NCBI GenBank assembly: GCA_032622095.1
Contig: CP136063.1
Location: 28,150,987-28,214,986, forward strand
Direction of reading: 5' to 3'
DNA length: 64,000 nt
Source: Siphonodentalium dalli
Taxonomy: Eukaryota > Mollusca > Scaphopoda > Gadilida > Siphonodentaliidae
Program-made: the position numbers and the translations under genes
Notes under the pieces: model-generated
The model's database searches: none
Told to the model about the DNA's origin: nothing
Seen by the model: the letters and a program-made list of their open reading frames with translations, nothing else
Shown: positions 1 to 64,000 of the stretch, piece after piece
Position numbering within the stretch: the stretch's first letter is position 1
How the letters are laid out: each line of letters opens with the position of its first letter

Positions 1-700
1 CGAATCAGGGTTGCATGAAAGGTACAGGGGCACTAAAATTGATGCACAATTTTGTTGGCTCCAATTTCCACCAAATTGATACACGTTCTTATCCATGATA
101 CGAGGAATCTAATCGTGATTTAAAGACGCCATTGTGGTGCTGTTTGCGTGAGAGATGGAGAGGGGAGGGATTGACACCAAATTTGATAAAAAAAATTGTT
201 TAGTCGCCGATTATCACCAAACTTATAAACAATCATATCCATGATATCAGGAGTGTAATCGTGTGGTTTAAGGATGTCACAAGTGGGGCCATTCGAGTCA
301 GTGGTGTATAGAGATGAGAGGGACATAACAAAATATATCTATATGGTTAGTGCCGATTTCCACCAGATTGATACATATTCTACTCTGTGATACGAGGAAT
401 CTTGTCGTGTGGTTTAGATACACCAAATTGGTGCCCTATGGGTGAGAGATATGTGGACCTTAAATTTAATACGAATTTGTATACTCGCCAATTTTCACCA
501 ATTTCATATCTATGCATCTCTAATCTCTAATGAGTCTTAGTGTGTGCAGCTTGAGTCCGAAATAGGGACGGGAGGGTCACCAAAACTGATACAAACTATC
601 TTGTAATAGACCAAATTCCACCAAATTCATACACGTTTTTCTCTAATGATATACCATGAATTAGATCACATTTGGTGTCGTTTGTGTCACGGATGGCGAG
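1..700. repeat. Satellite array 1, ~145 bp monomers
   Basis: Degenerate tandem repeat. The landmark CACCAAA/CACCAGA (preceded by GAT or AATTT) recurs near 70, 213, 360, 495 and 620, a spacing of roughly 125-147 bp. Monomers alternate between a type with 'attgatacacgttcttat' and a type with 'aaacttataaacaatcat', suggesting a dimeric higher-order unit near 290 bp. Each monomer also carries 'gaggaatctaatcgtgtg'-like and 'tgagagatgg'-like blocks. Short open frames here are products of the repeat. No coding signal. Confidence 0.75.
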
Positions 701-1454
701 CAGATATGCACTATCATTGATAAGATTGCTATTTGCTAATTTAGTCTGTTCCATTCAATACAGTTTCCACAAAAAGGTACAACTTGTCAAGAGATATGGA
801 AGGCCTGTTCAAAAATAGTGGTCACAGTGTGCAGTCAAATATAGTTTCTTCTGATATACAAGAAAATGCAGTTAGTAGCACAAGACTTTTCAGGATCATA
901 CCAATACTGACACCTGACAAGGGCTTTATAACAGACTCATCGACCGACATAAACAACTCAAAATCTCGCTCTGTGCCTGGCACATGTAGCTGATATATTT
1001 GCGCAGCAACATTTCGTTTAAACTAAGAATATTTAGCTAATATATAGCATCATGAACAGAGGAGCACCTGGAAATTTCTTTGAAACATCTGTATCTTCAT
1101 GGAGATATGATAGCCAGGTGTCCTCGAGATATTAGTCCAACACACTAGATTGATTGATACATCTCAATATGTAAAACCCAATTATCATCTTTTTTCGAAC
1201 TAATGTGTTTATGATGTTCATGTATCATATTATAACGTCTAATGTATACGCAGTTGTAAATAAATAAATACTTCATTATTGGTGGAACGGATTAATTGCG
1301 ATAAACAGAATGACAATTGATAAGGTGAGCCACTACTTATATTCCATGACTGTAATAATCATGTTTTGTGATGCTATTTGAATATACAATTTATGAGAAA
1401 ACATATAACACTTTAAGCAAGAGCATTCTCTATTCCCAACAAATATCCACAGCA
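701..1454. other. Non-coding interval with a duplicated flank
   Basis: No gene recognised. Positions about 1190-1350 (from 'cgaactaatgtgtttatg' to 'cttatattccatgact') are repeated in the same orientation at about 2489-2650. The satellite plus this flank therefore form a larger direct duplication with an offset near 1.3 kb. A 69-residue open frame at 784-993 has no recognisable motif. Confidence 0.5.
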
Positions 1455-1525
1455 TACATTAACCTGGGCAACGCCGGGTAACCCTACTAGTATATATATA
1501 TTTATATATATATATATATATATAG

Positions 1526-1561
<36 letters not shown>

Positions 1562-1640
1562 CTATATATATATATATATATATATTTGAGAATGTCTGTC
1601 TGTCTGCCTGTCTGCCTGTGTTCTATAAATGATGATACCA
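1455..1640. repeat. TA microsatellite with flanking repeat-family remnant
   Basis: Positions about 1487-1583 are nearly pure TA/ATAT with two 'gc' interruptions. On the left is a small hairpin (acctgggcaacgccgggt, 1462-1479) followed by 'actag'. On the right are repeated CTGTCTGCC units. The hairpin-actag-microsatellite-CTGTCTG order resembles the modular A, B and C families elsewhere in the window, so this is probably a remnant of a similar element. Confidence 0.55.
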
Positions 1641-1709
1641 AAGGCATCTCTAGGGGTAACTTTTACGATAAACATAATGGTGGGGGTTAGAATTTTTTAA
1701 AGAGACGCT

Positions 1710-2440
1710 GTTGTTGTCATGGGCAGGAAATATGGAGGGGCAGATTTTTTGTCGCCGATTACCACGAAACTTACATATAATCATCCCCATAATATGAAGA
1801 ATCTAATGGTGAGGTTTAAATATGTCAAAAGTGTCGTTGTTCGAGTCAGGGATGCATGGAAGGGGGGGCACCAAAATTGATATACTAATTTTAGCGCCGA
1901 TTTCCACCAAATTGATATACATGTATAGTCTTCTTCGTGATATCTAGTTGTGCGATTTGAAGAGCACAACTTAGTGTCGTTTGGATAAGAGATTGGGGTG
2001 GGCACTAAATTTGAGAAGAATGGTCGTAGTTTGCCACCACACTTATACAAAATCATTCCCATAGTATGAGGAATCTAATGGTGTGGCTTAAAAAAATTTC
2101 AATAGTTGCCTCATTTGCCAGGATGCACTGAAAGATAGAGGGGCACCAACATTGATACACAATATTTTCAGCGCCAATTTCTACCAAATTGATACACGTT
2201 CTTAACCATGATATGAGAAATCTAATCGTGTGATTTAAAGACATTATATTTGTGCTGTTTGGGTGAGAGATGGTGGGGAGGGGTAGGAACCAAATTTTAT
2301 AACAATTAGTTAGACGCCGATCAGCACCAAACTTATAAATAATCATCTCCATAATATCCGGAATGTAATTTTGCAGTTTAAGAATGTCACAAGTTGGTCA
2401 TTCGACTCAGCTGTGTCTAGAGGTGAGAGGGACACACGCA
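1710..2440. repeat. Satellite array 2, ~145 bp monomers
   Basis: Same family as the first array. Landmarks 'CACCAAA' and variants recur near 1760, 1904, 2038, 2180 and 2325. The two monomer types alternate as in array 1. It is followed by the duplicated flank at about 2489-2650. Confidence 0.72.
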
Positions 2441-3429
2441 AATGGTGTGCATATTTTTTTTCAAAAGTAGCCTCCCTCGTCGTCTTTTATTTTTGCGAAC
2501 TAATGTGTCTATGATGTTCATGTATCATACTATAAGGTCTCAAGTATACATGGTTGTAACTAAATAAATACTTCAATAGTTGTTAACGGATTAATCGAGA
2601 TAAACAGATTTACAATCGAAAAGGTGAGCCACTACTTATATTCCATGACTTCTTAAAGTTATAGATATAGTTAGAATTATGGTGGTTATGGTATGGCTAG
2701 AACAAGGTTATGCTTATAGAAAACATTTAGCCGTGGGACATGTAGTCCAGGCACATTAGGTTTCACTAGTGCAATAAATCCGGGAAAGCTGAATTTTTCA
2801 GAGATTAATAAGAACATGTTTATGAACAACTTGGAAAAAGTCCCCTAGAATCCGAGTTGAGCTTTTTGTGATATCATGAGTTTTCGTAATAGTATAAATT
2901 CTGACGAAATTCCATTAGACCATATGCGAATGCAGTCATATGTAGGCTAATTTATGGACTCAATGTTCACACATCCGTCCATCATGGAGAAGGTGTCGAT
3001 AGATATGCGTAATTGATGCTAGAGCTTACTAACAGTCGATATTCCATAATTGTGATGACATTTATTGGCGAAAAGAGCATATAAATCGCATGGTGATTCA
3101 AAATTGTCTTAACAAAAGAGGGCGAGTAAAGATATTCAGACGACAATGAGCTAAAATATGAACCATTATACTAGAACAGTGGTTAGTTCAGAACAGGAAA
3201 GTGATGAGATATATCGAACCATCACCATCCTTAAGATTTTATGGCCGGAAACATAACACTACCCCCTAAAACGTACGCCACGGCTTTGAGTGTCTGAAAG
3301 GCAAAAGTACCACATAATAGTCCTGGCGTTTGAGGTAACAATTGTGAAAATGGTGATAACACTATGAAACTTGGTACATAGGTTCCTTATACACTATTAA
3401 TCATTTTCAGATGTGTAGACATCGCGGCA

Positions 3430-3990
3430 GATCCTTCCTTGGCAACGGTTGCTAGGCAACTATCCCACATCGAAAAAATACAAATATGACTGATATTATG
3501 GCAGTTTTAACAATCTAACCTACGTCATGCAGCATTTTTATGGTGAAAATAATATTAGCTGTTGTTCGAGTGGATCTGGCTGGAAAATTACCATAGTTCT
3601 TACTTACAGGGGTGATAACGGTTGCTAGGGACATACCCGAAATCGAAAAATGCCGAGCTGACTGATATTATGGTAGTTTTGACAAACTAATATAACATAC
3701 GTCATTATCATTTTATTGTGAAACAATTGTAATAGTTATTGTTAGTGTGGGTTCGACTATTAAAATGACTACATATTTCGATAACGGTTGCTAGGGACAT
3801 ACCATACATCGAAAAATGCACACATGACTGATATTATGGTAGTTTTAACAAACTAAACTACTTGATGTAACATTTTTATATTGAAAACAATTATTATAAT
3901 GTGAACATGGCTGTAAAGTTGCCGCATTCGTTACCTAACAGGGGTGTAATGGTTGCTATGGGCATACCCACCTTTGAAAACATACCATAT
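3430..3990 (+). repeat. ~170 bp tandem repeat in the left arm of E1
   Basis: Units are marked by 'aacggttgctaggg' or close variants near 3439, 3617, 3785 and 3950. Each also carries 'actgatattatgg' and 'ttttaacaa.ctaa'. The same array runs in reverse complement at about 6190-6780 in the right arm. Its open reading frames are repeat artefacts. Confidence 0.65.
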
Positions 3991-4329
3991 GTATGAGTTT
4001 CTGGTAATTTAACTGATATAACTTTTTCATAATATGGTATGAGTTTCGGGAAAGTTGCATGATATTATTGTTTCATAATATGCCATATTATGCTTATATT
4101 GACAATAATGCATAACTAAAGGTTGTTGTGTTGTCTACTGATGCATTCTCGAGTGATTCTCGTGTGGCAAATTCGTATTGAGGCTTCATTGTTGCTAGGT
4201 AACCACCTACCATTGACAAATCTTCTTTAAACTGACAGACTTTTCAGTTAATTTTATCAGAATCACATACCTGTGTGGAGTCTATTAATGTTTCTTCCAT
4301 CAATCGATTGTTGGAATACATTTTAATGA

Positions 4330-6010
4330 GACATGTAAAGTAAAAATATTGACCCACATTTATGTCGATACCTCATTTATGTCGATACCCCCCATGGAAT
4401 CGGACATTCGCACTACATTTGACAATGGCATCCATGCAGAACACTCTATCACGGTGTGGTAGCATCCGCATACCAGTTGTTGTACGGTATGAACTAACTG
4501 TGTGTCATTCCTATCCATGCCATAACTACATATATGTCAATACATGGTCATAAGTCATTTGCAAGTCCATAGGAGCTCGTACATGAGCGTGGCCTATATA
4601 TTTCAGACTGAGATACCATGAACTATCCTTTGGAATCGGTGACCAATACCCATTTACATGGGCAGCCAGGGGCCCATTACCAACCCATAGTTACTAAGGA
4701 ACAGCATCAAATGACTTGTCTTAACTACTGTGTCCATGTCACATAAAGGGGCCTGGACCGATGATATACTATTTAGGATTGGTTCTATTAATTTGCCGAA
4801 TAGACCTGGGTACATGGCATGCGTTCATAACTATAGACACCTGTGTATTTGCACTACATGTTGTGTTCATATGGGTCCATGGCGTATGCGTGGCTGTGGT
4901 TATAACCTAGATAGTCATGTAACATGTACATTCATGGGATGGGTTCATGTCTTGCATATAAATGTCTGGTAATAAGGTCATAACTAAATCAGCCTGGATA
5001 CATGGGCTGTCCATAGTGGCCCGTCTCAAGTTCCTACCTATATGAGCCTGGGTCCACAGCAAAGCTATGGTGGTGCACACGGCCAATCGATAGGGACATC
5101 CATCATATAGGGCGTTGGTCGAATGGCTGAAAACGGACATACGTATTTGGTATTCATGTATAGACTGGATCCATGCACATGCATTTTGGTCCATGACTTA
5201 CCCGTAGGCATGGGGTCCATGTGTCTCCAAAATATGTGGATCAGTCCATTGCCTACCAGCATATATGTGAATCTATGGAATGATTAATAACGCCGGTGCC
5301 GTAGATTTATATCATTATAGTCACATGTGTATTAGCACCATTTAAACTTGCCTGGGGCTTTGGTGTAGATATATCACGTATAAGGGGTGGGTCCATATCC
5401 TACATATAGACAGACACCTGCTTATGCCTGCGTACAATGCAATATGGCATACATATATCGGCCTTGGTCCATGGTCTACACGTATGAGTATGTATCCATG
5501 GCCAACCTACAGTGCCATGTGTGTATGGGCTATTTATAAGGACCCATACCCTTAACTTTTGTATATGTGGCATCGGTCCAATGTCTATATATACGTTGGT
5601 CTGTCACAAAACTGTCTCATATGTTCATACCATATATAGGGTCCTGAATCCATGGTGCACTAATGTATTGTGCATCGGACTTGGTCTATGGTATCTTAGT
5701 ACATGGTCCATCTGTGGGCACTTGGGTATTTGCACCACGTAACGGTGTCATGGTCATGGTCATAGATACCATACGTGTATGCTTATATGAAGCGGTCTGG
5801 TTTATGGACTATACATATCCATAGTCTATATGAATGGACATGGGTCCGGTGACTATATATGTGGCTGGGTTCCTAACCTAACTATTGTAGGCTAGGCCCA
5901 TGGCTAACATATTGGTGGCTGACCCTAGCGATGTTCATATATAGTAGAGTGGGTCCGTGACTTACATTATAAAACTAGCTGTGTGGGTCTATGGCTTATA
6001 TATATAACTA
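4330..6010. repeat. Cryptic GGGTCCATGG repeat filling the centre of E1
   Basis: The unpaired centre of E1 is a degenerate repeat built on 'gggtccatggc', usually followed by 'ttacatatatgtg'-like sequence. About twenty variants occur at irregular spacing of roughly 40-80 bp. It has no inverted partner. No coding sequence is recognised. Confidence 0.55.
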
Positions 6011-6189
6011 TTATGGCCGTGCCTCATATTAAATATAAGCAACAACTTTTCAACTCTCACTTTGAATTCCCGATATCTAAACTGATGGAGCATAACGGAT
6101 AATTGTACCCATATTCTGGTTAGGCTCACGCTAACAACATTTATAATTGTTTTCGCCATAAAAACGTTAATACTACCATAATATCAGTC

Positions 6190-6780
6190 ATATGCGCATT
6201 TTTGTATCTCTGGTGTGACCCTGGCAACAGTTACCACTCATATAAGTAAGAATTATATGGTATTTTTTTCAGCCAGCTCAACACTAACAACAACTATTCT
6301 AATTGTTTTCAACATAAAAGTGCTATTAGGTGTAGTTTAGTTTGTTAAAGCTACCATAATATCAGTCATATGTGCATTTTTAGATTGTGTGTGTCCATAG
6401 CAACCGTCACCCCTTGTAAGTGAGAAATATGGTAATTTGTCAGTCAGGTCAAAACGGACAACACTTATTTTCACCATAAACATGCTACAAGACGTAGTTT
6501 GGTTTGTTAGAACACATATAATATCAGTCATATGCATTAAACCGATGCCGGGTAGTTGCATAGCAACCGTTTCTAAGAAGAGCCTGTCGCAAATGTCGCC
6601 ACATGTGAAAATGAGCAGTAGCGTATAAGGAACATATGTGCCAAGTTTCATGCTTTTATCGCCCTTTTCACAGTAGGTGTGTTTTCTACAACAAGCACTT
6701 GGACTAGCGGAAGAGCAAAATGTTACGAGAACCAGTTTAGGGGGTAGGGTTATGTTTTTACAAGTATTGACCACTTATCA
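6190..6780 (-). repeat. ~170 bp tandem repeat in the right arm of E1
   Basis: Reverse-complement counterpart of the 3430-3990 array. The complementary landmark (agcaaccgt) lies near 6400 and 6563, with a diverged copy near 6225. A 145-residue open frame on the minus strand (6337-6774) crosses repeat units and is not considered a gene. Confidence 0.6.
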
Positions 6781-7254
6781 TAGGTATAGTTGCTAAACCC
6801 GCATATTATATTGCAGGAGTGATGTCTGTGCAGTTTTTAAAACAAATTGCTTGCAACTACGTAATGAATAGCCCGATAAATTTGACATCGAATAGGACAG
6901 TTTGTCTGAAAAAATCGTCATTTTTTGGGGTCATTATGTTATTTTATATCCATATCTGCGAAATTCATTAAAATCCCCCGTTGAATTTCTATCTCTGGTT
7001 CGAGAATTGTGTGTTGAACAATATTGAGTACATTTTGTATATTGTTATATAATCCCATTATTCCTATGATTGTGAAAAATATAAAAAGTTTTTTTTTTAT
7101 GGAAAAAATCGGTTAAATCCGAAAGCTCAACACCGATTTTAGGGGACTTTTCGTGACGCATCCGCGATGGTATGGCCTAAATAATATATAAAAAATCAGC
7201 TTTCCCGGATTTATTTCCTTACTTTTCCCCTTTCACTCCTAATGTGCCTGGACT

Positions 7255-7812
7255 AATGGTACGGGTTGCCGATAGGTATGGTTATGGTTAAGGTTTGGGT
7301 TACGGGAAAGGTAATGATTGAAAACGAGTTTGGATTGGAATATATATATTAATTATATGGAAGTATCAAACTTAAAATTTGGAAGTTTAAAATTTCTAGT
7401 TTATTATGCTTCTTCTTAATATATTTTATAACCCTTATATCTCAGAAAGTTTAAAAGATAAAGAATTAAAATTTGTTAGGTATATGCACATTGCCAAGCT
7501 ACATGGAATCGAAGCATTTAGGTTTATGTCCTAACTTGCTTAGCAGAGTTATTCCCCTTACAATTTTTGTTGTTGAAAAAGTTTGTACCAGATCTTCTTT
7601 TATACGAAGCCAAACAGCTGAATTCGGTTTACATAACCGTGTTAACTAACGAAAGGGCACGAACCCGGAAAGGGGTGCAAAATTTGTCACCGATTCCAAC
7701 CATTTTTACTGTCATGTATCTATACGACGTACTGATGCTACTCCTGCAAGAAGTTTGTAAATGATTGGTAAGGTAATGATTGATAAGGGGTTTGGATTGG
7801 AATATGTATGTT
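7255..7812. other. Repeat-derived non-coding spacer
   Basis: No gene recognised. The block 'ggtaatgattga...ggattggaatat' occurs at about 7310 and 7770, and again near 57960. The second copy is interrupted at 7813 by the first family-A unit, so this low-copy sequence was present before that insertion. Confidence 0.45.
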
Positions 7813-8403
7813 AACTAGCTGGTGGACCCGACTTCGTCCGGGCTGTTTTGCCTCCGCTGTTTTCGGCCTCGAATTGATCATTTTGAAGGTCAAGGTCAGG
7901 TCGGTGTCACGATTTGATGCGTCCAAAATACTCCTCGGACAAAAGTACCCGACAGAAGTACCCGCTTTTACCCGATTTGACATTGAATTGACCATTTTGA
8001 AGGTCAAGGTCAGGTTTGGATCACGATTTGACCCGTCCAAAACATTCCTCAGATAAAAGTAAACCTAGGTATAAAATTTCGTCAAAATTCGCGATTTGAC
8101 CTTGAATTGACAATTTTGAAGGTCAAGTTCAGGTCCGGGTAACGATTTGACCCGTCCAAAAGACTCCCCGTCTAAAACTTCCTCTAGGTGTCAAATTTCA
8201 TCGAAATCCGTCCCGTTTTACCCAATTTGACCTTGAATTGACCTTTTTGAAGGTCAAGGTCCGGTGGGGGTCACAATTTGACCCGTCCAAAACACTCCGC
8301 GGACAAAATTACCCCTAGTTATGAAATTTCGTCAAAATCCGTTTTCCCGGTCATAGCTAACACGCACACACACAGACACACAGAAGTCACAAAATATATA
8401 GTA
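7813..8403 (+). repeat. Family A repeat unit 1
   Basis: Starts at the ACTAGCTGG junction with a short imperfect hairpin (cccgacttcgtccggg). It continues with 'gaccttgaattgacc' and 'gaaggtcaaggtcagg' modules of about 110-140 bp and ends in a CA-rich tail (cacacacacagacac) followed by 'aaaatatatagtagactag'. The architecture suggests a dispersed transposable repeat arranged head to tail. The class is not assigned. Confidence 0.6.
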
Positions 8404-9163
8404 GACTAGCTGGTGGACCCGACTTCGTCCGGGCTGTTTCCCCTTTTCGGCGAATTGCGCGATTTGACCTTGAATAGTCCATTTTGAAGGTCAAGGTCAG
8501 ATGGAGGTCACGATATGACCCGTCCAAAACACTCCCCAGACAAAAGTACCCGACAAAAGTGCCCGTCGAAATCCGTCTGATTTTACCCGATTGGATTTTG
8601 AATTGACCATTTTGAAGGTCAAGGTCACTTCGGGGTCACGATTTGAGCCATCCAAAACACTCCGTGGACAAAAGTAACCTTAGGTATCAAATTTCGTCGA
8701 AATCCCGTCAAAATTCGCGATTTGGCATTGAATTGACCATTTTGAATGTCAATGTCTGGTCGGGGTAACGATTTGACCCTTCCAAAAGACTCCCCGGACA
8801 AAAGTACCTCTAGTTACCAAACTTCGTCGAAATCCGTCCAGTTTTACCCGATTTGAAATTGACTTGACCTTTTTGAATATCAATGTCAGGTCGGGGTAAC
8901 GATTTGACCAATCCAAAAGACTCCCCGGACAAAAGTACCTCTGGTTACCAAATTTCGTCGAAATCCGTCCAGTTTTACCCAATTTGACCTTGATTTGACC
9001 TTTTTGAAGGTCAAGGTCAGGTCGGGATCACGATTTTACCCGTACAAAACCATCCCTGAAAAAAGTACCCCTAGGTATCGAATTTCGTCAAAATCCGTCA
9101 GGCAGTTTTCCCGGCCACAGCTAACACACACACACACAGACAGAAGTCCCAAAATATATAGTA
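8404..9163 (+). repeat. Family A repeat unit 2
   Basis: Same 5' hairpin and the same tail as unit 1, with more internal copies of the ~130 bp 'gaaggtcaaggtca' module. It directly abuts unit 1 through the shared 'tagactagctgg' junction. Small open frames on both strands are low-complexity products of the repeat. Confidence 0.6.
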
Positions 9164-10291
9164 GACTAGCTGGGTACCTGTCCTGACGGTGAGAGTCGTT
9201 GTGTTGTTTTGTTTTTACACCAACACCCCAAAAATGGTGGAAATTGGCCCAGCGGATACCGAGATACAGGTTCAAGGTCATTTGGAAGGTCAGGGTCACG
9301 CGCACGGGCAATCGGGTGTGACGAAATTGCTCAGCGCCTCAAACTACCCGTTTCCACCAAATTCGGTGAAAATCGGCTCAGCGGATTCCGAGATATGAGT
9401 CACTCAAGGTCACTCGAAGGTCAAGGTCACGGCGCACGGGCAAACGAATAGGTCCGTGTTACTCCTCGGTCAACCTACACCAACACCCCAAAAATGGTGG
9501 AAATCGGCCCAGCGGATACCGAGATACGTGTTCAAGGTCATTTGAAATGTCATGTTGAAAATGTTTGGCTACCCGAACTCTAACTACCTACGAAAGTTTA
9601 TCCCGATCGTCCCATCGGATTCCGAGATGCAGAGTCAAGGTCATTTGAAGGTCAAGGTCACGCCGCACGGGCATCCGGGTGGGATGAAATTTATTGGCAT
9701 CCCCATCTACACCAACACCCCAAAAATGGTGGAAATCGGCCCAGCGGATACCGAGATACGTGTTCAAGGTCATTTGAAAGGTCAATGTCATGTTGAAAAT
9801 GTTTGGCTACCCGAACTCTACCTACCTACGAAAGTTTATCCCGATCGTCCCATCGGATTCCGAGATGCAGAGTCAAGGTCATTTGAAGGTCAAGGTCACG
9901 CCGCACGGGCATCCGGGTGGGGTGAAATTTATTGGCACCCCCATCTACACCAACACCCGAACATGGTGGAAATCGGCCCCGCAGATACCAAGATACGGGT
10001 TCGAGGTCATTTGAAAGACCAAGGTCACGCAGTAAGGGCATCTGGGTGTGACGAAATTGGTCGTCGCCTCAACTTCCCCCACATACCAAATTTGGTCGAA
10101 ATCGGCCCATAAGGAGCCGAGATAGAGGTTGAAGGTCACCCGTTTGAAGGTCAAGGTCACGCTGCATGGACAAATGGATAGGCCTATGTTGGTCCTCGTG
10201 TGATACTACGTAGCCTTACCAAGTTTCGTCGAAATTGGTTGAGCCATTTTCGAGTCCATCGCGGCCACACAGACACACACACACAGACACA
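9164..10291 (+). repeat. Family A-like repeat unit 3 with ~237 bp internal tandem copies
   Basis: Starts 'gactagctgggtacctg'. 'ctacaccaacacccc' or a close form recurs near 9474, 9707 and 9944, giving two almost identical ~237 bp copies, each with several TCAAGGTCA motifs. The unit ends in the CA tail (cacacacacacagacac) at about 10270-10290, where E2 is inserted. Its missing distal part (CA run, 'aaatatata', 'ttagactag') reappears at 23515-23551 beyond E2. Confidence 0.62.
10286..10291. repeat. Left target-site duplication of E2 (GACACA)
   Basis: Six bases before the AGTAGTATAC terminus of E2. The bases after the right terminus are GACCCA (23509-23514), a 5/6 match. Polintons make 6-bp target duplications, so length and position fit. 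The surrounding CA-rich sequence makes a chance match possible. Confidence 0.6.
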
Positions 10292-10620
10292 AGTAGTATA
10301 CGGGAGGGTCACAGTGATATATAGTTCATTGAGATTGTGGAGGAGGAAAATAAAATCGATATTGTTTTAATCCGTATTTATAATTAAATAAGTAGTTATA
10401 TAGATACGTAGATATATAGATACGTAGATATGTAGATATCGGGTATAGCTTACGCAATTACCTATAATAATATGGGAAGTCTACCTTCGACTAGTCCACT
10501 AATTTTATTGATCCCCCACTTTTCGAATGAACTGATCTAAACTCCAATTATTGATTCCTCGGCTGTGTGTGCTTTAGTATTAAGCCATTGATGGTGGTGT
10601 TAATGAGATCAACGATGCTT
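10292..10620 (+). repeat. Terminal region of the E2 left arm
   Basis: Outermost block, mirrored at about 23180-23508. It holds AT-rich 'tagatacgtagatat' repeats (about 10398-10437) and 'cctataataatatggg'. A diverged second copy of this terminal block lies inside the arm at about 11673-11910, showing that the terminus was once duplicated in tandem. Confidence 0.7.
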
Positions 10621-10855
10621 TTACCTTTCAATCAATCTAATTATTCCGAAAAAAATTGTTAGCTGCTTTAAAGCAAATTATATGTACTTGAGTCGGGTGG
10701 GTTTTAACACTTTCGCTGTTGAGATTTCGTTTGCAATAGAATCAGTAAATTAACCACTTACCTTTGATATAACGCATACTCCTATTTTTTCGGAATTTCG
10801 ATACAACTGATGATTAAATGTTCCCCTCAATATTCTAGGTGTCCACACACAAAAT

Positions 10856-11296
10856 TTAAATAAAACATGTGAGAACCTGGAATATCAAGGGGGGCCATGA
10901 GGCCCAAACAATATTACTCCGCCACTTGTTTAGTCCAAGCTGTAGCTTAGCTTCTCTTCTGGGATGTGGTTCGTATCCTCTGAACACCCCCGAACCTCTC
11001 CACTCGTGAATGCACCCATCGTCGCAAACTTCCGGTAGGTGGTGTTTCCACAATGGCGCTGTATCTTCCAAGTTCTCCAGCAAGGCCATTCTAGCTTTTT
11101 GTAGAACAACCAATTGACTCCTAAGTTTTAGGATGATATCGACGCGACGAAGTTCCTCTTATATTCAAACGCTGCCGTGCATTTAGCGCCATTCTGCTGG
11201 CTACACGCATAAATCCGTTGTCCTGCACTATCGTTTGAAGTATCTCCTCCAACAAGGCCCTCTGAAGAGCGTAATACTCTGGGGTCGCTGGATTTC
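10856..11296 (-). pseudogene. Unidentified coding-like region, left arm only in full
   Basis: An 85-residue open frame (10856-11113, minus strand) contains 'ALLENLEDTAPLWKHHLPE'. The minus-strand sequence upstream, to about 11296, reads in a neighbouring frame as arginine-rich sequence with 'ALNARQRLNIRGTSSRR'. The two pieces look like one degraded gene pointing towards the element tip, opposite to the other genes of this arm. I do not recognise the family. In the right arm only about 22801-22925 remains, because a ~380 bp segment equivalent to 11001-11382 is missing there. Confidence 0.35.
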
Positions 11297-11299
11297 AGT

Positions 11300-11652
11300 T
11301 AATGAGCCGGGCTTTATGCACCCCTTCACTGCTATGGCTTCAGATCGGAAGGCTTACTTCGTATCCAGTTTTAATTCACAACGCGACTCTTATGATTAAC
11401 CCACCGCCGTCTGCTATGTATTGGTGTTTTAGTGTATGGCAACCTGGGTATGAAACATTGAAGAAAGTAGTCCGATTCCACGAGGGAATGCCTGGCATAA
11501 GTGCGTTTGATGCTAGCACTCCGTCCCTGGTTACACTGTTTGATTTTATGTTAGAATGTGATAAGAACAGTGTAACCAATCTTTTCACAAAATACACGAA
11601 TACATCACAGAAATATGAGTGTTATACTTATTCTTCAGAATATCTTCGATAA
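11300..11652 (+). pseudogene. Polinton packaging ATPase, N-terminal/central fragment (left arm)
   Basis: The FtsK/HerA-type ATPase of Polintons is thought to package DNA into capsids. Near 11316 one frame reads HPFTAMAS, the segment that normally precedes the Walker A loop. The loop itself is degraded and the frame shifts. The 116-residue open frame then shows INPPPSAMYWCF, FHEGMPGIS and the Walker B-like stretch VTLFDFMLE, followed by NLFTKY. It ends before the second half of the domain. A second, internally deleted copy of the gene follows at 11979. Orientation is towards the palindrome centre. The assignment rests on motif order as remembered for the family. Confidence 0.7.
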
Positions 11653-11672
11653 TGTTAAATCAGTATATATAT

Positions 11673-11910
11673 ATATATATTAAAACACTAGTTAAATAAG
11701 TATTTATAGATATATATAGATACGTAGATATATAAATACCGGAATAGGTGATGCGATTACTTATAATTACCTTCGACGGGTCCACTAATTTTAGTGACCT
11801 ACGACATCTGAAAATGAACCGATCTAAAGCGATAATAATGAAGTATTGATTTTTCCCTCGGTTTATTGTAATTGGCATTAGCGAATCGATTGGTGTCTGT
11901 GTGTTAGCGA
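11673..11910 (+). repeat. Internal copy of the E2 terminal block (left arm)
   Basis: Resembles 10370-10600: 'taaataagtatttatagat', 'tagatacgtagatat', 'ttataattaccttcgacggg', 'gtccactaattttagtgac' and 'gaaccgatctaaa' occur in the same order. With the two ATPase fragments it shows a tandem duplication of tip plus 5' ATPase sequence. The mirrored copy in the right arm (22262-22500) shows that the duplication is older than the palindrome. Confidence 0.65.
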
Positions 11911-11978
11911 AATGATTCATGCATAAGTCAATGCTTCTATCACGCTCATTGATATATTATGGTGACAGTTGACCGTGG

Positions 11979-12262
11979 AATCAGTTAATGAGCCGGGCTT
12001 TAAACACCCCTTTACTGCTGTAAATGGTGTGACTAATCTTTTCATAAAATACAGTCATACTAGAAACATAAATATTATACTTATTCTTCTGAATATCTTC
12101 GCACGCGATATCAATCCTTTTTAAGAATTCCAACTGCAATTTCGGGTCTCGCCAGACAAATGTTCAATACCGAATCTAAACACCTAGATGCTGTATCTCC
12201 ACCGTTCGTATACTAGCTCGTTGATTTTAAACGGGAAACAACGGAAAATGTGCGCCTGTGTT
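11979..12262 (+). pseudogene. Polinton packaging ATPase, internally deleted copy (left arm)
   Basis: Starts with the same 'agttaatgagccgggcttta' as the first copy and reads KHPFTAV. It then jumps directly to NGVTNLFIKYSHTRN, so the whole Walker A-Walker B core is deleted. The following IILILLNIFARD matches the sensor region typical of the family. It is frameshifted before the C-terminus, where CSIPNLNT and similar remain. The right-arm equivalent (21872-22197) has the same deletion but keeps a longer open frame. Confidence 0.7.
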
Positions 12263-12533
12263 TGTGCTTAAATAGCTATTTGTGAGTGACGAAATTTCAA
12301 CCATGTCAAAACTTCTGAAGAGGAACATGGGTATTTAACTTGGTTAGTGCATCTCCCACCTCTTAAAGCTGTATAAACTAGCTTTGCACAACGCCGACAA
12401 TGATTTAATAAATTTTGTATCGCTGACTGATGCTCATATATACTAGATGGAACGTACCGATCTCGACCGGACATAAGAATAAACTTGTTAAATATAAGAA
12501 TCAAATCTGTAAATCTGGAATCTGTAAAGCAAG

Positions 12534-12653
12534 GTCTTGTATAGTCTAAAGAAGAGAAAACGCCTGTTGCGATCAGATGGATTTCTTGTAACTTTATTGA
12601 AAAGTATAGTCCCAATTTTGAGCAGTCTTCTGGTGGTCTCATTCAATAAATAG
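12534..12653 (+). pseudogene. Small basic/hydrophobic Polinton protein (left arm)
   Basis: A 39-codon open stretch ends at a TAG at 12651. It consists of a basic run (LKKRKRLLRSDGF) and then a hydrophobic segment (LVTLLKSIVPILSSLL). This basic-GFL-hydrophobic pattern recurs in a small unassigned protein next to other Polinton genes, as I recall it. It may be a virion or membrane-active component, but the function is unknown. Upstream sequence is frameshifted, so only the C-terminal part is readable. Confidence 0.5.
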
Positions 12654-12676
12654 AACACACACGAAAATTATTTTAA

Positions 12677-14023
12677 TTGACCCTAAGTTCTGGAAGAACG
12701 GATTTAATATTGGAGGAAACTATCGTTATTCGTCCACGGCATCAGTTTCAGATTGACTTGTTTGATGTTAAGTCGCCGGAAGAGGAGAACGATAATTTTA
12801 AATATATATATATAAATATTCATCTGTATCGATGCGTTCACAAAAATAGTTTGGGCTGTCCCGATGTTAACCAAATTCGGTTCAGACTAAATTAAGGCTT
12901 TCCATATACTTAAATATACGGGCGGCGTCGGAGGTGGATATGCTGTTGAAATATTCACCTCCACCAAAAACCGCCATAAACAGGAGGAATAGTAGGATAT
13001 AGACAGACTTTGTTCTTATGCTAATCAGAAATATTGCATAAACAGTATGCTGTTACCAATTTGATCCCTTTGTTATGTAAACAAAAGCAAAAATAAAAAG
13101 AAAACTTTACGTTCCATGGTTTTTGTTTAGCTCCGGATATGGTAAACATAAACAGCGTTATTTGTTACTGTCTTCTTTATATGGAAAAAATAGAGAGCGT
13201 TTATATAATTTGTGTGTGATTCACCAATAGAATTGCGCTGTGTTATGTAAACAGAAGCACAACTTCTGTAACACAAGCAGTCTCTTCTTTATTTACACCA
13301 TCGCACGTTTTGGCGACAATATACTATTTACGAGCTGATTATGTTTGGCGTATGAGCGGAACTGTATATATATATTTTGATGTTCCTTCTGTTGATGACG
13401 ATTTGAACAAATATTAATATTTCTGCAACGAACGCCCCCGTGCCTTTAATAGAAATATGATATTCCGTGATCTGTTCTTGTAGACTGAGGGGATCGAAAA
13501 ATAAGAATATTCAGTTCTTTACTTCCCAAAATGATTATGTCAAATTTGTGATCATTGAACGATCATCGGACTCTAATGAGTCGTATGTGGAGATATTTTA
13601 CAAAGAATAACACTTTTCGTCATATCGAGATGCCTCAATGTCTACTCGACAGTTACAGTTCTTCTTATTATAGAAGTATCGGTATGACCCCAAGAAATGT
13701 CACACATGATAAAGTCGGGGATGTGTGGTGGAATCTATATGGTAAACACACGACTCCACGATCGCTCGTGGCTGAAAGAAAACTACCCTTTTCTGTCGGT
13801 GATTTAGTGAGAATCTCACACATGAAAAGAGTATTTAAAAAACAGAAAGGATACGAAGCTAACTGGTTCTCGCGAATTGTTCAGAACTACTGAGGTTCTG
13901 AGGACCACACCAACGACTTTCTGCTTGGGTGACTATTTGGGCCAAGATCTAGATGGTACTTTCTACCTGGAAGATATTCAGAAAGTTAGTGAACCAAAGG
14001 TTTCAAGATTGAACATTTTTTAA
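12677..14023 (+). pseudogene. Polinton integrase (rve family), broken by a MITE (left arm)
   Basis: DDE/rve integrases cut and join DNA at insertion. The first part (12677-12896) has QIDLFDVK with the first catalytic aspartate. A frameshift interrupts the FTK-VWAVPM strand region, which is intact in the right arm. A 540-bp TTAA-flanked MITE (12910-13449) follows. After it, the coding sequence resumes with the second-aspartate region (degenerate VDRGD) and TSQNDYVKFVIIER, which carries the catalytic glutamate. Next come SRMWRYFTK, SYYRSIGMTP and the C-terminal FSVGDLVRIS and KRVFKK. A last frameshift near 13880 separates the chromodomain-like tail (DLDGTFYLEDIQKV), which stops at 14023. It is not functional. 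Confidence 0.85.
12910..13449 (+). mobile_element. TTAA-flanked MITE, copy 1 (left arm)
   Basis: A 540-bp non-coding element bounded by TTAA on both sides. Its terminal inverted repeats are of the form TTAA-ATAYACGGGCGG / TTAAAGGCACGGGSG. More degenerate inverted similarity follows ('gaaatatt', 'aaacag.aggaa'). TTAA targets are the hallmark of piggyBac-type elements. No transposase is encoded, so it would be non-autonomous. It splits the integrase gene between its first and second catalytic aspartates. Confidence 0.72.
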
Positions 14024-14065
14024 AGAGAAAATATAAATTCTTTGTTAAATTTCTTGGATATCCAT

Positions 14066-14602
14066 TTAAAGATACGGGCGACCTTGGTGGTGGGTATGCT
14101 GTTAAAATATGCACTTCCGTCACAAACCGCCATAAACAGAAAGAATAGTAAAATATAGAAAAACTTTTTGTTCTGTATCCCAATCAGAAATATGGCGTAA
14201 CGGTATGTTATTGTCAGTTTTGTTTGCTATGTTATGTAAACAAAAGCAAAAAAGTTACGTTTCCTGGCTTTTGTTTAGATCCGGATAGGGTAAACATAAA
14301 GAGCGTTATGTGTTATTGTTTTCCTGATATGGAAATAATAAAGAGCGTTTATATCATTTGTGTGTGATTAACCAATATAATTGCGCTGTGTTATGTAAAC
14401 AGAAGAACAACCTCTGTAACACGAGCAGGCTCTAGCCTACGTACACCATCGTACGTCTTGACGACAATATACTATTTACACGCTGATTATGTTTGGCATA
14501 TGAACAAAACTTTATATATATATATATTTTATTATTCCTTCTGTTGATGGTGATTTGAACAAACATGAATATTTATGCAACGAACACCGCCCGTGCCTTT
14601 AT
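14066..14602 (+). mobile_element. TTAA-flanked MITE, copy 2 (left arm)
   Basis: Same family and orientation as copy 1, co-linear across its length: 'ccgccataaacag', 'aaagagcgtt', 'tgtgtgattaaccaat' and 'ctgattatgtttggc'. It starts TTAAAGATACGGGCG and ends CCCGTGCCTTTAT, where the right TTAA is mutated. It lies between integrase and the penton-like gene. A 65-residue minus-strand open frame here is non-coding. Confidence 0.7.
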
Positions 14603-14783
14603 GTTCAACGCCTGACTTCATACAAGGGAGTTAATTGATGGAACAGAATAGTGACAATGCGAGTCGTAGTTCGTGGTGTTGGATCGACTTCAGTAAGGAG
14701 CAAGTTACTTACATTATTGTTTTCTACTTTATAACAGCGGCTGCTGTGTTAATTACATCACTCAACAACGGAGATGAGCAACT

Positions 14784-15501
14784 GTGGACAGCCCGTCAGT
14801 TGAATCATCCAGCAAGAAATTTTTGTTTTGGATGTACATTACTCTCCAGAGCAATTCTTCTAGGGTGTATTATCTGAACAATACGATAGCCAAATTCACG
14901 ACTAAACTGCCCACTTCGACCAACCTAGAAGGAAAATGGGAGGTATGGCTCGCTGAGATGCAATTTCCATATTCGTGGTTTAACATTTCTGGTGATGAAA
15001 TTTTGGTTCAAGATAATCAAAATGCTACGTGAGCTGGAATTACCACGTGACTGGCGGACAAACACTAATGTCGCATTCACCTACAACGAAGCTACACAAC
15101 TTTTAGATATGTCTGTCAGGGAAAGAACGATGGTTAAAGTCAGTTAATTGTTCGCGCATACCACGGACCTAGACGACCGCGGAATGAAGACAAGATATCA
15201 CGAATCTGGACGACCCGTCAATATCACTAGGAATAAATTATGTTCTGTGTAATTGTATTCAGACGTGGTGATATAACAAATCATCGGAGACACATACGTT
15301 CCGCTGCTTCAAATGCATGGTCGGGTTCACCAAAAACTACGGGGAGCAATGCAGTCGAATTTTCAACCGAATTTATTACCTACATATCAATAAGAAGTTC
15401 ATATATTCCAATGGGATCATTAAAATCACCTCAACGTGTCGTAAATCCCATTCTTAGCCGGTATATCAGTGGTGCCGTTAAATTTTCGCTCACTGTTGTG
15501 A
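14784..15501 (+). pseudogene. Polinton minor capsid (penton-like) protein (left arm)
   Basis: Polinton minor capsid proteins form the vertices of the virion. The N-terminal part has WMYITLQSNSS, FTTKLPTSTNLEGKWEVWL and FPYSWFNIS, matching the family start in which a wrapped strand leads into 'W-V-L-E-I-P--W-N'. A frameshift near 15010 leads to LRELELPRDW. A stop splits KVS from LFAHTT, and further breaks precede YSDVV and IGDTYVPLLQ. The terminal IPFLAGISVV-FRSLL ends at TGA 15499-15501. The gene order penton-small protein-MCP is as expected. The right-arm copy (18654-19386) carries some of the same breaks, so the gene was partly decayed before duplication. Confidence 0.75.
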
Positions 15502-15840
15502 CGGTAGACTGTGTGATGTTTACTATAGGAAACATGTTGTCAGGTTTTCTTTTTTCAGAGGAGCTAGAACTCAGAGGGGATACGGTAGTATTTTCGTAGT
15601 ATTCAAAAGGCTTTAATACCATTGATGAAAACAGCTGGCAAACATCTGCTTTCTAATGGGATAGGCTTGGCCAGTGATTTGATTGAAGGCAGCAACTTCA
15701 AGGATTCGTTAGAAAAAAGATGGGAACAAGCCAGCAGGAGAGTATTGAATGATCACACTGGGGTCAACCCTACACGACGCAAGAAGATCAGAATGAAAGT
15801 TGTTTCCTATAATATTAAGGACATATTTTGGTTGACATAA
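15502..15840 (+). pseudogene. Small Polinton protein upstream of MCP (left arm)
   Basis: A frameshifted 5' part shows QRGYGSIF. The clear open frame 15622-15840 begins MKTAGKHLLSNGIGLASD and continues through a basic C-terminus (PTRRKKIRMK). A similar protein, a glycine-rich start followed by 'AGK-LL--G---A-D---G-NFKDS', precedes the major capsid gene in other Polintons as I remember them. Its role may be minor virion protein but is not established. Its stop overlaps the MCP start as TAATG. Confidence 0.6.
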
Positions 15841-16850
15841 TGTCTCTCATAAAAACCAAAGACGACAGAGAGCGTTAGCTGTGAAATGAATCTCTTTACC
15901 CTACCGCCGAACCAGACCTTGGTTCTTGAATCATCTTGGATAGAATGCAGACCTGTAACTCACAGTAGTCCTATAGAATCGAAGCTGACTTCTTTGATCT
16001 ATACAATTATCATATTCATGTTCAGTTTAATATAGTGAGAAATGACGGGGAAGATCTTGCGATTTGGACTAATGTCACCCCTGTTAACAATTTTCTCAAT
16101 AGTATGTTTTCGCAAGTAGACATATCAATAAAAGATCAATTGAGGCCCAATCCACGAACACTTACCCGTCTAGCACCTCTCTACAGTCCTTATTCAGTTT
16201 CGCAGCTGAGTAACATTTGTTGGATCAAGGACACTACCACTGAAATTGAGACTACTAGGAAATCAAAATGCCGGGTACAAGCTCAGGAAAGAAATGTCGG
16301 CGAACAGTAAGTACTTGGACATGATTGGAAAATTAAACCTCAGCGTTTTTAATCAAAACTAATATTTGACAAATGGTGTAAATCTTCTTTTCGAAATTAA
16401 TTCGATCTAAAGATTCGTTCTGTTTGTTGTCATCAGAGGCCGACGGTACCTACAAGGTGAACGTTAAAGAAGTTACTTTATTTGTCCATTCAACCACTGT
16501 CAATTTAACTATACTAAATACTATGAAAAGCGGAAATCTCATGTATCCTATACAGCGAGTGGTTTACAATACTTTATCGGTTCCTGACGACACTTATTTC
16601 AAGGTCGAGTCCCGCGTCATGTAGTCGTCTGATGCGTGGACAACGAATCATGCAAAGGAGCAGTTGACAAAACCTTTTCAATCTGAAGAATTATAACATT
16701 CGTTCCCTAACTCGATCCCTGGATGGAATTTATATACACAGCAAGCACATAAAGCCTGATTTTTTAAATGAAGCTATGGCTACATTGCCTAATAGATTTT
16801 GTTATTTTGAGAAACAAAAACAAACAAACAAACTGAAAGCAAGAAAATAA
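15840..16850 (+). pseudogene. Polinton major capsid protein, truncated (left arm)
   Basis: This is the double jelly-roll capsid protein. ATG at 15840 overlaps the upstream stop (TAATG). Recognisable blocks are FTLPPNQTLVLESSW, then VRNDGEDLAIW, TPVNNFLNSMFSQVDIS, YSPYSVSQLSNICWIKD, KVNVKEVTLFVHS and GNLMYPIQRVVYNT. They are followed by IHSKHIKPDF and NEAMATLP. Several frameshifts separate the blocks. The C-terminal part of the second jelly roll is missing: the reading ends within a few hundred bases of the palindrome centre, as if the centre had formed inside or just after this gene. Confidence 0.82.
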
Positions 16851-16940
16851 TATCTTGGGAGTATACCTAGATAATTTTCTTACATCACGTTTTTCTGATA
16901 TTTGAAAAATTTATTTTTTATATAAATATAAATTCTTAAT

Positions 16941-17340
16941 ATGAGAATATTTTTCCTAATGTTTTCTAAGAACTATTTAAATATTGGTTCTTAGATTTGC
17001 TAACAGTAAGATTTCTTAAATCCTAGAAAAATACATTCTATACATATGAGAATATTTTTCCTAATGTTTTCTAAGAACTATTTAAATATTGGTTCTTAGA
17101 TTTGCTAACAGTAAGATTTCTTAAATCCTAGAAATATACATTCTAGGATTTAAGAAATCTTACTGTTAGCAAATATAAGAACCAATATTTAAATAGTTCT
17201 TAGAAAACATTAGGAAAAATATTCTCATCTTAAGAATTTATATTTATATAAAAAAAAAAAATTCAAATATCAGAAAAACGTGATGTAAGAAAATTATCCA
17301 GGTATACTCCCAAGATAATATTTTCTTGCTTTAAGTTTGT
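16941..17340. repeat. Centre of the E2 palindrome, with one-sided 104-bp duplication
   Basis: AAATCCTAGAA (17123-17133) and TTCTAGGATTT (17141-17151) pair across a 7-nt spacer, ATATACA. On the left, a ~104 bp unit beginning 'atgagaatatttttccta' occurs twice in tandem (16941 and 17045). On the right it occurs once, inverted. The centre is AT-rich and no protein reads across it. Confidence 0.85.
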
Positions 17341-18308
17341 TTGTTTGTTTGTTTTTGTTTCTCAAAATAACAAAATATTTTTGGCAATGTAGCCATAGCT
17401 TCATTTTTAAAATCAGACTTTATGTGCTTGCTGGGTATATAAACTCCAAACAGAGATCGAGTTAGGGAACGAATGTTATAATTCTTCAGATTGAAAAGGT
17501 CTTGTCAACTGCTCCTTTGCATGATTCGTTGGTTAGCGACAAACTGCCGTCAGGAACTGATAAGTATTGTAAACCACTCGCTGTATAGGATACATGAGAT
17601 TTCCGCTTTTCATAGTATTTAGTATCGTTAAATTGACAGTGGTCGAATGGACAAATAGAGTAAATTCTTTAACGTTCACCTTGTAGGTACCGTCGGCCTC
17701 TGATGACAACAAACAGAACGAATCTTTAGATCGAATTAATTTCAAAAGAAGATTTACACCATTTGTCAAATATCAGTTTTGATTAAAAAGCTGAGGTTTA
17801 ATTTTCCAATCATGTCCAAGTCCTTACTGTTCGCCGACATGTCTTTCCTGAGCTTGTATCCGGCATTTTGATATCCTAGTAGTCTCAATTTCAGTGGTAG
17901 TGTCCTTGATCCAACAAATGTTACCCAGCTGCGAATCTTTTACCGGTTGGGCGAAACTGATTAAGGTCTGTAGAGAGGTGCTACACGGGTAAGTGTTCGT
18001 GGATTGGGCCTCAATTTTATTGATACGTCTACTTGAGAAAACATACTATTGAGAAAATTGTTAACAGGGGTGACATTAGTCCAAATCGCAAGATCTTCCC
18101 CGTCATTTCTCACTATATTAAACTGAACATGAATATGATAATTGTATAGATCAAAGAAGTCAGCTTCGATTCTATAGGACTACTGTGAGTTACAGGTCTG
18201 CATTCTATCCAAGATGATTCAAGAACCAAGGTCTGGTTCGGCGGTAGGGTAAAGAGATTCATTTCACAGCTAACGCTCTCTGTCGTCTTTGGTTTTTATG
18301 AGAGACAT
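17330..18308 (-). pseudogene. Polinton major capsid protein, truncated (right arm)
   Basis: Mirror copy of the left-arm gene, read on the minus strand from the ATG at 18308. The same blocks are present in the same frames or with small shifts. The open frame at 17533-17769 carries LLLKLIRSKDSF, VNVKEFTLFVHS and GNLMYPIQRVVYNT. It has the same missing C-terminus near the centre. Base differences from the left arm are scattered substitutions and small indels. Confidence 0.82.
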
Positions 18309-18653
18309 TATGTCAACCAAAATATGTCCTTAATATTATAGGAAACAACTTTCATTCTGATCTTCTTGCGTCGTGTAGGGTTGATCCCAGTGTGATCATT
18401 CAATACTCTCCTGCTGGCTTGTTCCCATCTTTTCTCTAACGAATCCTTGAAGTTGCTGCCTTCAATCAAATCACTGGCCAAGCCTATCCCATTAGAAAGC
18501 AGATGTTTGCCAGCTGTTTTCATCAATGGTATTAAAGCCTTTTGAATACTACGAAAATACTACCGTATCCCCTCTGAGTTCTAGCTTCTCTGAAAAAAGA
18601 AAATGGAAAACCTGCCAACTTGTTTCCTATAGTAAACATCACACAGTCTACCG
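18308..18653 (-). pseudogene. Small Polinton protein upstream of MCP (right arm)
   Basis: Minus-strand open frame 18308-18526 is almost identical to the left copy (MKTAGKHLLSNGIGLASD start, basic PTRRKKIRMK end). One clear difference is HTGI in place of HTGV. It overlaps the MCP start as TAATG. The 5' part is frameshifted as in the left arm. Confidence 0.6.
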
Positions 18654-19386
18654 TCACAACAGTGAGCGAAAATGTAACGGCACCACTGATTTACCGGCTA
18701 AGAATGGGATTTACGACACGTTGATGTCATTTTAATGATCCCAATGGAATATATGAACTTCTTATTGATATGTAGGTAATAAATTCGGTTGAAAATTCGA
18801 CTGCATTGCTCCCCCGTAGTTTTTGGTGAACGCGACCATACGTTTGAAGCAGCGGAACGTATGTGTCTCCGATGATTTGTTATATCACCACGTCTGAATA
18901 CAATTACACAGAAAATAATTTATTCCTAGTGATATTGACGTGTCGACCAGATTCGTGATATCTTGTCTTCATTCCGCGGTCGTCTAGGCCCGTGGTATGC
19001 GCGAACAATTCACTGACTTTAACCATCGTTCTTTCCCTGACAGACATATCTAAAAGTTGTGTAGCTTCGTTGTAGGTGAATGCGACATAAGTATTTGTCC
19101 GCCAGTCACGTGGTAATTCCAGCTCACGTAGCATTTTGATTATCTTGAACCAAAAGTTCATCACCAGAAATGTTAAACCACGAATATGGAAATTGCATCT
19201 CAGCGAGCCATACCTCCAATTTTCCTTCTAGGTTGGTCGAAGTGGGCAGTTTAGTCGTGAATTTGGCTATTGTATTGTTCAGATAATACACCCTAGAAGA
19301 ATTGCTCTGGCGAGTAATATACATCCAAAACAAAAAATTCTTGCTGGATGATTCGTGATCAATATACCGACTGACGGGCTGTCCAC
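18654..19386 (-). pseudogene. Polinton minor capsid (penton-like) protein (right arm)
   Basis: Mirror of 14784-15501. The first block reads WMYITRQSNSS, then TNLEGKLEVWL and FPYSWFNIS. The second frame (18904-19164) stays open across the stop present on the left, reading KVSELFAHTT. The presumptive ATG is changed to GTG and about 14 extra bases lie near 19350-19366. Comparing the arms shows which breaks are shared, and hence older, and which are private. Confidence 0.73.
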
Positions 19387-19567
19387 AGTTGCTGATCTCC
19401 GTTGTTACGTGATATAATTAACACAGCAGCCCTTGTTATAAAGTAGAAAACAATAATTTAAGTAACTTGCTCCTTACTGAAGTCGATCCAACACCACGAA
19501 CTACGACTCGCATTGTCACTATTCTGTTCCATCAATTAACTCGCTTGTATGTAGTCAGGCGTTGAAC

Positions 19568-20107
19568 CTAAAGGCACGGGCGGTGTTCGTTGCAGAAATA
19601 TTCATGTTTGTTCAAATCACTATCAACAGAAGGAATAATAAAATATATATATATATATATAAAGTTTTATTCATATGCCAAACATAGTCAGCATGTAAAT
19701 AGTATATTGTCGTCAAGACGTACGATGATGTACGTAGGCTAGAGCCTGCTCGTGTTACAGAGGTTGTGCTTCTGTTTACATAACACAGCGCAATTATATT
19801 GGTTAATCACACACAAATGATATAAACGCTCTTTATTATTTCCATATCAGGAAAACAATAACACATAAGGCTCTTTATGTTTACACTATCCGGATCTAAA
19901 CAAAGGCCAGGAAACGTAACTTTTTTGCTTTTGTTTACATAACAAAGCAAACAAAACTGACAATAACATACTGTTTATACCATATTTCTGATTGGTATAA
20001 AGAACAAAGTTTTTCTATATTTGACTATTCTTTCTGTTTATGGCGGTTTTTGACGAAAGTGAATATTTTAACAGCATACCCACCACCAAGGCCGCCCGTA
20101 TCTTTAA
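19568..20107 (-). mobile_element. TTAA-flanked MITE, copy 2 (right arm)
   Basis: Mirror of 14066-14602. The outer TTAA is preserved at 20104-20107 and the other is mutated (CTAA). It contains a (TA)n run near 19644-19660. Presence at the same place in both arms means that it inserted before the arms were duplicated. Confidence 0.7.
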
Positions 20108-20149
20108 ATGGATATCCAAGAAATTTAACAAAGAATTTATATTTTCTCT

Positions 20150-21477
20150 TTAAAAAATGTTCAATCTTGAAACCTTTGGTTCACTAACATTCTGAATATC
20201 TTCCAGGTAAAAAGTACCATCTAGATCTTGGCCCAAATAGTCACCCAAGCGGAAGGTCGTTGGTGCAGTCCTCAGAACCTCTGTAATTCTGAACAATTCA
20301 CGAGAACCAGTATCCTTTCTGTTTTTTAAATACTCTTTTCATGTGTGAGATTCTCACTAAATCACCGACAGAAAAGGGTAGTTTTCTTTCAGCCGCGAGC
20401 GATCGTGGAGTCGTGTGTTTACCATATAGATTCCACCACACATCCCCGACTTTATCATGTGTGACATTTCTTGGGGTCATACCGATACTTCTATAATAAG
20501 AAGAACTGTAACTGTCGAGTAGACATTGAGGCATCTCGATATGACGAAAAGTGTTATTCTTTGTAAAATATCTCCACATACGACTCATTAGAGTCCGATG
20601 ATCGTTCAATGATCACAAATTTGACATAATCATTTTGGGAAGTAAAGAACTGAATATTCTTATTTTTTAGATCCCCTCGGTCTACAAGAACAGATCCCGG
20701 AATATCATATTTCTATTAAAGGCATGGGGGCGTTCGTTGCAGAAATATTAAACAAAAATTAAATCGTCATCAACAGAAGGAACATCAAAATATATATATA
20801 CAGTTTCGCTCATACGCCAAACATAATCAGCGCGTAAATAGTATATTGTCGCCCAGACGTACCATGGTGTACTTAAAGAAGAGATTGCTCGTGTTACAGA
20901 AGTTGGGCTTCTGTTTACATAACACCTCAATTATATTGGTGAATCACACACAAATGATATAAACGCTCTTTATTATTTCCATATAAAGAAGACAGTAACA
21001 AATAACGCTCTTTATGTTTACCATATCCAGAGCTAAACAAAAGCCGTGGAACGTAAAATTTTATTTTTATTTTTGCTTTTGTTTACACAACAAAGGGATC
21101 AAATTGACAACATCATACTGTTTATGCAATATTTCTGATTAGCATAAGAACAAATCTGTCTATATCCTACTATTCCTTCTGTTTTTGGTGGAGGTGAATA
21201 TTTCAACAGCATATCCACCTCCGACGCCGCCTGTATATTTAAGTATATGGAAAGCCTTGATCTAGTCTGAACCATATTTGGTTAACATCGGGACAGCCCA
21301 AACTATTTTTGTGAACGCATCGATACCAATGAATATATATATATATATATATTTAAAATTATCATTCTCCTCTTCCGGCGACTTAACATCAAACAAGTCG
21401 ATCTGAAACTGATGCCATGGACGAATAACGATAGTTTCCTCCAATATTAAATCCGTTCTTCCAGAACTTAGGGTCAA
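20150..21477 (-). pseudogene. Polinton integrase (rve family), broken by a MITE (right arm)
   Basis: Mirror of the left-arm integrase. Here the first part is better preserved: QIDLFDVK, then GIDAFTKIVWAVPML, before a stop and the MITE at 20716-21242. The second part carries the VDRGD-like segment, TSQNDYVKFVIIER, SRMWRYFTK, SYYRSIGMTP, FSVGDLVRIS and the tail with DLDGTFYLEDIQKV. Nine bases are missing after KKQKGY compared with the left arm. It is not functional. Confidence 0.85.
20716..21242 (-). mobile_element. TTAA-flanked MITE, copy 1 (right arm)
   Basis: Mirror of 12910-13449, bounded by TTAA at 20716-20719 and 21239-21242. It sits at the identical point of the integrase gene. There are several small differences from the left-arm copy, including the length of an internal A-rich run. 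Confidence 0.72.
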
Positions 21478-21500
21478 TTAAAATCATTTTCGTGTGTGTT

Positions 21501-21622
21501 CTATTTATTGATTGAGACCACCAGAAGACTGCTCAAAATTGGGACTATACTTTTCAATAGAGTTCCTAGAAATCCATCTGATCGCAACAGGCGTTTTCTC
21601 TTCTTTAGACTATACGAGACCT
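21501..21622 (-). pseudogene. Small basic/hydrophobic Polinton protein (right arm)
   Basis: Reads SLKKRKRLLRSDGFLG on the minus strand, then TLLKSIVPILSSLL and a stop at 21501-21503. It is the mirror of the left-arm 12534-12653 gene, with few changes. Confidence 0.5.
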
Positions 21623-21871
21623 CGCTTTGCGTAAATTACAGATTTGATTCTTATATTTAACAAGTTTATTCTTATGTGCGGTCGAGATCGGTACGTTCCA
21701 TCTAGTATATATGAGCAGCAGTCGGCGATACAAAATCTATTAAATCATTGTCGGCGTGTGCAAAGCTAGTTTATACAGTTTTACGAGGTGGGAGACGCCC
21801 TAACCAAGTTAAATTCCCATGTTCCTCTTCAGAAGTTTTGACATGGTTGAAATTTCATCGCTCACAAATGG

Positions 21872-22197
21872 CTATTTAAGCACATTATCCGTTGTTTCCC
21901 GTTTAAAATCAACGAGCGAGTATCCGAACAGTGGAGATACAGCATCTAGGTGTTTAGATTCGGTATTGAACATTTGTCTGGCGAGACCCGAAATTGAAGT
22001 TTGAACTCTAGGATTCTTAAAAAGGATAAGATATGATAATTTCAAACTTATAGTTCTCTGATTGTTATCGCGTGCGAAGATATTCTGAAGAATAAGTATA
22101 ATATTTATGTTTCTAGTATGACTGTATTTTATGAAAAGATTAGTCACACCATTTACAGCAGTAAAGGGGTGTTTAAACCCGGCTCATTAACTGATTC
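21872..22197 (-). pseudogene. Polinton packaging ATPase, internally deleted copy (right arm)
   Basis: Carries the same fusion of HPFTAV to NGVTNLFIKYSHTRN as the left arm. The 91-residue open frame continues IILILQNIFARD, then ISLKLSYLILFKNPR and ISGLARQMF to GYSLVDFKRET. This is the order of the C-terminal half of Polinton ATPases, and it is more complete than in the left arm. The Walker motifs are absent, so no ATPase activity is expected. Confidence 0.72.
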
Positions 22198-22261
22198 CAC
22201 GGTCAACTGTCACCATAATATATCAATGAGCGCGATAGAAGCATTGACTTATGCATGAATC

Positions 22262-22500
22262 ATTTCGCTAACACACAGACACCAATCGATTCGCTAATGC
22301 CTATTACAATAAACCGAGGGAAAAATAAATACTTCGTTATTATCGCTTTAGATCGGTTCATTTTCAGATGTCGTAGGTCACTAAAATTAGTGGACCCATC
22401 GAAGGTAATTATAAGTAATCGCATCACATATTCCGGTATTTATATATCTACGTATCTATATATATATCTATAAATACTTATTTAACTAATATTTTAATAT
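22262..22500 (-). repeat. Internal copy of the E2 terminal block (right arm)
   Basis: Mirror of 11673-11910. It shows the same blocks, including the 'tatctacgtatcta' repeats near 22445 and 'ccactaaaattagtgg'-like sequence. Confidence 0.63.
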
Positions 22501-22522
22501 ATATATATATACAAATTAAACA

Positions 22523-22797
22523 TTATCGACTTTTCTCGAAGATATTCTGAAGAATAAGTATAACACTCATATTTCTTTGATGACTGTATTTTGTGAAAAG
22601 ATTGTTCACACTGTTATCACATTCTAACATCAAATCAACCAGTATAACCAGGGACGGGGTGCTCGCATCAAACGCACTTATGCCAGGCATTCCCTTGTGG
22701 AATCGGACTACTTTCTTCAATGTTTCATGCCCAGGTTGTCATGCACTAAAACACTAATACATAGCAGACGGCGGTGGGTTAATCATAAGAGTCGCTT
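22523..22797 (-). pseudogene. Polinton packaging ATPase, N-terminal/central fragment (right arm)
   Basis: The open frame 22523-22720 shows FHKGMPGIS, VILVDLMLE (a better Walker B than on the left), NLFTKYSHQRN and VILILQNIF. The region before it, including the Walker A surroundings, is lost in the ~380 bp deletion whose junction lies near 22795-22801. It is truncated at the same point as the left copy. Confidence 0.72.
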
Positions 22798-23508
22798 CGA
22801 GAGGTTCGGGGGTGTTTAGAGGATACGAACCACATCCCAGAAGAGAAGCTAAGCTACAGCTTGGACTAAACAAGTGGCAGAGTAATATTGTTTGGGCCTC
22901 AGGCCCCCCTTGATATTCCAGGTTCTCACATGTTTTATTTTAATTTTGTGTGTGGACACCTAGAATATTGAGGGGGACATTTATTCGTCAATTGTATCGA
23001 AATTCCGAAAAAATAGGAGTATGCGTTATATCGAAGGTAAGTGGTTAATTTACTGATTCTATTGCAAACGAAATCTCAACAGCGAAAGTGTTAAAACCCA
23101 CCCGACTCAAGTACATATAATTTGCTTTAAAACAGCTAACAAATTTTTCGGAATAATTAGATTGATTGAAAGCTAAAAGCCTCGTTGATCTCATTAACAC
23201 CACCATCAATGGCTTAATACTAAAGCACACACAGCCGAGGAATCAATAATTGGAGTTTGGTTCAGTTCATTCGAAAAGTGGGGGATCAATAAAATTAGTG
23301 GACTAGTCGAAGGTAAACTACCCATATTATTATAGGTAATTGCGTAAGCTATATCCGATATCTACATATCTACGTATCTATATATCTACGGATCTATATA
23401 ACTACTTAATTAATTATATAAACGGATTAAAACAATATCGATTTTATTTTCCTCCTCATCCACAATCTCAATCACATATACATCCCTGTGACCCTCCCGT
23501 ATACTACT

Positions 23509-23551
23509 GACCCACACACACAAACTGTCCTCAAATATATATTAGACTAGC
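23509..23551. repeat. Right target duplication of E2 and remaining tail of family A unit 3
   Basis: GACCCA (23509-23514) follows the ACTACT end of E2. It continues as a CA run, 'caaactgtcctc', 'aaatatata' and 'ttagactag', exactly the distal part expected for the A unit that breaks off at 10291. Confidence 0.6.
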
Positions 23552-24500
23552 AGGTTAGCCCGCCACTCGCGTGGTTCGTCTCATTGCTTTGTTCGAAAAA
23601 GCAATTGCAACAGCTTCCGAGACACGTATGCTGCAACTAGGTCTAAAATTTCGTCGAAATCCGCCAGTTTTACTCGATTTGACCTTGAATTGATCAGTAG
23701 GCTTCAATATTTGACACGGCAATTGACTGCCGTGGGCCACGGCTGCCGTAACAGTTGATAACATGTTCACATTCGGCGGATCGGGCACTGCGGTCAGTCA
23801 AAAAACATAACACACACGCTATAACTCCGGTATCACTAACGTACGCGGCATTGGAAGGGTCAGGTTAACTTCCGCCTGGACCCACGTGGCGTGACGTAAT
23901 TCACAACCACGTGTATTTATCTCGAAAGTCTTAAAACTGCGCGACACACACAATGACCCGATAATGGGCATGCATTCCCTAGAATTTCCCAGAAGATATT
24001 CACAGGGAGGTCAAGTGACCAATTTTGAAATTTGCTGGTCGCATTCGTCTGTAGGTCTGAGGAATTATCGGCTAGATATTGTTACCAACATGACATATTT
24101 TAATTAATCCCGCCGTGCACCCCAACACCAACGCAGCGTAATTGTGGTCGAGATGACGAAATATGAGTGCGACAGAGAATATTGTTTGATCGAAAGTATT
24201 TGAATGAATTCGTCACAAGACTCGCCTTGATGCTGGCTAATATATATTTGTCCCTGCTAGGTGTTGAGAATGTGAATTAAAATTGCCATGGGAATGCCGT
24301 GGGGGTCTAATCCGATGAAAATGTCCCCGTTCCTAGGAAGCGAGTTCCAGATAACGTAAACAAACGCTGTATGCAAAAGCCGAAGGGAATGAAGAGCGTT
24401 AACTGGTTAACGAACCCAAATATGGAAGATCTTTATCAACGACACTGCGGATACGAACGCTCTTTAACTATCAACGCTAATATGATCGTACGTGACACGT
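23547..24500 (+). repeat. Family B repeat unit 1 (3'-truncated)
   Basis: Starts 'gactagcaggttagcccg' with a tiny hairpin CCACTCGCGTGG. It runs parallel to 48113-49080 through 'ttcgaaaaagcaattgcaac', 'cagtaggcttcaatatt', 'atgttcacattcggcgg', 'acccacgtggcgtgacg' and 'gaacgctctttaac'. The 3' module seen in other B copies (aaaacgccgcgacgac) is lacking. No coding sequence. Confidence 0.62.
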
Positions 24501-24563
24501 AACGGAGCAACCACCAAGTTGATCATTAAGTTCAATATTAGAATAATTATCGGATGTTCCGTA

Positions 24564-25094
24564 CACAGTACTACATGTGCTACACCACTCGCAGAAATGT
24601 TTGTGTCATCACACTAAAATACCATGTTAGAACTTGGATTGATATATTCGTAATGGTATATAGTCACCAATAGCCGGGTTACTATCGTAGTACCTGACAT
24701 TTCCCATCTAGTGAACTATTCAACCCAGCATTAAAATCATGGTTATGATCAGTCCAAACATATGACTAAAGTTCGAACATAAGATAATAATAGTTGAGAA
24801 CCTGGTGTGAAATCAACTGTGGTGGGGTCTCAAGTAAATCTACCCCTGCACGTCAGAACAAAATTATGTAATAAGTAGCTTGAGGATGGAAGTGAACCAT
24901 CATCCCACAGCGAAATCAACCAGGCCTGCTGGGTTTGAATAGTTCACTTGATGGGCTATGTCAGGTACTACGTTATTAACGCGGCTATTGGTGACTATAT
25001 ACGATTACAAATATATCAATCCAAGTTCTAACATGGTATTTTAGTGTGATGACACAGACATTTCTCCGAGTGGTGTAGCACATGTAGTACCCTG
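24564..25094. mobile_element. Tc1/mariner-like MITE with ~170 bp inverted repeats
   Basis: Left arm about 24564-24735 and right arm about 24938-25094 are reverse complements (CACAGTACTACATGTGC against the complement of GCACATGTAGTACCCTG). They are separated by a ~200 bp unpaired centre. TA dinucleotides flank both ends (24562-24563 and 25095-25096), as expected for Tc1/mariner superfamily insertion, although the right side runs into a (TA)n tract. It encodes no transposase. Confidence 0.7.
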
Positions 25095-25790
25095 TATATA
25101 TATATATATATATATATATCACAGCAGATGTTTTCTTAGAATTAATGAATGGAAATGGAATGCATTTTAATATTTGAGTAGGACATGGATTACCTTAGCT
25201 GAAGGCAATCAATGCAATACATGTAAGCTATGTAGAAACAGAAATTATTGAATGGAGTGTAGCGAATAGGATGCGTCACTTTAATATTTGAGTCGGACAT
25301 AGATTACCTTAGCTGAAGGCAATCAATGCAATACATGTAAGCTATGTAGATACAGAAATTATTGAATGAAGTGTAATGAATATGAAGCGCCATTTTAATG
25401 AAATATCGATTGGGTAGAAGAGAAATGTCACTTTAATAGTTAACGATGATATACTTGTAGAATTATAGATTATCCCCATTTGAGACGATCAATGCAATGA
25501 GCAGTGTAGAAATGGAAAAATGTTGCCAGAATGAATTGATGTGTGTAAACATAAAGTCTCACTTTAATGAAATGTTGAGATGATGGAATCAACGATGAAT
25601 TTGCAATTTCCGTTAATGAAGAAACCAATGATGACATTGGTTTACATGTATATACAGCTGAAAATGTGAATTGACTGAAATGTAATTATGAAAGTGTCAA
25701 TGACACTGTAGCTCAACATGGAAAGGGAATAATTTCATGTGTTACAGTCAATGGAGTGATTAGGAATGTGGAAAGTTGAAAGGCCTAGTT
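25095..25790. repeat. (TA)n and degenerate 114-bp tandem repeat
   Basis: The TA microsatellite ends near 25119. Two close copies of a ~114 bp unit follow ('taatatttgagt.ggacat', at 25170 and 25284). More diverged relatives near 25425 and 25560 share 'tcactttaat', 'gatcaatgcaatg' and 'tgtagaaa'. No genes. Confidence 0.6.
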
Positions 25791-27385
25791 ATGCAAAGAT
25801 TAAAATCCAAGATGGCCACGACCCAAAAAAGACTCCTTCCTATTTACATGTCATTGTTAACATCCTTCGCAAAATTTCATGATGTTCCGACAAAAGATAC
25901 GAGCTGTAGCCTGTGTCAAAGGATTTAGTCGTGTAAAGAGTAAAATACAAGATGGCTGCTGGTGGCCAGGTTTTTTGGTTGAATGACCTCAAAATGAATC
26001 GTTTCCCATCTACATGTCATTGTTAGCATCCATGACAAATCTCATGATGCTCGGAGCCAAGATACGACTTGTAGCCCTTGCCAAAGGATTTAGTCATGCA
26101 AAGAGTAAAATCCAAGATGGCTGCTGGCGGTCATGTTTTTTCGCCAAACGACACCAAAATTACTCGTTTCCCATCTACATGTCAATTTTAACATCCATGA
26201 CAAATTTAATAATGATCCGACAAAAAATACGAGCTGTAGCCCGTGCTAATGGATTGAATTTTGAAATCCAAGATGACCACTGACGGCCATGTTTTTTGGT
26301 CACACAACCCCAAAATGACTCGTTCCCATCTACATTGTACATGTCAATGTCAATAGCCATGATAAATATCATAATTATTTGACCAAAGGTACGACCTAGA
26401 GCCTGTGCCGAAGGATTTAGTCAAGCAAAGAGTAAAATCCAAGATGGCTGCTGGCAGCCATGTATTTTGGCCGAATGACCACAAAAGGGCTCGTTCCCAT
26501 CTACACGTCATTTTTAACATCAATGAAAAATTTCACGAAGATCCGACCAAAGCCACGACCAGTAGCCCGCGCCTGGATTTAGTCATGCAAAGAGTAAAAA
26601 CCAAGATGGCTGCTGGCGGCCATGTTTTTTGCCGAACGACCCCAATATTACTCATTCCCATCTGCCTGTCATTATTAACATCCATGACAAATTTCATGAT
26701 AATCAGACGAACAGTACGACATGTAGACCACGCCAATCGATTTAATTTTTAAATCCAAGATGGCTGCCAGTGACCATGTTTTTTGGCCGAATGACACCAA
26801 AATGACTCGTTCCCATCTACATGTCAATGTCAACATTCCTGACAAATTTCATAATGGTCTGACCAAAGGTAGGACCTGTAGCCCGTGCCAAAGGATTTAG
26901 TCATGCAAAGAGTAAAATCCAAGATGGCTGCTGGCGGCCATGTTTTTTGGCCGAATGACCCCAAAAGGACTCGTTCCCATCTACATGTCATTGTTAACAT
27001 CCATGACAATTTCATGAAGATCCGACCAAAGCTACGACCTGTAGCCCGCGCCAAAGGATTTAGTCAAGCAAAAAGTAAAATCAAAGATGGTTCCTGGCGG
27101 CCATTTTTTGGCAGAACGATCCCAAAATGACTCGTGCCCATCTACATGTCATTATTGACATCCATGACAAATTTCTTGATGGTCAGACAAACAGTACCAC
27201 CTGTAGACACAGCGCCAATTGATTTAATTTTGAAATCCAAGATTGCCGGCACCGGCAATGCTTTTTGACCAATGACCCCAAAATGACTCATTCCCATATA
27301 CATGTTAATGTCAACATTCATGATAAATTTCATAAAGATCAGACCAAAGGTACGACCTGTAGCCCGTGCCAATTGTTGACATACA
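25790..27385. repeat. ~160 bp tandem array (ten units)
   Basis: The landmark 'aaatccaagatggc' or a close form occurs near 25802, 25945, 26106, 26262, 26433, 26597, 26754, 26914, 27077 and 27233, spacing 145-171 bp. Each unit also carries 'tggccgaa.gaccccaaaa', 'cccatctacatgtca' and 'acgacctgtagcccg'. Unit length resembles the ~160 bp core repeats of bivalve pearl/CvA-type elements. That link is from memory and needs a sequence comparison. Overlapping open frames on both strands are artefacts of the period. Confidence 0.75.
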
Positions 27386-27460
27386 CACACGCGGACGACA
27401 GACGTCAACCCATGGCAATAGCTCTAACTTACAAAGTAAGTTGAGCTGATAATGAATATG
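27385..27460 (+). repeat. Tail of the 160-bp array with terminal hairpin
   Basis: After the last unit come 'acacacacgcggacgac', 'ggcaatagctc', and a hairpin made by AACTTAC (27426-27432) and GTAAGTT (27437-27443) with flanking AGCTC/GAGCT, then CTGATAA. A hairpin close to a CTRR-like end is Helitron-like, though the spacing is not typical. Confidence 0.45.
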
Positions 27461-28138
27461 TGATGTGTCGCTTTTAATGAATTGGCAATGACATGATGAC
27501 AGCGGTATGGAAACGGTCACTGCGGTGGAGTTACGATACATGCCGTTCGGTTATGATACCACGGTCTACAGGTTGAAGAAAATTATGATATATGTTCATG
27601 GGGATCTTTCTATAGATCGGATAAGTGTTGGCGCTGGGTATTGCTGTTAAAATAGTCACATCCATTAAAACCGCCATAAACAGCATTAATATTATAAACA
27701 AACCTTGTTATACCAATCATAAATACATGCATAATGTAAAAACACCGAGTAGACCCCCACTGCATGTACACGTATATGGACTTTTGTTAGAAATGCCACC
27801 GTTATTTACAACATACCGCATTACCAGTATAGCCAATAAGCTAAATCTTAGATTTTGTTGTTGAATGCCTGAATGGGTCATCATGAATCACTCTCGACCT
27901 AATCAATTGCCACGGTGTATGAAAGTGTTTTGCTTATCGCTCACTATTTACTTCCTGTATATATACAAACGCTCTGCTTACACATCTGGAGTGTTTTGTG
28001 GAAAATATCGCATTCATAATAGTATCATTATTCTATACTATTAGTATATCCTTGAGGAAATTGTCACAATTTGGTAACTGCTATTTCTAAATTATTACTT
28101 ATCACATGTAATAGTACATATTTACATGTACATTTACA
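27461..28138. other. Non-coding interval
   Basis: No gene recognised. Positions about 27640-27690 ('ctgttaaaatagtcacatcc', 'ccgccataaacag') resemble the first part of the TTAA MITE carried by E2, so this may be a diverged fragment of that family. Confidence 0.4.
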
Positions 28139-28404
28139 GTAGCTGATATGCCTGACTTCATCCAGGCTATTTAGGGAACAATGTTGCCAATCGGTATACA
28201 TGTACAATGTATGATTATATATCGAGGTCGCAGTCAAGGACACAGTCGCCCATGAAATTGGACCCACCCATATAGTTACCGGGATCAAAGTACATGAACC
28301 GTAGGCCTTTGGTACATTATCAAATTTGAGTTGGATCAGTCGTGCAGTTTTCGACTCTATAACACACAGAGACAGAAGTTCCAAAATATAATATAATAGA
28401 CCAA
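28139..28404 (+). repeat. Family C repeat unit 1
   Basis: Starts 'gtagctgatatgcctgacttc'. It ends 'gcagttttcgactctata', 'cacacagagacagaagttcc' and 'ataatagacc'. It has the same build as the A and B families but a different body. Confidence 0.5.
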
Positions 28405-28830
28405 GTGATGTACCTGACTTCTTCCGCACTATTTAGGGATTTCTCTATGAACGCCTCAGTTTGACAAAATACCGGTATACAGCATCTGGACAAACGATCA
28501 GTCAAGGTCCAGAAACATATGAGCGTATGTGTGCTACCAGTAAGTCAATGTCAAGGACAGTCGCATCATGTGAAATTACACCTGCCCATATTGTTTCCAG
28601 TATGAAAGAAACCTACACACATGTACCAATCGATTGGTTGAGGTCCAGACACATACCTACATGCATATGAGCAAGGTCATGGTCAAGGACATGGTCACTC
28701 ATGAACTTGGACCCGCCCATTTCCGGGATCAAAGTAGGCATACGATACATGTACATACCAAATTTGAGTGGGATCAGTTAAGCAGTTTTCGATTCTATAA
28801 GACCCACACACAGACAGAAGTTCCGAAAAA
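28405..28830 (+). repeat. Family C repeat unit 2
   Basis: Starts 'agtgatgtacctgacttc', followed by 'actatttagggat' as in unit 1. It ends 'gcagttttcgattctata', 'cacacacagacagaagttcc'. Head to tail with unit 1. Confidence 0.5.
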
Positions 28831-29580
28831 CAACCAACGACAAATCAACAAATGACCGACAATAAAAAACTACTAACGAAAAAACACACCGACTGACGAA
28901 TGGTCGCACATGACCGATAAATGACGAGGATGATGATGACAAATGAAAACAGACAACAACGAAGAAAAATACCGACCGACGACGAAAAATTGACTGACGA
29001 CGAAAAACAAACGGCCAACGACTAACACGATGTCGAACGATCGATGACGAAGAATTACTGATGGCGAAAAAACAAACGGCCAACGACAAACACGACGTCG
29101 AACAATCGACGACGAAAAATGTTTTGACGACAAACACATCGACCCAGGCCTGCAGGTTTCAAAATTATGTGTAACCTACGGTACATGTATTTTTCGTTCA
29201 CCTGGTTTGTGCTCAGGCAATCCTAGTCGAAAATCTACGGGATATAATGTAACCTGCTGAACACAACTAGTTTCCACTTAACCACAGTGCAGTTAGCATT
29301 TCCACCGCGGCCGAAATGCAACTACATTGTATAGGCTACCGCGGCTCCACTGGCTAACTACAGTTGGGCCGCGGTGTACTTGCCACGAAAAACACGACAA
29401 ATGAACAAACAATAAAAACAAACGACCAACAATAAAAACGACGACAAACTACCAAGGACGAAAAACGACAGACGACAGCCAAACACGAATGACGACAAAC
29501 ACACTGACTGTGAAACTGATGACTAACGAATGACGACGACAAATTGTCAAATGATGAAAAACGATTAAATGAAATAATAA
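28831..29580. repeat. GACGAAAAA-type low-complexity sequence
   Basis: About 28831-29140 and 29385-29580 are cryptic repeats of 'gacgaaaaa', 'acgacaaac' and 'tgacgac'. The piece between them (about 29150-29384) is unrelated, with short inverted CACCGCGGCC/GGCCGCGGTG copies near 29299 and 29368 that may mark a small insertion. Long serine- or cysteine-rich open frames on the minus strand reflect the composition and are not genes. Confidence 0.6.
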
Positions 29581-29613
29581 TCAAAATTTAATTTTTAAAG
29601 CAAACAGACCTAC

Positions 29614-29735
29614 CTTTAAAAAACTTGGATTTGGAGAACAATGGCTCCAGAACCATGAATGTGTTCACAACAGCACCAGCAAAATCTTCATCGTACATGT
29701 ATATCACTTCCTTGAATTGGAATGGACTGATTGAA
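29614..29735 (-). CDS. Possible internal exon of an unidentified gene
   Basis: On the minus strand an AG at about 29736 is followed by an open stretch reading FKEVIYMYDEDFAGAVVNTF and then VLEPLFSKSKFFKG. It ends at AAAG|GTAGGT, a strong splice donor. The composition looks protein-like, unlike the repeat open frames nearby. I do not recognise the family, and no neighbouring exon is identified, so it could equally be a fragment or chance. Confidence 0.3.
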
Positions 29736-29935
29736 TCACACATGATAAGACGGTAACTATGAATTAGGAAACATACTACAATTGCAGTATACCTTGCACG
29801 CAACACAGAATTCTTTCTTTGATTTAAAAAAAAAATTTCCATTATGACGAACTTGAACTGTTGAAAGTTGAACGTTTTGGTTGATTGAATGATTCTTGAA
29901 TCTTGATCATTGTTTTCTCTAACAGTTTACAGATT

Positions 29936-30084
29936 GGGTGCTATGAGCTTCTCCAAAACGCCGCGACGACCATTCCGGTGGGTTTTTACCCTTAGATGGG
30001 AAGTTTGAGCACAATCGGTGCAGCCGTTTTAGAGTTTATAGAGGACAAATATATATATATATATACGGAAGTAGACTACGGAGT
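29936..30084 (+). repeat. 3' end of a family B unit
   Basis: Contains the 3' module of family B: 'aaaacgccgcgacgacc', 'gatgggaagtttgagc', 'caatcggtgcagccgtttt', 'tatagaggacaaa', then (TA)n and 'gtagactag'. The same module recurs at 47955-48110 and 49118-49220. Confidence 0.55.
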
Positions 30085-30592
30085 AGACTAGCAGGTTAGC
30101 CCGCCACTAGCGTGGTTGGTCAGACACATGACATTTGTTTTATTTTATTTTTTTTATTCTGCCTTTTTTAATTTTATTTTTTCAATGAGTTAATTCTGCC
30201 TTTTTAATCAAGAGAAATGATGGTACCCGTCCCTAAAAGAGGTATGATTTACGGTATATCTGACGAAAAAACTGACCCGATGAAAATCTCCCCCTTCCTA
30301 GGAACGACAGACATAAGAATCACACAACACACATTTTTTGTTTTAATTCTGCCTTTTTAATCAAGAGTAATGATGGTACCCGTCCCTAGGGCGGAAAAAC
30401 TGACCCGATGAAATTCTCCCCAGTGCCCCCATATGAACGACATACATCAGAATCGCGCGACACGCATTTGTTGTTTTCCAATGAGTTAATTCTGCCTTTT
30501 TAATGAAGATAAATGCATTCCGGTTCCGGTGCGTTTTGTGATTCGATGAAAATCTCCCCCGTTCCTAGGAACGACAGACATAAGAATCACAT
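30085..30592 (+). repeat. Family B unit 2, 5' part (interrupted by E3)
   Basis: Begins 'agactagcaggttagcccgc'. It contains a short tandem of 'aattctgcctttttaat' and 'cctaggaacgacagacataa' modules near 30190, 30350 and 30490. It breaks at 30592, where E3 begins, and resumes at 47683 with the sequence expected from the neighbouring modules. Confidence 0.6.
30585..30592. repeat. Left target-site duplication of E3 (AATCACAT)
   Basis: Matches AATCACAC at 47683-47690 in seven of eight positions. An uninterrupted paralogous module at about 30297-30370 reads 'gacataagAATCACACaaca', giving an independent empty-site version of the target. Confidence 0.75.
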
Positions 30593-30819
30593 GATGATAC
30601 CCCCCCCTGTTTGGTGCCATCCTAGACAGTTTGACCTATATTCTCTGCAGTACCCCAGTTGGTACCAGTCTAGACAGTTTTACCTATATTCTCTGCAGTC
30701 CGCCCATGCATTGCATCATGGTCTATTTGTGGTTTAGGTTATGATCCCCTTGTAATCTGATTATTATTTCGATAGAGCGTATGTCTGAGTGTATTTTCTC
30801 CCACCCCTACACACTTTAG

Positions 30820-30960
30820 CACAGGCAGCCCGTGTGAGATAGCTGGGTGAGATTTCCCTGTCTCACATAACACGTGACCTGCTATCTCACACTACCCACG
30901 TGACTACTTCACCTATATAATTAATAGCCGGAACTATTTTTATGTGAGCCGTCTGCATTT
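30820..30960 (+). promoter_or_regulatory. Putative promoter of the Crypton recombinase
   Basis: A TATATAA box at 30914-30920 lies about 55 bp before the first ATG (30973). Upstream, GTGAGATAGC (30834) and GCTATCTCAC (30881) form an inverted pair, with a second GTGAGAT/TCTCAC pair between them. Such inverted motifs could bind the recombinase or a regulator. This is inference. Confidence 0.4.
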
Positions 30961-30972
30961 GTCAACAAAACA

Positions 30973-32312
30973 ATGGCGACAAACCAAAACAAATCTCGTT
31001 TCGAATCAATAAACACAGAAGAATTCGTAGAAGCGAATGAAAATAAAAACACGCTGAGGAAGACATCTTCTCATCTGAAATTATTGTATCAGTTTTTGAT
31101 TGAAAGACACGATGAACATCGCAAAATTCAGGATATTCCCCAGGTAGAATTGAACAAATATCTCGCAGAGTTCGTAATAAATGTCCGGAAAGCTGACGGC
31201 ACGGAATATGAACCAAGCTACTTGCGTGGAATGATCGGAAGCTTCAATCGTCAATTGAAACGCCACAGGCATGGTTCACAGATTATGTCATAGGAAAGTT
31301 ATGCCTTTTTCGATACCAGAGAAGCCCTCCGTATGAAGCAGAGAGATCTGAGATCGCAAGGAAAGGGGTCAAAACCAAAAAAAGCAGATCCGCTTACAGA
31401 TGATGATATAGACATGTTGTATTCAAGTGGGCAGCTGGGAAAATCTTCTCCAACCTCTATTCTGAATATGATGTGGTTTCAGAACACATTGCATTTTGGT
31501 ATCCGATGGGGCTCCGAACAACACCGGCGAATATGTTGGTTGACATTTCCCTTAAAATGGATACTGAGGCAAATTTACGATATCTGGAATATCGAGAAAG
31601 AACAACAAAAACCAGGACGGGTGACGACATAAATTATACCCGGATTTGTCCTCCTAGGATGTATGAAACACCAGCAAACAAGGATCGGTGCCCCATAGAA
31701 ATGTATCTTTTCTTTGAATCAATGAGACCAACAAACTACAGTCAAAATGATGACCCGTTCTACGTGGCAGTGGTCACAAATAATCAATTCCCCGCTGAAT
31801 AGGATAGATGGTTGTTGAAAGGTCCAGTAGGAAAAAACAAAATCGAGGGAATAATGAACAAGATGGCAATAAAAGCTGACTTACCTGGTGCGAAAACGGA
31901 TGAACGAAATATCAGTAATTCCAGTGTCAGAAAAACACTCGTCCAGAAAATGTCCGACAACAATGTCCCTGATTCTCTGCAAGTCTACGTGACAGGGCAT
32001 AAAAGCACAGATTCCCTGAATAACTACAGGCAACTTAACACAACACAGAAAAGAGCGATATCTGGTATATTATCCAGCAATTAGAATCAAAGCAACAGTT
32101 TGGTGCCAACATTACCTCTTTCTGCTCCTTCGAACATTTATCCAGTTCCACAGATCATTGGAAACACACATTCAACTATTTGCACACAAGAAACCTCCAA
32201 CAAAAGTTTATTCGCTGGCGCGGAGTTGAACAAATGCACAATAAACATATATACGTGTGACCATGCTCAACCGAAGAGAAGGCGAATTCTTCAAATTGAA
32301 TCAGACAGTTAA
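30973..32312 (+). pseudogene. Crypton-type tyrosine recombinase (DUF3504-like), decayed
   Basis: Crypton recombinases move DNA by site-specific recombination with a catalytic tyrosine, and vertebrate relatives include KIAA1958-like proteins. The first open part (ATG at 30973, TATA box ~55 bp upstream) is an alpha-helical N-terminal region with LKLLYQFLIER and LRGMIGSFNRQLKRH, ending at an in-frame stop at 31291. The next part has ADPLTDDDIDMLY and TLHFGIR. A frameshift near 31535 leads to VDISLKMDTEANLRYLEYRE and RTTKTRTGDD. After another stop at 31800 come SSVRKTLVQKM, VYVTGHKSTDSLNNYRQL (the GH-K and tyrosine region), a stop at 32082, and an in-frame tail rich in arginine that ends QIESDS. 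Total span ~440 codons. Three stops and one frameshift make it inactive. Confidence 0.78.
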
Positions 32313-32811
32313 TGAACTTTTCAAGTGTAAAATCAAAACAAAGATGACGCTTCACGCCGCAACATGCGAAAGAAATAGTTCCAATTTAGAAAACATATTA
32401 TTGTTCCTATAAATCTGTTTAATTATTAAAATAATACTTCTTCAATCATGAAAACAGAAATATTTCCCTTATCCCCTATGGTGGGATTTATTCCCATAGC
32501 AAAACACGTTTGACCTATAGTGGCAAATATTTCATATCAATGAGCCTTTATCGAAATTCTACAGGTGCAACATTTCGTTTTCGTGACGTATTATGTTGAT
32601 TTCAGGATGTCGATTTCATGACTGACAGACTCAAACTCGTTAACCCTGCTCGCCTGGGTGAAACGCTTTGTTTATTCAGTATATACCTTTGGTATATACC
32701 GATGTCATACCCGATGATCACGAGTATCGCATTAGATTTTATCCCAGATGTACGGTTTAACTTGTGTTGAACGGCTCTAAAACGAAAACATCACAATGAG
32801 GCTCCTGGTGT

Positions 32812-32972
32812 GGGAGAAAAATGATCCATCATGACCCAGGGTTTGGGAATGGAAAAATCTCACCCTCGGGGCCAGATATTTGGGCCGGACACTCGGCAAG
32901 CCTCGTGTCCGGCCCAAATATCTGGCCCCTCGGTGAGTTTTCCATCCCACACCCCGGGTCATGATGGATAAT
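32812..32972. repeat. Long perfect-core hairpin at the 3' end of the Crypton insert
   Basis: GGGGCCAGATATTTGGGCC (from 32868) begins a 25-nt stem that pairs exactly with 32905-32929 across a 12-nt loop. Imperfect pairing extends outwards to CATCATGACCC (32829) and GGGTCATGATG (32957), giving arms of about 70 nt. It may be a small fold-back MITE or the terminator-like end of the insert. Confidence 0.7.
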
Positions 32973-32989
32973 ATTAATCTTCATGTATA

Positions 32990-33430
32990 TTACGTGAGGA
33001 CCTCGGTGGGGATAGCTTCAGTCTTGAATGTTGAAGGGACACTCGGTAATCATAACGTGAATTTAAAGGGACACTAGGCTCTCACTGGGGGTGATTATTA
33101 AAGTGACACAAGGTATTCACTATGGATGAATGTTAAAGTGACACATGGCACTCACTGTGGATGAATGTTAAAGTGACACTCGCATTGAAACTTCAAAAAT
33201 CTAAAAAATCTAAAAACTTCAAAAACTTCAAAAATCTCAAAAATTTCAAAAAAGTTTAAAAACTTAAAAAATCTAAAAAAATTCAAAAAACTTAAAAAAC
33301 TTAAAATTTTCTAAAAATAAAACAAAAATGAAAAACTTTAAAAAAAATTCCTAAATTAACAAAAAAATAAAAACTTAAAAAACTTTAACTTTTTCTAAAA
33401 TTGAAAAATAATTTAAAATTAAATTAAAAT
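32990..33430. repeat. 38-bp tandem repeats and A-rich tract in the E3 left arm
   Basis: About five units of 'gttaaagtgacac...cactcac...ggatgaat' (33020-33190) are followed by low-complexity 'aaaaacttcaaaaatc' to 33430. The mirror image is at 47045-47450. Confidence 0.65.
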
Positions 33431-33554
33431 TAACTGTCTTTTAATATATCTAACCCATTGCCACTTCTAAGGGTTCCACACTACATCTGAGGGGATATTG
33501 AGTGGTCTACCCACGACTCCTAAACCCAAGAATAAGATCTAGCCCATCAGAAAC

Positions 33555-33700
33555 TCCGCCTCCTGCAATGCCTGTCATTCGAATCTGACGCAATCCCTAC
33601 TTCTGGCGCAATGCATGAGTCATTCGAATATGGCGCAATCCCTACTTCCGGCGCAACGCCTGGGTCATTGGAATCTGACGCAATCCCTCGTGCAACCTAC
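33555..33700. repeat. 45-bp tandem repeats in the E3 left arm
   Basis: Three units of 'ctgacgcaatccctacttc', 'ggcgcaatgcctg', 'gtcattcgaat'. They are mirrored at about 46815-46915, where the unit count differs slightly. Confidence 0.6.
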
Positions 33701-33989
33701 CGATTGACTCCCCGCCCATTGGCTAAGCGTTGTATCACATGCTTATTATTTCATCATATCATGGAAATTCAATGTTTTGTCATCACTCTTGAGATATAAC
33801 CCATATCCACTGAAAAAGGGTGGATATCTATATATTCATAATTTTTCTTTGTTATCTTTTTTTTATCCCTCTTTTTTATCTACCACCTCATTTTTTCTTT
33901 CTTTTTATTCTCTCTTCTTTTTCTAACAGCTTCTACTCCCTCATAATCTTCGAATATCCACTTTAATCTCCAAGTTTTTGAAAAAATCC

Positions 33990-34170
33990 ATGTTTAGTAG
34001 CACTTCCAGATTGGCTCTATAGAATTTGAAGGAGGCATCCATCTTGGATATTACTCTTTCTATGACTAAATCCGTTAGCACGTTCTACAGATGTCATATA
34101 GGCCTCTTCACATCTTGTTTTCCATAATTTATTCATTCCTAATCGCTCCATTGACTGTAACACATTAAAT
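33990..34170 (-). repeat. Single diverged unit of the 160-bp family in the E3 left arm
   Basis: The minus strand reads 'ggatttagtcatagaaagag' and 'atccaagatggatgcc', and the interval ends in 'gtgtaatctgttac'-like sequence, as at the start of the 25.7-27.4 kb array ('gtgttacagtcaatggagtg'). It is mirrored at 46405-46560. Confidence 0.5.
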
Positions 34171-35759
34171 TACCACCTCCCCCTGTATTGGGAGTACATC
34201 CTTGATTATTAATATTTCCTCCTTCCATGGTGTGCATGTTCCTTGCTAATGTGAAGCCACACCTATTATATATATATACGACTTTAAAAGCCCGTGAAAA
34301 TATTACTCATATTATATACTTCCCTTTGAAGACCTTTGTGTGCGACAATGATCCGTAAGATTGTTTCTAAGTGACACTGGCCAGTGCAACTGATACGACG
34401 GGTATGAACTAGCCCACTTCACATCGTAACAATAATAAAAGGGACACTTCATCTATATCAGCCTCAAAACGCGTTGGTACACATCGGTGTGGAAACTAAA
34501 CCCATCACTCTTCGTCCGTCATCAGTACATAATTGTAATATAATTTTCTCAGAAACCACAGGATCCCTTTGGCTGAAATTTGGTCTCAACGTGGGATCAG
34601 AAATTATCCATGGAAGACAACAGTGTCCGTGTGGGGAGAAGCTTCGTAGTGTTTCGCTGTCGCCATGGTGTTTGTTTGGGTATAGGCATGGGTGGTGAGT
34701 GTGGTTCTCATAATGGTTCCCATGGTTCTCACATATGGGTCTAGTGTGTTTGATGGTTCTCATATGTGGCTCTCATGTGGTCTGAACTAGCCTTTACTGA
34801 CTGAGGTCCTTTAGAGCACATGTCATCACTTCACTGATAACCATTATATGGTCAAATCCATACACTATCAAACGCAATGTTTCAATAATGGGTTTTCTTA
34901 CAATTTTGACTAAATATTGGTTATATTATACGCATCAGCGATCCTTCTTAATAACGCTCTGTATATTTTCAAATGCATCGTACTAAATGGGTTTGGAATA
35001 GCCATACATGAAAGGAGGAACTGAGGTCCTGGGTATGTCGACTGCATATAGCAGTATATATGGGGTACAAACATGGACAGCAATGGGTTCCTCGTGGCTT
35101 CTGGCCTACACATGACATATTAAAGTTATCCACACCCATCGGCGCGCCTTTAATAGGCTATGAAGCTCCATACGGGGTCGAATCCTGGCATTCTCCATGT
35201 GTTTCTATTTGAACCCACATTAATAACTAATTAAAATCTTTCTCTCCGGGTTGTTTCACGCCATAACCTTGATTTGGACAGCTTGAAGGGCTAATTAAGC
35301 TTCAATTTAAATCCCAACATTTTCTTATTTGAAGAACGTATCTGGTTGAACATGTCCACCATAGTAAGCACATTTAATTCAAAGAGCTTCACACATAGTC
35401 ATACTAGTAATGATGTGTCGTTATTTACTGCAGAAATGGTCATATAGAATACAATACAACACATTTTGGTCACATACCTTAAAGGTGCAAGATATCGAAC
35501 TGACCACGTATAGAGTGGAATGACATGTCGGGGATCAAATTTTAATCAGTTACAGTATTTCGTCCATAAGGCAGTTTTGGGTGTAACATCATTGTGTATG
35601 ACGGTTCATTCATATGATACCTTAGCGATTGCACACGATACTGTCTGTTGTATTTTATATATCATATCATGTATATTAATTGCTCCATTGATGGTAGGAG
35701 TATGGCATTGGTGTCTGGTTCTTCGATGTATTCTAGTCATAGTTCATTCATATTATTAC

Positions 35760-37030
35760 TCTAAAATCTCCATTAAATGGAGAAAATAAAGAGCCCATCT
35801 TATGTAGACTAGTGTATAAATACTGACTTCATGCATTCTTTTCATCAATTATATGTATTATAACTCCCACCAAGATAGTCTGTTATACAGAGGAAACAAA
35901 GCATGTACCAAGTGACAGCCTCATGTCGCGAAAGGCCTACTATGTGGACACATTTTCTTATCAAAACGCTCTATTATGTAGGCGGTTATCAACCATTGGT
36001 CTGGAAAAGGCCTACGAGCGGAACGCGTGTATACACATTTATTCGATGTACTCTTTACTCGTCGATTTCTCTTTATTGTCGTTAATTTATAGCATTATTG
36101 GTAGGAATCTAAACGCGCCGTTATATTGAGAAAATAATGCGTCAATACCAGTCAATACTGCTTTATTGGCGGTAAATGAAATTATTGCATCATGTACCGC
36201 AGCTAAACAAGCGAGACAACTGATCACAACACAAAAATTAGTAATATTTCTGAAGCTTTGAGTTGTTTGTAATACACAGTGTAAATTTTCATTATTGCTA
36301 CCATTTAAGAAAACATGCCCCCCGATAGGGCTACTATGCGAACACATGTCTATATTAACTTCACACATTCTTTATCGTTCATTCAATTATACCCCAAGCT
36401 CTCTGTTAATACAGAGGCATCAAAACATTGGTCTGGAAAAGACCTACTATGTGGATGCGTGTATACATATTTACTTGATGTATTCTTTAATCGTTCATTT
36501 CTCTTTATTGTCGTTCATTTATAGCATTATTAGAAGAAATTTAGTCTAAAATCTCCATTACATGGAGACAATAAAGAGCCCATCTGGTGTAGACTAATGC
36601 ATACATACTTACGTCATGTATTCTTTTCACCAATTATATGTATTGTACATCCTATAAATTTAGTCTGTTATACAGAGGAAACAAAGCATGTACTACGTGG
36701 CAGTTTCATGTTACGAAAAGGCCTACTATGTGAACACATGTGCATATTAATTTCACATATTCATCTCAAAACGCTCTATTATATACGGGGGTATCAAACA
36801 TTGGTCTGGAAATGGCCTGCTATGTGGACGCGTGTATACATATTTAATTCATATATGCATTCATATATCATTTCTCTTAATTGTCGTTCGTTTAATAGCA
36901 TTATTAGTATAAATATAGTCTAAAACCGTTGGTATATGGAGAAAATATAGCGTCAATACTGTTTTATTGTTGGTAACTCAAATTATTGCATCATGTATCG
37001 CAACTAAATAAGCGAAACAACTCATAAATT
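35760..37030. repeat. Tandem duplication within the E3 left arm
   Basis: A block starting 'ctaaaatctccattaaatgg' and running through 'aataaagagcccatct', 'agtctgttatacagaggaaac', 'aaaacgctctattat' and 'attgtcgttaatttatagc' occurs at about 35760-36240 and again at about 36545-37030, with a partial copy at 36290-36545. It is mirrored in the right arm at 43579-44790, so the duplication is older than the palindrome. Confidence 0.62.
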
Positions 37031-37353
37031 CTTAATAGTTCTGATGTCTATGGCAGTTTATATATATAGTATATTTTCATTGTTGTTACCATTTTAATGC
37101 CTACTTATTTCTGTGTAAGAACGCTGGTCTCCATTGTTGTTATGATTGTGCCTATAACTGTCCATATTCTTAAAGCAAGTACGGTACCTCTATGTGATAT
37201 GATGTATAAAAATTGCCATTTTCACAGGTAAATCACTTATAAACGCTCTTTAATGTATAGTTAAACTGAGTTTTCACACGCAGGTCTATGTCTTTGTGGA
37301 CTATATACGTGGTATACTTCAGTATATACACGAATTGAATGTATTCTAAGTAT

Positions 37354-39539
37354 GCGTATCTGATTTATGTATACGTCCGTGTTTCTTAAAGCAAATCCAA
37401 TACATATAAGTGCGTTATGACGTACATTAAGTGCCCTTTTCACTATTAAATAAAGTAAAAAAGCCCTCTACTGTAGTTAACTATTCAGTTCCACATACGC
37501 TATAAGCTCTATGGTGGTCCGATGTGTCTTATCAATATGCCATTATATGCACGAAGGTAATGTGTTCAAATATGTGGGTTGTGATGTATAATGTTAAAGT
37601 ATATAAGCACTCTTTAAGATATGCATATAAAATGTTTCATATTAGGACCATAACGAACCAATGCAAAAGATAGGGGGACATATTTTGCGCATAAAAATAC
37701 AATATTTTGTTTTTCATTCTCGATCAAAATAATGAAGGGTTGTCAATTATCAACAAAAAACAATACTTTGAAACAAAAACGATGACATAAGAACGAATAT
37801 CCAAGAGGTAGTGTGAAAATAACCCTCACATTTATAAAAAAAAAATTAAAAAAAATTCAGTTTTCGAGTAAGTCCTTCAAAATCATTGAATGTTTTCGTC
37901 TATGTTGGATCAAATTTGACACAAAAATCAATTAGCTCACTAACAGTTCGCGCAATATCTCATGTTTTGAGAAAACGTTTTCACAAAATATTGCTAGTGA
38001 AGGTGGCTATTTCATCCTGGAACTCATGAAATATGATAAAAAATAGATGTAAAGACACTTCATGAGCCCTCATATCTTTGAGTTATGAACATAAAGTCAT
38101 CTCATAGTGCCATTGTACCCCATAATTTGGTCAGGAGAAATATGTATTTCATATTTGACCCTTCATCTGTGGTAAAAAATGAATTAAGGGACATGGGAGT
38201 GGTGTCCCTTGACATTAACCTAGAGCATAAATTGACTCAATTTTGCAATTTTAGGCAACATTCTTGCCAGGGAAAGTGTATATTTCATGTTGGAACTCAT
38301 CAAATGTGATACACATGCATCAAAAGACACTTACTGAGCTCTGATGACTATGAGTTATGACAACAAAGGCATCACATACTAGATTGTAAGCCAGAATTTG
38401 GTCAGGAAAAGTGTAAATTTCATATTTTATCTTACATGTGTTTTAAAAATCAATGTAATTACACCCCATCGGTCGCCTAGACACAGCGTAAATGTTCTCA
38501 AATTTTCAATTGTAGGCCACAATGTCGGCAGTGAAGGTAAACATTTCATGTTGGAACCCATGAAATGTGATAAAATGGATAAAAAGACACTTCCTGAGTC
38601 CTCATGACTGAGTTATGAACATAAAGGGACCTCATAGTGTGTTGTAGGTCATAATTTGGTCAGGAAAAATGTAAATTTCATGTTTAAAGCTTCATGTGTT
38701 TTAAAAATATATGTAATTACAGCCATTGGGTCCATAGAGATCAATCCACAATCCATATGTAGTCCATATGCAATTTTAGGGAACAGTATTGCTAGTGAAG
38801 GTGAACATTTCATGCTGGAACTCATGAAATATGATAAAAATAGATGAAAAGACACATCCTGAGGCCTCAATTGTATGCCATAATGTGGTCAGGAGAATTG
38901 TGTATTGTATTTTGACCCTTGATGCGTGGTAGCAATCAATGAAATTACACCCCATGGTATCCTCAGATATGAAGTAACATCATAAATGCACTCAGTTTTG
39001 GCAATTTAGACAACATTGTTGATAGGGAAGTTGTACATTTCATGTTGGAACTGGTGAAATGTGATAATAATTTATCAAAAGACACTCGATGAGCCCTGAT
39101 GGGTTTCAATTATGGTCATAAAGGCATCTGATAGTGTCATTATACAACGGGGAAATTTGTGAAGCGCTAACAAAGCGTATCTGCACGGTGTTATGCGATC
39201 CAAAATGATCCTGATATAAGAAATGCAATCTAGATCATACCCAGTATCTTCGTATCGACTGAATATATCGTTATTCGACGGTGTTCCTGACATACCTCCG
39301 TCTTTACTTTTCTTATGCATTTGTAGATTGTAGTTCGTTGATAATATCTTTCCACACAAATGGCACCCGTGTATTGTCTCGAATCATGGGAAGAACTATC
39401 GTCCTTATACCAGCGAAAAGATGAGCGAATATGGTGTGGTATTATAAACTCGACGCGTTCGTACCTCTATTTTTCGTTTAGAGTTATTGTTCTTATGTAA
39501 AAAATTGGCGCGGCGGCAGTGGGGGTGAGGGGCCGCATA
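37354..39539. repeat. Unpaired spacer of E3 with ~260 bp tandem repeats
   Basis: No inverted partner. Between about 37980 and 39100 a unit of ~260 bp recurs, marked by 'ggaactcatgaaatatgata' or variants near 38022, 38292, 38554, 38816 and 39048. Each unit also has 'gagttatgaacataaag' and 'ataatttggtcagga'. The first ~600 bp (37354-37980) contain no recognisable feature. Confidence 0.65.
39075..39380 (-). pseudogene. Possible C2H2 zinc-finger fragment in the E3 spacer
   Basis: The minus-strand frame reads CHLCGKILSTNYNLQMHKK, with a C-x2-C and a single clear histidine of a C2H2-like finger, then a polar stretch up to a stop at 39075. It could be a fragment of a transposon-encoded or host zinc-finger protein. 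It is the only protein-like signal in the E3 spacer. The second histidine is not clear, so the call is tentative. Confidence 0.3.
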
Positions 39540-39904
39540 ATTAGAACACATTCACTTCGTGTATATACTGAAGTATACCACCTATATAGTCCACAAAGAC
39601 ATAGACCTGCGTGTGAAAACTCAGTTTAACTATACATTAAAGAGCGCTTATACGTGATTTACCTGTGAAAATCGCAATTTTTATACATCATATCACACAG
39701 AGGTACCGTACTTGCTTTAAGAATATGGACAGTTATAGGCACAATCATAACAACAATGGAGACCAGCGTTCTTACACAGAAATCAGTAATGTAGGCACTA
39801 AAATGGTAACAACAATGAAAATATACACTGTGTGAACTGCCATAGACATCAGAACTATTAAGAATTTATGAGTTGTCTCGCTTGTTTAGTTGCGATACAT
39901 GATG

Positions 39905-39918
39905 CAACAATTGAGTTA
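39905..39918. repeat. Left target-site duplication of the LINE
   Basis: CAACAATTGAGTTA, matched by CAACAATTTGAGTTA at 43564-43578 (one extra T). The E3 left arm (about 36975-36990, reverse complement) shows the single uninterrupted version. Confidence 0.8.
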
Positions 39919-40263
39919 GAATACTTAGAAATTGAGAATGATTTTGATCTTGACCTCATGGACATTGATTTGGACGTCGTCGATGGATCAGTTATTCTCG
40001 AAGAAGCTAGTTTCCCCAAAAAACGATACAGTGTGGATAAAATGAAAAATAACTTTGGTCGTCAGCTTTATCTTTATGTCAAGGTAGCGATCTTTTTTTT
40101 CTAAACGGGAGAGCATGCGATGACCGAGAAATCGGTGCGCTAACTTGTCGCGACACTTCAGTTGTCGACTATGCGATCTGCTCTAAAGATGTTCTCAAAC
40201 TGGTGACCAATTTTATGCTTGGCGAATTTGATAGTGCCATTCGTATATTAAAACCAGCATAAC
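39919..40263 (+). pseudogene. LINE endonuclease domain, C-terminal part
   Basis: The frame from the element's first base continues an open stretch with RYSVDKMKNNFGRQL. It then shifts to FLNGRACDDREIGALTC and VVDYAICSKDVLKLV, the order seen at the end of exonuclease-endonuclease-phosphatase domains of CR1/Jockey-like LINEs (NGR..D...G..TC...SVVDY). The catalytic N-terminal part is absent through 5' truncation. It ends with a stop at 40260, just before the first ATG of the next open frame. Confidence 0.65.
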
Positions 40264-40264
40264 C

Positions 40265-42880
40265 ATGTCAGGTACTGAAACAATATCAAACCCCTTAGAA
40301 AAACCTCAGACTTCAATAAAGACGTGGGACCCTAACAAAACTTCAGAATTTACTTGGAACCTAACTATTGATAAACTAGCCGATATTAGACGCAATTTAA
40401 ACCCCGTGACAGTTGGTAACATTGACTCTACGATAATAAATGACTTGGCTAATATGATAACGTATATACTTTGTACCTCTGCCGAACAGACCCTTGGTAC
40501 AGTATCTTATTGTGTGACTAAAAAGTGTACAGACAAAAATAAGAGTAAACCCTGGTTCACTCGGTCATGCCGATCGGCACGGAAAAGCTATCGAAAAGCT
40601 GTGAGAGACTTTAGGCGTTTCTCGAACAAAGATGCGAGATATGTATTAAGAGAGAAGTCACGAGAGTACAAACTGAAGTTAGATTTTGCCATATCAAAGC
40701 ATAGAGATCACATATCTCGCGAAATGACAAACACGAAAGTAAATAACCCTAGAAAATTTTGGAAAAAACTTGGCGGAAATGGAAAAAGGGCCGTTCCGCA
40801 AATAAGCATAGATACTCTTGAGGAATACTTTAAAGAGCTCAACTCTGTATCACATTCTCAAGATATCGACATCGAACACAATTGTAATTCTTTGGATCAT
40901 GATAGCGTATTAAACAGGCCAATATATGTTGAAGAAATAAAGTCAGCCTTGAAAAGTTTGAACAATAATAAGTCGCCTGGGGAAGATATGGTTCTCAATG
41001 AATACCTAAAAGCAACAGCGGAAAACATGGTAGATATTTATTGTAAACTGTTCAATCTTATATTAGACTCAGTATGTATACCAGAAGCGTGTGGAATAGG
41101 AACAATAGTACCATTATACAAAAATAAGGGCGACATGAAGGACCCAAACAATTCTAGACCCATAACGTTATTGAGCTGCTTTGGAAAATTATTCACGAAA
41201 ATTCTTACAAATAGAATGTATACTTATGTTGCGGAAAATGCAACACTTCTCGAAGACCAATCAGATTTTCGAAAAAATCAGGTTTTCGAAAAGGTTATTC
41301 TACAACTGACAACATATTTCTATTACACATTCTAAGTGAGTTGACAAGGGAGATAAATACAAAACTTTATTGCGCATTTGTAGACTTTGAAAAAGCATTT
41401 GACAAAGTTTGGAGAATAGGTCTATGGCAAAAACTCATGGCAAAACAGCATTACTGGAAACAATTTCAAGGTCATACGCAACATGTATTCCAATATAAAG
41501 TCGTCTGTGAAATTGGGTAACGATAAGTCTGGTTATTTTCCCTGTCTGTCTGGAGTCAGACAAGGCGAACTTATCGCCCCTATTGTTCTGTATCTACTTA
41601 AATGACCTTCACGACTAACGAAGGCGTTGTTGGGCTCAAAAAGATTTCTTTCGAATTGGAAAATAAAATCAATGTTTTTTTGAAACTGTTTGTAATCCTT
41701 TATGCAGACGACACTGTCTTAATGGCAGAAACTCCTAAGGAACTTCAAAATGAGCTAGATATATTCCATAAATACTGCCAAAAATGGAAACTTACTGTAA
41801 ATGTGGAGAAACCCAAAATTCTTCTAATATCAAAAAGAAGTAAGCCAACAAACGCCAAATTTATGTACGATGGAAAGGAACTAGAAATAGTTAAAAAATT
41901 CAATTATCTTGGCATAGTTCTTACTAAATCCGGTTCATTCTCTGAAGCAAAAAAATTACTTGCAATCTAAGCCACAAAATCAATGTTTTCTGTAATCTCT
42001 AAGTCAAGAACACACTGTTTATCAGTCAAAACCCAGTTTTAGTTATTTGATTTACAAGTATCACCGATTCTCATATACGGATGTGAAATTTGGGGCTTCG
42101 GTAATAACGATATACTTGAAAATATTCATAGGAAATTCATTAAACATATTCTGAAACTTAAACCATCAACACCAAACTTCATGATTTATGGCGAAAGCGG
42201 AAGATCACCGATTGACGTAACAATCCATTTCAGAATGGTGAAGTATTGGGCTAAAATAATGAACATGAATGGAAGCAGATACTGTAAAAACCTATACAAC
42301 TTAGCTAGAACATTTCATAAAAATACTCTGCCTAGCTTTTGTGGATAAGAAAGATCCGACTTATTCTGATAAATTGTGGTCAGGGGCACCTCCTACAAAC
42401 TGATCACCTGTCGTTTCCAGAAACAATCTTAAGAGTATGTGAAATGTAGTCTGATTAGCAAATACAGAGATAGTTGGCAACACGAATTAGACCTATCAAG
42501 TAGAGGTAAAATATATCGCATATTCAAGCATGACATTAACTTTGAAGAATATTTGAATACATTGGACGACAGAAATAGAACCACATTGTGTAAATTTCGC
42601 ACAAGCAATCATAGATTACCAATTGAAACCAGCCGGTGGTCATGCCACATTGGATGCGACGACAATATGTACCATTTGCGATGATGGGAGGGTCGGTGAC
42701 GAATTTCATTATTTGTTTGAATGCAAGAAATTTACTGAACAACGTACACGGTATTTGCCAAGAGAATGTCTGGGCCGACCAAATACAATAATCATGAATG
42801 ATATTCTGAACATGACGGATGTAGCTTCCTTGCGAAGGTTGTGGGCTTTTATCCGTATTATTAACCAGGGGTTTTCTTAA
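40265..42880 (+). pseudogene. LINE reverse transcriptase with C-terminal Cys/His motif
   Basis: The 356-codon open frame (40265-41335) carries KPWFTRSCRSARKSYRKA, LKSLNNNKSPGEDMVLNEY, VPLYKNKGD and SRPITLLSCFGKLFTKIL, the thumb-preceding and finger motifs of LINE reverse transcriptases. After a stop and frameshifts, FVDFEKAFDKVW lies near 41379, and the catalytic YADD box is in LYADDTVLMAE (about 41699-41731). The C-terminal region has FRTSNHRLPIET, and CTICDDGRVGDEFHYLFEC follows in another frame. The last open part ends at 42880. At least four breaks mean no active enzyme. It copies RNA into DNA at the target in intact relatives. Confidence 0.85.
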
Positions 42881-42914
42881 CGTGACATTGTTGTTATTGC
42901 TTTATTGTTTGCTG

Positions 42915-43335
42915 TCGTTGATGATGACTAGGATGATTATGATGTATACTATACGACTACGGTGATGGCGATGCCGGTGACGATGGATCTCACGACGATG
43001 AAAACGGAGATGGAGATGACGATAATGATGATGAAAAATGGTGATGATGATCACGATGATGATGTAAATATGGTCACTGACGATGCTGAGAGTGATCATC
43101 ACGATGATGATGATGATGCTGATGAGGATAATGATGATGATGATGGTGGTGTGATGGTGATGTCGAGTATATGTGATGATGATGATGTTGATGATGATGG
43201 TGATGATGATGTTCATGATAATGATGATGATGGTGGTGTGAAGTACATATGATGGTGGCAACGATGATGATGATTATGGTGACTATGTTGATGACGGTGG
43301 TGATTGAGAAAATGAGAGTGGTAGTAGTGGTTGTG
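42915..43335 (+). repeat. (GAT)n-rich microsatellite in the LINE 3' region
   Basis: About 400 bp of GATGATGAT with interruptions, lying between the last coding block and the LINE tail. Both strands are open over long stretches (aspartate- or histidine/isoleucine-rich) purely because of the repeat. Confidence 0.8.
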
Positions 43336-43578
43336 GTAGAAAATGAAAATGCTGCTGATATGAGCACGGATTTGCTCTACAAAAGTCACTAAGTATTTAT
43401 ACCCAGTCATACTGACCAGGCTGCATGTCAACCGGAGAGTCTATGTATATTATGTACATACATGCATATTCCATGTTTCACCCTATTTATCTTTTGTATA
43501 CTATCTCCATTTATATTTCTCAATATCCATTTATGTATTCTGGATCAGAGAATAAAGCATATACAACAATTTGAGTTA

Positions 43579-46500
43579 CCAACAGTAAAACAGTATTGAC
43601 ACTATATTTTCTCCATATACCGACGGTTTTAGACTATATTTATACTAATAATGCTATTAAACGAACGACAATTAAGAGAAATGAACTATGAATGCATATA
43701 TGAAGTAAATATGTATACACGCGTCCACATAGCAGGCCTTTTCCAGACCAATGTTTGATACCCCCGTATATAATAGAGCGTTTTGAGAAGAATATGTGAA
43801 ATTAATATGCACATGTGTTCACATAGTAGGCCTTTTCGTAACATGAAACTGCCACGTAGTACATGCTTTGTTTCCTCTGTATAACAGACTAAATTTATAG
43901 GATGTACAATACATATAATTGGTGAAAAGAATACATGACGTAAGTATGTATGCATTAGTCTACACCAGATGGCCTCTTTATTGTCTCCATGTAATGGAGA
44001 TTTTAGACTAAATTTCTTCTAATAATGCTATAAATGAACGACAATAAAGAGAAATGAACGACTAAAGAATACATCAAGTAAATATGTATACACGCATCCA
44101 CATAGTAGGTCTTTTCCAGACCAATGTTTTGATGCCTCTGTATTAACAGAGAGCTTGGGGTATAATTGAATGAACGATAAAGAATGTGTGAAATTAATAT
44201 AGACATGTGTTCGCATAGTAGCCCTATCGAGGGGCATGTTTTCTTAAATGGTAGCAATAATGAAAATTTACACTGTGTATTACAAACAACTCAAAGCTTC
44301 AGAAATATTACTAATTTTTGTGTTGTGATCAGTTATATCGCTTGTTTAGCTGCGGTACATGATGCAATAATTTCATTTACCGCCAATAAAGCAGTATTGA
44401 CTGGTATTGACGCATTATTTTCTCAATATAACGGCGAGTTTAGATTCCTACTAATAATGCTATAAATTAACGACAATAAAGAGAAATCGACGAGTAAAGA
44501 GTACATCGAATAAATGTGTATACACGCGTTCCGCTCGTAGGCCTTTACCAGACCAATGGTTGATAACCGCCTACATAATAGAGCGTTTTGATAAGAAAAT
44601 GTGTCCACATAGTAGGCCTTTCGCGACATGAGGCTGTCACTTGGTACATGCTTTGTTTCCTCTGTATAACAGACTATCTTGATGGGAGTTATAATACATA
44701 TAATTGATGAAAAGAATGCACGAAGTTAGTATTTATACACTAGTCTACATAAGATGGGCTCTTTATTTTCTCCATTTAATGGAGATTTTAGAGTAATAAT
44801 ATGAATGAACTATGACAAGAATACATCGAAGAACCAGACACCAATGCCATACTCCTACCATCAATGGAGCAATTCATATACATGATATGAGACATAAAAT
44901 ACAACAGACAGTATCGTGTGCAATCGCTAAGGTATCATATGAATGAACCGTCATACACAATAATGTTACATCCAAAACTGCCTTATGGACGAAATACTGT
45001 AACTGATTAAACATTTGATCCCCGACATGTCATTCCACTCTATACATTGTCAGTTCGATATCTTGCGAAAGTGACGTGCACCTTTAAGGTATGTGACCAA
45101 AATATGTTGTATTGTATTCTATATGACCATTTCTGCAGTAAATAACGACACATCATTACTAGTGGGACTATGTGTGAAGCTCTTTGAATTAAATTAGCTT
45201 ACTATGGTGGACATGTTCAACCAGATACGTTCTTCAAATAAGAAAATGTTGGGATTTAAATTGAAGCTTAATTAGCCCTTCAAGCTTTCCAAATCAAGGT
45301 TATGGCGTGAAACAACCTGGAGAGAAAGATTTTAATTAGTTATTAATGTGGGTTCAAATAGAAACACATGGAGAAGGCCATGATTCGACCCCGTATGACG
45401 TTTCATAGCCCATTAAAGTCGCGCCGATGGGTGTGGATAACTTTAATATGTCATGTGTAGGCCAGAAGCCACGAGGAACCCATTGCTGTCCATGTTTGTA
45501 CCCCATATATACTGCTATATGCAGTCGACCTACCCAGGACCTCAGTTCCTCCTTTCCTGTGTGGCTATTCCAAACCCATTTAGTGCGATGCATTTGAAAA
45601 TATACAGAGCGTTATTAAGAAGGATCGCTGATGCGTATAATATAACCAATATTTAGTCAAAATTGTAAGAAAACCCATTATTGAAACATTGCGTTTGATA
45701 GTGTAGGGATTTGACCATATAATGGTTATCAGTGAAGTGATGACATGTGCACTAAAGGACCTCAGTCAGTAAAGGCTAGTTCAGACCACATGGGAGCCAC
45801 ATATGAGAACCATCAAACACACTAGACCCATATGTGAGAACCATGGGAACCATAATGAGAACCACACTCACCACCCATGCCTATACCCAAACAAACACCA
45901 TGGCGACAGCGAAACACTACAAAGCTTTTCCCCACACGGACACTGTTGTCTTCCATGGATAATGTCTGATCCCACGTTGATACCAATTTTAGCCAAAGGG
46001 ATCCTGTTGTTTCTGAGAAAATTATATTACAATTATGTACGGGAGACGGACGAAGAGTGATGGGTTTGGTTTCCACACAGATGAGTACCAACACGTTTTG
46101 AGGCTGATATAGATGAAGTGTCCCTTTTATTATTGTTATGATGTGAAGTGGGCTAGTTCATACCCGTCGTATCAGTTACACTGGCCAGTGTCACTTAGAA
46201 ACAATCTTACGGATCATTGTCACATACAAAGGTCTTCAAAGGGAAGTCTATAATATGAGTAATATTTTCGCGGGCTCTTAAAGTCGTATATATATAATAG
46301 GTGTGGCTTCACATTAGCAAAGATGTCACAAGGAACATGCACACCATGGAAGGAGGAAATATTAATAATCAAGGATGTACTCCCAATACAGGGGAGGGGG
46401 AAATTTAATGTGTTACATTCAATGGAGTGATAAGGAATGAATAAATTATGGAAAACAAGATGTGAAGAGGCCTATATGACATATGTAGAGCGTACTAACG

Positions 46501-47682
46501 GATTTAGTCATAGAAAGAGTAATATCCAAGATGGATGCCTCGTTCAAATTATATAGAGCCCATCTGGAGGTGCTAATAAACAGGGAATTTTTCAAAAACT
46601 TGGAGATGAAAGTGGATATTCGAAGATTATGAGGGAGTAGAAGCTGTAAGAAAAAGAAGAGAGAATAAAAAGAAAGGAAAAATGTGGTGGTAGATAAAAA
46701 AGAGGGATACAAAAAAGATAGCAAAGAAAAATTATGAATATATAGAGGATATCCACCCTTTTTCAGTGGATATGGGTTATATCTCATGAGTGATGACAAA
46801 ACATTGAATTTCCATTGACCCAGGCGTTGCGCCAGAAGTAGGGATTGCGCCATATTCGAATGACTCAGGCATTGCGCCAGAAGTAGGAATTGCGTCAGAT
46901 TCGAATTACAGGCATTGCAGGAGGCGGAGTTTCTGATGGGCTATATCTTATTCTAGGGTTCAGGAGACGTGGGTAGACCACTCAATATCCCCTCAGATGT
47001 AGTGTGGAGCCCTTAGAAGTGGCAATGGGTTAGATATATTAAAAGACAGTTAATTTTAAGTTTTTTAAGTTTTTCATTTTTTGTTAATTTAGGATTTTTT
47101 TTTTAAGTTTTTCCTTTTTTTTTTTTTTTGAAAAAATTCAAGTTTTTTAAGTTTATTGAACTTTTTGAAGTTTTAAATTTTTTTTGTAATTTTTTGAAAT
47201 TTTTGAGATTTTTGAATTTTTTGAGATTTTTGAAGTTTTCAAAATTTTTGAAGTTTTCAATGCGAGTGTCACTTTAACATTCATCCACAGTGAGTGCCAC
47301 GTGTCACTTTAACATTCATCCATTGTGAGTGCCTTGTGTCAATTTAATAATCACCCCGCCCCCCCCCCCCCAGTGAGAGCCTAGTGTCCCTTTAAATTCA
47401 CTTTATGAGTACCGAGTGTCCCTTCAACATTCAAGACTGAAGCTATCCCCACCGAGGTCCTCGCGTAATATACATGTAGATAATACACTCATGCATATGC
47501 TCTATCGAAATAATAATCAGATTACAAGGGGATCATAACCTAAACCACAAATAGACCATGATGCAATGCGTGGGCGGACTGTAGAGAATATAGGTCAAAC
47601 TGTCTAGACTTGTACAAACTGGAGTACTGCAGAGAATATAGGTCAAACTGTCTAGGATGGCACCAAACAGGGGGGTATCATC
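43579..47682 (-). repeat. E3 right arm, part outside the LINE
   Basis: Reverse complement of E3 left-arm 30593-30795 plus 32976-36990. It includes the mirror tandem blocks (43579-44790), the single 160-bp-like unit (46405-46560), the 45-bp repeats (46815-46915), the T-rich tract (47045-47260) and the 38-bp repeats (47260-47450). Near 47473-47515 it preserves the empty Crypton site. A (C)n run at about 47358-47373 replaces shorter sequence in the left arm. No coding sequence is recognised. Confidence 0.75.
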
Positions 47683-48110
47683 AATCACACGACACGCATT
47701 TGTTGTTTTACAATGAGTTAATTCTGCCTTTTTAATCAAGATAAATGCATTCCGGTTCCGGTGCGTTTTGCATCCGTAGTTTCGTACACATTCGTACGCA
47801 TAGGTGACCGTTTAGCAACGCCGATGGCAATAAAGAGCGTTACTCGGTTAATAACGCCAAATTTGGTAAACATAAAGAGCGTGACTGCCTTAACCCTCGC
47901 AGTGCCGAGGGCGGTGATTTTGATGATTTGGAGTGGAGAATGAGTGCTCAGAGCTTCTCCAAAACGCCGCGACGACGATTCCCGTGGGACTTTACCATTA
48001 GATGGGAAGTTTGAGCTCAATCGAGCCAGCCGTTTTCGATTTTATAGAGGACAAATATAAACACACACACACATATATATATATATACGTAGTTCTCAAA
48101 ATATTTAGTA
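47683..48110 (+). repeat. Family B unit 2, 3' part, with right target duplication of E3
   Basis: AATCACAC (47683-47690) is the E3 duplication. The unit then continues 'gacacgcatttgttgtttt', 'ctgcctttttaatcaag', two AAAGAGCG motifs (47833, 47873), the 3' module (aaaacgccgcgacgac) and the CA/TA tail, ending in 'tagactatc'. Confidence 0.6.
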
Positions 48111-49225
48111 GACTATCAGGTTAGCCCGCCACTGGCGTGGTTCGTCTCATGGCTTTGTTCGAAAAAGCAATTGCAACAGCTTCCGAGACACGTACGCTGC
48201 ACCTTGGTCCGCCAGTTTTACTCGATTTGACCTTGAATTGATCAGTAGGCTTCAATATTCGACACGACAATTGACTGCCGCGGGCCACGGACTGCCGTAT
48301 CAGTTGATAACATGTTCACATTCGGCGGATCGGGCACTGCGGTCAGTCGAAAAACATAACGCACACGCTATAACACCGGTATCACTAACGTACGCGGCAT
48401 CGGATGGGTCAGGTTATCTTCCGTCTGGACCCACGTGGCGTGACGTAATTCACAACCACGTGTATTTACCTCTAAAGTGTTAAAATTGCGCGACCGCGAC
48501 ACATACAATGGCCCGATAATGGGCACGACGCATTCCCTGGAATTTCCCAGAAGATATTCATGGGGAGGTCAAGTGACCCATTTTGAAATTTGCTGGTCGC
48601 ATTCTTCTGTAGGTCTGAGGAATTGTCGGCTAGATATTGTTACCAACATGACATATTTAAATTAATCCCACCGTGCACCCCCATCACCAACGCGACGTAA
48701 TTTTGTCACCATGTGTTGCGTTCTAAAAATAGGTTGATTGCAGTGGATTCGTAGAGATGATGAAATATGAGTGCGACAGAGAATATTGTTTGATCGAAAG
48801 CATTTGAATTAATACGTCACAAGACTCGCCTCGATGCTGGCTAATATATATTTGTCCCTGCTAGGTGTTGGGAATAAAAACTGACCCGATGAAAATGTCC
48901 CCCGTTCCTAGAAAGCACTAAGTACGTAAGAATCACACAGACGCGAGTTCAAGATAATGTAAACAAAACCGTATGCGAAAGCCGAAGGGAATAAAGAGCG
49001 TTAACTGTTTAACGAACCCAAATATGGAAGATCTTTATGAACGACACTGCGGATACGAACGCTCTTTAACTATCAACGCGATTAACCCCGACGCGGAGAA
49101 CGGGTGCTCTGAACTCAAAAACGCTGCGACGACCATTCCCGTGCGTTTTTACCCTTTTATAGGAAGTTTGAGCCCAATCGGTGCAGTCGTTTTCGAGTCT
49201 ATAAAGGACAAACACATATACGGAA
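48111..49225 (+). repeat. Family B unit 3 (most complete)
   Basis: Begins 'tcaggttagcccgccactgg' and ends with 'gagtctataaaggacaaac'. It contains everything seen in unit 1 plus the 3' module. The 115-residue open frame at 48973-49320 runs over the 3' module and is not a gene. Confidence 0.6.
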
Positions 49226-50300
49226 GTCTCAGATTTGGTCTATGTGATCGTCTTAAACATAGACAGAAGACGAAATCAGGAACTGCCAATGTCAAAAATT
49301 ACACCAATGACCACTGGTGATATATTTCAACATCCATTCTTTTTGGTGCACTGCGGATTTATCACGATGCGGCTTAAAAATGACATATTTTGAGTCCAAA
49401 AACGGTCACAATTCATTAGATTTAAAATAGTAGTTCGTTTTGTTTTCACTTTATTTAAAACGCCCATTTCTTACAGAAAACAATTCTCGACTTTGATATT
49501 AGAAAATTAACGAAACTGTGGTGTCAGCCGTATAATGTTATAACACTTCTCCGCATGGACCACGTTTTCATAAAGACAATCCGTCTTATGCGAGGTCTTT
49601 CGTTTGCAGTTCACAATTGAACTGAAACTATTGTATATCGGTTCACGTGCCCCCGTAAACCACTTTAATATATATATTTTAAATTGAATGAATGGGTGTC
49701 AGCGCGTCCCGTCCCGTACCCCAACATTCTGCCCCTAAGTCGCTCATTTGGGTGTCATAATTTCGGAACGTAACTATCAAAGGTTTGGTATTAGTTTCCC
49801 ATCTTGTATATAGCAACGTTTGTTGCATTCAGATCTGACCATTTAAAAACTGTGTCTTTATCATCTGTATGTGTCACGAGTGAAAATATATGACTTTAAT
49901 GTCCGATTGTTAAGATCGCCGATTGCATATTTCGCATTAATTGGACGAAACGTACTGTAAAGTGTTATAACTTAGGAAGAGTCCGACAGCGTCGTCGTAC
50001 GTTCGTCCGCTAATCGGAAAATATACACAAATATGTCTTAAAGCGCCGACTAATTCACCACCTGCGTGTATTCAAGAATATGAATCACACCAAATTTAAG
50101 CGAATTGTATACGGAATGTGTAGGTATAAGCTGTCATGCATATATCTATTACTTATTATGAAACACCTCAAAGCTTACCGTACGTCGCGATATACGCCAG
50201 GGCGCCAACATGCTTTATTATTATCATATGATATTTCGCTTTTGTGAAATTGACCGATCGTTCAATGGCACGAGCATGTTTGTCGTGAATTAATGTACAC
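49226..50300. other. Non-coding interval
   Basis: No open frame, repeat or RNA gene recognised beyond short AT-rich tracts. Confidence 0.4.
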
Positions 50301-50460
50301 TCAGAAAAATCAGAGGCCGTATAGGTATTCTGGAGTGCCTACGGCGGTCTTTGGTAGTCCAGAGCACCAAACTGACGCTGCGCTGGTATCCCAGGATCCC
50401 ACAGAGGTCTGTAATACCAACAGAGCTATGCAGTTAGCATAATACGACTCGCAATCGTAT
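50300..50460. repeat. Diverged GGTACTC-type palindromic module
   Basis: Begins 'gtacactcagaaaaatc' and contains 'gtattctggagtgcc', 'ggtagtccagagcacc' and 'tggtatcccaggatccc', diverged forms of the palindromic units at 52.9-54.4 kb. Those end in 'tttttagagtgta', the complement of this start. It lies just upstream of the SAM-like exon. Confidence 0.4.
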
Positions 50461-50578
50461 CGATTACAGGTTGGAAGTTTCAAAGCGCTGTTATCTAGAG
50501 TTACGGTTCCTGTGATCGCAGCGCCATTCGCACTTCTTTCTTTGTTTTCAAATCATCCGGACGAAAATAATACCATCA

Positions 50579-50671
50579 ATGGCGGTCCTTGTGGACAAAT
50601 TGAATTTGGCGGATGTGTGTAATTGGCTCACTGACTGCGGTTTGGAGGAATTAGTTGATTCATTTAAAGGT
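50579..50671 (+). CDS. Possible first exon with SAM-like N-terminus
   Basis: ATG at 50579 is in good context (atcaATGGCGG). The exon reads LADVCNWLTDCGLEELVDSF and breaks at AAAG|GTTTGT, a plausible donor. 'V--WL---GL-E-V--F' matches the first two helices of SAM domains, which are protein-interaction modules. Only about half a SAM domain is encoded. An acceptor near 50744 would add about 22 residues before a stop, without completing the domain. More likely the rest lies in an exon I cannot identify. It could belong to the same gene as the exon at 51896. If real, this is the best host-gene candidate in the window. Confidence 0.42.
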
Positions 50672-51895
50672 TTGTCTTATATCATTATTTCTTTTCGCCA
50701 ATTTCGGGCAGTTTTTAATTTTACTATGATTTCACTGTTTTCAGGCTCGGCGACCAGAGGAGTGTGTTCGACACTCAGACAATATGTCTTGGAGATCCAC
50801 AAACCGATGTAAATTAGATCGTTCGAGTTAAAATAGATAAATCGGTCTATTTCCTAGTCTGGGCAAGTTTATAGAAGGACTATTTTACAAGTACGGTATC
50901 AAGCAATAAAAGAGTGAGATTATCAAAAAAGATCACTAATTATGATTCGTACAAAATAATTCGGTTTCAAAATATATACATGTAATTATTCTATTGATAA
51001 ATTAAGTTCAATCTTTTATTAACCCTTATCAGTAGAGTGACTTTTGGTATTTTGATATTTTCCTAAATATACACCCGATAGTGATGGTAGGGTATACGAG
51101 TATGAGTACGTCCGACACTGACCATTGAAGGCACCCACAAACATTATAGAAATACAGTATTATACACAAAAACTGAATATTATTATTTCTAAAAGATTGA
51201 GCATAATTCAACATTTTAGAATAAAATACTAGTAGGTACAGATATTCGCCCCAGCGTAAAAGATTCAGCCAAATATGTTGTCCGAAGAGTACATCCGAAA
51301 CCGTGGAATTGCCCACCTGTGGTCAGGTCACTACTCCCAATACGGTCTCAGTTAATGAGCAATTCGCACATGCGCGGCATGATGTCGTCTGAAGCTTTGA
51401 TTTTGCGAGATTTGATACTCCTGCTTCTGTCAGAGCCGATAATTAATCATGTATTCGCTATTTGCTTCAATGGTGCGATCTCATTATGATATAACTGTTG
51501 TGTCAGTATAAATCGGCGCGTTTGTTTTAATTCAGCGCTCATCAATGTTACGATTCTGGAATTTCAAATTCCTGCACCAGTAAAAGGGAATCTTTTTCCT
51601 TCGGGTACCACTCAGTTACATAACGTAATCTGTTTATGGCTCCTCTCCTTTGTGAGGGACGTGTGGCATTTATATGGCTGAATAGAATTAACCATATGGT
51701 TCTGAACCGGGTACTGGCTTATTGCTAGTGTCCGAGTTCAAACAATTATTTTGTTTGTATGTCAAGCGTTTTTTGACAAAATTTCACCCATTTGCATTCT
51801 TAGTCAATAGTCAGACAGTGCTTCGTTACCAGATATTGTCAGAACAGAGGTAATTTAAACTAATTTTATTAACTCATATTCAATCTCATTCACAG
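50672..51895. other. Putative intronic sequence
   Basis: Lies between the SAM-like exon and the 51896 exon. It contains a possible small exon at about 50745-50811 (acceptor 'ctgttttcag', then an open stretch ending in a stop or at a GTAAAT donor). Exon phases do not join simply, so at least one exon is unplaced or the two are unrelated. Nothing else is recognised. Confidence 0.3.
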
Positions 51896-52174
51896 GTTCC
51901 ACTTGGACCAACACCGGCACTGGTGCTAAAAGGGTGTGTTTGTGGGCACCTCTTCTCATGTGACAAGATAGCCATTGTGATGGACGAAATGGAGATTTGT
52001 GACATGACGCTGGCAATATCTCTACTGATGTCGACCTACTTCGTGTTTTGGATACAATATGCACGGAAGGTCAAGAATACAATGATATTTCTGGAAAAGC
52101 ATGTCATGAAACTAGATGGCGTTAGTGCACTAACCAACGGAGTCATTAGATTTCACAACATGATAATGAAATAG
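51896..52174 (+). CDS. Possible terminal exon, hydrophobic C-terminal domain
   Basis: A pyrimidine-rich acceptor (tctcattcacag, ending 51895) is followed in phase 0 by VPLGPTPALVLKGCVCGH, then MTLAISLLMSTYFVFWIQYA and NTMIFLEKHVMKLDG, to a stop at 52172-52174. The pattern 'G-TP-L...hydrophobic block with YP/YA-K--NT--F--' resembles, from memory, the last exon of a large family of uncharacterised invertebrate and fish proteins that often begin with SAM-type domains. This would link it to the exon at 50579. Phase 0 does not match the phase 1 donor of that exon directly. Confidence is limited without transcripts. Confidence 0.45.
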   Translation, partial: VPLGPTPALVLKGCVCGHLFSCDKIAIVMDEMEICDMTLAISLLMSTYFVFWIQYARKVKNTMIFLEKHVMKLDGVSALTNGVIRFHNMIMK

Positions 52175-52205
52175 GGTTATCATTTAATAGGATATACTGT
52201 TGATA

Positions 52206-52410
52206 CATGGATTCGTAAAGACAGAATCGACCATTTTAAGGTCAAAGGTGCCGTTAATTTCGAGGGCTGTAGTGGAAATCTTATGGATAGATAGATATAT
52301 ATTAGTTTGCAGAAAAAAAATATTATTTCATTGCATAATAACGATTTAAATTTTGTTTACAAAATTACATTTGACCTTAAAATTGACGATTCTGACTTTA
52401 CGAATCCGTG
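52206..52410. mobile_element. 205-bp TA-flanked MITE
   Basis: The left end CATGGATTCGTAAAGACAG and right end CTGACTTTACGAATCCGTG pair in inverted orientation. Pairing extends to about 42 bp (to 'aaggtcaaa' / 'tttgacctt'). TA flanks both sides (52204-52205 and 52411-52412), as in Tc1/mariner-related MITEs. Non-coding. Confidence 0.7.
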
Positions 52411-52904
52411 TAATGATTTACATGTGTAAATCCATGTAGTGACTCCGTTGGTACATGTACATTTCTTTGATCAGTGTGTATATATATACATTCCATGTTA
52501 TCGCATTAACTGTTGAATTTAATAAATGATTTAACTAGTTTCTTCTTTTTCTCATATGATAGCAATATGGGTATGAATTGTCCAGATCTAAAAACATGTA
52601 TAATGCAGAGCTGATATTTATCTGCCTTGAGTGGAATGTTGTACATGAATAAAATTTTGAGTATTTTGAGTGCATAGCTCTATTAGATCACCTTCTGTGT
52701 GGTACACTTCTGTTTTCCTAGCCACTATCCGAGGAAATAGCCCAGGGATTATTTGGCACCAGCCCTTCTAATAACTCTCTATATCTACTCTCTAGTCACG
52801 TTACGTATTCATGTTCGTGATCCCACCGATGGCAACAGTCACACTCTGGTGAATCTTGTCGTCAGTAGAATATCAAGCTGGATTATTGGATGCGACTCGT
52901 GTAG

Positions 52905-53109
52905 TACCAACATTAGGTTGGTAGTCTGGAGTACCAAATATATTTTGGTATTCTGGAGTGCCAAAAACAGGTTGACAGTCTGGAGTACCAAATATATTTT
53001 GGTACTCTGGAGTACCAAAATTTGGGTACTCCATGAGGGTCTATGGAGTCCCTAATTTGCACTCCAGAGTACCAAATACGAAGTACCAAAAGTGTTGTGG
53101 TACTCCGGA
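52905..53109. repeat. Palindromic GGTACTC array, left part
   Basis: Built from variants of the 16-bp palindrome GGTACTCTGGAGTACC spaced by ~20-30 bp of T/A-rich sequence. It continues after the hAT insertion at 54290. Nested palindromes suggest a fold-back MITE. Confidence 0.65.
53102..53109. repeat. Left target-site duplication of the hAT element
   Basis: ACTCCGGA, repeated exactly at 54290-54297. Eight bases is the hAT target length. Confidence 0.9.
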
Positions 53110-54289
53110 CAGTGTTCGCGCTGTCGGTAGCCAAATTAGCCAATGGCTAATCTTTTTCGTATTTGGCTAATAAAAATTTCATTTGGCTAAACTTTTGGCT
53201 AAAACTTTTTTTTAACCCAAATGGAGACTGATAGCATGGAGCCAGAAAGCTAATTAATAAAAGCGCTCAATAGATCGACATTCAAAACGAAGTTAGGTGA
53301 CGAAAGCATTTCATTATTGTCGTACTTATGAAATATCGTACAACGGGAAACCCGATCGACAACTCTATCAACCAAGCGATCATAAAGTGATATGCAATCA
53401 TCTTTAGTTTTCACAAGACGGACAAACAAAGACGCATGGACATTAAACCGACCGTGGTTGAATTATGACAATGTGAAGAAAGCAATGTTTTGTAAAGTGC
53501 ATTGACGCCGGTATACAAGCAATTTGTTCGTAACATGTGCAGGCTGTTTTAATCTGGAGAAAGATTACGTCACTCTGCACGAAGCAGCAAAAGGTCATTA
53601 TTAATTTTTACATTTAATCCCCTAATCCCCCAGTCAGCCCATTGTCTGTCTGGTCACTCACGGCGCGCCTGCACAATGCATGTTTATGATGACATTGTAT
53701 TTATGACGGTCGATGTTTATGAGCACCAAGTGTAAGACAATAGCTTAATCAGCCAAATGTGAATCACGCCAGATATTTTGTGGCTATTTGTCGTCAATAC
53801 CGATACAGTCAAAATAATATGCATGCTTTTATGACAGATTGTAATTTGATAATGGCGTAACAATATTAAGTTATTAGTTTCCAGATGTCACTTAGATATT
53901 TTCGCAAGGATAACAATTTAATGATTTAAAAATAGATATTGATATAAAACAAAAAAATAATGACATTAAGAAGGACAATACCGGATTACCCCCCCCCCCC
54001 AAATCACTCTTTCACATAAAGATTAATAAATTTTTAATAAATGATATTTATAAAAATACTTGTAGTTCATCAAAATTATTTAAACTATTGTGTATTTTAC
54101 CTTTGTCTGTTAGATTTTACGTTTTAGTCATTAATTGTGAACCGACCAGAAAATGAAGATTTAATTTGGCCAAAGTTGTTTTTAATTTGGCCAAAAAACA
54201 TTTGGCTAAAGTTTTTTTCATTTGGCTAATAAAATTTTCATTTGGCTAAACTTTTGGCTAAAGTTTTTTTCGGTCCAGCGCGAACACTG
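53110..54289. mobile_element. Non-autonomous hAT element, 1180 bp
   Basis: Terminal inverted repeats CAGTGTTCGCGCTG (53110-53123) and CAGCGCGAACACTG (54276-54289) are exact complements, flanked by a perfect 8-bp duplication ACTCCGGA. CAGTG termini with 8-bp duplications identify the hAT superfamily. Both ends carry clusters of ATTTGGCTAA in the same orientation, likely subterminal sites for a transposase. The interior has no transposase and includes a (C)11 run near 53990. The perfect duplication and intact ends imply a recent insertion. Confidence 0.92.
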
Positions 54290-54440
54290 ACTCCGGAGTA
54301 CCATTCAGGTTTGGTACTCTGGAGTACCAAAACCTCATTTGGTACTCTGGAGTACCACAATTTTGGTACTCCGTGTGGGACAGCCGGAGTACCAAATTTG
54401 GTACTCCAGAGTACCTGGAGTTTTTAGAGTGTATACATGT
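54290..54440. repeat. Palindromic GGTACTC array, right part
   Basis: Continues the array split by the hAT element. It ends in 'ggagtttttagagtgta', complementary to the 'tacactc' start of the related module at 50301. Confidence 0.62.
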
Positions 54441-56700
54441 GACCTTATCCATGCATGTCCTGTGAAAACTTATAATAGCATATTGAATGTTAAAATACGC
54501 GCATATTAAACACAAGATTATCCGTGTATTGTCGAAGATCGACTTGATATATCTGTTCATAGCTTTATTACCGTTTCAACACATCGGATATCTTTATCCT
54601 CTTTCTAGTGAGAAGACCACGAAGGCCTATATTCGCTTTGGGGCAATTTATGTGCACAGGAAAGGCACCAGCACTCGGGAAGCAACAAACTGAGCTGCAT
54701 ATATAGATGTACGCGAATCATGTTACATTCTCAAACCATGTAGTTATCCCAATCCGCGCTCTTTTAAATAGATTGGATGCGCCATGGCTGGCCTACTTCT
54801 GATGGTACAGTGTGCTACGCACCTGTCCGACTAAGTCACTTTGAACCCAAAATTTATACAATAGCATACGAGCTGTGAAAAGGTTAGCGATCTTGGATCT
54901 TGGTATAAACGTTTGTATCGACATATCATGCATTCACAGCATTAATTGTTTATCCTCAATGAATCTGTTTCTGAATTATATTTAATGCTTAATGCCTGAT
55001 ACACATGTATAGCGACATTTCTGTGATCTTTCTAGAACGTTCGCGAGCATGATAGAACTCCAAATAAAATATATTGGCCTATGTCCAATTTTTGTGATCA
55101 AAATATTCGTACAAATATAAATTAAGATTGTACAGCCGTTGCTCACCAGTCACAATGGACAGACTACCTCAAGTGTAAAAACTTTATACAGCTTCAGCTT
55201 CAGAAATGGAGAGTCATATTTGCATTCCATATACTTATACCCTCCCGATATATGTAATTTCTGTACATTTGTGACACTTTTCAATGCATATTCCGTCTAA
55301 ATACGTGTATATTATGTCTGTTTGCATTTTTGCGCTCGCTTTGGTCATCCTTACAGCAGAAGAGTAAGACGTCAGCAAGACAGGTGTTATCAGTGTGAGT
55401 GATTGCCAGTCGTGCATAATTAGTTCCAATATAAATATATCCACTGCACGTAGAAATAACCGTCACTGATATTACATTCTCAATCCGTGCTTCTATAGCA
55501 AATCCGCGCTCTTTGAAATTGGTACCGCAGCCTCATGGCCGAACGGCCTCCCATTGCATATGATGCCACGCATCTGTCCGACTAAGTCACTTCTATCTTC
55601 ATGGTACAGATTCGTACAACTTGTGTTTAGTTTACGGATCTTGGACAGTCAGTACAATTGGTAAGTGTTTGACTCAACCGACCGTGAATACACTTTGTTT
55701 AAAACAAAACATGAATAGGTTATCATCCAATACTATCCATGACTGTTGATAACCCAAAAAGGATCCGCATAATTACGGAGTGCTGCCTGATGTCAAATCA
55801 TGGTTTATAGTTGTAGTATAATTATTTTCTGGATGACCACTTTTCTGCCAGTGTTCATCGACCAACAAAATAGCACAGTGATATGGGATGCCACTGAAAT
55901 TATGATAAACTCCAGGATCCCAACTAAATTACTTTATTGAAGTTCAACGAAGAATTATATGGAGAGCAGGGTGTTAATGTAAAATATTAGATCGACGGGG
56001 GTTAAATCGATGGGGCATATCTGGGTGATTGGCGATATTTGGGTGATTGCTGATAGTAGCTCTCGCGTGATAAGCATTGATTGATAATTGACTCGATTCA
56101 GCACGAGTTTCTCGAATGTTCTATAGTGTGCTTGAATGTAAACAAGATTTTAGGGGCCATTCTACGTTTAGCTTCTTATGTGCACGGTTGGCACACCATC
56201 CCACCCACATGTAGTAACGTAGATCATTCAATTATATTTTGGCTTTTGGAAAAGTTGGTCATCAATACATACGAGAAGATAGGCTACAAAATTTCGTTTC
56301 ATTGCCTGATACATGTTTATAGTATGTCATAATAGTATAAGTCTTTTATGATTATTTAATGATAACACTATATTCTATATTTGATGTGAACAGTTCATGT
56401 GAAGCCAACGTTATCCTGAATTTCTAGATTAAATATTCGTTATATAATTCGTGGTTGTTATTCTATAAATCATTTATGTTTGTTCGAGTCAAACGAGTTA
56501 AAAGTTAAAACATAATGTAGATTTCCTCAAATTCTCAGCTTTAATGCATTGTACGTTTGAAAGAATTTAAATACAAATCAATCCATGCTGTTCGCGACAG
56601 GTCTATCCCCGGGGAAAGAGCGACATGTATTTACTTGATTCTTCAATTCGGGTCAATATATTAGGTCCCATGCCATGCAGTGCCAGAATTCAGATTAGAA
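54441..56700. other. Non-coding interval with a ~745-bp direct duplication
   Basis: About 54720-54900 and 55470-55640 share 'tacattctcaa', 'aatccgcgctcttt', 'tgtccgactaagtcactt' and 'ggatcttgg' in order. Only part of the ~745 bp between them is similar. Open frames here (54487, 56081) show no recognisable motif. Confidence 0.45.
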
Positions 56701-57040
56701 CGACTGCTCATTTCCAAAATATCATGATGCTCAACGGTTTATCGCCATGTAACTCACTTAGCTTTAAATAATCGTTGTCACCAGCAGGCGTGTTTCCAAT
56801 TGCCGTTAAAATCACTGATCCGACAAATTGATAAACCGACATTGGCAAATTACATATCGGCATTGATTTAAAACTTCGCACTTCAGTGTTGGTCAGACTA
56901 TAACTTTCTGTATCTTTCACGAGAATATACCATCCAATTGCAGATGTAATTTTTAACATCTCAAGTCTTTTATTTGAGATATAGGTACAAGACAGAGACA
57001 CAAATGTGTATAAGGAACCCGCACGCGTTGTTTATTCCCG
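56701..57040. other. Interval with an unassigned minus-strand open frame
   Basis: An open frame of 97 codons at 56708-57001 has a mixed composition but no family resemblance that I recognise. No splice or promoter signal supports it. Left as undetermined. Confidence 0.2.
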
Positions 57041-57200
57041 TTGCCAATTAAATATATATATTGTACACATGTATGTATGTATACTAATAACACTCAATAA
57101 TGTGTGTTCGTGTGTTTGTCTGTCTGTCGGTTTTTGGTGACCAACCAGTTGGATCATGGCAAAATAAAATTGGTATGTATGGTAGATTGTCACGTTGAGT
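57041..57200. repeat. Microsatellite-tailed repeat end
   Basis: 'atatatat', 'atgtatgtatgtata', 'gtgtgttcgtgtgtttgtc' and 'tgtctgtcgg' resemble, in reverse orientation, the CA/CAGA tails of the A, B and C families. Confidence 0.4.
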
Positions 57201-57654
57201 GTCATCGGATAGGTACAGATGACGTCAGATGATTTAAATTAGCATTCATGAATACCGTAATAACATAATTAATTACATACCTAAAATGATTGGACCACCG
57301 GAGCTGAAAATTATAATACATGCTTAAATTGACCAGGGAAATGCTATCCGTTAGGTGCCTCTGCTATCAAATTACTTAAAGTGCAACAAACAAATATATA
57401 AGATAAGCATTAACTACCGTTTATTATCAGCTTAGAAGATATGTGGGGGGAGATTGCTACACATGGATAGCTTTACCATGATATTGCCATGTGGCAGGTG
57501 CCGCAGACTCAGATGACCCAATCATTCGCAATACAGATTGTTATACCCAGCTTAGAATATATGGATGGAGAAAATGTCAGCTTCCCGAGGTGTCCCATGG
57601 AATATGTGTGATTTGTCTCTGTTAGTACAAATGGACACATGGGTAACTTGACCC

Positions 57655-58032
57655 AGGTAGCCGTTAGGGAAAGATTTAGGGTTTGAGTTTGGGTTAGTTT
57701 TATGGTTAGTGTTATTATTGTGTCAGGTTTGTCAATAGACGTAACGTTATGACTAGTCTTATTGGTTGGATCGTGATTAGGGTTATAACCACGACTAAGG
57801 TTATTGGTATAAGTAAGGGTTGGTTATGGTTATATATATAGTTAGAATTATAGTTACGGTTACGGCTAGGGCACGATTATGCTTATGGAAAACGTTTGGC
57901 CTTCGGATATAATATGGGTTGCAGATAGGTGTGGTTATGGTTAAGGTTTGGGTTATGGGAAAGATAATGATTGAGGAGGGGTGTGGGTTGTAATATATAT
58001 GTCAATTATATGGAAGTGTAAAATTTCTAGTT
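57655..58032. repeat. Degenerate TTAGGG-like sequence containing the E1 empty-site paralogue
   Basis: Scattered 'ttagggttt', 'tttgggttag', 'gattagggttataa' and 'ggttatggtt' give a telomere-like composition without a regular array. From about 57840 to 58000 the sequence matches first the left and then the right flank of E1 without the element between them, the join lying near 57902-57915. Confidence 0.6.
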
Positions 58033-58740
58033 TATGATTCATATCACATCCACTCTTGTGAGACATTATTATTTATGATTTATATGACATCTTCTCATGT
58101 GAGGCATCATTAGTTATGATTCATATCACCTCCTCTCGTGTGAGACATCATTAGTTATGATTCATATCACGTCCTCTCATGTTAGACGTCATTAGTTATG
58201 ATTCATATCACGTCCTCGCATGTGAGGCATCATTAGTTATGATTCATATCACGTCCTCTCGTGTGAGGCATAATTAGTTATGATTCATATCACATCCTCT
58301 CATGTGAGACATCTTTAGTTATGATTCATATCACGTCCTCTCGTGTGAGACGTCTTTAGTTATGATTCATATCACGTCCTCTCATGTTAGACGTCATTAG
58401 TTATGATTCAATTCACGTCCTCGCATGTGAGGCATCATTAGTTATGATTCATATCACGTCCTCTCGTGTGAGGCATAATTAGTTATGATTCATATCACGT
58501 CCTCTCATGTGAGACATCTTTAGTTATGATTCATATCACGTCCTCTCGTGTGAGACGTCATTAGTTATGATTCATATTACGTCATATCATGTGAAACAGC
58601 ATTAGTTATGATTTATATCACATCCACTCATGTTAGTCATCATGTGGTATGATTCATACTGTCACGTCCTCTCATGTGAGACATCATTAGTAATGGTTCC
58701 TATAGTCACATCCTACCATGTGAGACATCACTAGTTATGA
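58033..58740. repeat. 41-bp minisatellite (~17 units) with 5-unit higher order
   Basis: The unit 'ttagttatgattcatatcac' plus 'gtcctctcatgtgagacatca' is 41 bp. A block of five variant units (recognisable by 'catgttagacgtc' followed by 'cctcgcatgtgagg') occurs at about 58167 and again at 58372, exactly 205 bp later, a five-monomer higher-order repeat. Confidence 0.85.
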
Positions 58741-59120
58741 TGCTTACAAATTTATCACTACCGCACTGTATGAATTCATTAGTATACACTCTATTTATTA
58801 CTACCTCACTGTATGCTTTCCTTAGTATTACAAATTTATCACTACTTCACTGTATGCATTCATTAGTATACACTTTAATTATTACTACCTCACTGTATGC
58901 ATTCATTAGTTTACACGCTATTTAGTACTACCGCACTGTATGCATTAATTAGTATACACTCTATTTATTACCACATCACTGTATGCATTCATAAGTCTGC
59001 ACTCTATTTATTACCACATCACTGTGTGCATTCATTAGTATACACTCTATTAATTACCACCTCACTGTATGCATTCATTAGTATACACTCTATTTATTAC
59101 CACATCACTGTGTCTCTGAT
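58741..59120. repeat. 43-bp minisatellite (~8 units)
   Basis: The unit 'attagtatacactctattta' plus 'ttaccacatcactgtatgcattc' is 43 bp. It directly abuts the 41-bp array and shares the CATTAGT start, so the two arrays may have a common origin. Open frames here are repeat products. Confidence 0.8.
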
Positions 59121-59375
59121 AAACTAATGTTCGTTGAGTCATTGAGTTTGGCATTTGAAACATTATTGGACACAAATAATGTATAACAAAAGCGATAATC
59201 TTCATCTCTTATATATGATAACGCAGTGGACAAACAATGGAAAAGTGCAGAAATATTTCATGTATACACACCCGTACTAGCAATGTCATTTAATTTTATA
59301 TACCGGAAGTAAGTAAGTTACATTATCTAAGTTTCTTCTGCAACATTATGCCATTCTCATTTGTTTTTATTTCAG

Positions 59376-59635
59376 TATGAGACTGTTGAGAATTATAAAG
59401 CTAATGAGGCCACTGAGGCTGTTGAGGGTGTTGAGACTGATTATGATGGGGCTGATGAGGCTGTTGGTGGTGCTGAGCTTGATGATGCTGGTGACTGTTG
59501 AGGCTGTTGAGGGTGTTGATGCGGTTGAGAGGGTGTTGAGGCTGATTATGCTGTTGAGGTTGATGGGGCTGATGAGGCTGTTGATGGTGTTGAGGCTAAT
59601 GCGGCTGATGTGGCTGATGTGGCTGTTAAGAACCT
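59376..59635 (+). repeat. 9-bp-periodic repeat, possibly an acidic terminal exon
   Basis: 'gctgatgaggctgttgag' units continue to about 59630. The tract is preceded by 'tttgtttttatttcag', an excellent splice acceptor. In the frame set by that acceptor the sequence reads YETVENYKANEATEAVEG and further acidic/alanine-rich residues until a TGA near 59506. It could be the last exon of a gene with an acidic tail, or simply a minisatellite behind a chance acceptor. No upstream exon is identified. Confidence 0.4.
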
Positions 59636-61290
59636 TTAGAATAATCAATTTGTCAAGTCCCTGTTTCATGATTGGGTTCGTTTTGATACTTTGAACCATT
59701 GGTATATGCTGTACATGTTTATGTTTCTATGTTATTCATTTACACCCGAGATAAGCTTATTTTTAGTGTTTCTGGTATCTCAAGAGATGAATGGATCAAC
59801 ATACAACTTGGCGTGTAAATGTTTTGTGTTAGCAGGATTCATATATGAAAATTGGGATTATACTTCACTTGATCAATGTAATTGTATTTTACAATCAACA
59901 AAATATTCAAATATATGTGTACAAATGTCAAATGTCATTAACATACTATGTAATCGCACAGTCCAGTCCTAATATGACATTGTTGATCCTGTTGAATTAA
60001 TTGTGGAGTCTTAGTATACTCACATATGCTATATGTTATTTAAGCGAACTTCGAATTAAAAACTAAATGTATTCGAACTAACTATTTATATGTACATGTT
60101 TGAATATCGTGAGTTGATAATAAACGTATTCATAAACAATTATAAAGGACTACACTTTGTGAAATTGGGACTATATTGGGCGATTTTGCATTATGAAAAT
60201 TATGTTAATTGTGTACATGGCAAGTCAAGTTAGCACTAAGAGGTGTAACCTGTTCTCATTGGAATCAATGTGGGATTAAACGAGGCATTGTGCACGTGTT
60301 ATTCTACACCCGTTGACGTACGGACAATCAACGAAATTTAAAATACCAATTACAGCTTAACCGGTCTCGGACTACAACTTGTGTGTCCCAAAATTTGGGC
60401 CGGAATATTCGGACATGTGTTTGGCTGAACTTTCGTCAATTTGGCACACGGTTCTGAATTGTTTGTTTTTATGAGGCAAATCAAACCTGCTGTCGTCGGG
60501 TTATAAAGAGAAAATAGGGTGAAATATCCAATGCTAAGTAAACAACAGTCTGACAGATTGATATATAAAAGTCACAACCGCAATATATCTGGAGACAACT
60601 GAAATCCATAATGTGTTTATCATTTCGGATTTTCGTTTAAAAAAAATATGACGTCAAATCGCTAATCCTCTAGTTACAATCCAATATCTTATATTACACA
60701 CACATATATATATATATATTATCTATATCACATGTCTATTATTCTTTACTATCATCTTGTTAAACTCCTGTGGTATATATGTATAACAAATTCAATTGTC
60801 TTAATACATTATAATCGTACAAAAGTTAGTACTTGAAATAAATCTGTAACAATTCAGTAAATTCAATTTATGGATTTTCTGGGATATATAAAAACAAATA
60901 TTAAGTGTTTTGCAATTTGAATGTTCGATATACGCTCATTCATTCTCCTAACATGTATATCAATCCAATTCAATTCTTTATTCTCATCACCTTATAAATA
61001 AATGATTGGAGTAAGCAATTTACAATATGCACAATAGCAGATGTGTATACATAATTCAATTATTTATATATCTTATTGTATACTGTCATGTGGCTATATG
61101 TATACCAGCACAATATTAATTTTATTTCATATACGAATAAGTCCAAACTACATTGTGAGTTCAGTGTATACCTTATGCTTGGGATCTTAATCAGTGATTT
61201 GATTAGCAGAAACAATAGTATCACCAGCAACCCTAATAAAATAGTAATAATAACAACAATACTGAAATAAATCTGAAGTTAACATAAGTA
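59636..61290. other. AT-rich non-coding interval
   Basis: No gene or repeat family recognised, apart from a short (TA)n near 60704-60720. Open frames (59691, 61076) show no motifs. Confidence 0.4.
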
Positions 61291-61295
61291 CATTG

Positions 61296-61642
61296 TCACT
61301 GACTGTCAGAAATTTTGCGGTCTACTAACTTGATGAAATTGCATAATTTGCGGAGACACTTTGGTGTTTGTTCATTCATGAGTTCTCTCATCACCATTGT
61401 ATTTGTTGGACTTCCCATGAGTTTGGATAACAAGCTATTCTGAGGAATTATTAGCTCTGTGCAGGTAAGAAGGCAGTGGAATTCGTCTCCGTCTTGCACA
61501 GAGTCGCATAATGGTCAAATCCGGTCACGGCGATCAGAGCAATTCTACCGCCCTGTCTCGATTGGTAATTTATGGCTACTCCTACGGAATTTACACAATA
61601 AATTCCTACTGTTGTGATCCAGGGTGTCGATATAAGTTTCAA
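61296..61642 (-). pseudogene. Dead LINE C-terminal fragment
   Basis: Minus strand. In one frame it reads CKFRRSSHKLPIETGR, a TAG, NCSDRRDRI, a TGA, PLCDSVQDGDEFHCLLTC and then LRKLCNFIKLVDRKIS before a stop at 61296. FR-S-H-LPIE-GRW and C--C...DEFH...C are the C-terminal motifs of CR1/Jockey-like LINE proteins. The same order occurs at 42590-42760 in the E3 LINE, but these are not recent copies of each other. Two in-frame stops and severe truncation mean no function. Confidence 0.7.
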
Positions 61643-64000
61643 ATGATATGCTGTGTTTAAATATACGGTAAATTCTACAACGACTGCTAAGTATCTCTGA
61701 ATTTTGATATTTCAAACACAATTTCCAGGGGCTAATTGGTCAGTTGGCCAACTTTAGCTGTTGACAAAGCACAGGATACCACGCAGCTCTACGCATGTGT
61801 ACAATATATGGGCCCGATCACTGTCACAAAAATCTTAAATGTTCCATGGTTCTCCCAAACCAAATATTATATAACTTAATTATAGTCATCACAAACTTGT
61901 ATGAGGGACACATATGGTATCGATTACATCTTGCAATGCAGCGTTCACATAGCGACCAATACAATATTAGGTTCGCCTCATGTGATTTGCTTGACCAATG
62001 AAAACAGAACAGTGCACCAGAGACACTGATTGCTATGTTAATCGTATCCCGGGTGGGTGATCCATGTTTACTTTGATTAGTGGTCATCGGTATCCGTTAA
62101 GTAAGTGAGTTCGCCGTAACCATGCATGCGCTCGGGTTATGTTCCATCAATGTTATCGTCTGCTCAGCAATGTTCGGACACTATATTTCTATGTCTAGTT
62201 GGGTTATCATAATCGATGGATTATTCAATGGATAATTCACTTCTTTGCACTGCTTGAATAGAGGGGTGTCCACCCCTCCTCTTTAGCCAACATTGGCAAA
62301 TATCCTGGTTTGATGTTCATATTCCGTGAATTTATGTTATAAATATGAGTTTTAAATATTTCTAACTGTGAATTCTGAATTTCAACAGCTCGTGGCTCGT
62401 GTATTGTCAGTCAGACAAACGTTTATATGTGTTTTAAACATATTTCAAATCGATTAGATATTTGATTTGTGACGTGCTTACCTGGACCTGGTTATGCAAA
62501 GGCTACTCTTAATGATTTATAAATAGACATCGCTGATCGTTGAAATATGTAGTTAAAATCTGTTTTTCAGAATAGTTTTCAATGCTTTGACGTTCTCCGA
62601 TGATCCTCTTATTTTGATTGGACTTTGATGTATTGTTAGACTAACTGCATGTTGATATATATGTAGCTCTAGACTTGTGGTACTGTTCACACTAAATGAA
62701 CTTTGAACACATAGTAATGTAGTTGTAACATATATGTTCAATTAACTATGGTTTTGATATGCATATATGAAATATCGTCGTAGGTGAATATGAGAACAAA
62801 GTTTGTCTGTTTCAAATATACTTGTTGATGATGGTTGGTTTGTGACTTTTCACAGGTACCAACTGTGAAGATTTTGAGTATTTTTTAATTGTTTCGTGTT
62901 TGACGAACCTGGTTGTTGCTTGTGGGCTATAGTCATCTTTAATAATTTAATTCGCAAACACATATATGAATGGCATGGAACATTTGTCAAAACCGTTTCT
63001 AAGAACTGAACATTTTACCAAATAACGGAGTTGGGACGTGGCTATAAACGATTAATGGTTGGCGGAAATATGTACGTTTTATATCTCGCTACTGCACAAA
63101 ATATATTGTATTAAATTTATTGGAATGTGAGTTATTTATGGATGTAAAAAATGAAATTTACAACCAAAATATATTTACTCCGCAGTTCTTTCATTAGTAT
63201 CACCGCGAATTTTTCGAAGTTCCCAATTAATGCATAGAAGTTTCTCGTCGTGAATCTGTCTATTTTTGACTTGATGTGTGTGGATGCCATCATACGACAC
63301 GGAGAGAAACGCCGCATGGAATCCCATTCAATCTCTCAGTTATGGGGATGGTCAGATGCAGCTGGGCTTTTGTGCTGCATTTAGCTAGCTGAGCATCCAC
63401 ATGGATGAGGCCAAACAAATAATACATGTGTTTAGGGTTACATTGTCCAAAATAATTAGGGTAGGTAGGTATTTGTTTCTTCAAATTCGTTTATTCTGCA
63501 TTCCATTTGGTCATTGACAATTCAAACTAGAAAGCTTCATAATTCAGATAAATTGAAAGGTTCAATACTAAATTGTGTTGATGTTGAATTAGTCAGAGCA
63601 CTAGACTATTAAAACGTCTAAACGTTTTTGTTGGAGAAGTTTGAAAATGGGTAAGATACCTTTCGATGCCCTTCCCGTTGAGCAAAAAAACAAACAAATT
63701 ATCTGTGTAAAATGTTTTGGGTAGGTAACATTTTCTAGGGTAGGTAGGGAAACCCTAAACACAGGTTTTGTTTTTGTGTGAATGGACGGATGTGAACCGA
63801 GTATTAAAGATCGATTATCTCCTCATATAACAAATTTGAAATAGTTGCGGGATATAAAAATATAACTCTGAATTGATGACCCCTGTCCGGAAACGCTTCT
63901 ATCAATTAATATTGATTTTATTTCGAAAATGTTATTATAAAATGAAATGATTAGATGGGACACTTAGATTAGATTGTTTCTACGTTTAGAACAGACAATT
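61643..64000. other. Non-coding interval
   Basis: No gene recognised. 'gtgtttagggtt' near 63429 and its complement 'aaccctaaacac' near 63751, each next to 'gggtaggtagg' or its inverse, may be the ends of a ~340 bp diverged MITE. The evidence is weak. Confidence 0.35.

Follow-up and report, generated by a model that had tools for sequence, protein, structure and literature searches.

A 13-kb palindrome running from tip to tip fills a fossil virus-like transposon in the DNA of Siphonodentalium dalli that we analysed (a 64,000-nucleotide stretch, hereafter the window), and this palindrome is real. The element is best read as a degenerate, fossil derivative of a Polinton/Maverick. Its genes were very probably dead, and MITE-like insertions already present, before the palindrome formed. 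Its parts and their positions in the window are collected in Table 1.

Table 1. Features of the palindromic element and its insertion site, with positions in the window.
Feature	Coordinates	Strand	Remarks
Uninterrupted sister unit of the flanking repeat (paralogous empty site)	9000-9215	+	Aligned to the joined flanks
Putative 6-bp target site duplication GACACA, left copy	10286-10291		Matches right copy 5/6; CA-rich context
Left tip, AGTAGT motif	10292-10314	+	23 bp identical to right tip
Left arm, tip to loop	10292-17133	+	6842 bp; aligned against right arm
Packaging-ATPase-like fragments, twice in tandem, broken	11187-12272	+	Label by eye; no Pfam match
Integrase core-like fragment	12677-12893	+	Label by eye; no Pfam match for left or right copy
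MITE-like insertion 1, imperfect inverted ends, TTAA on both sides	12910-13449		Splits integrase
Integrase C-terminal part, in three frames; frame breaks apparently common to both arms	13453-14020	+	
MITE-like insertion 2, 82% identical to insertion 1	14066-14602		Downstream of insertion 1
Penton (minor capsid)-like fragment; a frame change near 15030 is common to both arms	14778-15250	+	Label by eye
PW-like fragment, penton-capsid interval	15240-15837	+	Label by eye and gene order
Major-capsid-like fragments, in three frames	15853-16850	+	Label by eye
105-bp tandem duplication, only left of the centre	16924-17145	+	
Palindrome loop ATATACA	17134-17140		7 nt; flanks CCTAGAA / TTCTAGG
Right arm, loop to tip	17141-23508	-	6368 bp; lacks 379 bp present in left arm (from about 11000 of the left arm)
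MITE-like insertion 2, right-arm copy	19569-20107		From arm comparison
MITE-like insertion 1, right-arm copy	20717-21242		From arm comparison
Right tip, ACTACT end motif	23486-23508	-	23 bp identical to left tip
Putative target site duplication GACCCA, right copy	23509-23514		Matches left copy 5/6

A first-pass annotation had described one giant palindrome occupying the whole length of the element, with arms of about 6.4-6.8 kb, a 7-nt spacer and a centre of the fold-back kind, and had called for a dot-plot-type comparison of the window with itself. That comparison recovers an inverted repeat over 10292-23508 (13,217 bp in total), and alignment of the arms bears out its extent, the arm lengths and the spacer. 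The central 200 nt (17046-17245) form a single hairpin (z -28.3), with equally stable structures in 0 of 200 shuffles. The arms differ by 256 substitutions over 6258 aligned columns (4.1%; 118 transitions and 138 transversions) and by 35 indels of up to 379 bp, 29 of which have lengths that are not multiples of three, as expected without selection. Splitting the arms at 17145, five bases beyond the loop, or at the exact centre gave the same 256 substitutions, the same 35 indels and identical frame bounds (below).

The tips start with AGTAGTATACGGGAGGGTCACAG, and the identity of left and right is unbroken for 23 bp. According to an account of vertebrate Mavericks, these elements carry a conserved 6-bp end motif, most often (AGT)2//(ACT)2 (PMC8097293); here we find AGTAGT at 10292 and ACTACT ending at 23508. 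The single set of termini proposed earlier thus stands. The GACACA/GACCCA duplication said to bound it agrees at five of six positions, and is a weak indication alone because the surrounding stretch is CA-rich. The palindrome occupies one insertion site within a repeat: across the junction, the joined flanks align to the sister unit at 9000-9215 with a score of 101 when the extra 6 bp are left out and 95 when they are included, and to 8240-8430 with scores of 85 and 80, respectively.

Polintons carry genes for a retrovirus-like integrase, a protein-primed DNA polymerase B, a packaging ATPase, a penton and a double-jelly-roll capsid protein. The ATPase, integrase, penton and capsid genes attributed to each arm are in part confirmed. 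The C-terminal piece of the integrase (13552-13893) has one database relative, P0001, to which it is identical at 45 of 102 aligned positions (44%); P0001 itself has only a sub-cut-off Chromo match in Pfam. No alignment to P0001 was obtained for the neighbouring-frame pieces flanking this match, so the integrase frameshifts depend on how we read the frames. The other genes are broken and were recognised by eye, from motifs that we take to mark these proteins. None of the 18 distinct pieces, integrase included, reached the cut-off in Pfam (four sub-cut-off matches were all to unrelated families) and none of 10 did so in PHROGs, so the ATPase, integrase core, penton and capsid labels depend on these motifs and on gene order, and most labels in Table 1 are putative.

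Further searches returned little. No confirmed relative of the MCP, INT core, INT C, ATPase or penton pieces was found in viral_contigs, nor of the INT C piece in genome_contigs. A protein search gave none for the MCP piece (15969-16310), none for the ATPase and the one relative for INT C; it admitted only proteins of about piece length, so full-length relatives could not appear. The MCP piece, INT core and P0001 retrieved nothing from the PDB by sequence with E below 0.36, the integrase stretch 12677-14020 had no DNA-level match to phages, and tRNA and Rfam scans of the whole window found none. The structure predicted without an alignment for one capsid piece was unusable (pLDDT 35.7). In agreement with the reported absence of polymerase B, we recognised none by eye among the stop-to-stop pieces of both arms.

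The same two MITE-like insertions are nested in both arms. Because insertion 1 splits the integrase in each of them, this gene cannot be counted as kept, contrary to what had been proposed. The left and right copies differ at 37 of 519 columns (7.1%) for insertion 1 and at 21 of 527 (4.0%) for insertion 2; at 7.1% divergence, a recent conversion tract does not explain the presence of insertion 1 in both arms. Neither the shared damage nor the nested insertions had been mentioned in the first-pass annotation. A partial third relative of these insertions lies outside the palindrome (approximately 27606-27735).

Damage common to the arms extends to their reading frames. On the gene strand, counting all three frames in genes or not, 335 stop codons fall in common alignment columns (409 in the left arm and 381 in the right). 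At about 96% arm identity most stops would be shared anyway, so we used as a test an upper bound: the greatest length of any frame possibly open in both arms when the palindrome arose, with either state allowed at each substitution and free frame shifts at each private indel. Over the whole arm this bound is 499 bp on the gene strand, in a frame that crosses the 379-bp stretch absent from the right arm; inward of 12263 it falls to 460 bp on the same strand. By region, it is 460 bp for the integrase C-terminal part, 390 bp for the penton (cut at our chosen edge, 14640) and 391 bp for the capsid. As a control, an open 1098-bp frame taken from this window was duplicated and both copies were aged at the rates observed; over 300 runs it retained a median bound of 1063.5 bp (range 577-1092). 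On the opposite strand the open-in-both bound is higher, 740 bp. The original genes were presumably single open frames, and introns would weaken the argument. Shared damage together with insertions in both arms suggests that the element probably sat decaying in a genome before it became a palindrome.

Exchange between the arms bears on how this damage is read. Regional divergence is 2.3% in the integrase C-terminal part, 2.9% in the penton and 4.2% in the capsid, and the differences are patchy (index of dispersion 3.31). The longest identical run, 348 columns in the capsid region, was equalled in 0 of 5000 shuffles; the second longest covers 272 columns in the integrase (13497-13768). This patchiness probably reflects gene conversion between the arms, which could have transferred certain lesions that arose in one arm to its partner.

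The explanation that we prefer, with confidence that is evenly balanced, is that fold-back repair copied back one half of a dead Polinton, the product being rejoined via the other terminal repeat. A Polinton would have inserted into a repeat, and its genes would then have been ruined by stops, frameshifts and two or more MITE-like insertions. A strand broken near the middle of the element would later have folded back on a short inverted match (TAGAA, the 7-nt loop, TTCTA), been copied out to the left terminal repeat and, through homology with the right one, been rejoined there. The half expected to hold the polymerase would thereby have been lost, and both tips and the target duplication retained; the arms would afterwards have diverged while swapping patches by gene conversion. 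We infer that the strand folded back, that it was rejoined within the right terminal repeat and that the event took place in the chromosome; repair in place, the step added here to the earlier death of the genes, is one that we would as readily doubt as accept.

The preferred explanation is supported by the flanks, which align through the junction with sister repeat units once joined. Human fold-back inverted duplications have been described in which the inverted microhomology spans 2-8 bp; as proposed for our element, short inverted matches at the turn prime the duplication (PMC3907307). In that description, however, the human cases follow the loss of a chromosome end, whereas the palindrome is bounded by the transposon's own tips, and spacers at 21 sequenced human junctions measure 766-70,466 bp against 7 nt here. 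By analogy, known spacers of at least 766 bp, far above 7 nt, would count against repair, and the tips of our element are exactly symmetrical, an outcome that replication followed by insertion yields more directly than repair. Tip divergence does not settle the choice between in-place repair and later insertion: the outer 50 columns hold 5 substitutions (as many or more in 8.7% of all 50-column windows) and the outer 150 hold 9 (25.5% of windows).

A possible but more doubtful origin is snap-back replication driven by a helper, in which the proteins of another Polinton would have acted on the tips of the already dead element; tentatively, a strand under replication would have turned back around the midpoint and served as its own template out to the tip, and the palindrome so made would have inserted as a unit. 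The complete tips, the one putative 6-bp duplication and single insertion site bounding the whole, and a 7-nt loop that suits strand switching onto itself would all fit. Snap-back genomes of AAV, as described (PMC8235507), are such products in another linear DNA virus, and likewise combine a partial genome with a double-stranded snap-back form; they are, however, particles made by a parvovirus that replicates, and effects on that virus have been reported, whereas ours is a chromosomal fossil, apparently dead before it became palindromic. Helper-driven snap-back further requires that a dead, insertion-laden element be excised and then replicated by proteins acting in trans. Searches for the exact 21-base tip gave 0 stretches in viral_contigs and 0 in genome_contigs, which weighs little against a helper since neither collection is likely to hold the host.

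The element had been proposed to look like the snap-back product of a replicating Polinton and, if inserted as a unit, to be defective-interfering-like; a genome of that kind would derive from a parent whose genes worked at the time of the event. The element does consist, as such genomes would, of a palindrome of one half genome with both tips. Snap-back by a working Polinton, followed by insertion and decay, would account for the tips, site and centre just as a helper would, but is very unlikely and strongly disfavoured: in the integrase, penton and capsid regions, frames without shared stops reach at most 460 bp however private indels are read, the same two insertions lie in both arms, and conversion alone would have had to spread many lesions and both insertions across regions 2.3-7.1% apart. 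Conversion and introns are the caveats to this verdict.

Equally improbable is the joining by deletion of two Polintons of the same family that had inserted in opposite orientations. Old damage would be common to two members of a dead family, but the deletion would have to stop at mirror-image points, within 7 nt, in each copy, the centre is fully symmetrical, and only one insertion site is seen at the outer ends. Least credible of all is an assembly or sequencing artefact: reads that turn back at a missed adapter are known to produce palindromes, but the 4.1% substitution divergence and 35 indels of up to 379 bp speak against an assembly copy, the palindrome ends precisely at matching tips on either side, and the flanks, which are unlike each other, rejoin as sister repeat units do.

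In addition to the (AGT)2//(ACT)2 tips and a putative 6-bp duplication (5/6 here), the element resembles Mavericks, as portrayed in the vertebrate account (PMC8097293), in size, 13,217 bp lying within their range of 12,723-24,620 bp, and in the order of the putative genes: integrase, minor capsid, PW and major capsid, on one strand toward the centre, correspond to the second module of vertebrate Mavericks. It differs in that the polymerase half is absent (by eye), the genes are broken, the inverted repeats are entire arms of 6.4-6.8 kb rather than 46-1447 bp, and the ATPase-like pieces lie on the integrase side instead of in the polymerase module. Brokenness in itself is ordinary, as 96% of vertebrate Maverick loci are eroded according to the same account (PMC8097293).

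Among known structures, Mu killer (Muk) of maize comes nearest. It is described as a transposon with an internal deletion and a partial duplication: one end supplied both of its terminal repeats, and its two incomplete gene copies terminate in an inverted duplication (PMC3440606). Both loci are inverted duplications of half a transposon with the same terminal repeat at each end. Muk, as characterised there, derives from MuDR, and its half comprises a terminal repeat and 1.298 kb of gene with the very centre unsequenced; ours derives from a Polinton, and its 6.4-6.8 kb arms are read through the loop. Muk silences its parent, whereas our palindrome is known from sequence alone, with arms 4.1% apart and genes apparently dead beforehand. 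If transcribed, such a palindrome could nevertheless be, by analogy, a Mu killer-like source of small RNAs against Polintons. As Muk, of the same shape, is a silencing locus, half-element palindromes elsewhere are candidates for natural hairpin-RNA loci.

Palindromic genomes are a subject of older adenovirus work. Among the matches listed in the open-access literature, no palindromic Polinton is described, and in the literature compared here the protein-primed replication of Polintons has been inferred from genes and tip motifs, not from error products. Tip-to-tip palindromes are the expected leftovers of snap-back errors, which makes such fossils worth counting across genomes. We propose a test for them: damage present in both arms indicates that the palindrome is younger than the death of the element, and a palindrome with shared damage speaks more of DNA repair or of helping in trans than of an active virus. 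Were helper-driven snap-back the true origin, Polintons would replicate dead relatives in trans by protein-primed strand displacement.

As a minor observation at the centre of the palindrome, the two left units of the 105-bp tandem duplication appear by eye, in small numbers of differences, closer to each other than either is to the right-arm unit.

The inverted repeat spans 10292-23508: its arms, 6842 and 6368 bp long, meet at a 7-nt loop (17134-17140; centre sequence CCTAGAA-ATATACA-TTCTAGG), just as the first-pass annotation had described its arms and spacer. Both ends carry an identical 23 bp starting AGTAGTATAC. As described in PMC8097293, intact vertebrate Mavericks measure 12,723-24,620 bp with terminal repeats of 46-1447 bp, and (AGT)2//(ACT)2 is their most frequent end motif. 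Aligned over 6258 columns, the two arms show 256 substitutions and 35 indels; the largest of the latter are a 379-bp stretch absent from the right arm and a 105-bp tandem duplication that only the left side of the centre has. The first unit of the tandem duplication beside the centre (see table) holds a near copy of the loop.

The joined flanks align across the junction with uninterrupted repeat units at 9000-9215 and 8240-8430, so the whole palindrome occupies a single insertion site. Scores were 101 and 85, respectively, without the six extra bases and 95 and 80 with them; a third stretch, 8600-8720, aligned with just a small portion of the left flank (33 in either case). The putative target duplication said to bound the palindrome agrees at 5 of 6 positions between its two copies and lies in CA-rich sequence. 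Tandem arrays of ~119-, 131- and 238-bp repeats (7867-10018) adjoin the site, and a ~1 kb dispersed repeat, 83% identical between 23533-24477 and 48099-49079, starts just to its right.

Between tip and centre, each arm's stop-to-stop pieces resemble, in order, ATPase (twice), integrase, penton, PW and major capsid, all oriented toward the centre. The integrase C-terminal piece is the only one for which the databases yielded a relative, P0001, with identity at 45 of 102 aligned positions; none of 18 distinct pieces scored above the Pfam cut-off, and none of 10 above that of PHROGs. The remaining labels (ATPase, integrase core, penton, PW, major capsid) are ones we assume from motifs, read by eye, and from the match in order to a Maverick module. 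No polymerase was recognised by eye among the stop-to-stop pieces of the arms. The order is like that of the second module described for vertebrate Mavericks in PMC8097293, whereas the ATPase there belongs to the other module. In each arm the tip-side sequence and the ATPase-like piece are tandemly duplicated (10352-12101 and its right-arm mirror); this duplication is probably older than the palindrome, because parts of it are also found in the right arm.

Coordinates of repeats, nested insertions and the control frame
Feature	Position	Location	Remark
105-bp tandem duplication	16924-17145	left side of centre only	arm alignment, repeat comparison
Tandem duplication pair	10381-10541 with 11689-11828	left arm	72%
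Tandem duplication pair	11295-11333 with 11981-12019	left arm	92%
Tandem duplication pair	11570-11648 with 12027-12101	left arm	80%
Insertion 1 (TTAA ends included)	12910-13449	left arm	mirror copy in right arm
Insertion 2 (ends included)	14066-14602	left arm	mirror copy in right arm
Control frame, 366 aa	40235-41335	open frame of window	looks by eye like LINE reverse transcriptase

On the gene strand (each arm read tip to centre; three frames, whole arm), 335 stop codons fall at common columns, against totals of 409 in the left arm and 381 in the right. This alone is no more than expected at such arm similarity, and we therefore computed the most generous open-frame case, allowing either state at each arm difference and a free frame change at each private indel. 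The longest frame open in both arms was then 499 bp, spanning the 379-bp stretch, and 460 bp inside of 12263; by region, the bound was 460 bp in the integrase C part, 391 bp in the capsid and 390 bp in the penton, which was cut at the chosen edge. When a 1098-bp open frame of the window was aged in two copies at the observed rates, 300 runs left a median of 1063.5 bp open, with a range of 577-1092; this control has no Pfam match at E 0.01. On the opposite strand, the bound for the arms was 740 bp, so the gene strand has no excess openness. These bounds indicate that the damage most likely predates the palindrome, which the first-pass annotation had read as a snap-back replication product. The argument would be weaker if the genes had introns, and gene conversion from one arm to the other may turn private damage into apparently shared damage; the capsid and integrase regions contain the two longest runs of identity (348 and 272 columns).

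The nested insertions are a second, different kind of sign that the element was resident before becoming a palindrome, since such MITE-like copies would be gathered in a chromosome. They belong to a ~530-bp repeat with imperfect inverted ends, present twice per arm (copies 82% identical), with a partial third relative outside the element near 27606-27735. Insertion 1 is bounded by TTAA at 12910-12913 and 13446-13449; for insertion 2 the left-hand copy is TTAA and the right-hand one TTAT. Contrary to the claim that the element keeps its integrase, insertion 1 splits the core-like piece from the C-terminal part in both arms. Between arms, 37 of 519 columns differ in insertion 1 (7.1%) and 21 of 527 in insertion 2 (4.0%); insertion 1, at least, is therefore not a recent conversion tract.

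For the origin of the palindrome, we give in-place repair in the chromosome about an even chance. A strand ending TTCTA could have paired with TAGAA and primed copying of its own other half, running on to the tip; the right terminal repeat would then supply homology for rejoining the right flank, and tip and duplication would be kept. Fold-back duplications documented in PMC3907307 likewise use a short inverted match (2-8 bp), but the spacers described there are at least 766 bp, compared with 7 nt here. Helper-driven replication of the dead element, with snap-back on the displaced strand and subsequent insertion, seems to us rather unlikely. The two routes were compared by asking whether the right tip, at its outermost end, shows an older divergence: the outer 50 columns hold 5 substitutions (8.7% of windows reach this number) and the outer 150 hold 9 (25.5% of windows do).

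After the palindrome formed, 29 of the 35 indels had lengths not divisible by three, which is what the absence of protein-level selection would give. The arms diverge in patches, with 1 to 24 differences per 250 columns and an index of dispersion of 3.31, and none of 5000 shuffles produced a stretch of identity as long as the 348 columns seen here; gene conversion between the arms would be the simplest cause. The closest known system is Mu killer of maize, a half-transposon inverted duplication, internally deleted and with one terminal repeat at both ends, whose plan is the same; as described in PMC3440606, it silences its own parent, and by analogy this palindrome might possibly do so. Elsewhere in the window, we found a short inverted repeat of ~170 bp (24562-25096, 92%) and a 131-aa ORF (31407-31802) with an above-cut-off match to DUF3504 (PF12012, E 2.7e-7).
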